DNA of 64,000 bases from contig OX467082.1 in NCBI GenBank assembly GCA_950106755.1, positions 186,001 to 250,000 on the forward strand, given 5' to 3'. The notes beneath the pieces were generated by a model that did no database searches, was not told the origin of the DNA, and saw only the letters and a list, made by a program, of their open reading frames with translations. Every line of letters begins with the position of its first letter. Positions within the stretch are counted from its first letter, which is position 1. The stretch comes from Climacium dendroides (taxonomy: Eukaryota; Streptophyta; Bryopsida; Hypnales; Climaciaceae). Of the stretch, positions 1 to 64,000 are shown one piece after another. The translations under genes were made by a program, and so were the position numbers.

Positions 1-3000
1 GGCCATTGAGTAGTACTATGCAATATGTAGTACTGAAAACTACTACAAAGGACTACTTGAGCCTATGGGAGTGAGAAATAGCAAAATAAGGGGTTGTGGA
101 ACTTTTTCATTTTTAGTAATAAAAAAAATTCAAAAACTTATTTAAAAAAATCCATTTTGCTAAACAAGATTGTGCTCACATTGCAACAAAAAGTTCTTTC
201 AATAAATCTTTTCCCTCTTCATGGCCTTTGCATAAAGGAAGGTCACTTTGACCCCATGTGCACAATAGAAATGCTGCTATTTTTGTAAAAACTCATCACA
301 AGTCTTTGAAATGATAGTATACCTATTACATATCCAATTTGTAGCTTCAAATTCGCATTTACAGGCTCAAAATAGGACTACAAACCTCCAAAATGGCCAA
401 GGTAGATACCCAATTGGAGGCAATTTTAAAATAGTAAAATAATTTTAAATTTGAAAAAAAAAAATTACACAACATCTAAAACTTTGGTATGTACTTTGCT
501 TTTAAGTTTCAAGTCAAATGACCAAAACACACAAAAGTTATAAGCAAAAACCCACTTTTGGAGGTCAAGGGGATAAAAAAAAGGACAAGTGTTTCTTGCA
601 ATCACCCAAATTTGAATTGATCAAAAATACAAAATTCTCTAAATTATTTTATGTTTTTTAAAAATAAAATTTCCTAAATATCTACAAAAAAAGAATTGCC
701 CATATATATCAATTTTGATTGTATACACAAACTCATTTGCTTAATGAATTTTTTTGGTTGCTCTCCCTGATAGCATTTCAAATGTTTAATGTGAATGGCT
801 AAACACTTTTCAAATGTGAATCTATGCTTTTCACAATAATTTCCTTTATACTTGATCTTGGTGAGTCTAAACAATGGTCCTTCATTTCATTGTGCATTTA
901 ATTTAAATGAGTTAATTATCCTATACACTCTACTTGATGATTGGACACTTTGCTATTTACAAATGGGATAGGTTGGCATGGCATGGGATGATTGAATAAT
1001 TTGTTATTCATGATCTAGAATGGGAGACAAGGAATTCAAGGGCTCTTCAAAAACATAGGTAAAATTAGATTGGCAAGGCTTGGGAAGTAAGAGTGCAAAT
1101 GTTCTTCAATTAGAATTTAGAGTTAGTATTCACCATTTAAGTTCATAAGACTTCAACAATTGATCCATTTCTAATAGATGCTTTAAATATGCTAATCTGC
1201 TCTTGCTTTTTTTGAAATAAATTAAAGCAAGCCAATTTGTTTTCATTAGCTTCTTGATTCCATCATCCTATTTTTGCTCTGAATTTCCTTGAGAAATTCA
1301 TCCAAATCAATTTCTTATCTACCAAAATCATTGCATTGATGTCAATAAGAAGAAATGTTTTGATCCATTAGTGGCGAACAATTAAGTAACATTGAATACA
1401 TGGGTGAATGATCATAGGTGGTTTATAGGGTGTTTATGACTTTAGTTTATAAACAGTTTTTTAATTTTAAGATAAACAATTTTAATAATTCACAACAATT
1501 ACAATTTTAATCAAGAAATTACAATTTTATTTGAATTTTATTTGTGAAACTAACACATACTTATAATAGATATGTGTCACTATTTGAGTTGGCCCCCAAG
1601 AGTTATTAATCAATGTAGTAATAATAAACTTGTCTACTTTAGTAAGCTCCAATTCCATGTTTTCTTCCTCTATCTACACTTGGCCACACAATGTTTAGGC
1701 ATCTAAAGGCAAGCTAAATGGTTGGCTTCCATATTAGATTCAGGGTTGATAGAAGAGCTACAAGACAAACCTAACATTTAGTAGCCTTCGAGAAGGCTAC
1801 TTTTGCCTCTCTCAAGTCTTCACTAATGAATTTCATCTTGATAGCTATTGTACTAAAGGATTGAGTGAAAGTAAATGCTTCTTTGCATTTTCTCTCTTTC
1901 ACAATTTTGTCCCAAAGAAATTTAGTTGATAAATGGTATAGAATATTCCACACCATTTCATCTGCTGGTTTGCTACTGAATGTTATGTAAAGCTTCTTCA
2001 TATTGGTGCTCGTAGAAGTGCCTTTAGAGTTAGGGCTAGATCCATAACTCTTGGCCAATTATTAACCATTTTTAGTGTCAAGTATTCTTGTTTTCCCATT
2101 CTATCCAATATTAGTGAGTCTTTTTGGCCTCTAGCGCTTGTCACAAGTGTATTGTTCAACTAGCCTGGAATCTCTTTGTACCTATAGGACGGGTGACAAC
2201 TTTAGTCATGCTTTCCAAATATTTTGTCTTATAGAAAAAATTTAAGTTTGAGTTTCAAAGAACATTTGTAAGGCATTTTTAATGGAAATCATGTATATGG
2301 TCAAGTTTGCCCCCAAAATTGAATATTTTATAAGTGAATTACAAATTTTAATAATTGAAATTCATCAAAATAACATGCAAAGAATTTAAATGTAAATCAA
2401 AATATCTCTACAATTCACTACAATCAAAGTATTATATTTTAATGTATCTCAAAAAATCTTCTTTCACTAGTAATCAATATTTTACAATCTGATCTAATTA
2501 CAAAAAAACTATTACTTTTAAGATTCAATCCTATATACAAATATTGGTGATTTTAATCATAGATCTAATTGTTTGAATAGAATCTAAAATTCAATTCTTT
2601 ATTTATTTAATGTATGCATCAATTTCAAAATATATTTCTCAATTGTATTTTAAAGGAGGAGGCCATTTCTTGAATTGAAAGAGTGTTGAAGGCATTTAGT
2701 GATTATATTTTAAATCCATTATGGTTGCTTAAAATTATGGTTTTCTAAAGTGATGAAATTATCCACATGAGTACTAAATTATTATCATATTTTTTTTTAT
2801 ACAAATCTACAATTGAATTATATTAACATTTGGAAGTAAATATAAGTTTATGTAAATTGTTTTGGTATTTTAGAAACTATAGCTTTGATATTTAAACTTA
2901 TAATTTTGGTTCAATATTCTAATATGATTAATAATACTTTTGCTAAAATTCAACAAATTAGAAATAAGTTAATGCTGGATTGAAAAAATTCTAAGGCATT

Positions 3001-3099
3001 CATTTGAAAAAGTGCTTGCTTAGGCTTGAGGTGCTTGGGCTTGGCATTTAACCTCTAAATGTTTGAGGCACCAAAATATGGTATTTGCAAAACTTTGGA
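1..3099. other. AT-rich DNA, no gene recognised
   Basis: Strongly AT-rich DNA with only short, low-complexity open frames. I see no conserved domain, splice-bounded coding exon or RNA gene. A phrase near 588-607 (tgtttcttgcaatcaccc) recurs almost exactly near 27405-27422, so part of this stretch is probably an old dispersed repeat. Confidence 0.5.
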
Positions 3100-3600
3100 G
3101 TTAAATAAAACCTAGCAAATTTTCTATTTTTAATAATTATATTTTTGGAAAGTTGTTTTTGAAGTCTAGATCTAGCTCCAAAAATCCAATCTTAAAAATA
3201 AATGATAATGATTTTTTCTATTTGAGATTTTGAGCAAGGGTACCTAGTGCAATCTTGACTATCCATAGTATTAAGAGCTCTTGGGAATGAGATTCAAATA
3301 CACTAGATCTTAGGGAAAAAACCATAAGCAAAAATCATTTAAAAAAATTGTAGAGTAGATTTTCAAAAGCCATAAATTGATTTGGATTATGCAAGTTAGC
3401 TCCCCTTTCACCTCATATCATTTTGGTCACCAACTTTTTAGATTTGATTTGGGAAAAAGGCTTCAACTCTTTTTTGCAATTTTAACACCTTCACACTTGA
3501 ACATTATAATCTTTCACTTCATAAATGATATTGTTGTGCTTTCTTTTCCTATTGGATCTCTAACATGTTTGGTTAGAGCAAATTTCAAGAAGCTCAAACA
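3100..3600 (+). repeat. Dispersed repeat family R3, copy 1
   Basis: About 430-500 bp here match 51640-52080 on the opposite strand. Shared landmarks, in order, are tctagctccaaaaatc, gcaagggtacc, aaaaaaattgtagagt, ggtcaccaactttttagatt and gtgctttcttttcctat. The match is interrupted by small indels, so both copies are old. I found no terminal repeats or coding capacity that would assign a class. Confidence 0.8.
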
Positions 3601-3654
3601 AAACAAGCCTTGGACATTGGAAGGTTAAGTTTGTGGAAAATTTTAGGTTTACAT

Positions 3655-3890
3655 CAACCCCATAGTTTGGCTAGGGTGAACTGACCCCCTCCCTTGGCCT
3701 TGCAAGCAAACCCTGTTTTCTGCACATAATTTTTTTTGCAAATTTTGAATTCATATTTGGGATTAAAGGCCCCAAACTAATAAAATGAAAGCTAGAATAT
3801 ACCTTGGAACAACCCGAAATAGGGTGGCTTTTTATTTACATGCACCCTTGATAAGGCCAAGCGAGGGGGTTAGTCCACCCCGATCCGTAG
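3655..3890. mobile_element. Foldback MITE-like element, family R2, copy 1
   Basis: The segment at 3669-3699 (core accccctcccttggcc) is the imperfect reverse complement of 3855-3881 (core ggccaagcgagggggt), so the element can fold into a long hairpin. The middle (gcaaattttgaattcatat...) matches the interior of the 56032-56262 element and, inverted, the 46015-46215 region. Three copies with terminal inverted repeats suggest a small non-autonomous DNA transposon. I could not fix a target-site duplication. Confidence 0.6.
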
Positions 3891-4079
3891 TTTCCGATCT
3901 TCTTCTGCCATGGCGACTTGTAAGGCAGTGCCTGCCATTAATACCATTCTGTCTGCTCACCGTGGTCATGTTATACAATCCTGTAGAGCTAGCTCTTTCG
4001 TGGAAGGGGTGGAGTCAGTACAAGAAAAGGGTGTCCCAAGTGACAAAATTTTGACACAATATTGTCAAAAATAACAACA

Positions 4080-5770
4080 AGCACTTTTCCGCACCCCATA
4101 GCTGTCAATTCTCCTGTCAATGTCTTGTCAAATACTCAATTTGGTGGATGAAAACAATCATGGACTTAATTTGTAGCTCCGTCGCTTATGGACCATCTTC
4201 CCAGTTTGAGCTCACTGGAAATTCTGCTGTCGATTTGCCTCACCTGCCATTGTTGGCATTCTTTTGCTTCTTCTTCTTTTTCCCTGTTCCCTTCCCACCT
4301 ACTTGCTTTCAAGTTTTCGAGCAAGCTTTAGAATTCGATGTCTCATTTTTTCCTGCTTTTTCTATCCATAGCTACTCTTAGAGTGCACGTTCACTCTCTT
4401 TTGCTGGTTTTGTGCGAAGGCTGCTTGGTTAATTAGGGTTTGGTTGAAGAACAAACAAATTTTTACGATTTTAGGGTTTAGGTCCTAAGGCCTTCATAAG
4501 CATCGCCATCTTGTCAACACTGCAAATCATGGCAAGTTCCATCAATTCCACGCTAGTTGCACAGCCTTGAGTGGGAAATGGCAAACATTTGTATCTGAAG
4601 TTTTGAATTTGGCATTGAAATTTAGGCAACGGCGCCAAAGTTCTGGAGATTGGGAGTTTGGGGTGCTCCAGAATTGTGCAGCTGCAACAAGTTTTAGGGT
4701 TTTCCAGCCGCATTCCAACCGGCTTTGCTTATATCCTAAAATGGCAGTAGTATCACCCGGTGAGTTCTCTCTTTAGCATGTTTGCTTCTCACAAATTGCA
4801 TTTTGGGTTCGATGTGTTCGTTGCCTTGTTTCATGCCTCGCGAAGCTTTACAAATTAAATGAATGTCTTGACTGAGATATGCTCTCCCGTTTCAGCGCTG
4901 TTGAGAGCTCGTCAAGCTTTGGCAATTGGGCTCTCATGGCATGGTGTGAAGTCGATCGATGGACAGCATTCTAATGTTTGAAAAGTTTACATATGTTGTT
5001 CGCAATGGTTGCAGAATTCAAAATGCTAAGAATGCTAAGGCATGCCTGAACTCACTGATTGAAATGGTTTGAATGTTGAAACACTTTGATTGTTTGGAAT
5101 TTTGTTTGGAGTGTCTTGGATGATTTGGATTTTGAGGGGATGGATATGCATGTGGCAGGTGAACGACTGCTCACATGTAATAGCCTGCAGAACTGCTGTG
5201 TTTGTATTATGATTTGTCCATGTCTAGTTTCTGCCACCGACACCACCGTAAGTTCATGTGATTTCCGTTCTGTCACTCACAGTGTCATATATTTTCTTTG
5301 ACTCAGTGATATATTATTGGAGATGGATAAGAGGTTTAACAAAACTCCAATGGAAATTACAGCAAGATCATACATGGGCCCTCATTGCATGTCAATGTTT
5401 TGGTATTTGTTCAAGCATGGTGAACATTTCAGATTATCATTTACTGCCATGCAAGTCAGTATGGAGGATGCTAACTCTTGAGGAAGGCTTCCATTTGGAT
5501 CGACTGAGAGTAATTATCTGGAGGGATGAGATTAAGGTTGTTACTGGCACTCCAAATAGGATTGGTATCCTCTACAACCGAAGAGCCGCACGACGAATCA
5601 CACATTCACAACACACCACAGCAGCTGCCAAGTCACAGTGATCATGCTTCGAAGCCCCTAGACGTACGTCAATCTCTAACTTACTGTTGGAATTTTTCTT
5701 CTTCTTTGACAGTGAATAACTGAGTTTTTTATATTCATCCATGTAGCCTAAACTCATCTATGCAAGGTAA
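4080..5770 (+). other. Gene-like tract with possible decayed transit-peptide exon
   Basis: This tract is clearly more GC-rich than its flanks and carries 5'-leader-like text (repeated agggttt). An ATG at 4529 opens a 13-codon Ser/Ala/Thr-rich peptide that stops at 4568. An overlapping frame then stays open to 4759 and ends at a good donor (cccg/gtgagt at 4760). Together they resemble the first exon of a nuclear gene for a plastid protein, broken by one frameshift. A second open stretch lies at 5258-5641. I recognise no product. A transcribed non-coding gene, a captured gene fragment or a pseudogene are all possible. Confidence 0.3.
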
Positions 5771-7863
5771 TAAAATCTGTTATTTTTTTAACAAGTATGC
5801 CGGGAATCACAACCCTTCTTTTACGTATGTTCAGGACCTGCTTTGTTTCCATATCATTGTGTTCATCAACTGAACTGGGTAGGTAAACCAGTTCTGGAAC
5901 TTATCTCCGAGCCATCCATGTGTCCGGACGTGATTCCAACTGAATCATATCATTTTGTGAAGCTCTAGGGGTAAAACCCCAATCCTTATCCCGAAATTCA
6001 TGACGGAGTATTTTTTGGCTGAAGGTGGGTTTTGGGCTAGTGCAGATGCTCTTCCCCTTCGGAGATGATCCAGCACAGTCCTGGTATCATGCATGCAAAT
6101 CGCAATATGCACGGTGTCAATCGGTGGCTTGTGAAGGGATGCCAATCGGCAGCTTGTGAAGGAATGCCCGATTTGGACAGCGCGCCGAAATCATCCGCCA
6201 AAGCCCCTGCTACGGCTTCCCTCCCGAACCTTGCTACAGCTTCCCTCCTGCCTGACTGACACGCTGGGGGCGAGATCCTATTTTCGAGGATGGAGTCCCT
6301 TGTTGTCCTCAGTGTAAGGTTGCTGACCTCCACTCCCTCTTTGTCCTCCTTATGCCGCTGTTGTTGCCGTGACTTTGAATGCGACACAAGAGAATGGGTT
6401 TGCTCACAGTCTTCTCTCGCTAGCTCTTGCTTACTTCCTTTGCAATGCTCGAGTTTGGATCTCCGTGCTTGTGTTTTCCAACTTGGGGTGTTGTCGACAG
6501 GGTTCGGGAGTCTAGTTTGTGGCTAGTTTGGGGAGCTATCTCAGTGGTGGTGTTTCGTGTTTGTTTGGTGTGTTCGGTAGCCTGTCAGTGATCACGTGGC
6601 TTGAATCTGCGTTTGCGTTCTAGTTTGGGTGGGGTGGTTTTGGTGGTTTCTATTTGATTCCAGGGGTGCTGGAGTTTGGTTTGTTGATTGAGGATTTGTT
6701 GCTTTGCTAATCGAGGATCTGTTGCTGGCGGTCGTTTGAGTGTTGGATACGACTTGGGAACGAGTGGGTTGAAAGTTAAGTTAGGGTGTGTTCTGAAACA
6801 CGATGGGAAGGGCTTGCGTGGCTTTACCTGGCGGAAGGGATCTGGAGAAAACGTAAATTGGAGCTTGACATGTAGGAACTTGTTGATGAATTCACTTGCT
6901 GCTGAAAGGCTAAGAGAGCATTAGGAGATTTCTCTTGTGTTTCTCTTGCATTCGGAGCGGAAGTCAACAGGAGTACTTTCGACGATTGTGGTATGTGCAT
7001 TTTATTCTCTTCAATTCTCTTACGCATTTATCAAGTTTTTTTGTAAGCTTTTGCGTACAACATTTTTGAAAGGAGCTTCTGTCTTCTTCTTGGGTCCATC
7101 TCGTCTACAGGAAGAATCAGGATATAGCTAAGATGTGCCAATCCTCTCGCATCTTTTTTCTCTGTTTACACACGTCTGTTATATCTTTGCTTCTTTGCAT
7201 CTTGAGGTCAAAAATTTGGAAGAAGGCAGCCCTTGGACATCAATCTTGGCCGTAGCTCCCTGTCAGTAGCAAGCACAAGTAGCATGTTGTTGCACCCTCC
7301 CCACATGTTGTCAGATGAATAGTATGGTGGATTCTCTCTTAGAGCAACTGGAGAATAGGTCAGTCCCAGGGTCCTCAATTGATTCGACAAGGTGTAAGAA
7401 AAGTTTGATATACCTAATCTGCTAGTCAGTGTGCCACGACAACCAAATACAGGTACGAATGAGTCAAGGGCTGATCGGCTTCTAGGGCTGTTGTAGGTTC
7501 TCTCTTAACAATGACACTAGCTGCTAGAATGTTTTGAATGTTTGAGTTTCTCAATTTTTGTTTTTGGACAGATGGCGAATTTTTTGTCAAAGTCATGTGG
7601 AGTAAACTGAATTCCTAATTCGGGACAGTTTCAGGGATATGTTTTTAATCTATGGATGATGGTTTTGTTTGTGCAGAGAGATGGAGGCTTACCTCGGCAT
7701 TGAAGTTGACATAACCAAGTATGTCTTGTCCCAAACATCTTTGAATCTCTTCCATTGCATTGAATATGAACGAAATACTCTTTTATGTGCATGTGTTGTT
7801 AGAATATGAACTGAAGACTACCTTTTGTGCACAGATTTCAGCGAGTCCTCCTTTTGTGCTTAG
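5771..7863. other. GC-richer tract, no product recognised
   Basis: This continues the gene-like composition of the preceding stretch. It holds a 25-bp tandem duplication at 6118-6142 and 6143-6167 (core cttgtgaagg). An intron-end-like signal, tttgtgcag, ends at about 7675, just before ATGGAGGCT at 7681. The open frames are short and resemble no family I know. The tract could be the leader and introns of an unrecognised gene. Confidence 0.3.
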
Positions 7864-8345
7864 ATTTTGCCATTACCTTAATTTCTCAAACATGTCGAAT
7901 ATGGATTTAAGATTTTTTGTGATGTAGAGTTTAGAACAGATAGAATGTACCTTGCAAAATCTTATGTTGTCTACTTAATGCTTTTAGAGTACTAATTTAA
8001 TTGGGAGTTTGTCTCATCATTTGCCATTACTTCACATTCCCCAAGATGTTTAATATGGGTTAAGGATTTCTTGTGATATAAAATTGAGTTTACATAGAGT
8101 GTACCATTTATGGTCCTATGTTGTCTACTTCATGTTTTTACAATAGTAATTCAATTGGAAGTTTGTCCAGTCATTGGAAGTAGGGACATTGATTTTGCCA
8201 TCATCATAATCTCTCAAAGATGTTGAATATGGGTTTAGGATTTTTTTGGTGATGTAGAATTGAGATCAAATAGAGTGTATTGTGCATGGTCCCATGTTGT
8301 CTACTCTTTATTTTTTGAATAGTGACTTAATTGCATTTTTATAAT
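7864..8345. repeat. Decayed tandem repeat, about three copies
   Basis: Three consecutive, diverged copies of a roughly 155-175 bp unit. The landmark gttgtctact falls at 7966, 8120 and 8296. Each unit also carries a 'gaatatgg..ta.gattt' block, a 'tgatgtag' or 'tgatata' block and an 'aattgg.agtttgt' block. Indels make the spacing uneven. No coding capacity. Confidence 0.8.
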
Positions 8346-11300
8346 TACAATGAACAAGTTCTATGAGAGTTGGTGACTTGAGAGTTTTGGCTTTGTTTTT
8401 TTCAACTTTCGCTTCTCTTGTGGTTTGTATTAGCATTGATTGTTTTTCTGATTATATTATGTGTGCGAACAATCGATCTAAGATTATGGTGTGAAGGCAA
8501 TACCACAATAGGATGGAATAGTTTCCAAGAGGTTGTTGTCATGCTTGAAATTGGAATTTGGAAAGTGTCCATGGACCAAAACGGACACATGGCATTGGTT
8601 GTTTCTGCAGGGAAGTTGTTAAAAAAAAGGGATGGTAGCTTAATTCTGTTCTGAAGCAATTCTTGCACAAGAATGATCATCAAAGAGATTGGGAAAGAAG
8701 TGGACTATTATCTACCTCCTCCACTCCTAAATTTATTATATAAGAAGCAAAATGGACATGTTGAAGCTTGTACTACAAGTGGAATGGAATGATAAGGTAA
8801 AAATAAATGCACATGGCTTGTGTAATTTCATCAAGTCCTGAGTCTAGATAATCTGAGTGCTAGTCTTGTTGCTATGCTTGTTCTAAAATGTGTTTGTGAA
8901 ATGTTGTGGGTGTTTCTACAACTTTAACATGGAGTGTGAACGTTTGCAAATAGGAATACATTGTTCACACGAAGGGCAAGCTTTGTAGGGGTGATCATCA
9001 AGATTTCTTATGCTAGGTATTTGCCATTGGTTTTGTTTTACTTTAGCCAAGTTGTGATTCATAGGCTTCTGGTGCAGATATGGGAACATAAGTTGGTGCA
9101 GTTGGTGCAGTTGGGACGCAATTTAGGAAGGTAGCAGCCATGAATCTCTAAAAGCCAAGCCAATTTCGCAACCTGTAGCTGGTCCTCTTGTGCATAATCT
9201 AAATGTGCCTCATTTGGTTAAGGAGGAACCTAACAAGACCGAAGCGAAGTGATGCTAAGCTCAAACGGGTACAGCTTTTATGCTATTGTCATTTATTCTT
9301 TAGTTTCATGAACAATGGCATAATTCCTCCTCTTTTCAATTGCCATCTTTTCAAAATGTCCTTATCTAGTTGTCATCATTTTCAAAGAAAGTTTCTAATG
9401 CTATATAACTCAAATTGCGCAAGTTTGTCTTGCATGCAACTTGGCATTACTATTAATACGAACTTGCTCTATTGAGGGCAACTGCTTGGGGTTCGAAATC
9501 CCTCATAAATTATGTTTTGTTGTGGAGATTCACTGCTTTGAGAGAATTTCTTTGAGTACACATTTTAGTTTTGGCTAATTTGGATATACTTTATTTGTCA
9601 AGTGAAGCCATCCACCAGTTCTCGAAAGCTAGTGATGGTCCAATACGTTCCTTCAGGTCCTAGTGAGGAATCCATGCAGTGAAGCTTTGGTCATCACCTT
9701 TCCTTGATGATGGAAATTGGAACACCAAGTTCTTACATGGTATTTATACCCGTTGTTGACGTAGACTTGGGGTTGCAGATGTTGAACTCTTGTGTTTTTT
9801 CTCATGGTTTGTAATGGCACTGGTGGATTGTATTGAAATAGGTGTGGAGAACTAGGACACTTTGGTTTGGGAAGTTTGCCAATCTCTTATTGGTTTACTT
9901 AGGTTGTACATGGTTTTGGGGATCTCACACTAGTGATAGCAACTTTTGTTTCTTAGATGATAGAGGAAAGCCTTGTTTGAAATTAGTTGTTCTCAGCTTA
10001 TGTGTGCTAAGTAATGTTTAGGGTGCATAATCCTTTTGTTTTGGTAGGTAGATTTGTTTTTATAATGTGTTTTAGTGCTCTACATTTGGGGTAAGTGTTT
10101 GAAAGTTGAAGCAATATGTGAAACAAGGGAGTAGTTGTTGCCCTTCTTTTGAGTGTGATCCAACTCATTGCATTGGAAAAGGGATTGAACCGATTGCATT
10201 GGATAGGAGGTTGTCATTACATTACAATGCCAAGTAGAGTATCATCATGTGGAGTTTATTAGCCTCTAGAGTTTGGTTTGAGCTTCTTTTATCCTATTTT
10301 TTCAACGGAGCTCTAAACATGATTGGAAGAGGATAAAATGGATAGGTGACAAATAACAAGGTTCATTTTAGATTTTCACTTCATGAGGCAATTGGGGGAG
10401 ATAAGTACCTTGCATTGATGGATCCTAGTCATGTATTGCCTCTAGGTCTTGAAGTGAATTTAACAAGGGAGGAATGTGGATGATTTTTTAACTCTGCAAG
10501 ATTCTAAGAAGGCTGATTGATCCCATTGGCCTCTCATTGACCCTTGCTCAAGCTTACCTAGATCTAGAATATTGAGAAGTGGTCATTGTTCCTAGGCATT
10601 TCTTTGGGTTGTTCATCTATATTCACTTTGGTGATGAATTTGGAATCTAGGATTGATATTCAAATTTAGATATGAACTTAGTACATTTCTAATTCAAATG
10701 TAGACATGAACTTAGTATTTGTTAATAACAACATTGAACTTCATAAAAATAAATGCACATTTGGAGATTAGGTTGAACAAACATCATGAAGATGATCTAT
10801 GAACATGAATTTTTGATGTAAGTATTCAATTGGGATGTTATATTGCAGTTTTGGCTTCTCCAATAGTTAGAAAAATGGCATATGGATGGTGACTTTCAAG
10901 GTTGACTTGTGCTATCACTCAAAGGTAGTGGTGGATTGTCACGTGTGAATCATTTGATTTTGCACTGTATGTTACTCTTTACATTTATCATTCTCTTTAA
11001 GAATATGATCTAATATTTGAATTATTTAGATGTTGAATTGGCATGTAATGATGTATTGAGCATTTTCAATTTGGGAGTGCAAGTGAATTACTTACATTGG
11101 AGGCTAATGATGAGTACTGCAACTTTCCAAACATTTACTAGAAATTTCTCAATGCTTTTCTCAATGCTATTATATAGATATTTGTTTTTTTACTAATGGT
11201 TTTCAATTGATATTTGACTTCTAATTGGATACCTTCATGTTTTGGAGCAGGTTGTTTTGAATGATATTTTGACTCTTCAATTTTCATCTAAAACATGCAA

Positions 11301-11400
11301 GTGATAGATTTATATGCAAGTTTTAAACAATCATCAACACTTTGTTGAATGTATTGTTGAAGATCCAACATTTGCGAAAGGAGTTTTTAACATTTATTAT
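8346..11400. other. No gene recognised
   Basis: Composition falls back to AT-rich after about 9.6 kb. A short hydrophobic open frame at 8418-8654 and one at 9203-9475 have no recognisable domain. Nothing else can be supported. Confidence 0.4.
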
Positions 11401-11792
11401 CTTAAATTGTATTTTGTGAGATCTATTTTAGCTACCAAGAAAACTAAAACAGAGAAATTATTATACTGAAGTATGGTAATAAGTACTATACAAGATGGAG
11501 GTTGATGTGTTCACATCTATTACTATCAAGGTGAGTTTTGACATTTTCAATCCATAATTAATTATTGTTTAATCATTGTTAAATTGTTTTTAATTTGGGT
11601 TTTTATTACAATTTTTATTTTCTAAATAATTTTTTTTTTGCTGCAGGTATGGAATATTAAGTTTCAAAATCCAATACATTCGACGGAGTGTTGATGATTA
11701 TTTAAAATTAGCATTTTAAGACAACCCAATTCCGCATTTTAAGACAGCCCATTTTAACTCTTTACTTTCAAATTTATCTTCAATTTTTCATT
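11401..11792 (+). other. Exon-like segments upstream of the tandem array
   Basis: A strong donor (tatcaag/gtgagt, intron from 11531) is followed 116 bp later by a pyrimidine-rich acceptor (ttttttttgctgcag, ending 11646). From there an exon-like segment runs to another donor (cattgtaagt, intron from 11793). The sequence before 11530 reads partly open (11460-11530). These signals face the same way as the Tet-like ORF at 15446 and line up with the splice signals repeated in the array, so they may be upstream exons of the same transcript. No transcript evidence is available. Confidence 0.35.
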
Positions 11793-11837
11793 GTAAGTTT
11801 TTCTATCCTAAAATTCTTATTTTTAATATTTTAAAGT

Positions 11838-11983
11838 ATATTTTTGAAGTTAATTTTTATTATCAAAAGTTTTTAATTCATGAGAATTCTTTTATGCGCG
11901 TAGTGCCATTTAGGCGACCACGCTGTAGAAGGGATTTTCATGAATTAAAAACTTTTGATAATAAAAATTAACTTCAAAAATAT
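11838..11983. repeat. Perfect 46-bp inverted repeat around the first array hairpin
   Basis: Positions 11838-11883 are the exact reverse complement of 11938-11983, with a 54-bp loop. The loop contains the gcgcgtagtgcc...gcgaccacgc motif found in the array units. Later units keep the right arm but not the left one, so the full hairpin exists only at the 5' border of the array. Confidence 0.9.
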
Positions 11984-14900
11984 GAATTTAAAATGTATTA
12001 TATGAATGTTTTGAATGTTAAATTTATTATTACATATATGTTATTTTAAGTTTTTTGTCATGTATTTATAAATTTTAGTTTCTTATTCAAATTTTAACTT
12101 ATGTTGTTTGTTTTTGCAGATGTAAAATTTTTTTTTACTTTCTATTTTCAAGTTTATTTTGGATTTTTATTTCAAAGTTTATTTTTGATACCTTACTGTA
12201 AGTTGTTCATTTTATATCTTTTATTGTTTAATTAGTTTAGAATCTTTTATTTTCAATGTTATTTTGGCTTTATATGAAGTAATTTTTTTTTAAAATTTTA
12301 AAAGTCATAAATTTTTTATTCATGAGAATTCTTTTATGCGCGTAGTGCCATTTAGGCGACCACGCTGTAGAAGGGATTTTCATGAATTAAAAACTTTTGA
12401 TAATAAAAATTAACTTCAAAAATATGAATTTAAAATGTATTATATGAATGTTTTGAATGTTAAATTTATTATTACATATATGTTATTTTAAGTTTTTTGT
12501 CATGTATTTATAAATTTTAGTTTCTTATTCAAATTTTAACTTATGTTGTTTGTTTTTGCAGATGTAAAATTTTTTTTTACTTTCTATTTTCAAGTTTATT
12601 TTGGATTTTTATTTCAAAGTTTATTTTTGATACCTTACTGTAAGTTGTTCATTTTATATCTTTTATTGTTTAATTAGTTTAGAATCTTTTATTTTCAATG
12701 TTATTTTGGCTTTATATGAAGTAATTTTTTTTTAAAATTTTAAAAGTCATAAATTTTTTATTCATGAGAATTCTTTTATGCGCGTAGTGCCATTTAGGCG
12801 ACCACGCTGTAGAAGGGATTTTCATGAATTAAAAACTTTTGATAATAAAAATTAACTTCAAAAATATGAATTTAAAATGTATTATATGAATGTTTTGAAT
12901 GTTAAATTTATTATTACATATATGTTATTTTAAGTTTTTTGTCATGTATTTATAAATTTTAGTTTCTTATTCAAATTTTAACTTATGTTGTTTGTTTTTG
13001 CAGATGTAAATTTTTTTTTTACTTTCTATTTTCAAGTTTATTTTGGATTTTTATTTCAAAGTTTATTTTTGATACCTTACTGTAAGTTGTTCATTTTATA
13101 TCTTTTATTGTTTAATTAGTTTAGAATCTTTTATTTTCAATGTTATTTTGGCTTTATATGAAGTAATTTTTTTTTAAAATTTTAAAAGTCATAAATTTTT
13201 TATTCATGAGAATTCTTTTATGCGCGTAGTGCCATTTAGGCGACCACGCTGTAGAAGGGATTTTCATGAATTAAAAACTTTTGATAATAAAAATTAACTT
13301 CAAAAATATGAATTTAAAATGTATTATATGAATGTTTTGAATGTTAAATTTATTATTACATATATGTTATTTTAAGTTTTTTGTCATGTATTTATAAATT
13401 TTAGTTTCTTATTCAAATTTTAACTTATGTTGTTTGTTTTTGCAGATGTAAATTTTTTTTTTACTTTCTATTTTCAAGTTTATTTTGGATTTTTATTTCA
13501 AAGTTTATTTTTGATACCTTACTGTAAGTTGTTCATTTTATATCTTTTATTGTTTAATTAGTTTAGAATCTTTTATTTTCAATGTTATTTTGGCTTTATA
13601 TGAAGTAATTTTTTTTTAAAATTTTAAAAGTCATAAATTTTTTATTCATGAGAATTCTTTTATGCGCGTAGTGCCATTTAGGCGACCACGCTGTAGAAGG
13701 GATTTTCATGAATTAAAAACTTTTGATAATAAAAATTAACTTCAAAAATATGAATTTAAAATGTATTATATGAATGTTTTGAATGTTAAATTTATTATTA
13801 CATATATGTTATTTTAAGTTTTTTGTCATGTATTTATAAATTTTAGTTTCTTATTCAAATTTTAACTTATGTTGTTTGTTTTTGCAGATGTAAATTTTTT
13901 TTTTACTTTCTATTTTCAAGTTTATTTTGGATTTTTATTTCAAAGTTTATTTTTGATACCTTACTGTAAGTTGTTCATTTTATATCTTTTATTGTTTAAT
14001 TAGTTTAGAATCTTTTATTTTCAATGTTATTTTGGCTTTATATGAAGTAATTTTTTTTTTAAATTTTAAAAGTCATAAATTTTTTATTCATGAGAATTCT
14101 TTTATGCGCGTAGTGCCATTTAGGCGACCACACTGTAGAAGGGATTTTCATGAATTAAAAACTTTTGATAATAAAAATTAACTTCAAAAATATGAATTTA
14201 AAATGTATTATATGAATGTTTTGAATGTTAAATTTATTATTACATATATGTTATTTTAAGTTTCTTGTCATGTATTTATAAATTTTAGTTTCTTATTCAA
14301 ATTTTAACTTATGTTGTTTGTTTTTGCAGATGTAAAATTTTTTTTTACCTTCTATTTTCAAGTTTATTTTTGATACCTTACTGTAAGTTATTCATTTTAT
14401 ATCTTTTATTGTTTAATTAGTTTAGAATCTTTTATTTTCAATGTTATTTTGGCTTTATATGAAGTAATTTTTTTTTTGAATTTTAAAAGTCATAAATTTT
14501 TTATTCATGAGAATCCTTTTTTGCGCGTAGTGCCATTTACGCGACCACGCTGTACTAAGAATTTTCATGAATTAAAAACTTTTGATAATAAAAATTAATC
14601 TAAAGTTTTTGTATTTAAAATGTATTTATATGAATGTTTGGAATATTAAATTTATTATTATATATGTGTTATTTAGTATATATTCATAAATCTTAGTTTT
14701 GTTATTAAAATTTTGAATTATTTTATCTATTTTTGCAGGTGTAAATATTTTTTTCACCTTCCACTTTCAAATATATCTTGGATTTTTATTTTCAAATTTA
14801 TTTTCAAATATTTAAGGTAAGTTATTTATTTTATATTGTTTATTGTTTTTTGTTTCAATGTTTTTTGAGTTTTCTTTATTGTTAATTTTTTTTAAATTCT

Positions 14901-15340
14901 ATAAGTTATTATTTTTTAATTCATAGAAAGTCCTTTTTGCGTGTAGTGCCATTTAGGCGACCACGCTGTAGTAAGGATTTCGATGAACTAAAAAAAATTT
15001 ACAATAAAAACTAACCAAAAATATATTAACTTAAAATATATTTATATCAATGTTTTAAATATTAGATTTATTGCCATATTTATATTATTTTGAGTTTTTT
15101 TATATGTATTTATAAATCTTAATTTCATTATTTAAATTTTCAATTGTTTTCTAAGTTTTCATAGGTATCAACTTTTTTATTTGAATTTTGAATATTTCTC
15201 TTTTTATTTTGAAAATCATGGAGGATTTTTTTCTTTTCATTTCAAAGTTCATTTTGAATTTTTCATAGTAACTGTTTTATTTTATATTTATTGTTTCATT
15301 ATTTTAGATTTTATAACTTTAAAATATTTATTTTAAATGT
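11884..15340 (+). repeat. Tandem array of ~442-bp units with repeated splice modules
   Basis: The landmark gagaattct recurs at 11882, 12324, 12766, 13208, 13650 and 14092, a period of exactly 442 bp. Shorter, diverged units start near 14509 (417 bp later) and 14925 (416 bp later). The first five units are almost identical; divergence rises towards the ORF at 15446. Each full unit holds (1) an imperfect GC-rich hairpin, gcgtagtgcc...ggcgaccacgc, (2) a 3' splice-like site tgtttttgcag, (3) a 78-nt exon-like segment starting ATGTAA, and (4) a donor cttact/gtaagt. Predicted segments include 12120-12197 and 12562-12639, separated by 364 nt. The diverged unit at 14739-14816 still has 78 nt between acceptor and donor. 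The unit before 14509 has lost about 25 bp within this segment. Confidence 0.9.
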
Positions 15341-15445
15341 TTAAACATAAAAAATTTATATCCAAAATTTTCTTTGAATATAAATATTATTGAAGATAGT
15401 TTATTAATATAAGTATTCTTAAATATAAATTTTTTTTTTGAATTA

Positions 15446-16600
15446 ATGACTCGATGTTTTATGTGTCCAGAAATTTTTAATATGGGAGGAAATAAAAGAT
15501 CAGCAAGGGGAAAAGGATCAGAAAATAGAAAAGCAAAGTTGCGAAAAAAAAAGAGGAGAGATATGAATATTGAAGAAGCTCTAGGGAAAATTGGAGATGA
15601 TAAAAATACGTATATTTTGGAGAGGGAGAGGTGTGATAGAGATTTCAATGGAGAAATTATGAAAAATATTCCAAATGATTATTATCGTATCTTTTGTGGA
15701 GAAATGGCTGTGCAAGATGTGAGTTCTCGAGAAATTGTATGTATGGTGAAATTCTCACCATTTACTGTGGAGGGTTTACCCAATATTGGAATGTGTCTCG
15801 AGCAAGAAGAAGAATTTAATAAATTAACTACATTACTTATGGAACTTTCCAAAAGTGGTTACGAAATTAAGGGAAATGGTTCACATAAAGGAGGAAGTGG
15901 AGTGATGCAAGCTTTGGGTTGGAGAGCAGGTTATGACAATGATTCTGGGGGAAGATATCATCCTTCAGCAAAAATTCAAAAATCAGAGGAAGCTTTGAGA
16001 AATTGGAAGAATGATCAAGAAACTAAGGTTGCGTGGATTGCAAATTTTTATCGCAATCGTTTTAGTAATATGGCATCCAGACTTTTTGAGTACACATCTC
16101 AAGAAGCACAAAAATCTGGTGTACCAGATTTATCTCAAACTGAATTTCAAATTGGAGAGCAAATTCCCGGGGTTTTCGCAAGTAATTTGACTTGTACTTA
16201 CGGAGATTTTTCAAATTCACTTCATGTAGATCGAGATTATAATACCTACTCTTATGGAATTTGGGCACCTATATATTCTGATAGTGGAGAATTATATAAA
16301 GGTGCAGAGTTTCAATGTAATGGAGGAGAATTTGTAATTCCAACTTATGGAATTTACATTGATTTTAAGGATTATAAGGGCATCGTGGAAATTATATGGA
16401 GAAGTTCAAAAGATTTTCATGCTACTTTACCATCTGAAAGTGGTTTGGGATTTTCAAGACTTGGAAGCTCCGTACAAATTAGCCGTTCGTTAGTAAATAA
16501 ATTATGGAGTTCCATCAGAAAAGAAAAATCTATTGATGATGTTAATGCAAAGATATGTAGTGTGAGCAAGATTATGCAGAAAAATGGCATATTTGATTAA
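15446..16600 (+). CDS. Tet-like 2-oxoglutarate/Fe(II) dioxygenase
   Basis: An intact, intronless 384-codon ORF. Residues 17-38 are Lys/Arg-rich (KLRKKKRR at 31-38), a likely nuclear localisation signal. The C-terminal half has the layout of a double-stranded beta-helix 2OG-Fe(II) oxygenase. It has an HxD metal-binding pair (His260, Asp262) in a 'SLHVDRD...YGIWAPI' context, a GGEF turn at 293-296, a 'GIYIDF' strand at 302-307, 'GIVEIIWRSSKDFHATLP' with the distal His325, and Arg338 in 'FSRLGSSVQIS' as candidate 2OG anchor. This order strongly resembles the Tet-like oxygenases expanded in basidiomycete fungi, where family members oxidise 5-methylcytosine and some travel with transposons. DNA methylcytosine oxidation is an inference here; no activity can be read from the sequence. 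I chose the first ATG; Met13 (15482) is equally possible. The gene lies directly downstream of the splice-module array. A transposon passenger or an old horizontal acquisition are both plausible. Confidence 0.75.
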   Translation: MTRCFMCPEIFNMGGNKRSARGKGSENRKAKLRKKKRRDMNIEEALGKIGDDKNTYILERERCDRDFNGEIMKNIPNDYYRIFCGEMAVQDVSSREIVCMVKFSPFTVEGLPNIGMCLEQEEEFNKLTTLLMELSKSGYEIKGNGSHKGGSGVMQALGWRAGYDNDSGGRYHPSAKIQKSEEALRNWKNDQETKVAWIANFYRNRFSNMASRLFEYTSQEAQKSGVPDLSQTEFQIGEQIPGVFASNLTCTYGDFSNSLHVDRDYNTYSYGIWAPIYSDSGELYKGAEFQCNGGEFVIPTYGIYIDFKDYKGIVEIIWRSSKDFHATLPSESGLGFSRLGSSVQISRSLVNKLWSSIRKEKSIDDVNAKICSVSKIMQKNGIFD

Positions 16601-16835
16601 GTTTTATTTTTAAAATTAGAATGTTTAGAATTATGTAATTATATCTATATATTATTGTATTTCATTTGAATACATGATATGTAAAGATATTTTAATGTAA
16701 TTTTGATTTATATATATGTGTTTTTGTTTTTATTTTATATTTGTTTGTTTTGTATTTATTTAATTTATATGTATTCATTATTTTTGAGGTTGTTTGTATT
16801 TTTTATATAAGTGTATAAATTATTTTACTTCAACC
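16601..16835 (+). other. 3' flank of the Tet-like ORF
   Basis: Very AT-rich sequence, probably the 3' untranslated region and the downstream border. There is no canonical AATAAA close to the stop. No copy of the array hairpin motif is seen downstream, so the array is one-sided. Confidence 0.4.
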
Positions 16836-17735
16836 TTAAAGCCCTGAAGGGCATTTTTTGGCAACATAGCAATTTTAGGCAGCTCATTACAAATGGAGTT
16901 TTTACTTTTTTTCTTTGAAATTTTCACATAACATGTGTCCAAAGATCAGCTTTAAAGCCCAACAATTTTCATAACATTTAACTACATGGTCAAAGAGTTA
17001 TTGCATGATATGTTGTTTTCTTTGCTCGGTAGGTAGCCCGAATAGTAAAAAAAATTTTTTCAAAAATCATTTTTTTTTAAAATGAAAATTTGATATTGGT
17101 TTCTTAGATTTTTAGGTATGTGGAAAGCTTTGAATCATTCCATTTGGATAAATGAGATGAAAGTTATGAGAGTTTTAGTTTGAAAGTAGTTTATGGGAAG
17201 TTTTGGAATCTCCACTCTAAAATAAATTTTGAAGTTCTCTATTTCATCCAATTTTCAATATTTAAAAAATAAAATAAAAACATTGGATGTAGATTGTCTA
17301 TTAAAACATTACAACCATTGGGATTTACAATTTTCATTTTTATAAATAAACTATGAACAATATAGTATTTTGAATCATTTTCTACAACTTTCTACTTACT
17401 ACTTTTTTCCTACATGTTGTACAATTCCAAACGCTTTGAAAATTTTCAAGCATGTAGCCAACTTCACTTGAAGAGAGAATCTGAAGAGTAACAACCATTT
17501 TGGACAATTTTTCATACCAATGTGCCCTTTTGAAGTGCAGGTGTCTAGGTTTTTGCAGGGATAAAATGAGGATTTTTGTCACTTCAAACACTAATATCTT
17601 ATTACTAGCTTATTACAAGATCTTATGATTACATGTGTTAAAAAGTAATTTTCCTCTGAAATTTGGTAATTGTTGTAGAAATGACAGTTTTGGAGTGATT
17701 TTGGTGAAATCTTAGTCAAAACCTTTAGGGGTTAA
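16836..17735 (+). mobile_element. Non-autonomous DNA transposon, family R1, copy 1
   Basis: About 900 bp matching, in inverted orientation, the well-bounded copy at 59033-60000. Shared blocks include attttttggcaacatagc, the 'catgtagccaacttcac' block and a right end ctttaggggttaa at 17723-17735. The left end (ttaaagccctgaaggg) is degenerate. A minus-strand open frame at 17382-17591 has a counterpart in the 59-kb copy, both ending in a CTTCRKK-like tail. It has no known domain, so I treat it as repeat sequence. Confidence 0.75.
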
Positions 17736-20700
17736 ATGATGATAATTATTTTTTGATAATTGCTTTTTTTTTTTACATTTTAGTTTTTATTAATAACAAG
17801 TACTTTAATTTGTATTTGATATCAAAATCTAAAATAAAAGGTAATAATGGGTATAGTTTTATTTTAATTGAAAATAATATCTTAAAAAATATATTCATTA
17901 AGGATTATTATTGAATTTCTTATTTTATTTGCAATAAAACCTAGATCATTGAATTGTTTCAGATGATTTATTATCAATTGATAAAATATAATATTTATAA
18001 ATCCCATAAAGAAATATAAAATATAAACCAAGAATTTGCAGTTAGATCTATAAGTATTGTAGTGATTGATATAAGTAGCTTTGGTAAGAATGTTAATAGA
18101 AATAATAACTAAATGAAGGAATAAGAAATTTTTATAATCCTATGTAGTTATCATAGCAATTTATTTTATTAATTTTTTATTATTTAAAATTTAATGATAA
18201 ACAAATTTTTTATGGAAAGTATATATTTTATGATTTTGTTGTTATCTAAACATTACCATGATATTGTCTTGTTCTATGCATTTAATTCTACTATTTTTAT
18301 GTTTTAATATTGTAAAATATATTTTATTTAGTTTCGTAGAGCTTATTAGATTTGTAAAATACTTTCATAGTTTATTTGTAAGTCATATAACAAATTTTAA
18401 TGTATAAAAAAATACATCATTTGATTAACCAATGTAAAAATTATGAATATGAGAGTTAATTTTTTTGAGAAAGGTTTTTAAATATTTCTTTAAAAATAGA
18501 TTCATATTGATTTTAGAGATGTACTCAAAGTAATATAGTGTCTTTAAGTTGTATACTTGGTCACTTTCCACATTAGATATCCCTAATATAAAGTCCTAAA
18601 TCATATATGTGCATTGTCATTTGGATTGTTCAAAAAGAAGTTATCTAATTTTACAACTCTGAATTTACAATTTGCTTGTTAATCATCCACTTTAAGACTA
18701 TTGTAATGAAATGGCTTACTTTAAGTATGCAAATTGTATAAAACTTTATTTTTTGTTTTCAGATAATTGAAATTTCTGAAATTAATTTATTATGTGGTAT
18801 ATTTCATAGTAACTTACCAAAGTTACACAATTTTAAAGTTGTGCAAACTAAAATATTATTGTAATGTAAATAATTTTTACTGAAATAATATATAAGTAAT
18901 GACAATGACTTTATGCCCATGCTACCATAATAAGATAAATTTTTAGACCTAGAGTTCACCTTTTTCATTGCATGACATTTAGGTGAATAATGTGTATGGA
19001 TAATAATTAATGTCAATATTAAAGCATTTTCAATCTATCCAAATATGCTATTAGGCTTTTCTAGTGGAGATTAGGCAAATTCTAGACCTAAAATGTAATA
19101 ACTAGAAGGTAAGAGGATCCGAAATTTGATGAGAAAGAATTACAAGCTAGAAAGAAAATTGTTTCTTTTTTGGAATATAAATGCTAAAATTCATAATGCA
19201 TTGCTTTCAAAAATTTATAGAGGTCCATTAGTGGGCACCAATACCAAAGCAAAATCTAGCAAAATTTGGCCATTAATCTTCAAACCCTAGCTATATTTTA
19301 AGGGACAATGGCCAAATCTCACTACATTTTGATTTGGTAATTGTAACCTATATTTTACACTTTTACTTTCTTTTGGAAGTACTTGTCCAATGTCTAATTT
19401 AGAAAAAAATAAAAATTTACCTTCTCCAAGTTCTTTCCAATGAGCTTCTAATGAGATAATTTCCAAGTTCTTTTTATTTTTTTTTCCAAAAGTTATTTAT
19501 ATTGTTACAAGGCCATATGTCAATGAATGATTACAGATGCTTAAAGTAATATTGAATTGCATACAATGTAGTGAAATTATATTGCCTTGCATCAAGAAAG
19601 TTACTTTATAAGTTATTAAGGTCAATAAACATTTCCAAATATATTTGGATTGTAGTACACGCAAAGGTTGATGAGTTTCAAAAACAAAAATGCCTAATTC
19701 AAAAGAATTGCACCTTCTTCTATAAAAATTGAGAATATTTATATGGTATCAAATGTTACAAAATTAGTGAGGAGCAATCTAATTTCAACATTCCTTGTAG
19801 TTAAATACATAGGTGTTTTATATGCTATATGAAGAATCCAACTGTGATATAACAAATGAAAATGTCTAAGAAAATATACAGTGCCAAAACTAAGATAAAT
19901 TAATGAAGTTCTATTCTTGATTTTATCATAAAAACTAAAGTCTTTTTGCAATAATCATTGAAATATATAAATTGAATAAAAAATTGTTGATTTGTTATTG
20001 ATTTGGTTACCCTTTTTTAATGGTAGCAAGTCTTGCAAAAGCTAACTCTGCATCTGTACTATATGTAGTAAACCCTATTCAACCTAAAATGTAGAGTTAT
20101 CATACAAGCTAAATTAAAATGATTTAGTTTAATATTGAGATTTTTGTTGTCATATTGATGTACTTTAGGAAGCGTTGATTTACATTTCTAAATCTTTCTT
20201 TTTAAACATATATTTCATTATAAACAAATAAAATCACAACTTCTATAGCAATCATTTTATAGTCCTTTTACTTCACTATATGACCTTGTTTATTTCCACT
20301 ATATTTTAGATAATTTCATTTACTATATAGAATCTATAATTGATTAATCATTTATTATGGTATTTTTTCTTTGATAACAATCGATGATTTTTTTATTTTG
20401 GCTTGTTTTACAAATATCCCAATATATAATATTGGTTGTAATAATAAACTAACATTTAGCAGTAAATTGAAATATGTATAGTGCATTGAATATTGTTGAA
20501 AATATTTAATGTTCATATTTCTAAATCATATTAAAGGTTTATCTAATTATTTTTAGTATATAAAAATGATTTCTAAAGTGAAATTAGAAGTCTTTTTTAC
20601 AAATGTAAAGTTTTTTTTTGTAATCTTATTTTTAAAATTTTTGAAATCAATGAAAATTGTTTAAGTTTGACTTGTAAAGAACTTAAGAGTTTTTCACTTT

Positions 20701-21480
20701 TTGCTTGACTTGTATGCTTGTCCAAGTGTTTTCTATGATTTACCTATATTTTTTTTTAATTTTTAATTTTTTATATAACTTATTAGTAATTTAATTTAAT
20801 TCATAGAAACAAAATTCAATTGAAAGAATATAACTTTCACACATAGAACCAAATGTGCAAAATTGCTTTGCTACATTTGTACTCATTGAAAGCTTTTTGG
20901 CAATGCTAAGAATAACATCAAGAACTTTTATAATCCATTTTTTATAATCTAGTTTAATTCATAATTGTAAAAATAGCTCATACATCCAAGATATGACCAA
21001 AAGCAATGATACAACTTTGAAACGACTTTCCTGAAGTTAAGTTTTGTAATGGTATAAAGAGGATATTGGGTGACTGCATAGTTGGAGATACCATTGTAAT
21101 TTTACTTTTATTTAATCTCTAATTTTTGTTTTGCATACATAAGTATACATGGGGTGCAAAGTTTGCACACTCTTGATTGATCATGATTTAAAAATTCAAA
21201 CACTTTTCTTTAAAGTAGTGATATAAATTTTTTTTTTATTGGTTTTAAGGCTTATTTCCTCTCTCCCTTCTTTTTTCCTTCTTTCCCTTCCTTTTTCTTT
21301 CTTTTTGCTTCTTCACTTAGAAATAGGTCCTAGTACCCCTCCATCCTTTCATTCAAAAAAGCTTACAACTTATGCACCAAAGGTTTGCTTTACATAAGAG
21401 TTTGATGTAGTTGAAATTTCTAGAAAACTACACTTGCAATAGAAATTCTAAGAACAAAGTAGTACAAATTGAGATTAAAC
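17736..21480. other. AT-rich intergenic DNA, no gene recognised
   Basis: Long AT-rich tract with only short open frames at 18804-19016 and 19739-19951, neither with a recognisable domain. No repeat structure that I can bound. Confidence 0.5.
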
Positions 21481-23281
21481 AATTTATCTAAGGTAGGCAC
21501 AATGGGCCTTTAGAGGTTAAACCAATTCACCTAAAATTATTTTAAATAAAAAAGACTATTTTTAAAAGTAGCTTTCACTATAATATGTCAAATTTTTTTA
21601 TTTACTATTTCTAAAATTTTGAACTTCTATACTGAAGTCTTAGGTTTTGATTAGCCAAGTAAGCCTAAAGTATATTTTGATATTATTGCCAAAAAATGGT
21701 TCCAAATTTTATCATGGCATATAGAAAAAGTGTAGAAAATTTTGACAAAAATAATTTGACTTCAATATAGCTTTGTCTATTATATTGGAACCAAAATAAA
21801 GCCAGAATAAAGCCTACAATAAACCATGCTGAAGATTTTATCATGATAGTTTGGAGTAAACACTAAGGAGTACAAGTTTTGGAGGGGGGATCATTGACAA
21901 AGTTGAAGCCACCTAGTGCAAAAAACTACATGAACAAGGTCCCTATTTCTCATCTATTGGTTGAGATTTGAATTGTAGGACATTGATTGGATTTGACAAA
22001 TGCACTTCACATCATCTCTAACAAATAACCAAATGTAAGAAATAATGCCAAACAATCCAAATAAAAAATAATTGTGCAACTTTCTCTATATCTTTTTTCT
22101 ACCTTTGGGTTTTTTTCCTACTTTTGATAGAAAAGTGGTTTGTTTAGAATACATTTTTTTAGTTCCATTGCTTTTAATGTTGGTCTTTACAATTCTAAGA
22201 TACAACTTGCACCACCATTGAAGTCATTAGTTGTAATTTTAAGTATGCAATTTTGTTTCTATCTTCAAGAATGCATGCTTTTTATATATAAAGTGTAAAT
22301 TGAAAATAAAGGAATTGTTTTGGCTCAAGAAGTGTTGACATTGCTTGAGCACTCTGAGAGTTGCAAATGGAACTTGAAGAAAAATCACAGTAATTAGATC
22401 CATACAAGATAGGTGGCTTCAATTAGTATCAAAATAATGCCTCAAATATACTTAACTTATTCATTAGTAGACTTGTGGTAGTTTCATGAAGCTCCAAAGT
22501 GTAAAATAGTAATGATCCACCCAAGTTTACATTCACTCATTGACTAATATGCCTTCAACTTCCATTTTTAATCAAATCCTATTTCATAACTTAGTGATTA
22601 AATTTCATGTGTCTTTGCAATCCACTAAGTAGAACCAAAAGTGTATGCTGAACCCTAAAAGCATATGAGATGTAGTACTAGTAAATGAGTAGAGGCATGA
22701 GCAACAAAGAAGAATGATATAAAAATAATTTACTGAAATTTATACATGAAGATAGAATGATTGGATTTAAATGTCCAATAGACTTGCCAAATTATAGATG
22801 TGCTCTATTTCTTTGGTTAAAATGATAAATTAACCATGGTTGAAAGTATTGGATTTTGTGCTGCAATTATACTCTTTATCATCCCATGAGTTGGTGGTAA
22901 GATGGTAAACACAATTCGTATGTTATGAAAAGTTATCACTACAATAGGATTTAGCATATAGTTAATGCACTAAAAAATGAGCATAGTCTAAACACACCGT
23001 GGGCATGTAAAATTACAACTAATAAGGCACTTTTTCAACTTGAGTCTAGAGATGAATGTGCTTTGTGTACAAGGTTAGAAGTTTCATCTTTAAGGATAGC
23101 TTTTGAATAATGTTTGGGTGATGGAAAATCTTTATAAAATTAGTATACCATGCTAGAACAATTGGATGAAATCCCAGCAAACACATGTGCTTAATAACCA
23201 TTGCTATCTAAAGTGGAAAGAAAACACATCATGATAGTAAATTGAAATCCAAAAAATTTCAACAATATGAGCTAGAGTTTT

Positions 23282-23360
23282 TGTTTGTTTGTTTATTTGT
23301 TTGTTTTTGTTTTGTTTTTTGTTTTTATTTTGAGACAAATGAGATTTCATTGCCAAATAC
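23282..23360 (-). mobile_element. Very short retroposon with 15-bp target-site duplication
   Basis: A T-rich run followed by gagacaaatgagatttcattg is flanked by the direct repeat atgagctagagtttt (23267-23281 and 23361-23375). Read on the minus strand it is a short 3' end with an A-rich tail, as left by a 5'-truncated LINE or SINE. Confidence 0.8.
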
Positions 23361-24865
23361 ATGAGCTAGAGTTTTCATATGATCATCATATTTAGTAGCC
23401 TTTAGAGAGGCTACCTTTTCCTCTTTGAACCCGTATGAACAAAAATTCATCCATTTGATTTTCTAAAAAATTTCAACTATGATTTAATAGGGAGTAACTT
23501 ATTGTAGCAATTAGAAAAGAAAAAGAACTCAATGTGACTCTTTTATTGGGAGTTTGCCCAATCAAATTTTCACTTTGTTAGGTATATGCATTTTGTGATT
23601 ATGTTAATATGTGTGATCATCAACCATCTTGGGCTCATGACACAAGGTTAGTGGATGTCAAATTGGATCATTAGGTCATTAAGTTAATGACTAGAAATGA
23701 TTAGAGTGAGATTAAGTTGATTGTAGATACATCTTTAGTTCAACTCATTGCCTTGTTTCTTACATTGACAAATTCTGACATTTGAAAATTAGTTACTAAT
23801 GGTGTGGAATATTTCAGACCATTTCATCCTCTGCATGGAATAATGTGAAATATTCCACTTCATTCTATTAGAGGAAAGGGAGTCCAACTAACTCCTAATG
23901 AATGTAATAATGGTTGCATTTTACAGTCTTGTAGAATTGTTTCTAGGAAATAGCCCTGTCCTTATTTGATCTTCAAACCCTATTTCAATGTGCCAACAAA
24001 AAACTACAAAATTTCATAGGCATCATGCTTCCCACCTATTACATTGAAAATCATTTCAAAGTTTATGGAACTTCAAGACAAGCTCCAAAGTACAAGTGGA
24101 GAAATAAAATTGCAATACATTGGTTTGATATTGAATTTGGAATCAAACTTTTCATATAGCTTTATGCAATTTTTTCTAAAAATATGAAAAATCAAATCTT
24201 TTTGCTCATGTAAATGTTTAAAATGAATTGCAATTCCTATCTATAAGGAATTAAATTGGTGCATTGAAATTTGCTACAGAAACATGATATCTTGAAGAAA
24301 AGAGAAAGGGAGAGGAATTAAAGTCTAGATGAAAGTGCATGTAAGGGAAACATCAACAAAAATTGAAACCCAACATCTCAAAAAAGGACTAAAACCATGG
24401 AGCCCCCTTCCCTCTTGGAACAAAAGTATTGGATAAAAAGAAGAAAAAATGGAAAAATATGCCGAAGAAACACACAAAGCAATAATTGATGAAAGCAAAA
24501 GATTGGAAAGTGCAGTTAAAAAAATATTTAATTAAACCATCTACATAAAGGTGGATGTTTGGTATTTAATGAATGACAAGAAATTCTTCCACTTAAGAAA
24601 ATACAACAACTCATCATCTTTAGAATGAAGAAATACAAGCAAGCATCTTCTACTATTTTTTGGCCTTTGGTAATTGTTTTTTTTGAAAAAAACAACTAAC
24701 ACATTGATTCCTATCATATCAAAATATGACTCCATAGCTAAGTGCCATTTGGAATTCTATTAGATGCCACTTGTCCATCCAATTGCCATAAATATGTTTA
24801 TCTTTTATTGTTGATTTGTTAATTTTAAATGTTATTTTCTTGCCCCCCTCAAAAACTACAAGTGG

Positions 24866-24992
24866 TCTTTGATATCTCAAAAATAGAAAGAGAGAGAGAG
24901 AGAGAGTCTTTGACATCTCAAAAATAGATAGAGAGAGACAAAGAGAGTCTTTGACATCTCAAAAATAGATAGAGAGAGAGACAAAGAGAGAG
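24866..24992 (+). repeat. Minisatellite with GA-rich microsatellite
   Basis: The phrase tctttgayatctcaaaaata followed by a (GA)n-type run is repeated three times in tandem, starting near 24867, 24907 and 24948. The gaga runs differ in length between copies. Confidence 0.85.
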
Positions 24993-25252
24993 ATAATATC
25001 TTCAATTGTTCATTCCACCTACATTGAATACTAAGATTAGATGACTAATTTCTCAACATGCCACCCTAAATGAATATTTATCACTAATGTACAAAAAGAC
25101 CCTACTTCTAAATTAATAATTGGTGTATTTGGAACTCATGAAACTCCATGTGCACACATGAAAGTATTTATAGAAATGGTTTTTTTTACTTTGATGGCTT
25201 TTATAGTGACTTTCTTGGGGTAAGGCACCCTACTTGCAAAGGCACCTAATTT

Positions 25253-25333
25253 TTTCTTTTAAAACACATGGAAAATTTCCATTGATAATGGAAACCAGAC
25301 TATGGACCAAAGGCAAAGCCCTGGTGACATTCT
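25253..25333 (-). mobile_element. Very short retroposon with 15-bp target-site duplication
   Basis: An 81-bp insert with a T-rich left end and a 'catggaaaatttccattgat' core. It is flanked by the direct repeat aaaggcacctaattt (25238-25252 and 25334-25348). The minus strand reads as a LINE/SINE-like 3' end. Confidence 0.85.
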
Positions 25334-25913
25334 AAAGGCACCTAATTTCGCTGTTTAGGGTAGTTATTGATGGTGCTACATGAATGTTGCCAAATATCAC
25401 TACAGTAGACTAAAGAAATAGTGGCAATTAGTTGCATAGATGCAACCCTATTCCATGCAATCTTGGGATCTACAACACATGCCTCAATTTATGCTTGGCA
25501 TTTCCAAGTGTTTGCTAGCATGAACTGTAAGCACCTACTCCTACGGTCTAAGACACAATGATTTGAAACTACCCTAGCTAAGTTTAATGGTTCAAGGCAA
25601 TCTTAATTATACAACCACTTCATAAACATGGGCATCAAACAAGAAATTTATGAGGTTTGGCATCCTCTGTTTAGGAGCCCATACTTCTAAAATAAAATAA
25701 CTTCATTGTGGCCCCATGGTCTTGCCTCATAGCACAATCAAAAGTCCACTCATAACTACCGTGATATTTTGAAGATAATTTTTGACCCTCTTTGAAGTGG
25801 TTGGACATTATTTTGCACTTGTTTTGTTTTTTTGCTTTTGTTTTTTTGGCACAAATGAAACCATTATTGTGCAGTTGGAATGTGTGCCATAGGTCCATGT
25901 AATTATAGCCTTA

Positions 25914-26544
25914 GAGCAACCCCACGCCGGCGTGCCAAGCAACTCAAACACGCTTGGTGGGCATGTCAGGGCTAAAAAACTGCCCCATGGCAAACTCGTC
26001 AAACGAGGAAAACTGGTCGGCCTCTTCAAAATTTGAAGATGGCACTAAGGGAGGAGGTCCTTAAATTGACCATTTAAGCCCACCTAACTCATCAATGATA
26101 GTAGTAGATTTTTCAGAGATTATGTCATCCTTTCCTAAATAGGGGACGCTTTTAGAACCTGCTCGATTTAAGGACCTCCTCCCTTAGCAAACAATGGGTC
26201 TTGCGAGGGCTCTCTGTGTGCTTTGGCACAATTTGCGAGGTTGAGTTATGGCCATGTTTTGTGGATTTCCTTGGAAACTGTAGAATATATTGCTAGCTGG
26301 CAGGCTTGATGCTAGTAGTTTATTTGTTAGATTGTCTTCTGAATTTGATGATTAATGGTTGTACAGTAGAAAGTGTAACAAAGTTTTTGGGACTCCATGT
26401 TGAAATAACTGGTCTGCTCTTGGCATGTTTAGATATTCATTCAGTAGTGGGGCATATGTACACCACATGGCGTAGGCTTGTCAAGAGAGCATGCCAAACT
26501 CACCCTTGGTGCCCTTCTTTGACGCCCAGGCCATGGGGTTGCCC
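25914..26544. mobile_element. PIF/Harbinger-like non-autonomous element
   Basis: A 631-bp element bounded by imperfect terminal inverted repeats: GAGCAACCCCA on the left and TGGGGTTGCCC on the right. It is flanked by the 3-bp direct repeat TTA (25911-25913 and 26545-26547). The related sequence near 45837 reads 'ggcctttactacaac' and has no element, giving an empty paralogous site. A TTA target duplication and a G-rich terminus are typical of PIF/Harbinger and Tourist elements. A perfect 22-bp internal inverted repeat lies at 26045-26066 and 26166-26187. I see no transposase. Confidence 0.85.
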
Positions 26545-26615
26545 TTACTACAACTTTTGGGTGTATTGTATAAAGATCATGGATATCTGGCAATGGACAT
26601 GTTTTTGAGTAATAC

Positions 26616-26710
26616 TTTTTTTTTTTTTTGAAACTCATGGACAATTTCCATTGATAAGAGGGAAATAGTACAAAGAACCAAGGGAGAACCCCAATGGCCA
26701 ATTTTTTTTC
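26616..26710 (-). mobile_element. Truncated LINE-like 3' end
   Basis: A T run, then gaaactcatggacaatttcc and a 'tagtacaaagaacc' block. It is flanked by near-identical gagtaatac (26607-26615) and gagtaatcc (26711-26719). The matching site in copy B (around 45903) lacks the insert. The minus strand ends in an A tail, as in 5'-truncated LINEs. Confidence 0.75.
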
Positions 26711-28636
26711 GAGTAATCCTTTATATGGTCATTCCTAGAAACACCACTACTATTCCTTGCCACCATGGGAGGACATCTTTCATTGTTTGTTGTAACTTTT
26801 GAAGCATAAGTGCAATGAATATGAAATTTTTATTGAACATAAATAACTTTTTGGTAATCAATCTCTTTATTTTTGCAAAATTAAGATAATTCATTTTCCA
26901 ATTAAAAAGTTATTTTTATTTCACTATTACAAGGTGAAGTTTTGGATAATCACTATGTGCTAAGTCCCAAAATTGAATGATTTGGAGTTAAAACTTTCAA
27001 GATATATTTGCATACTTGTACCTACCAAAAGGAATCCAAAAATACATTATTTTATGTCTTTTACATGAATACAAAAAGAACTTCTACTGTGTACAATTTT
27101 TGAACACTGAAGTTGCTTTTTAAATCATACTTTTGGTAAAATCTCATTACCATTAGTTATTCACAAATGGACAATTTATATTTTTCTTTAAGAAAAATTC
27201 CCTATTTTTTGTAAATTAAAATGTGAAATTATAGCAACACAAACTATTTTCATGAAATTGTACAATTCTTTAGTTCTCCTATTTAGTGAATTTTTCTATG
27301 CTTTTCCTTGATAGGTATTTTTTTTACTAAGGTGTATCTATGAAACAAATTCTTTACTTTAAAAAAAAAATCGTTGTGTTTAACAATGTTGCACTTTTGG
27401 TACGGTGTTTCTTACAATCACCCCATAGGATTTTCATATGTTCCTTGCTTGTTCTTTTGGGGAATATTTAGTGATCAATTCTATATTTTATATTTTATAT
27501 TTTTTGGGAACAAATGAAAAAAACTTCATTGCTAACAAGAAAAAATTCCAAACTTTTAACATGAGATTGCTTTGGTTGTTGTGCCACACTACCCCAACCA
27601 CAATCCTTAAAGGTTTTGTTGTTTTAAAAATGAAAGATGAAATTCTACTTCCTCTTCATCCCATAAATGCACTATCTTATAATAGCATCTGTTTTACTAA
27701 CTATGCACATGCCATTAGTTTTTTTCATAAGTTGTTTTTTTGTTATTATTATTTTTTGTTTTGTTTTCCTATATTTGTACAAATATTCTTCTTGTATGTG
27801 AGTGCCTTTACAATTGACATGGATTCATTTCTTGTACAATTGCTTCCTTGTTTTATATTTATTCCATCCAAAATTTAGATGGTCAATTGGGAATTCTTAA
27901 GAATTTCCTTAGGCTGTATTGCCTTTGGGATTTGGAATTTTCTTACATGTGTTCTTAGAATGGAATGATGGATTATATTCCTTCTTATCTACATATAAAC
28001 TTTGTTTCATTCATTCCCATACACATTGCAAGAGCTATACTAAGGGCTTTATTGATATCAATGTTAAATTAACTAATAAAAAATGTGATTTTTAAAATTA
28101 AATTATTTTCCTAAAGAATATATAAATCCATGCCTATTTCCAAAAAATTGAACCATTGAATTCCAAATCCTAAACTACTGGCTATAAATTTCATCTTTCA
28201 TAGGCAACATAGATGGTGAAAAAAAATTGGATGCTACATTTTTGCTCTCAATTTTGGTATGTATAAAATAAATATAGAATTACTAAAGGATTTTGACCCC
28301 TTGAAGACTAAGTGTTTGTTCAATGGATAGAAGAAATCTTTGATAGGTGACTACAAAGTCATTTTGGGTTGGTTGTTTTTGAAAAGTAAATACAATGTAT
28401 AAATATGTTTTGCCTTCATAAAATCCAATATTTTTTGGGGTTAGGTGCCTAGATCCAAAATTATGTGCTCACAAATTTCTTAAATAGCTTAGGTAGCTTT
28501 GGGCATCTTTTGTTAAACTCCTTTACTTTTGAAATTTTGTAGGTATGAAACTCACATGATACAAGATGCAAATATTAAAAAAAAAAATACCCATGTGGAG
28601 TGTAAAAATCTTGCTCTAGGAGTAGTCAAAGACTTA

Positions 28637-29115
28637 GAGCATCTCCACCAGGCTCCACAAACCAACAAACTAAGAGATTTGGCGTGCCCAAGTTGTTTTG
28701 AATGCCCCACCAATTATAGACTTTTGAAAATTTGAAGACCAATCATTGGAAAAATCTCTCTAGACATGGGAAGCTACAAGGCTTTCACATCTATTCAAGT
28801 GTCATGCCATACCCTGAATTCCAATGTTGCTTTGGAATAAAAGCTAGGTGGGTAGGATAGCACAAACTTTTCTCCCTTTAGATGCCTCAAATACTCATGT
28901 AATTTTTTTTATGCCAAGTGCTTGACAAGATGCCCAATAAATTAATTTTAAGCATAGGGAGGCCTCATAACTTTGTGCCTTAGTGATTGTAAAATGATGC
29001 ATTTATTTAGCATTTCCGGTGGGCCCTTAGAAAACAAGGGGGGTTAGTCGAATCTCTGACAAACGGAATATGAGCTTTATAGTGCATATTTTAGAGTGTA
29101 CCACTAGAGATGCTC
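28637..29115. mobile_element. MITE-like element with GAGCATCTC termini
   Basis: Left terminus gagcatctccacc and right terminus agagatgctc form an inverted repeat about 480 bp apart. The flanking trinucleotides TTA (28634-28636) and TCA (29116-29118) could be a decayed target duplication. The GAGCATCTC terminus is common among plant non-autonomous elements. The element lies in a stretch (28310-29830) absent from copy B. Superfamily not certain. Confidence 0.6.
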
Positions 29116-30300
29116 TCACAGGCCTATTGTAAAAGGTAGAACTCAATTATATCTCTCATTTTGACTTCATATGTCATAATGTTTCAATGTGTGCCATCAA
29201 AGTTTCCCAACCCTATTCCACACTCATTCCCATTGCAATGTAGTTCCAATTTTTACACTTGAATGCTGAAATCTTTTATTTATTTTTCTTTCCATTCATT
29301 TCAGTTTCTCCTAAAGAATGGGAGTTTATCACTATTTCTTCAAAAATGTGACTTCAATTGGTCCTGCAGGGATCAATTGAGTACCAAGGTAGAATCTTCA
29401 AGAAGTTGTTAGCATATTTAGTATTCTCTTTCATTTCATAATGGCGTTCACTTTACAATTTTTGTAAGAGATACATATTAAATTTAAAATTAAAAAAAAA
29501 AACTCATGTAAATTTTTTGACCAATTTTCATCTTGTTGACTACATTTCACAAATTCGATAACGTACATGTTTTTATTTCCTAAAAATGCTTAAGTACACA
29601 AAATTTACCTTACTACTAAAGCAAATGTTTTGAAATTTTAGTACATTGAACTTGCAATTGGCAAGGACATTAGTTCTAAACTCTTGGAACTTTGTATGTA
29701 AAGGAATTGAACAAAATGATCCTACAACTAGCCATTTGAGAGGAAAAAATGATGAAGATTTTGACCTCACTTTAGAAATGAGTACTTTCAATTTTGATCT
29801 CCAAGCATAAACTTTTTTTCAAGATAACATTTCTATTACTTTAGAAACATATAAATGTAGTATTTCAACAACTAAAGTACATCCAGTAGTTGGTACAAAC
29901 ATTGTACATTTAGGTTTATTATCATTTTTAAATATCCTTTTCAATTTGCTATATTTGGCACATGTGTTCTAAAACCTAGTTTACTTAGGACTTACTCTTA
30001 GAAATAAAATAGAGATTGAAAGCACAGGCTACACTAAATGTTAACCCTATAGCAAAATATACAATATACAATATAATTAAAAGGGTAAGTTCTCATTTGA
30101 AAAAAAATTTGTTTCTTTGCTATTAGTTCTTCAAGTGTATTTAGTTCTTATACAATTCCTAGGAGATGATTAAGAACCTTGGTGGCCCCTCTACCCCCTC
30201 TACCCCAAACTCATTCTACAAATACATGTAAAAAATAACCTCTTATATTGAGTTTAATTAATTTATCTTCTACACCTCTTCTAGTTGAACTTCGGCCCAA

Positions 30301-33300
30301 AAAATAATAAAAATTCAAGTTGACATGCCTAATTTTATGAATTAGGATGTTTCTTTAAAATGAATTGCAATTGTTGGAAAGTTTTTAGACAATTTTGAAT
30401 ATATGAAAGACAAGTAATCTACAACATTGGCTCAATTGTGACTAATGTGGCTAATGCCCCTCATTATAGGCATTAGTCACAGTGAAGTGAATTTGCTACA
30501 ATTTTTGCATGTGCAAGTGAAATTTTTTCAAAATTTATGGCTATGTTCTACATTATGTAAGACACCTATTTTTTTAATATGTGGAACCATCAGAGGCTTT
30601 TAGAATTTTTTGCAATTTCTTGATTGTTTTTACTTCCAATTCAAAAATAGATGAAATTGGAGTTGAGTTTTTCAATTTCATAAGATACTAGTAAGCTTTT
30701 TTCATATTCATTTCAACTTTTTAGAATGTCTTAGGCATTTTTTTGAATCAAGAGGTATTAGTCCAATAGTCACAATGTAAAAAACCTTCTAGAATTTTGT
30801 AGTGGAGGAATGAAACCTTTCGTGGTTGGTAAATTTTTATATACTACATATTTTATCTTGGTACAAATTTGTGTGAGCAATTCTATAGCTATAAAATAAT
30901 TGTTTTTTCTTCTATCTCATATCTTCTTGTATACTACTTCAATATTTTTTTTCAAAAATCACAATCACATTTTTAATTTCATATACTCTAAAAAAATATC
31001 CAATAGTTGCTCAAAGTGCTTACTACAAACAACCAACTTTGTAGATCAATGACCCACTCCCAGCCAAATTCAAACTTACTTCTTTTGTCCATTTCTTTCA
31101 ATACAAGTTCATCCTATTTTTTCTTGAATTCCAACAAGTCTCACAACTAACCAAAATTCAAGCACTTCAGTCTCTTGGTATTAAGCTAGTCATTGACTTA
31201 TGTATTTAGAGTAACCTCTACCTTGGGATGAGTGGCATGTCTACTTGGATAGAGGGAGCCCTAGCCCCAACAAGGCTTTGGCCACCCATTTCCCTAGGCC
31301 CATTTTGAGGGGAATGGATGGCAATGCTTTTGAGGTAAGACAACATCAAGTTTGATAGCTTTTTACATGAAATACATACTTATAAAATTACTTGAAATGC
31401 CTAGAATTCTTTACAATACAAATAGTCTTAATCTTGAATACTTCAATTCTTTTTTGAAAATTTGGACATTTGTGTGTTTTCTATCATACAATCAATGCAT
31501 TGTCCAAGTGCACAAAAAACAAATTGCATGTCATATTGAACCACCTGCTCATGACTTTTGACTCATTCATGAAAATAAAACAGTTCAAAGCTTTTCATAT
31601 GTATACAACTCCACAAAATCAATTCCAAATTTTTGTTTTTGAGAAAAGTTTTTTTCATTATTTGCCTAGCTTGCCTATTTCTACCCCACCTCCACCCCTT
31701 TCCCTCCATACTAATTTTAGCATAAGATATGCAAACCTCTAATCATACAAATTTCTAGGTTGCCTAGATGTACATGCTAGTCTTTAAGAGGCTAAGAATA
31801 AATTGCAATTGCTAATTCCTTAATTGTCAAAGCATATAAAGATGGCCAACTTGGTTTTCCAAAGGGCCTATGTAATTACAACAACAACAAAATATATTTA
31901 AACCAATTGAGCCAAAATCATAAGGAAAAAAATGTATTTCTAAAAGTGGCTTTCACTATAATATGTTTGATAGCTTAATTACTATTTTTTTAATTTTGAA
32001 CTGTTGTAGTGTAGTCTTGGATTTTTGTTAGCAAAGTAAGTCTAGATTACATTTTGTTGTTGTTGCTAGGGAACAATTCCAACTAATAGAACCTAAAATA
32101 TAAAATAAACAAAAATAAATTAATCTTTTTAGGGAGTTCAAGAACTAATCAACAGAACAAAGACTATGCATCTTTTTGGAAAAGATTTTGTTGAGAATGA
32201 AATGAATTTTTTATGATATTGTTATTTTCTAACTTTTAGACTAGGTTTTAATAAATTTGTAACTAAAGTAGGATTAACTAATCCCAATATTTATAAAATT
32301 TATTGAAAATTTAATTATTATAATATGTTAAGGACACAAAAATATGGCTATATGAGAAAACAATATAGGATTTGACAGCAAGGATTTTGTTTGAAATCTA
32401 CTATGAGACCAAAAAAAATGTAGGTCACCCTAAGTACACAAGTTGTTATTATCAAGTGTTCTTAACCCTCAAAAAACCATTGTAAGGCCATCTCATGGCT
32501 TTTGCAACAACATTTGGACATAATTTGGTGTGTTACCCTTATTAATAGTCCCTAAAGAAAACAAAAAAAGTTGTTGATGATTTTTTTGGGTTCAATCCAT
32601 TTTTACAATCTAACTAAGAAATGATTGAGCTTTTGATTTTTTTTTTTTGAGAATGCTAAAGGTGGGCAAGGCCATCACTACACATCCTCATATTTTTTTT
32701 CCAACACTTTAGAATGATTTGGAAAAAAATGGCACAACAATACCATGATGATATGAACTTGTAGTACAAAAATTAGAGTTTTTAGAGCACTTTTGAGCAT
32801 TTTGATCTCAACATTTCCATTTCAACATATGTAAAGCATACCACCCTATTGCACATCTTTCAATAATCTTTTCAATGGTGGCATTTCATTAAAAAAAAGG
32901 TGATTTTGTTGATGTTTTCTTCATATGAAGCTATATACCTCTTCTTTCATTTCAATGGGGGTGATCATTAAAAATATTCCACAAATTGACAAATCATGCT
33001 CATTACAACAACCGGTCAAGAAAAAAAGAAAAATGCTCAAGGTGTTAAACACCCCAAGTCCTTTAACTCTTAAAATACACAGCATGCCCAATAGGCATTT
33101 TGAAACTCAAACCCAAGTTTTTCATGTAGCTTATGATTTCAAATGCTTTTAACCTAAACTAAAAGAATGTAGCTCCAACAATCTACTATTTCCCACAATT
33201 TAATTTTTTTCAAAATGTTTACAATTGAAAATCTTGTGACACATTGAAATTAGTATCTTGGAGCCTCATGATATAGCACTTTTTGAGTTTCTCTCTCAAA

Positions 33301-35900
33301 TTTCTTTTCATATAAGCTCCAAGAATCTCACCAAGAATAAACCAATTCCACAATGATGTTTAATACCATCATTTCTATTTTTCATAAAATTTTCATACTA
33401 CTTAAAATATTTTTGTGATTACTATTTTTTTAATTGAAATTTCTTTAAAAAATCATATGAAATTGAATTTTACATTTCAAATTACAAAAAAATTAAATAA
33501 AATTTTAAACATATACCACTATATGTAAACAATATCAAATTCTTGGAATGTATATTTTAACGTACAAATCTAATGAATTTTGACCAAGCCCAAAAATTGA
33601 ATGTCCTTTCAAGGTTAAGCATTGAGAGGTGTTAAGCCAATCCCAAAATTTTCAACTTGTACCTATTGGAATAGTACAAATTTAAAGAAAGTAAAGGCCT
33701 ATTCAAAGAAAGTGAGGGTCTTGAAAAAAAAGACATAAGCTTTGAGGGGGAAGTTGTTTCTATTTATTTGGGAAAATAGGACATGCTTGAAATAATGATT
33801 TTCAAAAGAAACATTTGATAGTGCAAAATGAAAACTATAACATCACACCCTAAATCCTAATACAACCCTTTATTGAATGTGATTCTAATTTTCTTTAATG
33901 TCCTTCAAAACCTAAACCAATATAATCCAATACTTTTCTAGAGTAGTTGATACAAGCAATAAGTGTACTAACATAAGAGTGACTTGAGCATTATACAATG
34001 AAATAAAATTTCCAACAAAGTTCTTTTCAAAAATGCATGGATTGAGCAAGAATTTCTAAAAAGGTTCCACACTTCCTAGCTTGCATTTGTCTTTTTTAGG
34101 ACCATGAATGGGAGAACAATTACTTCAAACCTAAGGACATTTGTGTGCGGTTTGAGGCTTTTCACACGGTAGTAATGATTTTTACTTGTACAAGACTCAC
34201 GGTTCCTCTAGGCATTCCTTTCCATGGCTAAGCCCTTGGCTAGCTTGGCTGCCATTTTTTGAGATTCCAATTTTGAGAATCAATTCCACTAAAAAAATGA
34301 AGAATGTCATTTCAGGAATGTTATTCATAAAGTGGTTTTTGTAAATATAAGGAGCTCCAAAGCTTAGCTGATTGGAGAAGATGAAAGTTTGACTACAATA
34401 AAATAGTCTAAATAGTCTTGAAAATGATGCTTAAAATGGTTCTTTTTTCTTAAGAAGATGAGTTGTTATGGATTAATCATAAGAGGAAGTGGTGTGGATT
34501 TTCAAGCTCATAGAAACTGACCTATTAAAACTAGGGATTCTAGCATGCATATGCTTGAAGCAATTGAGAAAAGTAGCTGATTTGTGAGGCTTTGGAGTCT
34601 TCTCAAAAATGACTCTTGAGATAAATCATTATAGAGAAGTATTGGAACAACATGTTGGAATTGAATCACAAATGAAGGTTGTACAATGGATTTTGAGCCA
34701 AAGATTCCATTCATACACTCAGGTTCACCAATGCTCTAACCAATCTTTTTCTATGAACTTTTTCTTGAAAAGACCAATAAAAAATTTCTTTACAAGGCAA
34801 ATATTGTCAATTTTCAAGTATATCTTCTTTGAATGGATTCAAAAAAAGGTTCTCTTAACATGGTGACATATTGAAGTTTTGTTTTCTTTGACTCCTTCAC
34901 CTTTATTTCCACTGTTCCATGTTTGAATTAGAATCAAGGCAATTTTAGCTTGGTCTACCATATGATATACTTCCATAAATATGATTTTAGAAAAAAAATA
35001 TCCTTGTAGCACCAAATCCAACCATTATGAGAGACAACAACTTCAGATCATCAACTCCACAAATAGAGATGACTTTCATATACAATACATGGTTGTTGAG
35101 AAAAGAACTACCTTTTAGTTAGTCAATGCCTAAACATTGAGGTGAAGTTTGTTATAGCTAGTTCAAAATCATTTCTTGTTGGAGAATTTCGCATTCATTA
35201 GCTACATTTAGAGTTTTTCCAATACCATTTAAACTAGGGCCTGACCAAAGTTGGAGTAGAATTCACTCACATGTTTTACCAAGGTTACTCCAAATTTGTA
35301 TGAAACTCCAACTTGAGCGGTGATTAGTGCAAACCATCATCATAAAATCTTGAGCATGGTTTGTTTTAGGTTGTATTCTGGCTTTGTTCTGGTTCCATTC
35401 TAGAAAATAAAGCCATGTTCCCGTGAAATTACTTTCATCAATATTTTCTACACTTTTTGTATATGTTATGAGAAAATTTCTAGAAATTTCATTACACACC
35501 ATATTTCTTTATGTTTCCTTTACTTTTTAATGCATCTAATCCAAGCATAGGGTAATCTGTAAATTAGACATCAAAGAGCTTCAAGGTAACTAAAGCCTTG
35601 TAAAGATGGTGAATAGTTAAGTAGTGGATGACATTCTTTTAGTTTTTGTTTGTATGCATGAGGATGGTGAAGTTATTAATTGTACCATCTCTCTTACACT
35701 TGCATCCATCACATTTTGGAGTGCGCAAGTCCACACATCCAAAACAACATTCCAAACTTGCCCTAACTCCCCAGGTTGCCATAGAGTTTGAGGTTGTGTA
35801 CAAAATCTTATTGCTTATAAATGTGGACCGTGGGTCAATGGATGGTACATTGGTAAGGCTCTCTAGCAACTTCAAAATTGGCTTAGGTGCACGTTGACTG
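30301..35900. other. AT-rich DNA, no gene recognised
   Basis: No conserved coding sequence or RNA gene. The 31850-32090 stretch repeats 21500-21700 in the same orientation. A (tctacccc)2 run occurs near 30189. Open frames in 34500-35900 overlap on both strands and have no domain. Confidence 0.45.
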
Positions 35901-36069
35901 TGTGACGATGCTTAGGCAAGGACACAAAGTGTACTGAAGTGGAAGCATAATTATGGATCCTTTGGTAGAGGAGGCAAGTACAAGGTAGTACTACGATCCA
36001 TCGTGCAAGACTGTAGTCACTTGAAGCAATTGCTTTATTACATTTAACGTGAAGTGGTGGCAGCAAGCT

Positions 36070-36800
36070 ACGAAAAAGCTCAGAGAGCTAGGGTAAGAAA
36101 CTATGATTCTTTGTCACTTTGATTTTGGCAATGGTTTCCTTCATGTTCAAATGAGGTTGGGAAAGCTTTTAGCAACACAATGTTGGCTGTCTAAAGCCCA
36201 CGTTCACGGAATGCTAGACTTTGTTAGTATGCCAAAGCAAAGGACTATGGATACTGGAGGGGAGCCACTTAGTGGGAGGCAATGGTGCGATTTCCAACTA
36301 GAGAATAGAATAACTTTGGGATGATGGTTGGGATTTCTGTTGTAGCCAAACGCAACCATGTTGGGAGTTGGTCTGTAGTAGTTGTGTGCAAAATCGAGAG
36401 TCTTTCTTAAGTTCCATGTGTTGCAGGCCCTTGCACATTTGCATGGCTTGGCAAAGGAGGTTGGCGCAGCTATTAGCAATGCAATGCCAGTTGAGGCCCA
36501 TGTTGAAGGAGCGCTAGACTCTGTAAGTTTGCTGGATCTAAGGACAATGGATACTAGAGGGGAGAAGGTCATCAAAGTAAGAGGTAGTGGTGCGATTCCT
36601 AGCAAGAGAACAATACCATTTTGGGCCGATGGTTGGGATTTTGGTTGCAATTGAGCACAACCATGTTAGGAGGAGGTTGGGAGTAGTTGTGTACCAACTT
36701 GCAAGTCTTTGTCAAATTGTATAGTGTGTTGGGGTCCCTTGCATGGCTTGGTGAGGGAGATTGGCAAAGCTTACTGCAAATTGTTTTTCACATAATAAAT
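36070..36800. repeat. Tandem duplication of a ~300-bp unit
   Basis: Two long copies and part of a third, period about 301-305 bp. Landmarks: ggactatggatactgg at 36241 and ggacaatggatactag at 36542, and agtagttgtg at 36377 and 36682. A 'gcttgg..agg.agattggc' type block also recurs near 36160, 36450 and 36750. The unit is more GC-rich than its surroundings. The 148-codon minus-strand frame 36204-36650 spans it, but its parts repeat at DNA level with indels, so I do not call it a gene. Confidence 0.75.
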
Positions 36801-39044
36801 GCATGGTGTAGAAAGCTTGTGTATTTCACTACCATTTAGTTTGGAATCAGTCTGAGACTTGCTTCAAGTGTACAACATCTAGAATGTGGAGCTAATAATC
36901 ACAATGATACCGAAGTGACATTAGCATTACTATTGTCAACTAGTAGAATCATGATTTTCAAAAGATGCATTATTACGTTATGCAATGTTCATGGAATTTG
37001 TAAACCTCTAGAAGGGATAGTTTAATATGGGAGGGGTGGAGGAGAAGACTTTCACAAGGTGCTTCCATTCTCTATTTGCAAATATACCAAATAATGAGTG
37101 TTTCAATTTATGTACAACTTATTTGTTCCAATTCAAATCCATGAGAATAATGTTGGAGTCTTCATTTAGATCCCTTCAAGGGTAGTCCAAAACTGAATGC
37201 CTTGTAGACTAGGAAGACAAGAAATCCCTTTTACTATTATCAATGCCATGGAGCATTACCAAGTTCAATTATTCACAAAGAGTCCAATTAGAGTGCTTGG
37301 TTATGATTACAATGATGGTTTCACCGAGCAATGAAGGGGATAACTTTGATGCATGTGCCTAATTGCAACCTTTGTATCAAAAGAACAAATGGATTGTAGT
37401 AAGTTTACTTGAGGATTTGCATTGTTTTTATTTGTGCAAAGGCCCCACAAATGGCAAGAGGCAATGGTGGGATTATTGCCTCCACTAATAAAACTATGGA
37501 TATTACCAAATACTGAATATAAAAATGCAACTATAAAACACTAGGACAACTACACTTCAATCACCCTAATAATTCTACCTAAAATTCTAAATTATACCCA
37601 AGGGGTGTTTGAATGTACCAAATCGTAGTTTGAACTCATGTAGCTTGCATTAGAATGGGCAACAAGTAGAGGTAGGGAAAAAAAGGGGCATATGTATCAT
37701 TCAATGATAGCCAACTGGCCCTCTAAATTAGAAAGTTATCATGCATTTATGTGTGTTTTATAATGTGTAGTCAAGTTCCTTGGGTAGGAAGGCTAAAATC
37801 TGTGATGGCCCCAAAGCAGGTGAAGTAAACACGCTTAAGGATTCAAGACAAAGGATTTTATGGCACCAAAAGCAAGTGTGTGGAAGTGGCATGATTCCTA
37901 GAGCACAAGTGCAATTGCTTTGAGCAAGTGGTTGGAGATTTTCTTGGAGTTGTGATCACATTGAAAGAAAATTCTCATTTGACAGTGTGGTGAGAAAGCA
38001 TAATTTTTCACAAAACTCTTCTTGGTGCATATTTTGCTTTGGATGAAGGAAGTTTGTCAAAGTTTCAATAATAAGTTGTTGCAAGGTTGTCCATGTGTGC
38101 TTGTGGTTTGTGTGAAAGTTGTGAGATTCCATGTGGGATGGTTTGGTCTCATCGTGAATCTTATTAAATTGGCAATATTCCTTTATTTTGACATTTTTTT
38201 TAGTTTGGACCATGCAATTCGAAATTGATAGAGATCATAGATTTTTGAAAGTCTACATGTGTCCTAGATGTGTGAAACCTATTACTTTTGTAAATGTCCC
38301 TTTACACTTCAAATTACCTCATTGTACAAATCGCATATGGAATATTGCCAATTTAACAAAATTTGCCATTCTCCTAGGATATGCTTATGAGCGATGGAAT
38401 TGATTGAGATGAGAATTGCTTCATGGTTGTAAAGTTTGTTTGCAAACTATGCATAGATTGGAAATGCTCAAGCTAGAACAAGAAGTTGTACTTGCTCTTA
38501 AAACAAGGCTGTAGCTTTTGTTTTGAGGACCAGACTAAAAGTGTCGATTGTCTTGAATCATTTTATACAGAAGGCTAGATAAATGTTGTAGGAAAAATAG
38601 TAGCTCGTGTTGATTTCCAATCAGTGAAAACATAGGATTCCAAATAGGACAATCACTAGTGGTGGCCTCTAGAGATAATAGTTTGTTTCTATGGAAGTCA
38701 TGATACATGAGGAAGCCACATATGCACATGGGAGATGAATTTGAAACTTGCTTTTACCAAACCCTAAACCAAGTTGATATACATTATGCTTCAAGAAAAG
38801 AAAAATAACAAGGACTAGAGGTTGGAAATTCAATTCAATGCTTTGCTAGAGGTAGTCTTTCTACACAACGTCCTAATGCAACTGATGAGGGGACCTTTGG
38901 AAAATAATGACATCCAAAGATGTAAAGCATGAATCAAAATGTCCATCAAGCAAAGAATTTGAATCCTATGCACGCTACCGGTATTCATGCTTTTAGCTGA
39001 TGTGTTCTATATGATTGGAGTCATGTTTCAAATAGGGAGTCGAC
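36801..39044. other. No gene recognised; upstream flank of the 714-codon ORF
   Basis: AT-rich DNA without recognisable domains. I see no terminal repeat or integration signature here that would bound the following ORF as a transposon. Confidence 0.4.
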
Positions 39045-41189
39045 ATGAAAGGAAGAGGGCACAAGGAACCGTGTCCGATGAGCTACCAACAACGCCTATT
39101 CAAATACAAAGACAACTTGATCCAAGCAGGATTGTGGAATTACCTCACACTCTTCAATGATTCTGTAGACTACAAGGAAGAGATCGTCTTGTCATTGGTG
39201 CAAACAGCGACTGACAATCCCAAAAATTTCACGGTGCAAGCCAATGATTACGAGGTGCAGCTTAGACCTTCTATTCCATCCATCCTTTACCAACTTCCGG
39301 ATGAGCGATCGTCGACATCGGTGGAGAATTTGAAAGACCGGTCTAAAAACACGTGGATGAACATCTTCCCTGGAGGCAAAGCCGTCCATTACAATGCCGA
39401 GACTCGGATGTGGGACATCACAGAAGCCAAGGAGCCTTGGAATGCCTTCTTCTCTTTCATCAATGTCACAATATGCTTTGAGCAATTCCCGATGGAACTA
39501 CCAATGAAAGTGGTCCATATGGCCACAGTGGCATTACAAGGTGGTCGGGTTAATTGGAGCGAGTTGATGATAACACACCTGCACCGAGTGTTGCTTGCGG
39601 TGAGAAACGGTGACCAACCAACATGTCCTGTGATGAATGTTTTGACGTACCTCTTCGAGAGGAGCGTCGAGCAGCAATTGGGAAAACCAATTTTGACTAT
39701 CACTTCACGGGTTGCAGTCGCGAAAGACAAAGGGCCAATCAGAGAAAGTGAGGTAGTTCGTTGTAGGCCTGCGAATCTTGAAGGCGGTTCAGTGTTACCA
39801 TCCTCCAGGGCAACGGGACTGCAGAGTGGCCAAGGCTCGAGGAAGAAGATCCGAATGGAACGCATGAAAGCAAGCGCGGAAGGATCTATGCAACATGTCT
39901 GGCTTGGTGCGGACGAGCACATGTCGCGAGAAGAGATAATCAATGCTGATTTGAACGTTGATGAGATGAAAATCGTGGAATTGGAGGAGAATTTGTACAA
40001 GGCCCAACATGAAATCAGGATGATACTTGCTTCTAATGATAATCTTGGCAAGCAAATTCAAACCCAGACTGAACAGTTGCAAGTGCAAGAGCAACAACTT
40101 GAGCTTCAACATACATCGTTGGAATTATGGAAACTACAAGTTGAGGGTATCCGCAAGCGGCTTCGAGACTTAGAGGCCGGCGTGGAAGAACAAGAAGAAC
40201 GTAGTTTACGACTGGTGACAAATACGGAAGCTGAGACTATGCTTCTAGCAAAAAGCGAAGAGGGCCGTCCAATGGAGGAAGGTGTCCAAGGAGAAAAGAG
40301 GAGAGGACTTCATGTGAGGGATGTCGAGCAAGTGCTTGAGGAGAAAAATCGTGCTCTCCGCATGCTTCAAGACCAACTCACGGAAGCTCGGGCGCTATTG
40401 GGAAAAGCATCCACCACCGGCACACTTCGAGGGATTGAGGCTGCTGGCGATGAGAAGTACCTCGGGTTTTACGAGAGGCTATTTGATGACGTCAGCAAAC
40501 CACCTTTCATTAGCTGGAAGGCAATTGAGTGGATGTTGCAAGACTATGGGTTGGTCCGAAAAGAGAAAACACCTCCAGATCTGTGGTTGCGGGAAGAGAG
40601 CGACAAGAAAGTATCCACTTGGACTTTCCGTGCTCCAGCAGCGGTGTCAGAGCATCCACACTATTGTGAATGTAAAAGAAGATATTTGTGGAATCCTGCA
40701 GACACAATAAATAGTATCCACTACAATTGGCCGACAATACATGGACCTTTTTCTTCTCCTGCAGATTGTGTCACCTCCTACACCAAGTTTTTTGAGCAAC
40801 ATCGGCACCATCGTGATCCGGTTTGTTATAGGGCTGCCGTTTATTGTGCGATTCTGGCACAATGGTGCCTTGAGTGGCACATCTCCATTGATGTCAACTT
40901 GTATGACCCAGGGCACAAGGAATTTTGGTTCTTTATGAAGATGCAGTATTCAAATTCCAAGTTCATACGTTTGCTCGAAGCAATGTCTATTTCTAATTTC
41001 ATTGCAGGGGTACACCATACATTGGTAGATGAAGATGCAAGCCGATTTGCAGCTTGTCAACATTTCTTGACTTATCAAGCACGGAACAATTATGAGGTAT
41101 TGAAAGCGGATGAGCAATTATTCAAGTGCTTGAATGGAGCTCAAGAATGGGAAAAAGCAAGCAATGATAAACAAAGTGGAAGCCAATGA
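39045..41189 (+). CDS. Intact 714-aa coiled-coil ORF, function unknown
   Basis: A single uninterrupted ORF, markedly richer in G and C than its flanks. Residues 1-215 form a globular region that is distantly reminiscent, by layout only, of the transposon-linked domains found in plant mobile elements. It holds 'WNAFFSFINVTICFEQFP' (132-149) and 'GGRVNWSELMITHL' (166-179). Residues 240-300 are basic and low in complexity (KKIRMERMK 267-275). Coiled coils rich in Gln, Glu and Leu follow at about 306-385 and 425-460. A second globular region (471-700) is rich in aromatic residues, with 'HPHYCECKRRYLWNPAD' (537-553) and a His/Arg cluster, 'EQHRHHRD', at 584-591. No reverse transcriptase, integrase, nuclease or zinc knuckle is visible. 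A diverged, broken relative lies at 53.1-54.4 kb, so this is a repeat-borne family. A gag-like or other mobile-element protein is my best guess. ATG 39045 is the first in frame. Confidence 0.6.
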   Translation: MKGRGHKEPCPMSYQQRLFKYKDNLIQAGLWNYLTLFNDSVDYKEEIVLSLVQTATDNPKNFTVQANDYEVQLRPSIPSILYQLPDERSSTSVENLKDRSKNTWMNIFPGGKAVHYNAETRMWDITEAKEPWNAFFSFINVTICFEQFPMELPMKVVHMATVALQGGRVNWSELMITHLHRVLLAVRNGDQPTCPVMNVLTYLFERSVEQQLGKPILTITSRVAVAKDKGPIRESEVVRCRPANLEGGSVLPSSRATGLQSGQGSRKKIRMERMKASAEGSMQHVWLGADEHMSREEIINADLNVDEMKIVELEENLYKAQHEIRMILASNDNLGKQIQTQTEQLQVQEQQLELQHTSLELWKLQVEGIRKRLRDLEAGVEEQEERSLRLVTNTEAETMLLAKSEEGRPMEEGVQGEKRRGLHVRDVEQVLEEKNRALRMLQDQLTEARALLGKASTTGTLRGIEAAGDEKYLGFYERLFDDVSKPPFISWKAIEWMLQDYGLVRKEKTPPDLWLREESDKKVSTWTFRAPAAVSEHPHYCECKRRYLWNPADTINSIHYNWPTIHGPFSSPADCVTSYTKFFEQHRHHRDPVCYRAAVYCAILAQWCLEWHISIDVNLYDPGHKEFWFFMKMQYSNSKFIRLLEAMSISNFIAGVHHTLVDEDASRFAACQHFLTYQARNNYEVLKADEQLFKCLNGAQEWEKASNDKQSGSQ

Positions 41190-41639
41190 AGACACTAGTT
41201 TTGAAGTGGACATCAAGAGCTCAAATAGAGGCCTAAGTAAGTGTGACAAATTATAATTAAAGAGTTCACTTTGGATCTAGTTCTATGAAGGAAGTCTATA
41301 TTACATTGGGTTTGATTTTCATAATGGAATGTGGAGGTTGACATGTACCATTGGCTTTTTGCTATGAGTATGTCTAGTTCCAATTATGTGGCCCTTGAGG
41401 TACTTTTAATAATCCACTTCATTGTATGTTTGTTTTCTTCAACTAGCCTGACTTCTTTGCATTTGTGCCGTGTACATAACAAACAATTGCTTGTGAGATT
41501 CCACTCATAGACATGTTCCTGCTTGCATATAAGATAAATCATCTAAGGAGTTCATTTCATTCAAGTTCTTACCTCATTTTTTGTTTCTTTTTGAAAAATG
41601 TGTGGATAAATTCCATTGCAAAACAAAAGACAAACCTCT
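41190..41639. other. 3' flank of the 714-codon ORF
   Basis: AT-rich sequence without genes. A short retroposon-like phrase (gtgtggataaattccattgc) at 41601-41620 marks the edge of the next repeat. Confidence 0.35.
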
Positions 41640-42189
41640 TAGGGAGGAGGGGTTGTTGTTGACGAAATTAACGCCTCTGAATTGACTCTCATGAATCGCA
41701 TCAACGAGGTCCCTAATTCTCATCTATTAGCTCATATTTAAATGGCATGACATAATTGGATTAGACAATCACACTTCACATTGTCCCTGATGGACCACCC
41801 AATTTAAAAGTTGATACCAAACAATCCAAACCCTAAGCAATTGTGCAACTTTCCTTACATCTTTGTATTCTTCCCCACTTTTGATTGAAATATGGTTTGT
41901 TTAGACTACATTCTTTTGAAGTAGATTGCATTCCATGTTGGTCTCCATAGCTCTAAAATACAACTTGCACTACCATTGAAGTCAATTGTTGCAAACTTGT
42001 GCAATTTCGTTTTTATCTCCAAAAGTGCACACTTTTCATACATGAAGTGTGAACTAAGAAGAAAGGTTAATGAATGTTTAAGGTGATAAAAAAAAATGTA
42101 ATATAGCATTGCTTGCTTATGTCCAATGCTATATGTGTGTGATGCCATTTCTGGTCTAATTGCAAGTGCATGCTAGGGTCATTGTAGAC

Positions 42190-43330
42190 CTAGCCATGAA
42201 CCCTAGAAGGTCTAAGGTGCCTTTTTTGGCAACCTAGACATTTTAGGCACATACATGTGGCTAGAGACTTTATCATTTGTCTTTGAAATTTCTATACAAT
42301 ATGCAAATAAGAAATATCTCTGTGCCCTCCAAGTTTCATAACTTTTGACTACATGGTTAAAAAAACTATTGCATTGTATATTGTTTCTTTTTCAACTTGG
42401 GCAATTGGGCTTATCTGAAAGAATAATTATTTTTAGAAATAAAAATTCAAAATGGATTCCTAGGTTTATGTATGGATAAAAAACTTTGAATCAATCCATT
42501 TTGATCAATGATTCAAAAGATAGGAGTTTTTTTGGTTTGCAAGTAGTCATGGACTCACTGAGTATTCTAAAATGAACTTTGAAATTCATCATTGAATTCC
42601 ATTTTCAATTTTTTTTTGAAAAAAAATTTAAGAAATCGTTGGGTATGGATTGTTTATTACAACATTAATGTAATCATGGGATTGACATTTATCAATTTGA
42701 GAACTAAATTCTTAAGAATTTAGTATTTTCAACCATGGGCTACTTCTTTCTACTTCCTATTTTCTAGTCTTGTATGTTGTACAATTCTAAATGATTTGGA
42801 GTTTTTTCTGGGGGGAACTCATAGACAATTTCCATTGATAAGGGATACAGTACAAAGAATCTTGACAACAATATTTCCATTTTCTACAACCATATCAATT
42901 TTTGAGCACTCATTTTTAAAATTATTTATTTATTTATTTATTATCCTAAAAGGCAAAAGAAGGATGAAGAATAAAGCATGGAAGGAGGAGAGAACTCAAT
43001 AAGATAGGACAAAATGTACCCCTACAATGCCAAATGGAACTACCAATCCACCAAGCCAAAGACCCTTGAAGCTTAGTTAAAAGCTCCTACCTTTGGATGT
43101 ATGATTTGGAATTTTCAAGCATGTAGACAACTTGACTTGGAACATGAATCCAAAGAAACAACACTAACTAGGGCATTTTTTCATCCAAATGTGACCTTGA
43201 GAAGTGCAACTACCTTATTCTTTGCAGTGTTAAAAAAATGGCTATTGTCAATTTGACCACTAATATCTTGCAAACTGCATGTTGAAAACCTTTGCCATTC
43301 TTTCCACCTCTTTTTGAACAAGCTTATTAC
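42190..43330 (+). mobile_element. R1 family DNA transposon, copy 2, interrupted
   Basis: Matches copy 1 through ccttttttggcaacctag, the 'gactacatggtt' block, tgttgtacaattc and the 'ttcaagcatgtagacaact' block. It is split by a short LINE-like end at about 42806-42870 and by about 200 bp of unrelated sequence. Ends are degenerate, with a left terminus like tgaaccctagaagg. Confidence 0.65.
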
Positions 43331-43449
43331 TAGATATTGTAGTTCCATGTAAAGTATGCTAAAGAATGTTTTCTTTTTTTTAGGAAATTAGGTATTAGTA
43401 TCACAAATGGGAGTTTTGAGCCGTTTAAGGAGAAAAAACTATTTTCTAT

Positions 43450-43537
43450 TTTTCTTTTTTGAAATGAATGGACAATTCCATTGATAAAAAGGAACCCTAT
43501 CCAGACTAAGGTAGAACCACCCATAACCAACCAAATA
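43450..43537 (-). mobile_element. Truncated LINE-like 3' end
   Basis: A T-rich run, then gaaatgaatggacaattcca and 'ttgataaaaaggaaccctat'. This is the same pattern as the ends at 26616 and 42806. No target-site duplication was found. Confidence 0.5.
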
Positions 43538-44805
43538 AGCAATTTTGGACACATCTCAAGTATTGCAAGGCATGGCAAATATTTTCAAAGGTGCATTGAT
43601 AAAAATGATGAGCATTGCAAAAAAAATTGAGGAGTTTGTCACTTGATTTGAAATTACCATGAATTTTGATAGGCAAAAAGTGTGTTGGATCCATTGCTAA
43701 TATGTAGACTCTTCTAATTTCAATCGCTCAAAAAACTACATTTTCACTCATTGCTTCCTACTATCTTGCCCATAACTTTGGAACATGTATTATGAACTTT
43801 TAGTCCCAACTTTGAAAACAAGAAAACACAACATTCTAGCCTTGGTTGGAAACATGTGAGTCTATAGGTTGGCTATGGGGTCGTCGTTGGCAACAGGTGG
43901 TCCTACCTTAGCCTTTCGCAAACTAACCGCTTGGTCCTTTAGAGGTTAACCCATAAAGGATGGACCTATAACCATCGATTTCAAGCTCACTGTCCATCAC
44001 TTAATCTATTACCGTTGAGCAACTAGAAAGGTATGAAAAATTTTATACTTATTTTTCAAAGATGAAATTACATGTCTTCTTCACTTCACAAAAATTTCAG
44101 ATTATTTTGATGAAAATTGAGTTTATAAAGATTTTTTAAAGAAAAAGTGAATAAAAATCACATCAAATGGAAAATTAGTCCAAAAATTCTGAAAATTTCA
44201 TTATGTGTGCATATCACAATGACAAACATCATGGTGTAATCTTGATTTCCGTGTCAATTCTATAATTAGAGTTTAACAAACATTGAAAATACATGCAAAG
44301 TTCAAATTGCAATAAAAAATTGAATTTTAAGAATTTTTCAAAAATTCAAATTGGAGTAGAAACTAGAGTACATGAACTTCATATTCTTAGTTGGGCTCAA
44401 ACTCAAAAAATATCATTTTTGTGGAGAAATTTCAGATTTAGAGCAAGGAGTAGCAACTTCCCAAAATACACTAAAATGGCATATTTTTTGTTTTTTTTCA
44501 TTATTTCTAATTTATGTGAAGACAAACACTAACAAGACTACTAACTCAATTGGAAACTCTTTGTAACCACCATGGAAGGTAATAGGGAAAAAAGCTTGGA
44601 TGAAAAAATACTTCAATAGGGTGTAAAGATTTGTGCAGATCATCCAAAAGCCACAAAATGGCTCTCTTGGCGCTTCTGGGTTAAGGTTAGCTGTTGCCAA
44701 AGACAGTTGTCATGCTCCACATTCGACGGAATTCCACTAGATGGCACTTGTTGACATGATTGCCATGAATCCTTTCCTCACATTTGTTGTTGATTTGTTC
44801 ATCTT

Positions 44806-44889
44806 TTTTTTTTTTTTGACACAAATGAAAAGAATTTCATTGCAAGGGTAAAAGTACAAGGCTGCCAGCCACAAGTGGCCCTGGCAGAA
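44806..44889 (-). mobile_element. Very short retroposon with 14-bp target-site duplication
   Basis: An 84-bp insert: a T run, then gacacaaatgaaaagaattt, then a block with ggctgccagccacaagtggc. It is flanked by exact gatttgttcatctt (44792-44805 and 44890-44903). Copy A at about 24810-24830 has the site without the insert. The minus strand reads as an A-tailed retroposon end. Confidence 0.9.
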
Positions 44890-46014
44890 GATTTGTTCAT
44901 CTTAAATGTTAAGTCCTTGCCTCCTTAAAAAAAAAACTAGCTGTAAGTGGTCTTCAACATGTCAAACTATTTCATTTGTGCCAAAAAGCAAACAAAAACA
45001 AAACATGTCAAACTATTCATTACCCTTAATTTGTGTAAAAAAACAAAAACAAAAAATTCTCATTGATTCCACCTACCCTGATTATTGATGGTGCACTAAT
45101 GCTGTCCAATAGCATTGGACTAGAGGAACAGTGCCAACTCTTACATAGATGCCACCCTATAGCAGACAATCTTGGAGTCTACAACACAAGCTTCAATTTA
45201 GGCTTTGCATTTCCAAGTGTCTGCTAATGTGTAAGAGCTTGCCCCTATGGTCTTATTGGTCTACGGTGATTTGAAACTACCCTAGCTAATGGCTAAAGGC
45301 AGCCTTAATTTCACAACCTGAATCCTAAACATGGGCACCAAATGAGGAATTTATGAGGTCTGGCATCTTTTGTTCACCCTTAAATGCCATGGGAGTGACC
45401 TTGGAAATCATGATTTTTTGAAATCGTGTGAATAATTGAAATAAAAAAATAAAAAAGTAAGCATTGGAAGTCAAAGCACTATAGAACATGTCCCTTGTCC
45501 ATTCCTAATTATGAGGATGAAATCGTGTGTTTCTATCCTACACTAAGAGATTCCCTCTCATTCATGGACTACAGAATGGCTTATGTGTCATTTAAGGATT
45601 AATGAGCCCATACTTTTTAAATAGTATTGGCCCCATGGAAAGACTCATAGCACAGTCAAAGGTCCACTGAGTCATAACTACTACCATGATATTTTGAAGA
45701 GAATCTTCAATGCTCTTTGAAGTAGTTGGACATTACTTCACCCTCGTGTAGTTTGTTTTGTTTTGTTTTTTGTGGCACAAATGAAACCATTATTTTGCAC
45801 TTGGAATGTGTGCCCTAAGCCCACATAACCGTAGGCCTTTACTACAACCATTGAATGTGTACTATGTAAAGACCATGGGCACCTAGACACAAACTTGTTT
45901 TCAAGTAATAGTTTATAGGTTTTTTCTATAAAATCCACAAGGTTTTGGGTTCAACTTTCCATCTTGACAATACCCTAATGGAAGCCCTATCCCTATACTC
46001 GCATTTAGGAAGGA

Positions 46015-46215
46015 AAAATGTGAAATCCTACCTATGAAGCTAGGCCCGACAGGGTAAGTTTGGAGGTTTGGAAGGCAAAAGTATAAAAATAGTCCCCCTA
46101 GATTTGGGTTGTCACATAGGTAAATTCATGCCTGCCCTTGATAATTTGGGGTCTCTAATTGCAAATATGATTTCAAAATTTCCAAAACAAATTTGGGCAA
46201 AAAATAAAAAATTCC
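46015..46215 (-). mobile_element. R2 family MITE-like element, copy 2
   Basis: In inverted orientation this matches the core of the 3.7-kb and 56-kb elements (ggggtctctaattgcaaata corresponds to the tatt...gagacccc block at 56130). Ends are degenerate. The left part reads gctaggcccgacagggtaag. Confidence 0.5.
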
Positions 46216-47499
46216 AATGTTTTCCCTAGGGATAATCCAACATGTGGGATTGAGCTTCATAGGCACAATTTAATGTTCTACTACAAGAAGGGTGGGTGGG
46301 GAGGTGGGGCCTTCTACTTGTTCTTGATGGGAATATCTAATGTGTAGAAATTCCAAACCTTTAACATGAGATTGCTTTGGTTGTTGTACCACACTAGTCC
46401 AACCACAATCCTTAAAGCGGTTATTATTTTTAAAATGATAAATAAAAGTCCACCTCTTCTTCATTCCAAAGATGCACTAAGTTATGGTAGGAGGTTCAAT
46501 AATCACATGATCTTTTGGAACCACTTATTAGTAGACTCCCTGAAAATAGTACAAACAAGTAAATTTCTATAACAGAAGAAAGTTTGTTTTCATGGAGAAA
46601 TGTGTTTGGACTTGCATGACTTTAAGAAGTTCGAGAAGTGATTGGGGCTCATGCTGACATTGTTTTTTTCTTGAGAAGTGTGTTATTAATTGCTTCAATG
46701 TAAAATATGAGTATTTGTAAGTGTAGAGGGTGGTAGGGCTTTTTTTTTTAGGCTTTTTGGTGCTAGATTGCACTAGAAAAAATAATTTGGCTAAAAATCG
46801 CCAAAAATGAAGTAAAAAAACTTGGATGAAATCGCCAGACAACTTCAAATTGAGAAAAAAAATGAAATGAAATCACCAGATTTTGGATGAAAAGTACATT
46901 ATACATCCAATATATGGATGAATGTTGTAATTTGGAGCACCACTATAACATTTAATATCGCCACTGTGGCTTTTTGTGAAAAATGAAAAAAAAAAGCCTT
47001 GGAGGGTGGACAATGATTTAGAAGTACAAGTGAACAATGAACACAACTTGCATGACCATCACTCCATTTTTTATTGAAGTGAAAGCATTAAGATTTTTTA
47101 CAAACAATACTCACCTTTGCATTAATGAATTTTTTGATTGAATTGCTCTATTTACAACCGTTATTCTTTTCACAAATATTGTTGCCTATAAACATTAATA
47201 GAGACCTACCCTCATATCACTTCCTTAAAACACCATTAATTCATTTTGACTTAGAAAATTTGGATTTTGGTTGCCAATAAACATTCTCCATTTCTCTTTG
47301 CACCCAAAATATTGAAAATGAGGTTTTAATCCATAAATTTGTCCACGCAACTATTCTTTTGCTTAAATGGATGCTTTATAAGGCTGCTACCATATATATA
47401 ATGCCACCCATTTCACTGAATAACCACATGCCACTAGTTTTTTCATTTGCCGTTTTCTGGCTTGGTTTGTTGTTTTCTTGTTTTCTTTTTTTCTTTTTC

Positions 47500-47592
47500 T
47501 TTTTTTGAAAGACTTAGCATCTACTTTTAAAACAAATGGAATAGAATTCCATTGTAGAAGATAAAGTACATAACTATAGGCCATGGAATGGC
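47500..47592 (-). mobile_element. Truncated LINE-like 3' end
   Basis: A T-rich run, then aaaacaaatggaatagaatt and 'ccattgtagaagataaagtac'. Copy A (around 27770) runs through without it. Confidence 0.55.
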
Positions 47593-48600
47593 ACAAATAT
47601 TTTCCTTATATTTGAGTGCTTTTACAATTGACATGGATTCATTTTTGTACAATCACTTTTTTGTTTCATATTTACTCCCTCCACAATTCAAGTGCCTAAT
47701 TGGGAATTTATAAAAACTTTTGTAGAGTACATTGCCTTCATGATTTAGAATTTTCTTACAAGTGTTCTTAGGATGGAACAATGGGATTATGTTCCTTCCA
47801 ACCTACATGTAATGCATTGTTTCATTAATTCAAATAGACATTACAAGAGCTATACTAAGAAATTTATTGATATCAATGTCACATGAACTCATAAAAAATA
47901 ATATTTTTAAAGTTAAATTATTTTGTGAAAAGTGTACAAATCCATGCCTATTCCTAAAAAGGCAAACCATTGAATTCCAAACCTTAAACTATTAGCTATG
48001 AATTTCATGTTCCCTAGGCAATAGAGGTGGTGGCAGAAACAAATTAGATGCTACATTTTTGCTTCCAGCTTTGGAATGCGTAAAATATGAAGTACAAAAT
48101 TACCAAACTTAAGGATTTTAACCCCTTCAAGGCCTACTACTATAGAAACATGTCCATGCAATATTTCAGCATCTAAAGTACATCCTTACTTCATACAAAT
48201 ATGGAGCATTTAGGTTTATGATTGATGTTTTCAATATACCCTTTACATTTGCTTCGTTTTGCACACATGTTCTAAAATCTAGTCAAGTTGTAAGGTATGC
48301 AAGGTAGAAGTTGAGAACCCAAGTTACACTAGGTTAAGGTTGTATCAAAATATAAAATGTGCAATGCAACTGAAATCATGACATGGCGAGTTCTCATGGG
48401 GATGAAAGTGTGTTGCTATGCTTCTAATTTTTTAATGGCATTTGCACAATTCATACATGCTTGATCAAGGACCTTGGTGGTCACTTGCCTACCTGACCCT
48501 CAACAGGATCTACACATACTTGCAAAGGAACAATTGACCTCCTATTTCCAGTTTTGTTAATTTATCTTCCACAGCTCTTTGAGTTCATTGGAGCCTTGGA

Positions 48601-51600
48601 TTATACATATGAATTCAAACTCTACAAATTTCATCCATTGTAGCAAAAAAAATTTCAATGTTTTCCCTCTAGAACCACACTCACATAACTCTTTGAGACA
48701 AAGGCACAAGGATGTCTTTGCCAAATGTGATTCATTTTGGCATATCTAACCCTACAATACTAAAGACTTCACTATGGTAAGAATATGTGGATGAGATTTC
48801 TAAATCTTTGATAGCATTGATTGCAACATCTCTACTTTCTAAAACCCAAGGGGGACATCCTTTTTGGAGGAAGGTGGGGGGCACAAATGGATTGAAATTT
48901 CATTGGAAAGAATGTAAAAACCCAAGAGGCACTTATATTTTCTATCCAAACAATGCATGGCATGATATGGAGAGGTATTGATCCATAGATATGAAATATC
49001 ACAATAAACTTTGATGAAATAAACAAAGTAAGAATCAATGTAGATATGATTATAGATAAGACATCTAGGTAAATGACACCTTGTATTTGTAGAAAATTTC
49101 CCTCATAGAGCTTAAAGATATAGATCAATTCCAAGAATTCATTGTGAGTAGGATCATTATTTTGCGAGACTGCCATCCTATCTAGCTAGATGAGATATTG
49201 TATGTTGGGGGTGCCAAAATGGAAATTTACTATTCCAATGAGGCCAAATGATCTACAATGAATAGTGAAATTAGATTCCCCCCTACTAGTTTTTTAATGC
49301 TCCACATTGCACTAACATCTATTTGTATTGTACAAGAATGTACTACCATTGAATTCATTACTAGTGTAGCTAGAAGTCCTAAACCTCCATGTGTACAAAT
49401 AGGACCTATTGAACTTTCTGAAATTTTGATTGATTTTATGTGCTTCTTGACCAACTCTCTTAATGTAAGGCAACTTAATTGTAAAGGTAGTTCTGTTTTT
49501 CTATTTAGAATGATTTACTCTTTAGCTCCTTTTAGTTGCAAACACTACTTTTTTTGTTCTTTTGTTTTCTAAAACAAACAAAACAAAATTCCTTTGTAGA
49601 TACTTTCACTACTTTACTTTGGATGCTTTGCTTGAGGATCCTTGCTCCATTTGGGGCACTTGGATTGTACAATTACATCAAATCCTAATTACTTGAATAA
49701 TTTTGATGTTGGCATCAAAGCTCCACTTTCTACTTCTCCCAAAACCATGAGAATGTAGTAGTAGTATTTATATATGCTGTAGCTTCCAAAGTTTAGAGTG
49801 GATTGTGATGTTTTCTTGCTAGGTTTTCATGTCCAAGTTTACAATGTACCATTGATATTCATGGTTACTATTTCATAATGGGATTTGCCATTTACTACCA
49901 CATGCAAGGTGCTTGCCTAAAAAATCAAAAACTCTATTTAAAAAAATCTAACTTTAGGATCTCATAAGTCATAGTCAACTTATCCAACATCATGTGGTAT
50001 AAATTCCATGAAGCTTGACTAGATGCATTCAAAGATACAAGCAATCAAAGTTGGTTCAAAATGTTTTTATGAACTTTAGTTTGCGATTTTAGGTGACATT
50101 GACCACCATTTGTAGGAAACTCTTGCACTCTAAACTTTGAATTTAATATGTTATGTGTTGAAACATGGAGTTGAGACTCTATGAAGGAAATTCTTTGTGT
50201 TGAAACATGGTTTTACAAAAAACCACAACTTGATTTTCATTCTTCAAAAAGTATAAACAAGTCTAATATCACAAGACAATCTAATCCTTCATAACTCCAT
50301 GATGCAATTGAAACAAAATATTCCCAAAGATGAGATTGTTTTAACTAGCAAATGCAACCTTACACAACAATTTTTTTCCTTGAAAGTGTAAAAATGGCAT
50401 AGAGAAATGTTTCCATCCTATGAGCTAATTTTCCAACAATATAACAAAACTATCCAAAATACAAGATTCTCCATGATTTTCTCATTAGTAGTCCAAATTA
50501 AAGAAATGAAAGTTTTGTAGGTAGACAAGAGTTTTATATTTTATGGAATTTAAAAAAAAAGAAGAAGATTGATTTTCACTTCTTGCAATATTATTGGTGT
50601 TGCATGCCAAGTTCCGCTCAATGCTTTTTCTAGTTATATGTCCTCTATTCTTGGGCATCCACTAAAAAAAGTTATATTTCCATGGAGCTAATTATTTTTC
50701 TATCTTATGAAAAAGTTACACAAAGTTCTACCAAAATGCAGGCCATACAAACCTACTCGAAATCCATTGTCTCCCCTAAGGGGACAATGGGACTTGGTGG
50801 GGGTAATTTCTAAACTAGAATTGGAGGACATATGAGGTGTCTTCCACCTTACACTAAGAATTTAGGATTTAGGGGCCTAATTATGCTTCAGGCAATCTAG
50901 TCTATAGTATAGGTTCATTCTCCAAGGTTTCAAAGTTTGCTCTTGATATGTTAACCCCTAGAGAATGGAGGCATGCTTTGCCACTTTGGATTGAATTTAT
51001 AAAAAAACTGCCACCTTTTAGGGCAACAAGAAAACCCCTGGAAAAGAAGAGTTTTTTCTTCAAAATTCAATCATAAAAATCTACATTGCACTGCCTTGGA
51101 AATGCACAAATTTTTTTTTAGATCATTTGACTATGTAGATTGAAAGATTAAAATGCTTGAAATTAGAAGGAAATTAATTTTTGGAGCTACCCGATGAGTC
51201 TAACAAACTTTAAATCCTTCTAGGGTCTGATTTTTGCACTACACATGCTTGTTTTGTTGACATTTGCAACTTCTTTCATGTGTATGACACACCTTCCAAA
51301 TTTTAGCCCTAAAAGAGGACTTTTGTACTCCATGCCTTTGTTGCCGGAGAAGTTCATGGTAGCATAACTTTGGATCTAGGCACCCAATTGCAAAGAAAAA
51401 ATTGCATTCTCACTTAGAAGGCACATGTTAACATCTTGAGTCCAAATTTCATGAGCATCCAACCCAAAATTGAGTTCATATGAACTTATCCAATTTTTTT
51501 TGGTTGTTTGTTTAACGATTAACTGTATGTCCTTAATCCCTACATGCCCAAGGCTTGTTTTCAATTTTCTGAAATTTGCTCTAAATTGAACAAAATGCAA

Positions 51601-51629
51601 ACATTTTGCTGAGATGTATCAATTTAAAA
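48601..51629. other. AT-rich DNA, no gene recognised
   Basis: Short open frames on both strands at 48787-49572 overlap and have no domain. Nothing else can be supported. Confidence 0.45.
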
Positions 51630-52080
51630 AAAATTGTAACCATACAAATTCAAACTAGAAATGATAGAGATTGCATAGGAAAAGAAAGCACATCAATATC
51701 ACTTATGGAGTGAATAATTATAATGATCCACTATGGGAGTGTTAAAGTTGCTAAAGAGAATTGAAGTCTTTTTTGCAAGTCAAATCTAAAAAGTTGGTGA
51801 CCAAAACAATATGAGGTCAATGGGCCTAATTTGTATAACTCCAATCAATTTAGGGCTTCTCAAAATTCACTCTACAATTTTTTTAAATGAATTTCCAATG
51901 TGATTTTTTCTCCAAGATTTAGTGTATTTGAGGCCAATTTCCAAGAGCTCTAAACACTACAAAAAGTTGAGATTGCACCGGGTACCCTTGCACAAAATCT
52001 TAAATAGAAAAATCATTGTCATTCATTTTCAAGACTTTTGGAGCTAAAACTAGACTTCCAACCCATTCAAGTTTTATTTC
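51630..52080 (-). repeat. Dispersed repeat family R3, copy 2
   Basis: Inverted match to 3100-3600. Landmarks on the plus strand are actctacaatttttttaaat, ccgggtacccttgc and 'ttttggagctaaaactagac'. Diverged by substitutions and small indels. Confidence 0.8.
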
Positions 52081-53122
52081 ACAATATATCTAGGCCCAAA
52101 TATGGTTGGTTGTAGCAACGTGATGCCATTAATGTGACTCCATACTACCCAAAACATGACTATGCCCAATGACTAAACTAGTACTAATAATCCTTGGGCC
52201 CTTCCACATCATGCAAAAATGAGACATTACTCACATCAACCATGGTTGTGGAATAAGATTGTGGAGGGTCATATTTCACATCCACAAAAGAATATGATTT
52301 ATAGGAGTCATTGTTCCCATCGAAAAGAAGCAAAACTCACAAAAGCCATATCTTCCATTGGCCAAAAACATGATAGTACAAAATTATGCAACATGTTAGT
52401 CCAAACATTAGGACTTCAAGCAATCCTATTCCACATTAGCTAGGAATATGACTAAGCTTACAAAGAGTCACATGCCATGTAGACTTCTTTTCTTTCATAT
52501 GGCTAGCTAAAGAATAAGTCTAAAAAACTCCCAGAATAGTCAACTCATACGCCATGTTGGCAAAAAATGTCTAATCATGGCTTATTACACCCCCAAACAC
52601 AAATGACTGTCAATATGACTTATGTCCAAAACAACTCGTTGGTAAGGAGTGCTCCCAACTATGTTCCTTGTCATCTAGAGTGATTTTGGTGGGGATTGTT
52701 TCCTAGGCTTCAATGAGTCATTACAGTGATACTTTGTAGTTGTGTAATATCAATTTTCTAGTGCTGACCTTTTCTTCAATATAGACACATAACAACAGAG
52801 ATATGTTGTTTCTTCTTTGTGCAAGTCTTTGTGCGTTGTCCAGAAAGTGGACACAAGCATGCTTCCACACATACATTAGGTGTTCATGGGATGGTAGGGA
52901 ATCTTTTCATGTGACACAGAGGTGCAACCATCATATTCATCTTCGGAATTTTGTGTGGAAAGGCACATCTTCCACGATTAGTTTGACTTTCCATTTGCTT
53001 GTGGATTTTTTTAACAACAATTCTCACGCTATTGAAATGGATGATGTCCATGGTCCCAACTCCCATCCTTCAAGGGTCAATGCATAGAAGAGCTAGGAAG
53101 TTGTCACTATCCTAGAAAGTAG
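52081..53122. other. No gene recognised
   Basis: GC content rises from about 52.8 kb. The 94-codon open frame at 52803-53087 could be the degraded 5' part of the pseudogene that follows, but I see no homology I can name. Confidence 0.35.
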
Positions 53123-54444
53123 ATGATGCTTACTTCGACATCCATCCCTTTTCATACAAGTGGTGCATTCTATTGGAGTAGCAAATATGGTGCTGGCCTT
53201 GTTGCACATGCTGTAATAATTGTCTTCTCCAAGCCCTGTGCCATCTCCTTCTTTGAGAAGTGGCACCAACAAATGTGTCCCCTTTGTTGTATGAGGCCAG
53301 CCATTCCAATTGCCACCATTCTAGTGACAACCTTGTTTGCCTCAATTTTGTCTTAGACACATCATCAAAGGAGGCCATGGCAGCATCCAGGAGGAGCCTT
53401 TGTTGCATGAAATGGAAGAACTGTGACAAGGACAGGAAGTTGTGGGGAATGGATTCTGAGGAAGGTCCCATTGCTATGGCTGCTGGTTTGGCCGCTGTTT
53501 GGGCTGATGCACGTGTTGATGTACGTTGGGTGCCAGTGGCCCATTGGCTTCAGACAGCTTGGGTGGACCACTCAGATTCCATGGAAATGGTCTTTCGAGG
53601 CAAAGTGCGTGGGTTTGACTGTGACCTCAAACTCAAAGAGTATCTCATGGTTTGCATGGGATTTGACTTCTGTGGGATTACAAAGATTCAGGAATTGAGG
53701 GACTTTCAGCTACCTCCTTCCTACGACTATCTTGCAACTTCTTGCAAAGGCGATCCATGGCCACACCCTCACGTAACTTTATGCACTTGATCTCACGGAA
53801 CATTGGCATTTTGACTGCAATCCTTTTGGTGTCTCTTTCTCTTGGAAGTGGCTACCTCCATGGTCCATTTTGTTTTTGGATGTGGTGATTTGAGGTTTCA
53901 CATGCTCAAAATGTATTGTGCATGTGATTTGCAGATGGTGACAGGTGACCTCCAGGATGACGTGGTATGGATACGCTTCAAAGGCATTCTGCGGACTGTC
54001 TTTGCCCAACGTGACATCGAGAATGTCAAAACCGATTGGTTCCTTCTTGTACTTGCTGCATGTGGTGGTGCAAAGGTGAACTGGGGGAAGGTCATGCGAC
54101 ATCACATCTCTTTAGAGCTCCAACTCTTGTTGAACAAATTGGACACTGGAGAAGTGCCTACAACACCTTTGATTGGTTTTCTTAGCATTTTTGTCGAGCG
54201 TGCACTAGAGTTTCAGAGGACACAAGTGTGGCCTACGGCCTCTATGAATTTGGAACTGCTACAAACCCAAACTCCAACACTTGCTCCGCATGGCACTAGT
54301 CCCGTGCCATACTCGATGCAATCTCCCTATCTCTCCTCCGCCATGGAAGGTGGTGGTTCAATCCACCAACTAGTACTCTTGGAACATCCTGTGATGGAGG
54401 TTGCGAAGCTATCTTATGACTTGAGAGGACCAAAGCACACGTAA
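53123..54444 (+). pseudogene. Broken relative of the 714-aa coiled-coil ORF family
   Basis: Two open stretches in one frame (53260-53790 and 53842-54444) are separated by stop codons at 53788 and 53812. The second stretch reads 'GGAKVNWGKVMRHH' then 'TTPLIGFLSIFVERALE'. It corresponds to 'GGRVNWSELMITHL' and 'TCPVMNVLTYLFERSVE' of the intact ORF at 39045, at similar spacing. It ends soon after that region and has no coiled-coil or C-terminal part. Identity is low, so it belongs to an old sister lineage rather than being a recent copy. It may still be partly transcribed. The frame before 53260 is not certain. Confidence 0.6.
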
Positions 54445-55260
54445 TCGGTGCTCTCGCCACTGTTTCTCCTTATCCACACCAACCCTTGCAATGGTAGGAT
54501 TAGAAGGAGCCAAAGCTAGTGCCTTAGAAGTTGGCTTTGTTGTGGTTGCCACCAACAGAGTCGAGAAAGGATCCATGAGTGCAGGCATTGGTTGGCCAAA
54601 GGAGTGCAAGGACAATGCCACAACCATGACCAAAATGGAAGGAGAAGTTGACAATTGGAATTCCCACCCACCCTTGTGGCAAGGTTGTGGTCTTTATCAA
54701 ACGTAATGAATTCACCAGTGTCACACATCCAAGCTTCCCCTCCTCTTTTGACCACAAAAGTTGAAGCAATAATAATAGTGCCTCCAATATTAGGATGTAG
54801 GAATGTGAGGTAGATGGCTGGGTTTACGACATGAGGTGGAATCTCTTGTGTTTTGCATTGTTTGCTTTGATCCTAATTCGACCCTTTCTAGGCCATTGCA
54901 TCCTACATCCATAAAATGATAGCACAATTGTAGATTTCTTATGTCCTTTCAATGCAACTTCATTGCATCCAATGGGTGCCTAATGTAACTATAAATTAGC
55001 TCTAGCCATTGATTGGCTTACCACCTCTCAAGTCACTTCCAATTGAGTGTCTTTTGTTTATTCTCCTTGCAGTAAAGGTTTCCTTTATTTGTGTCAAAAA
55101 TTGAAGAAAATCTATAAAATTCTTCTGGTGATTGATAAATAGAAGAAATAATGGGATCCACCATTTTTCCAAACGGTGGAACTTGGGGATTAAAGGGTAA
55201 TAGTTGGTGAAACATGTCCCCAATGTGCCCCACAGCCCCCACTTCACCCCACCCTCTCTA
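54445..55260. other. No gene recognised
   Basis: Open frames overlap on both strands in the moderately GC-rich 54.4-54.8 kb part, which may be the degenerate 3' part of the preceding pseudogene. The rest is AT-rich. Confidence 0.35.
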
Positions 55261-55269
55261 AATAAATAA

Positions 55270-55273
<4 letters not shown>

Positions 55274-55339
<66 letters not shown>
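55274..55339. repeat. (TA)n microsatellite
   Basis: About 33 uninterrupted TA dinucleotides, preceded by (AAAT)n-like sequence. Confidence 0.98.
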
Positions 55340-55343
<4 letters not shown>

Positions 55344-56031
55344 CTAATAATGGTTGACAGTCACAATAGGTGACGATCACAATGGCTTTGTAGATTATGA
55401 CAATGCAAAAAATCTACTATAATTTTTGCAAGCCTTTTTGTTGATGTATCTAATTGCAATTGCTTTTTTTTCCCAAATCCACTTGCTAACTTTGAATTAG
55501 ACTAAACATAGTGGATACACCCATTATGGCATAGTGCCTTACAGTGCACCCTAGATTAAGCCCTTAAATGGTGTAGTTATCTACTAAAAAATTGTCACTG
55601 AGTGAATGTGATGGTTCATCAAAGAACCATCGGCTATTTTGGTACTAGTAACATGCTTCTAAGCTCATATCACATATTAATCCAAATTTGATGCTATCTG
55701 GCTTCAATCCCCTATTTTAGCCTATAGATAGGATTCTACCATTACTTGGACTTTTCAAGGTCCTCTTCTTCCTAGTTTCTCTTCATTCCTTTTTTTTTTT
55801 TTTTTCTTGGTTCCTTTGGCTCCTTTTTCTCTTTTCCAGTCCTTGTGGCTTGGAAGTTGTGTGTTCTATTCTAGTTTTTTTAATGCAATGGCTTGCCATT
55901 TGTTAAAAAAAAAATATTGCATATTAATATGTTTCTTTGACAAGGTAATCATTCTTTTCTCTTCTTTGAAATACATGGACAATTAATGAAAATGGGGCCT
56001 ATCCCGTTTGTTTTAGGGCATGTTATATCAT
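55340..56031. other. No gene recognised
   Basis: AT-rich DNA with a T run near 55790 and an A run near 55905. Part of 55960-56010 resembles the short LINE-like ends (gaaatacatggacaatt). Confidence 0.4.
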
Positions 56032-56262
56032 GCCATCAAACTAGGCCCCATGGGCTAGATTTACCCCAAGAGAAAACACTGGAATTTTTAATTTTTTGCA
56101 CAAATATTTTTTTGCAAATTTTGAATTCATATTCACAATCAGAGACCCCAAATTAGCTAGGAGTGTAGAACATACCCTAGTGATAGCACAAAAATAGGGG
56201 CAGGTTTTTATTTTACCCCCCATTAACTTGAAATTTACCCTATGGGGCCCAATTTGATGGCC
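56032..56262. mobile_element. R2 family MITE-like element, copy 3
   Basis: The left terminus gccatcaaactaggccccat (from 56032) and the reverse complement of the right terminus (gccatcaaattgggccccat, ending about 56261) match at all but two positions. The interior matches 3700-3850. At about 230 bp with long inverted repeats it fits a MITE. No clear target duplication. Confidence 0.75.
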
Positions 56263-57093
56263 CAAATTAATGTCCTACATTTGTTTCCAAAAAAAAAAAA
56301 TAAGAAACACATGGACAATTCCCATTGATTACTGACAAGCTTTTCTATTACTTGTTGGTTGCTAATTTGTTTTTTTTTCTTTATTGTTTTAAACACTATT
56401 GCAACTCCATTTCTTTTCATTCTAACACCTTGGGAGGGGAACTTTGTGCATGTGCATGTTGATTTTCAATACAACGTGTGAGTGCTTTGGAACACTCTAC
56501 TACCAAAACTTTGTACCCCTAATGTGGTCTCATATTTGTCAAAATTTGAAATATTTTTGTGTGTTTCTTCCTTATATACTCATCTCTTTACAATCTTGTA
56601 TTCACAATTATCTACTGAGCCTTCAAATTATCGATAGACCAAAAAGTGGCGCTTTTGGGTGTATCCACCTTAGTGAAATCACGTTGCTCCCCATTGATTT
56701 TTCAATGGGCCATGCTATGTATATAACTCTCTAATATTATAGTATTTTTTGATTTGCTATTGATGTAATTAGAACCTGCAAACCTCTGCGTGCACAGATG
56801 GAAGTACATGTAGAAAGATTTGTTGCAATCGATGGCTTTTGTAGTAACTTTCTTGGCATTAAGCAACCTTAATTGCAAAGTGCTCTAATTTCACTATTTG
56901 GTGTAGCCACTAAATCTTCTTGGATGTAGCTCTAAGCAGTTGACATGAGTTGAAGTGCAATATGTAGCCTACCAATCGCACGTGTGTGTCTACTCCACTA
57001 ACTAGAGCCACAACATATGTTACCAACCTAATTCTACTAGATGTCTTATTTTTTTTTGTCCCTTTCTTTTTGGATGCATATCCATCTCTGGAA
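56263..57093. other. Repeat-derived DNA, partly related to copies A and B
   Basis: 56740-56930 resembles 25080-25370 in copy A: 'cacagatggaagta', 'gatggcttttgtagtaactttcttgg', and a 'taatttc.ct.ttt.g.gtag' block. The copy A region has an extra short retroposon at 25253. No gene recognised. Confidence 0.5.
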
Positions 57094-58012
57094 TTGACCC
57101 CTAAAGGACCAAGCTATGTTTTTACCAAAAGAATGCTCTAGAATTGTCATTTCTAGCACCAATAGCAAATTTGGAAAATAGTAGAGAAATTATGACACAT
57201 GTCACTGTAGGATCTTGTAGCAAGTTTGTTCAAAAGGAATTCACAGAGAATTAAAAAAACAAATAAAAATCCACCACATACATGGCAAGACATTAACGTT
57301 TGGATTCATAAGAATCCTTTTTTAAACCTTGCAAAAAAGAGCTGGATGCACTTTATGAGCTCACATTGGCATGAACAAATGCCTAGGTTGGTGGCATGGT
57401 TCTTTGGATCTATGCCTTGACTCAAGTTGGTAACAAGCTTGCAAATTTTCAAACATTTGGAATCCTAAAACATACAAGAGAAAACTAATATATAAACAGA
57501 ATGAGGTAGCCAATGGTTCAAAATACTCAACTCTTAATAATTTGGTTTGGTGATTGAAAAAAGTTGGTTTTAGTGATTATATCAGTGTTGTAAACAATCT
57601 ACACCCAATTTATTTTTGTTTTTTTGAAGAATATTCAAAATTGAGTTCAATCCTAAACCTCCAAGTTTTATTTTAAAGTAATTAATCCATAATTGCCAGC
57701 AAGCAAAAAAATCCTGTTGGCTTGTAACCCACTGATTCAAATGGAATGATCCAAAGCCCCTAAAGCTTGTAGAAAACTAAGGAATCCATTTACAATTTTA
57801 ATTTATAAAAATAGTTTTTCTTTTAGATCTGCTCGAACTGTTTGAGTTGAGAAAAAAAACAAAATGTCATGCAATAGCTTTTTAAGTGTGTGACTTACAG
57901 GTGGTCCTTGTGTACATATTGTGTGGAAATTTCAAAGAGAAATAATAAAATCTCTAGACACATGTACCTATCCAAAATATCTAGGTTGCCAAAAAAAGCA
58001 CCTTCATCTACA
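57094..58012 (-). mobile_element. R1 family DNA transposon, copy 3
   Basis: Same orientation as the 59-kb copy. The left end ttgacccctaaagg (57094) matches its terminal repeat with changes. Inner blocks include atcttgtagcaagt, acaatctacaccc, tcatgcaatagcttttta and, near the right end, 'aggttgccaaaaaaagcacc'. The right terminus is degenerate. Confidence 0.7.
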
Positions 58013-59032
58013 TCTACCTCTCTTTTCAAACAATCCAATCTAGTCTTTTGTTATGTGGACTTTCTTTGCCCTAGTCTCCCTTTGAAAAACCCATAGCAAA
58101 ATCTCCTTTCCATTCTCATGGACATAATTAACTTTGTATGTTTGGTGACTATGGTTTTTTGAACTGCCTAAATCAATGTATAGTAGCAAGTAGTCCTATA
58201 TTTAGCTCTATTAGGAGTACCTCTACACTTGCCCTCTGCCCTTCAACTACTAACAACTCTCCTACTATGAGAATGTGTTGAAAAGATGGCTATTAATAGA
58301 AGTAAACCTCATTGACCCCTGAACATGTAAAGCTCTAGGGTTTTTGATTTTAAGGTTGCACTGTCAAATCAAATGCCTTGTATCAATTGTAAAAAAATTT
58401 GATTTGGATTCATAAAAGTGTGAAAATTTGAGATTGTTGTGCATTTGCTATAATGGTTTCATAGCAATGTCTAATCAATTCATTTATTTTCTAATTAAGT
58501 AGGATACAAAGATTTAACATATTTATGAAATTACAATTGTAAAAGGGCCTTCCTATATAAATAAAAATTAAGAATGATTTGCTAATTCTAAAAATATGAA
58601 ATTGCCAAAGATTAGCCAATAGTAGGATACATTGCTATCTACAAATATAGTTACATATGTATTGGTGGTTGAGTATTGCTTCAGCCATCCCTTGCATATG
58701 CATGCATTCTTTTAAGGAATCAATGGACCAAAATTACTCTACTTCAAAGAATTTTTTTATTGCTCTTCACCCCCTAGAAGAAGACCCTAAACCCTTTGGA
58801 AGGTAAATGGGATTTTAGGCACGTACCTACAAGCTGAATTCTCGTCATGGTTTGTTTGTTTTTAAAATTGGAAGCAAAAAAAAACTGATATGCTTTGTTG
58901 GAATTTGATTTTTTCCTCAATTGGTGCTTGGGAACAAAGGTTATCACCAAATCAACTTGAAACAAAGGATAGAGGGCAACAAAAAAAAATTTGCCTAAAT
59001 TTGAGTAATTTTTTTGAAATTTCTCTCATTGC
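58013..59032. other. AT-rich DNA, no gene recognised
   Basis: Nothing that can be supported as a gene, RNA or bounded repeat. Confidence 0.45.
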
Positions 59033-60000
59033 TTAACCCCTAAATGAATTTGACTATGTTTCACAAAAAACTCCTCAAAACTACCACTTCTAGTATAAGA
59101 TCCAATTTTTTTTATAAGAAAATGGTTTTGGACAAATGTAACCATAAGACCTTCAGTTGTAGTACTCTAGTTCCAAAAGATGTGGAAAGAATTTCAGAAA
59201 TTTCTGCCTTGTAGATTTCAAGATATAAGTGTTTGAAGTGACAAATATCCATTTTTTATCCCTGCAAAAATCTGGGCAGCTCCACTTTAGAAGGCCACAT
59301 CTGTATGATAAAATATCCAAAATGGTTGAAATTCTTTGGAAACATTCTTTAAGTCAAGTTGGCTACATGCTTGAAAATTTTCAAACCATTTGGAATTGTA
59401 CAACATGTAGGAAAAAATAGTAAGTAGAAAGGTGGTGGAAATGATTCAAAATACTAAATTATTAACAATTTATTCACAAAATTGAAAAATGCCAATTCCA
59501 ATGATTGAAATGTTGTAATAAACAATATACACCCAATGCTTTATTCTTCCCCCAAAGCATTAAAAACTAAATTAAACAAAGGAATTCAAAGTTTATTTGA
59601 GAGTAGAGATTCTAAAACTTTCTACAAACTATCCACAAACTATCTACAAACTAAAACTCCCATGACTTTCATTTCATAAATCAAAATGGAAGGATTCAAA
59701 GTGTTTCATATACTTAAAAATCTAAATAAAGGATTTCAATTTTTTTTTAAAAAAAAAAGTGATTTTCGAAAAGTTTTTTTTTGCTACCTAAGCTGCCTAC
59801 TCAGTAATGAAAACAATATATCATGCAATAACTTTTGAACCATGTAGTCAAAAGTTATGAAAATTGTTGGGCCTTCAAGCTACTCCTCAAACACATGTTG
59901 TGTGAAAATTTCAAAGAAAAAAAATGAAAATTGCATTTGTAGTGAGCTACCTGAAATTACTATGATTCCAAAAAACGCAGTTTGAGCATTTAGGGGTTAA
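59033..60000 (-). mobile_element. R1 family DNA transposon, copy 4, with intact ends
   Basis: A 968-bp element with a perfect 14-bp terminal inverted repeat: TTAACCCCTAAATG at 59033-59046 and CATTTAGGGGTTAA at 59987-60000. If TTAA is the target duplication, the element proper begins CCCCTAAATG, which is the piggyBac-style arrangement. Other superfamilies cannot be excluded. It is the best-preserved of four copies (others near 16836, 42190 and 57094). The open frame at 59229-59420 (ending CTTCRKK) is shared with copy 1 but has no known domain. No transposase, so it is non-autonomous. Confidence 0.85.
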
Positions 60001-60759
60001 ATTGTTGAAGCCCTTACGGGATGCCAAAAGGGCCATATTTTGAAAAATAAGGTACCCCTGGAAAGTGGCCTGGTGCCCCGGAGAAGATTCCTTATATCCT
60101 AGGAAAGATGCCCTGTACCCCGGGCCCAACCTAGCAGACTCATTGGGTATCAATTTGTATCTGGATTTATACATGTATTCATACTTATGTGGGTAATTTT
60201 TATGGTTATGGGTCCCCTACGGGGTATGGGGACGCTCTCCATGGGGAGATGGGGAACTCCGCGGGAACCCGGGGAACGCGGAAACGTGAGAGCGGGTTCT
60301 GGCAACGTAAGGTGTCTAGGTCAACACGGGCATTCGTGTGAAGTGCACTAAAGTATGCACACATTCATGGGATGATTGGGTGTACAGAGGTTCGGGGTGG
60401 TTACGTCGGTTCTGATTCCGCGGGAGAGCACATCTGACTTCGACGACGATTCTTGGGTTCAATTTTGTTGTGTGATTTCGAGGGTAACGGATTGCGCAGT
60501 TGTGTGACAGCGGACATTCACGACAGAGATTTCGAGAGTTCGGGGTTAGGGTTACTGACTTCTTTTCTCGTGATTTGGAGCGGTGTTGGTGCTTTTTCCG
60601 AAAGTTTTCCGGGCTTTGTTTTCTTGGTTATGGAAGCTAGGCGTGTGTGTTTTGTTATGTTCCATAGCATGGACTGGCGGTATGAGGGGGGAAGTCGTCG
60701 TGCAGGTGACGCTGACCAATGCTGCACCCATGGGGGACGCAAGGAACTCGTCCTCGTAG
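60001..60759. other. GC-rich tract upstream of the PP2A-A remnant
   Basis: The most GC- and CpG-rich part of the window. 60200-60290 is full of G runs and short palindromes (ctctccatggggagatgggg, ccgcgggaacccggggaacg). Open frames at 60453-60815 are not recognisable. It may be a promoter/leader region or captured sequence. An in-frame stop (60757-60759) precedes the first recognisable PP2A-A codons. Confidence 0.4.
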
Positions 60760-61596
60760 ATAAAGGAGCGCGACGTCGAGGAGTGGTTCATTCCTCTTGT
60801 CAAGGTGAGTATTGAGAAGAGCCACTGACCCGCACCTCTATATTGTGAGAGATGCACATACTGTATTGTGTTTCTTCAACTGGATATTGGACTGCTGTAA
60901 ATCTTTTATAGTTATTGTGTGAGGATTGATTCCATTATTCATTTCGATTAGGGTTCCCAAAACATGTCGTATAAGAGAAGGGAGACAATATTACGTGTTG
61001 CGAGAGCATTCTGCAACATTGTATTAGGGCACCTGTGAGCGCGGAAATTTCGGTTGGCATTTTAGCGAGGAGGGAATTTTTAGGGTTTCAGTTGCCAATC
61101 TATATTCTAGGGTTTCGACATACGTTCTGCCCTCCGAAGTGAGGAAGTTCGCAACGCGTATACTGTAGGGAAGCAAGAGACTTTTGACCTGGGAATCAAT
61201 GCGTTAGTATGAATGTATCCGGAAGCGCTAGATCTTAGTTTGGAGACTGGTTTTTTCTGCTACAAGAAGGGCAACTTATGGTATTCTTTTAAGTCCCTTC
61301 AACGGTTTTGTTCTATTGCTTTTGTTGACTTTTTCTATTACCTTATGGATGGCAACAGAGGCTTGGTGTTGGGGAATACTTCACCGCAAGAGTGTCAGCC
61401 TACGGGCTTTTCCATATTGCTTACCCTAGTGCTCCGGAGCTTCTTCGGCCTGCAATTTACAATCAGCTCTGTCACGATGATATGCCCATGGTGCGACGAT
61501 CAGCTGCGCTGAACTTGGGCAAATTTGCGGCGACAGTCGAACCATTTTATCTGAAGAGTGATACTATGACCTTCTTCAGGGATCTTACTCTAGATG
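60760..61596 (+). pseudogene. PP2A scaffold subunit A (PR65) fragment, two exons
   Basis: PP2A-A is the HEAT-repeat scaffold that holds the catalytic and B subunits of protein phosphatase 2A. The first exon piece (60760-60804) reads 'KERDVEEWFIPLVK' and ends at a donor (aag/gtgagt). The second (61359-61596) follows an acceptor (caacag) in the right phase. It reads 'RLGVGEYFTARVSAYGLFH', 'IAYPSAPELL', 'QLCHDDMPMVRR', 'NLGKFAATVE' and 'FRDLTLD', then a donor (gatg/gtgagt at 61597). These match HEAT repeats in the N-terminal third of the ~590-residue family, with a short deletion after APELL. I found neither the N-terminal exons nor any later HEAT repeats before the next gene remnant begins, so this is a fragment. 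The introns are kept, so it is not a retrocopy. It could also belong to a very diverged gene. Confidence 0.8.
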
Positions 61597-62029
61597 GTGA
61601 GTGTGCTATTCTTACAAGTATTTTAGTGCTGTGCATTTCAGAGGAAGTTTCGAACTGGACTAGTATTCATTGGTAACTGAGAATTGATCAGCACACACTC
61701 GCTTTTTTTCACGACTTAGATTCTCTTGCACTTCTCTTCAAATATTTACTGTCGGGAGTTTCATCAACGTTATCACAGCCACTTGGTCAGTGTGCACCAT
61801 TTTATGTTGGAAGTTTCTGCTGGTGAACACATGTGGGAAATGAAAATGGCAACGCTGGATTTCAAGATTCTCCTAGATGTCGATGGGTCCATGGTTGATG
61901 GAGCGATAAGTGCATCAAACAAAATCCCAGTGCGCAGCAGTCACACTATGTCCAACCCACACTGCCTTGGCAGAGCTGGAGTGCTGGACGGAAACGAAGC
62001 CTCGTTGTCGCCATTGTTGTATCATGAGC
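61597..62029 (+). other. Spacer between the PP2A-A and FMN-hydrolase-like remnants
   Basis: No further PP2A-A sequence is recognised. An open frame from 61726 includes 'KILLDVDGSMVDGA' near 61862-61903, which loosely resembles a HAD motif I. Its position and flanks do not fit the FMN hydrolase that follows, so I do not assign it. Confidence 0.35.
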
Positions 62030-63326
62030 TTCACCGTTGTTGTAGTGATTGTAGATGCCGGCGTTGCGTCCCCTTTCGTTTCATTTTGCCTCTCATTGCT
62101 TCTCGAATTCGTGCTTTTCTCAAAGTACGTGTTTTTTTATCTATTAGTGAAACATTTTCAGGCCATATCTGTGAAGAATCTGGTGTCAGAAGTCGTATGG
62201 TTTGATCATGGTGCAGAAATTTCTGATGGACGAGATTTTGACATCCAGGGTTAGTATCGATCTCACCACCAGTCCTTTGCATTCGCACTATTGAGTTTGA
62301 TAATTTGGTATGACAATTTCCTAGTAATCCTGACCTTCTTATGTGGATGATGGCATCCAGGGTTGAAGGATTGTATGAGAAAGGGATACATTTACTTGGA
62401 AGGTGTGGAGGAGCTTTTGCAGCGACTGCTTTCTGCCGGTTTCACCATGCACGCATTCTCCAACTATCCATGTTGGTACACCATGATTGAGGACAAGCTG
62501 CACCTCTCCAACTACCTGCCTTGGACTTTCCTTTCCTGCAAAATGGGTATGACTGCTCGTCACTAGCTCATGTGCTACCTATGCTTTGGAAAGGGAGTTT
62601 CTGGTCATATCTCATAATCTTGTTCTTTTTCTATGTAGGAATTAGCTCTTTTTGAGCATGATGATATGATTCTCATTGAGTTTATTTCTGGGGTTAGTTT
62701 GTACCATAGTTGACCGGGAGGATGTAACCCAATGTACTGTAGGGTGACGTCCTCATGTCCGATGCTTTGAAAACACCTGAAGAGGATAATCATTGATTTT
62801 GGCTTTAAGGTGACCCTCGTATCTCACAAACCCTACCAAGCGAAGCGAATAGGGTTTATGAGAAGGTCGGAATGGCCGGTACGTTGTGCTCGCAATGTGA
62901 AAGTAGAGCCTAGTTATGGATACAGTACATGTATATCAGATGTCTGCAGTAGCGTTTTCTAGGAACTTCCAAGTTCAATCGATTTTCTGATGTTCTTCTG
63001 ACTGTTCGCAGGATTGAGGAAGCTTGAATCGGAGATATATCTTGAGGCTGCTCGCCAGCTAAAGCTTGACCCATCAAGTTGCGTTTTCGTTGATGACAGG
63101 TGAGAGACTGGAGACTGTGTGGGTGTTGTTGCTCTTAACCCTCTTTCTTTTTTTGGAATGTTCTGATCGCATTAGATTCTGATTTAATCGTTAATATTAT
63201 TATGAATTTTCTGGTTGCAGACGTAAAAATGTTGAAGCTGCAATTGCAGTGGGAATGAGAGGCATTGTATTTCAGAACGCCAAACAGTTGGAAGAAGAGC
63301 TTGTTGCATTGGGCTGTTCTTTGTAA
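62030..63326 (+). pseudogene. HAD-type FMN hydrolase-like gene with degenerate N-terminus
   Basis: Homologous to the plant chloroplast HAD-superfamily FMN hydrolase (AtcpFHy1 type), which dephosphorylates FMN. Four 3' exons join in phase: 62162-62249 ('SVKNLV...DGRDFDIQ'), 62361-62546 ('GLKDCMRKGYIYLEGVEELL', HAD motif II region 'HAFSNYP', 'YTMIEDKLHLSNYL'), 63012-63099 ('GLRKLESEIYLEA' with the motif III Lys, 'CVFVDDR' motif IV) and 63221-63326 (ends 'VALGCSL', stop 63324). The N-terminal exon near 62040-62125 is only recognisable across frames. The residues expected around the catalytic Asp of motif I (xDxMDT...DPF) are scrambled by indels, and no nucleophile is clear in either reading. About a dozen residues before 'DGRDFD' also seem missing. 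The family's Pro after the motif III Lys is Leu here. No transit peptide is seen. Most likely a pseudogene or non-catalytic relative. Confidence 0.75.
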
Positions 63327-64000
63327 ATACCATAATCATGTGTTTGAGTACAACGATGCTAATCATTCTTGGATGTTACGAGATGGAACAGAGTAGAATA
63401 GACACTTTGAGTCAATGATTCTTATGCTGCTGCAAGTGCACCGTTGTATATCAATGTATTATGTGAAGGAGACAGTCTTAGTGTTGGATGCAATTTAGCT
63501 ACATTTTTGGAAGTGCAGTTGCTCATACAGAATGACTGCATCTGCTTTATGTGGAATAGGTAGCTCATACTGAATACGGTATTTGAACTCTGAGTTGAAG
63601 CATGACAAGTTCATTCTATGAAACAAGAGAATATTATTAAGGTTCAGAGTGTGATCATTTATGGATTGCTTTTTCGATCAATTCCTCCATGAGCGAGCGA
63701 GGTTTTGTTGTGGATTGGAGCACATGCAGTTTTCTCTTCACAATGAATTGTTTTGGGATGCTGGCTGGCATGTTTGCGTTCAAAAGGCGGTTTGTAATTT
63801 TGTGATTGCCGTGTATCTCGTACAGGTATGCTTGGAGGGAGAAATTTCAAAACAATGAGCCCTGGGGAGTTTAAGTGAAGGGAATCTACCCAATGGAGAT
63901 ATGATACCTTGGACCATCTCACAGCAATTTCAAGATGCAGAGTTCCCTAGTCTATCTGGTGCACGTATCGTTTGAATTGCTATACATCCCAGTTTAGTCA
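63327..64000. other. 3' flank, no gene recognised
   Basis: Probably the former 3' untranslated region and downstream DNA of the FMN-hydrolase-like locus. Open frames at 63659-63922 on both strands overlap and carry no domain. Confidence 0.4.

Follow-up and report, generated by a model that had tools for sequence, protein, structure and literature searches.

The question raised by this locus is whether a Tet-like dioxygenase gene found in a moss genome truly belongs to the plant, whether a transposon carries it, and what its product might do to DNA. The stretch analysed, called the window here, is 64,000 nucleotides long and corresponds to positions 186001-250000 of contig C1 in a 412.6-Mb genome of 123 contigs. 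The open reading frame (ORF) at 15446-16600 (Table 1) translates into 384 amino acids with a single stop at the end, and lies in a stop-to-stop frame of 395 codons; when the window was re-created 100 times by a first-order Markov model, the longest frame had 187 codons (mean 140). The uninterrupted frame, with H260, D262, H325 and R338 in place, and the basic, Lys/Arg-rich N-terminus were both described correctly in a preliminary description of this DNA. Translation probably starts at Met13, giving a predicted protein of 372 residues, because the relatives P0002, L024 and L027 have a Met at this position and the stop codon of the sister copy L006 precedes it.

Table 1. Coordinates of the gene, its active-site codons and the surrounding features, in window positions
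Feature	Position	Strand	Remarks
Tet-like dioxygenase ORF	15446..16600	+	384 codons, then stop; Met13 (15482) is the likely start
PF20515 (2OG-FeII_Oxy_6, Tet-like) match	15806..16435	+	residues 121-330, profile 5-211 of 211
HxD iron-ligand codons H260 and D262	16223..16231	+	translation, alignment A2
W273 codon	16262..16264	+	same distance from HxD His as Trp358 of CMD1
Distal iron-ligand codon H325	16418..16420	+	translation, alignment A2
R338 codon	16457..16459	+	13 residues past H325; translation, alignments A2 and A3
AT-rich tandem array	11863..15140	+	7.5 copies of a 442-bp unit; just upstream of ORF
High-copy genome repeat	16851..17600	+	750 bp; just downstream of ORF
Window part inside duplication	1..30731		from 30-kb stretches; reaches 42246 for C4 copy

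The protein belongs to a Tet-like family, as had been proposed: in a profile search PF20515 matches it almost end to end with an E-value of 1.3e-49 and 169.5 bits, the curated cut-off being 27. Pfam holds a second, distinct model, PF12851 (Tet_JBP), which was absent among the families found for the protein (P0001) up to E 10, so that the Tet-like half of the expected profile match stands and the Tet_JBP half does not; a search of the genome with PF12851 gave two weak matches, none over the cut-off. The HxD...H iron triad of TET/JBP dioxygenases is present, and H260, D262, H325 and R338 are invariant in all six rows of alignment A2. In the wider alignment A3, which takes in gene fragments, they are kept in 11/12, 12/12, 10/11 and 10/11 of the rows with a letter, respectively. 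Comparison of the predicted structure ranks TET-family structures at the top, with CMD1 the best match, and is consistent with the TET-type fold that had been anticipated; the model is of low confidence, and a second one (pLDDT 53.2) was no improvement. The structural alignments to TET2, NgTET1 and CcTET have 8-10% identity. PDB sequence searches yielded no credible match (best E 0.14), PHROGs and NCBIfam no relative, and viral and prokaryote genome contigs no confirmed relative; four relatives were found outside the source genome. Judged from its sequence, the predicted product is likely a base-modifying Fe(II) dioxygenase.

Several observations bear on the host. Contig C1 starts with CCCTAAA telomere repeats and C4 ends with TTTAGGG. 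The sole LEAFY locus found, on C34, scores 242.8 bits against PDB chain 4bhk, which we take to be the Physcomitrella LEAFY protein, and 173 against the next chain; the Asp in its MRDYV motif is presumably a mark of moss-type LEAFY. DME-type RRM domains occur at five places, and the dioxygenase family is spread over 13 contigs. Together, these observations argue against a stray fungal contig: the claim that the gene is plant-borne is supported, and the contaminating contig that could have overturned it did not materialise. That a fungus contaminated the assembly, or passed the gene on very recently, is extremely improbable. TET-carrying transposons are known in fungi (PMC12730594), but the copies here lie on contigs of which one starts and one ends in plant telomere repeats, the LEAFY-bearing contig itself carries a family member, and lineages within the genome are just 36-59% identical to each other, which makes the family old. 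The absence of PF20515 from 14 control genomes carries little weight, since LEAFY is also absent there and they seemingly include no plant.

The family is large and dispersed. The protein search gave at least 111 matches (107 of 151 candidates scored), which merge to at least 77 loci, many of them broken, and the genome search with PF20515 at least 89 matches (117 of 117 candidates scored). At the protein level, six copies share 98-100% identity, and all are within duplicated blocks. The copy on C4 shares one block of 28.3 kb at 99.4%, while the largest blocks of those on C37, C40, C44 and C35 measure 13.9-17.1 kb at 97.9-99.8%; 30 kb were compared per copy, and matching reaches an edge of each such stretch. 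The six closest copies are segmental duplications rather than separate insertions. For four of them the distance to a contig start is 190-235 kb, and one copy is 3.2 kb short of the end of C4; telomere repeats were seen on C1 and C4 but on no other of their contigs, and C44 measures 412.5 kb. Internal stops occur in only two of the six, in L006 at codon 3 and in L004 at codon 33; L004 reads in frame, and the C-termini of L005 and L006 are altered. The window copy, with its open frame, is an orphan: it lies in a large duplicated segment close to the end of a chromosome, with no transposase found in reach.

Strong matches to the 442-bp array are limited to the six near-identical copies, the array of the C44 copy having been seen in the comparison of duplicated blocks; of 42 matches, two weak and short ones fall elsewhere. 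Its unit contains a GC-richer core (GCGTAGTGCCATTTAGGCGACCACGC) and splice-site-like stretches. At C4:4725638-4730000 (L002/L011) the duplicated block stops within this array, near the TTTAGGG repeats, a layout suggestive of telomere addition to a broken end. The 750-bp repeat downstream was considered as an element associated with the ORF and rejected: with 6713 first-look candidates genome-wide (40 scored), it is a common repeat and probably unrelated. No transposase domain was found at E 0.01 in 130 scanned of the window's 213 ORFs of at least 60 amino acids. The region around the gene is very AT-rich, and positions 6000-19000 have a strand asymmetry of G over C and T over A. Elsewhere in the window, a 714-codon ORF at 39045-41189 has weak family matches below cut-off, and a fragment at 53842-54444 resembles it by eye. 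One of the scanned ORFs matched HEAT (E 0.00068). An ORF at 61329-61673 looks, by eye, like what we take to be a fragment of a PP2A A-subunit.

The window copy groups weakly with the fragments L007 and L008 (support 80/89). A second type is represented by three copies (L024, L025 and L026), of which two have about 21 kb in common in blocks of 93-99% identity. In the same unit, a spliced gene encodes two Cys/His motifs resembling zinc fingers together with another dioxygenase-like domain, which scores 13 bits against Tet_JBP (PF12851), where the cut-off is 34.9; an ORF there matches En/Spm Transposase_24 weakly, at 16.7 bits against a cut-off of 28.7. The spliced gene, found at L031:4762-6294 (C40:383762-385294), is multicopy too. 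Scoring 107 of 148 candidates gave five copies of at least 94% identity; four have a PF20515 locus no more than 10 kb away, three of the four belonging to the second-type unit. A third, intron-bearing type (L035, L037) has at least 5.6 kb in common at 95%. Between deep lineages dN/dS ranges from 0.29 (L024-L027) to 0.49 (window copy-L024), which suggests constraint, at dS values of 1.06-1.43 that are near saturation. Recent copies have ratios of 0.43-1.9 based on few changes, two pairs lacking any synonymous change and the comparison of the window copy with L004 being void; no clear constraint is apparent among them. This pattern, which concerns the family and not the window copy, would fit a gene kept while spreading and drifting once duplicated.

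A link to a transposase was found in a sister lineage. At L027, an open Harbinger DDE transposase frame of 473 codons (PF04827, E 2e-82; PF13359, E 1.2e-12) is followed, 1.8 kb downstream, by a stop-free dioxygenase frame. The genome search with this transposase gave at least 102 matches (97 of 528 candidates scored) in 89 merged loci, 12 of which have a TET locus within 6 kb, 0.24 being expected under uniform placement. All 12 pairs are on the same strand, and in 11 the TET gene is downstream. Every one of the nine transposase loci with 92-100% identity is coupled, at a spacing of 1846-2033 bp, compared to 3 of the 80 less similar loci scored. Because three of the places are inverted pairs, the nine loci amount to six places. 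The arrangement of the two genes is fixed, and the DNA itself was read at L027 only. A search for terminal inverted repeats (TIRs) there gave 13 candidate pairs of 14 bases with 2 mismatches; a single pair had a 3-base flank that matched, and none was convincing. No target-site duplications were found, and an inverted repeat of about 0.8 kb (77%) brackets the TET gene and leaves the transposase outside. The earlier suggestion of a possibly transposon-carried gene holds for this sister lineage; near the window copy the L027 transposase has no match, a very decayed one being liable to be missed.

Five convergent inverted TET pairs were noticed (C3:29347963-29350294, C41:958287-959892, C39:16032030-16033706, C3:4642469-4644418 and C38:12414306-12415572); in three, both arms bear a transposase at the same distance, and the two arms score alike or almost alike. 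They are possible sources of hairpin RNA or possible assembly fold-backs. Other transposase partners were considered. Of the 41 MULE matches, inspection showed none to be as close as 6 kb to a TET locus. One CACTA match (150 of 825 candidates scored, proximity likewise judged by inspection) is 5.2 kb from a TET gene (C40:11319573), outside the stretch common with the sister copy, and both partners were rejected. KDZ (PF18758) has no match in the genome and none in the 14 controls either, so this result has little weight.

The choice of co-substrate and base can be approached through CMD1, the Chlamydomonas 5mC glyceryl transferase and TET homologue. The mapping counts residues from the iron ligands, with no superposed coordinates, and some rows are near-identical copies. 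W273 is kept in all 10 A3 rows with a letter; in CMD1, Trp358 stands where TETs have their 2OG-binding Arg (PMC7854593). T327 (11/11 rows), R338 (10/11) and S342 (11/11) are at the positions of Thr399, Arg410 and Ser414, and R160 (12/14) is at the place of Arg244, one residue off over 100. By spacing, R160, W273, T327 and S342 fit the vitamin C pocket, His249 of CMD1 is unmatched, and Ser335 and Thr337 are matched only with a one-residue shift. The second basic residue for 2OG past the distal His would be R338 (H+13), again by spacing the equivalent of Arg410, which in CMD1 points away from the pocket (PMC7854593). An aromatic residue stacks on 5mC in TET2, NgTET1 and CMD1. The R+6 position, where CMD1 has Phe416, is Q344 in 11/11 rows, R+8 (position 346), at which TET/JBP enzymes contact 5mC with His or Arg, is Ser, Ala or Pro, and Asp350 and Arg418 have no counterpart, all by spacing only. 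Mutation of Asp350, Arg418, Phe245 or His249 abolishes the activity of CMD1, and mutation of Phe416 cuts it eightfold (PMC7854593).

By combining these observations, it is possible to propose an explanation which, taken as a whole, is moderately probable. The ORF would encode an intact TET/JBP-type Fe(II) dioxygenase of PF20515 in the moss nuclear genome, a member of an old, dispersed family of many lineages. In one lineage the gene has a constant position behind a PIF/Harbinger transposase, appears to travel with it and may be mobilised by it. The enzyme, if active, most likely oxidises or otherwise recodes 5-methylcytosine on the DNA of the element, so that host methylation would no longer silence it, as proposed for fungal TET-carrying transposons. 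Against this proposal stand the orphan state of the window copy, the reduction of nine coupled loci to six places, the lack of TIRs and target-site duplications found in L027, dS near saturation between lineages, recent copies with no clear constraint (one of six stopping at codon 33), and Gln, by spacing, at the 5mC-stacking position in all 11 rows. A host family of DNA-base dioxygenases that grew by ordinary and chromosome-end duplication, its Harbinger link being one capture later multiplied, is an unlikely alternative. The segmental duplications, the window copy with no transposase found beside it and the constraint on deep lineages all speak for it, but 77 or more dispersed and often broken loci, recent copies with no clear constraint and a link to one transposase lineage that greatly exceeds the random expectation do not.

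The substrate could also be RNA, another DNA base or protein, the enzyme being TET-like in fold only, which is unlikely. That the protein is CMD1-like, using vitamin C instead of 2OG and adding a glyceryl group to 5mC, is quite unlikely: residues of the pocket fit by spacing, but the rows include near-identical copies, the model is of low confidence, and Asp350, Arg418, Phe245, His249 and Phe416 are unmatched. Very doubtful is the further idea that vitamin-C-dependent enzymes of this kind, carried by moss transposons, convert the host's 5mC marks on the elements to glyceryl-methylcytosine or some other hypermodified base and so hide the elements from methylation readers; if true, it would connect a base modification of algae with the anti-silencing of transposons in land plants.

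The preferred explanation, a Harbinger-borne lineage recoding 5mC against silencing, would have wider meaning. Dozens of TET-like copies, with one lineage beside a transposase, suggest that plant transposons may carry a tool against methylation silencing. Among the top-ranked papers of the literature searched, which lay mostly outside subscription journals, TET-carrying transposons are described from fungi only, with no plant or moss case; Iyer 2014 may mention green-lineage members. The moss family would extend such transposons beyond fungi and give plants in which to test them. It would also be a candidate kind of source for the oxidised 5mC reported from plants (PMC11233409, PMC6917789).

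The closest known system, as described in Kojima 2025 (PMC12730594), is the TET-carrying DNA transposons of fungi, above all PHISTA of the PIF/Harbinger group in Puccinia, whose anti-silencing role is itself a proposal and from which that of the moss enzyme is drawn by analogy. Both systems link a TET/JBP dioxygenase gene to a PIF/Harbinger-type transposase, have many copies per genome and share a proposed role against methylation silencing; the HxD active site is common to the fungal types other than PE. The moss system differs in its land plant host, in a transposase that matches PF04827, a plant-transposon model, in the window copy with no transposase found and in the lack of convincing TIRs or target duplications in L027. 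The VANCs of Arabidopsis VANDAL elements, described as sequence-specific anti-silencing proteins in PMC10398659, are likewise plant transposon products that counter silencing, as reported for VANC and proposed for the moss protein, which in contrast is a predicted enzyme. The 5mC oxidases TET2, NgTET1 and CcTET resemble it in iron ligands and in the ranking of the predicted fold, and differ in their low identity and in the aromatic base-stacking residue, which is by spacing Gln in the moss. CMD1 shares with it HxD...H, the Trp at the Trp358 spacing, Thr at H+2, Arg at H+13 and Ser at R+4; its 5mC-contact residues Asp350, Phe416 and Arg418 are unmatched by spacing, and the moss family, unlike CMD1, is multicopy and, in one lineage, transposon-linked.
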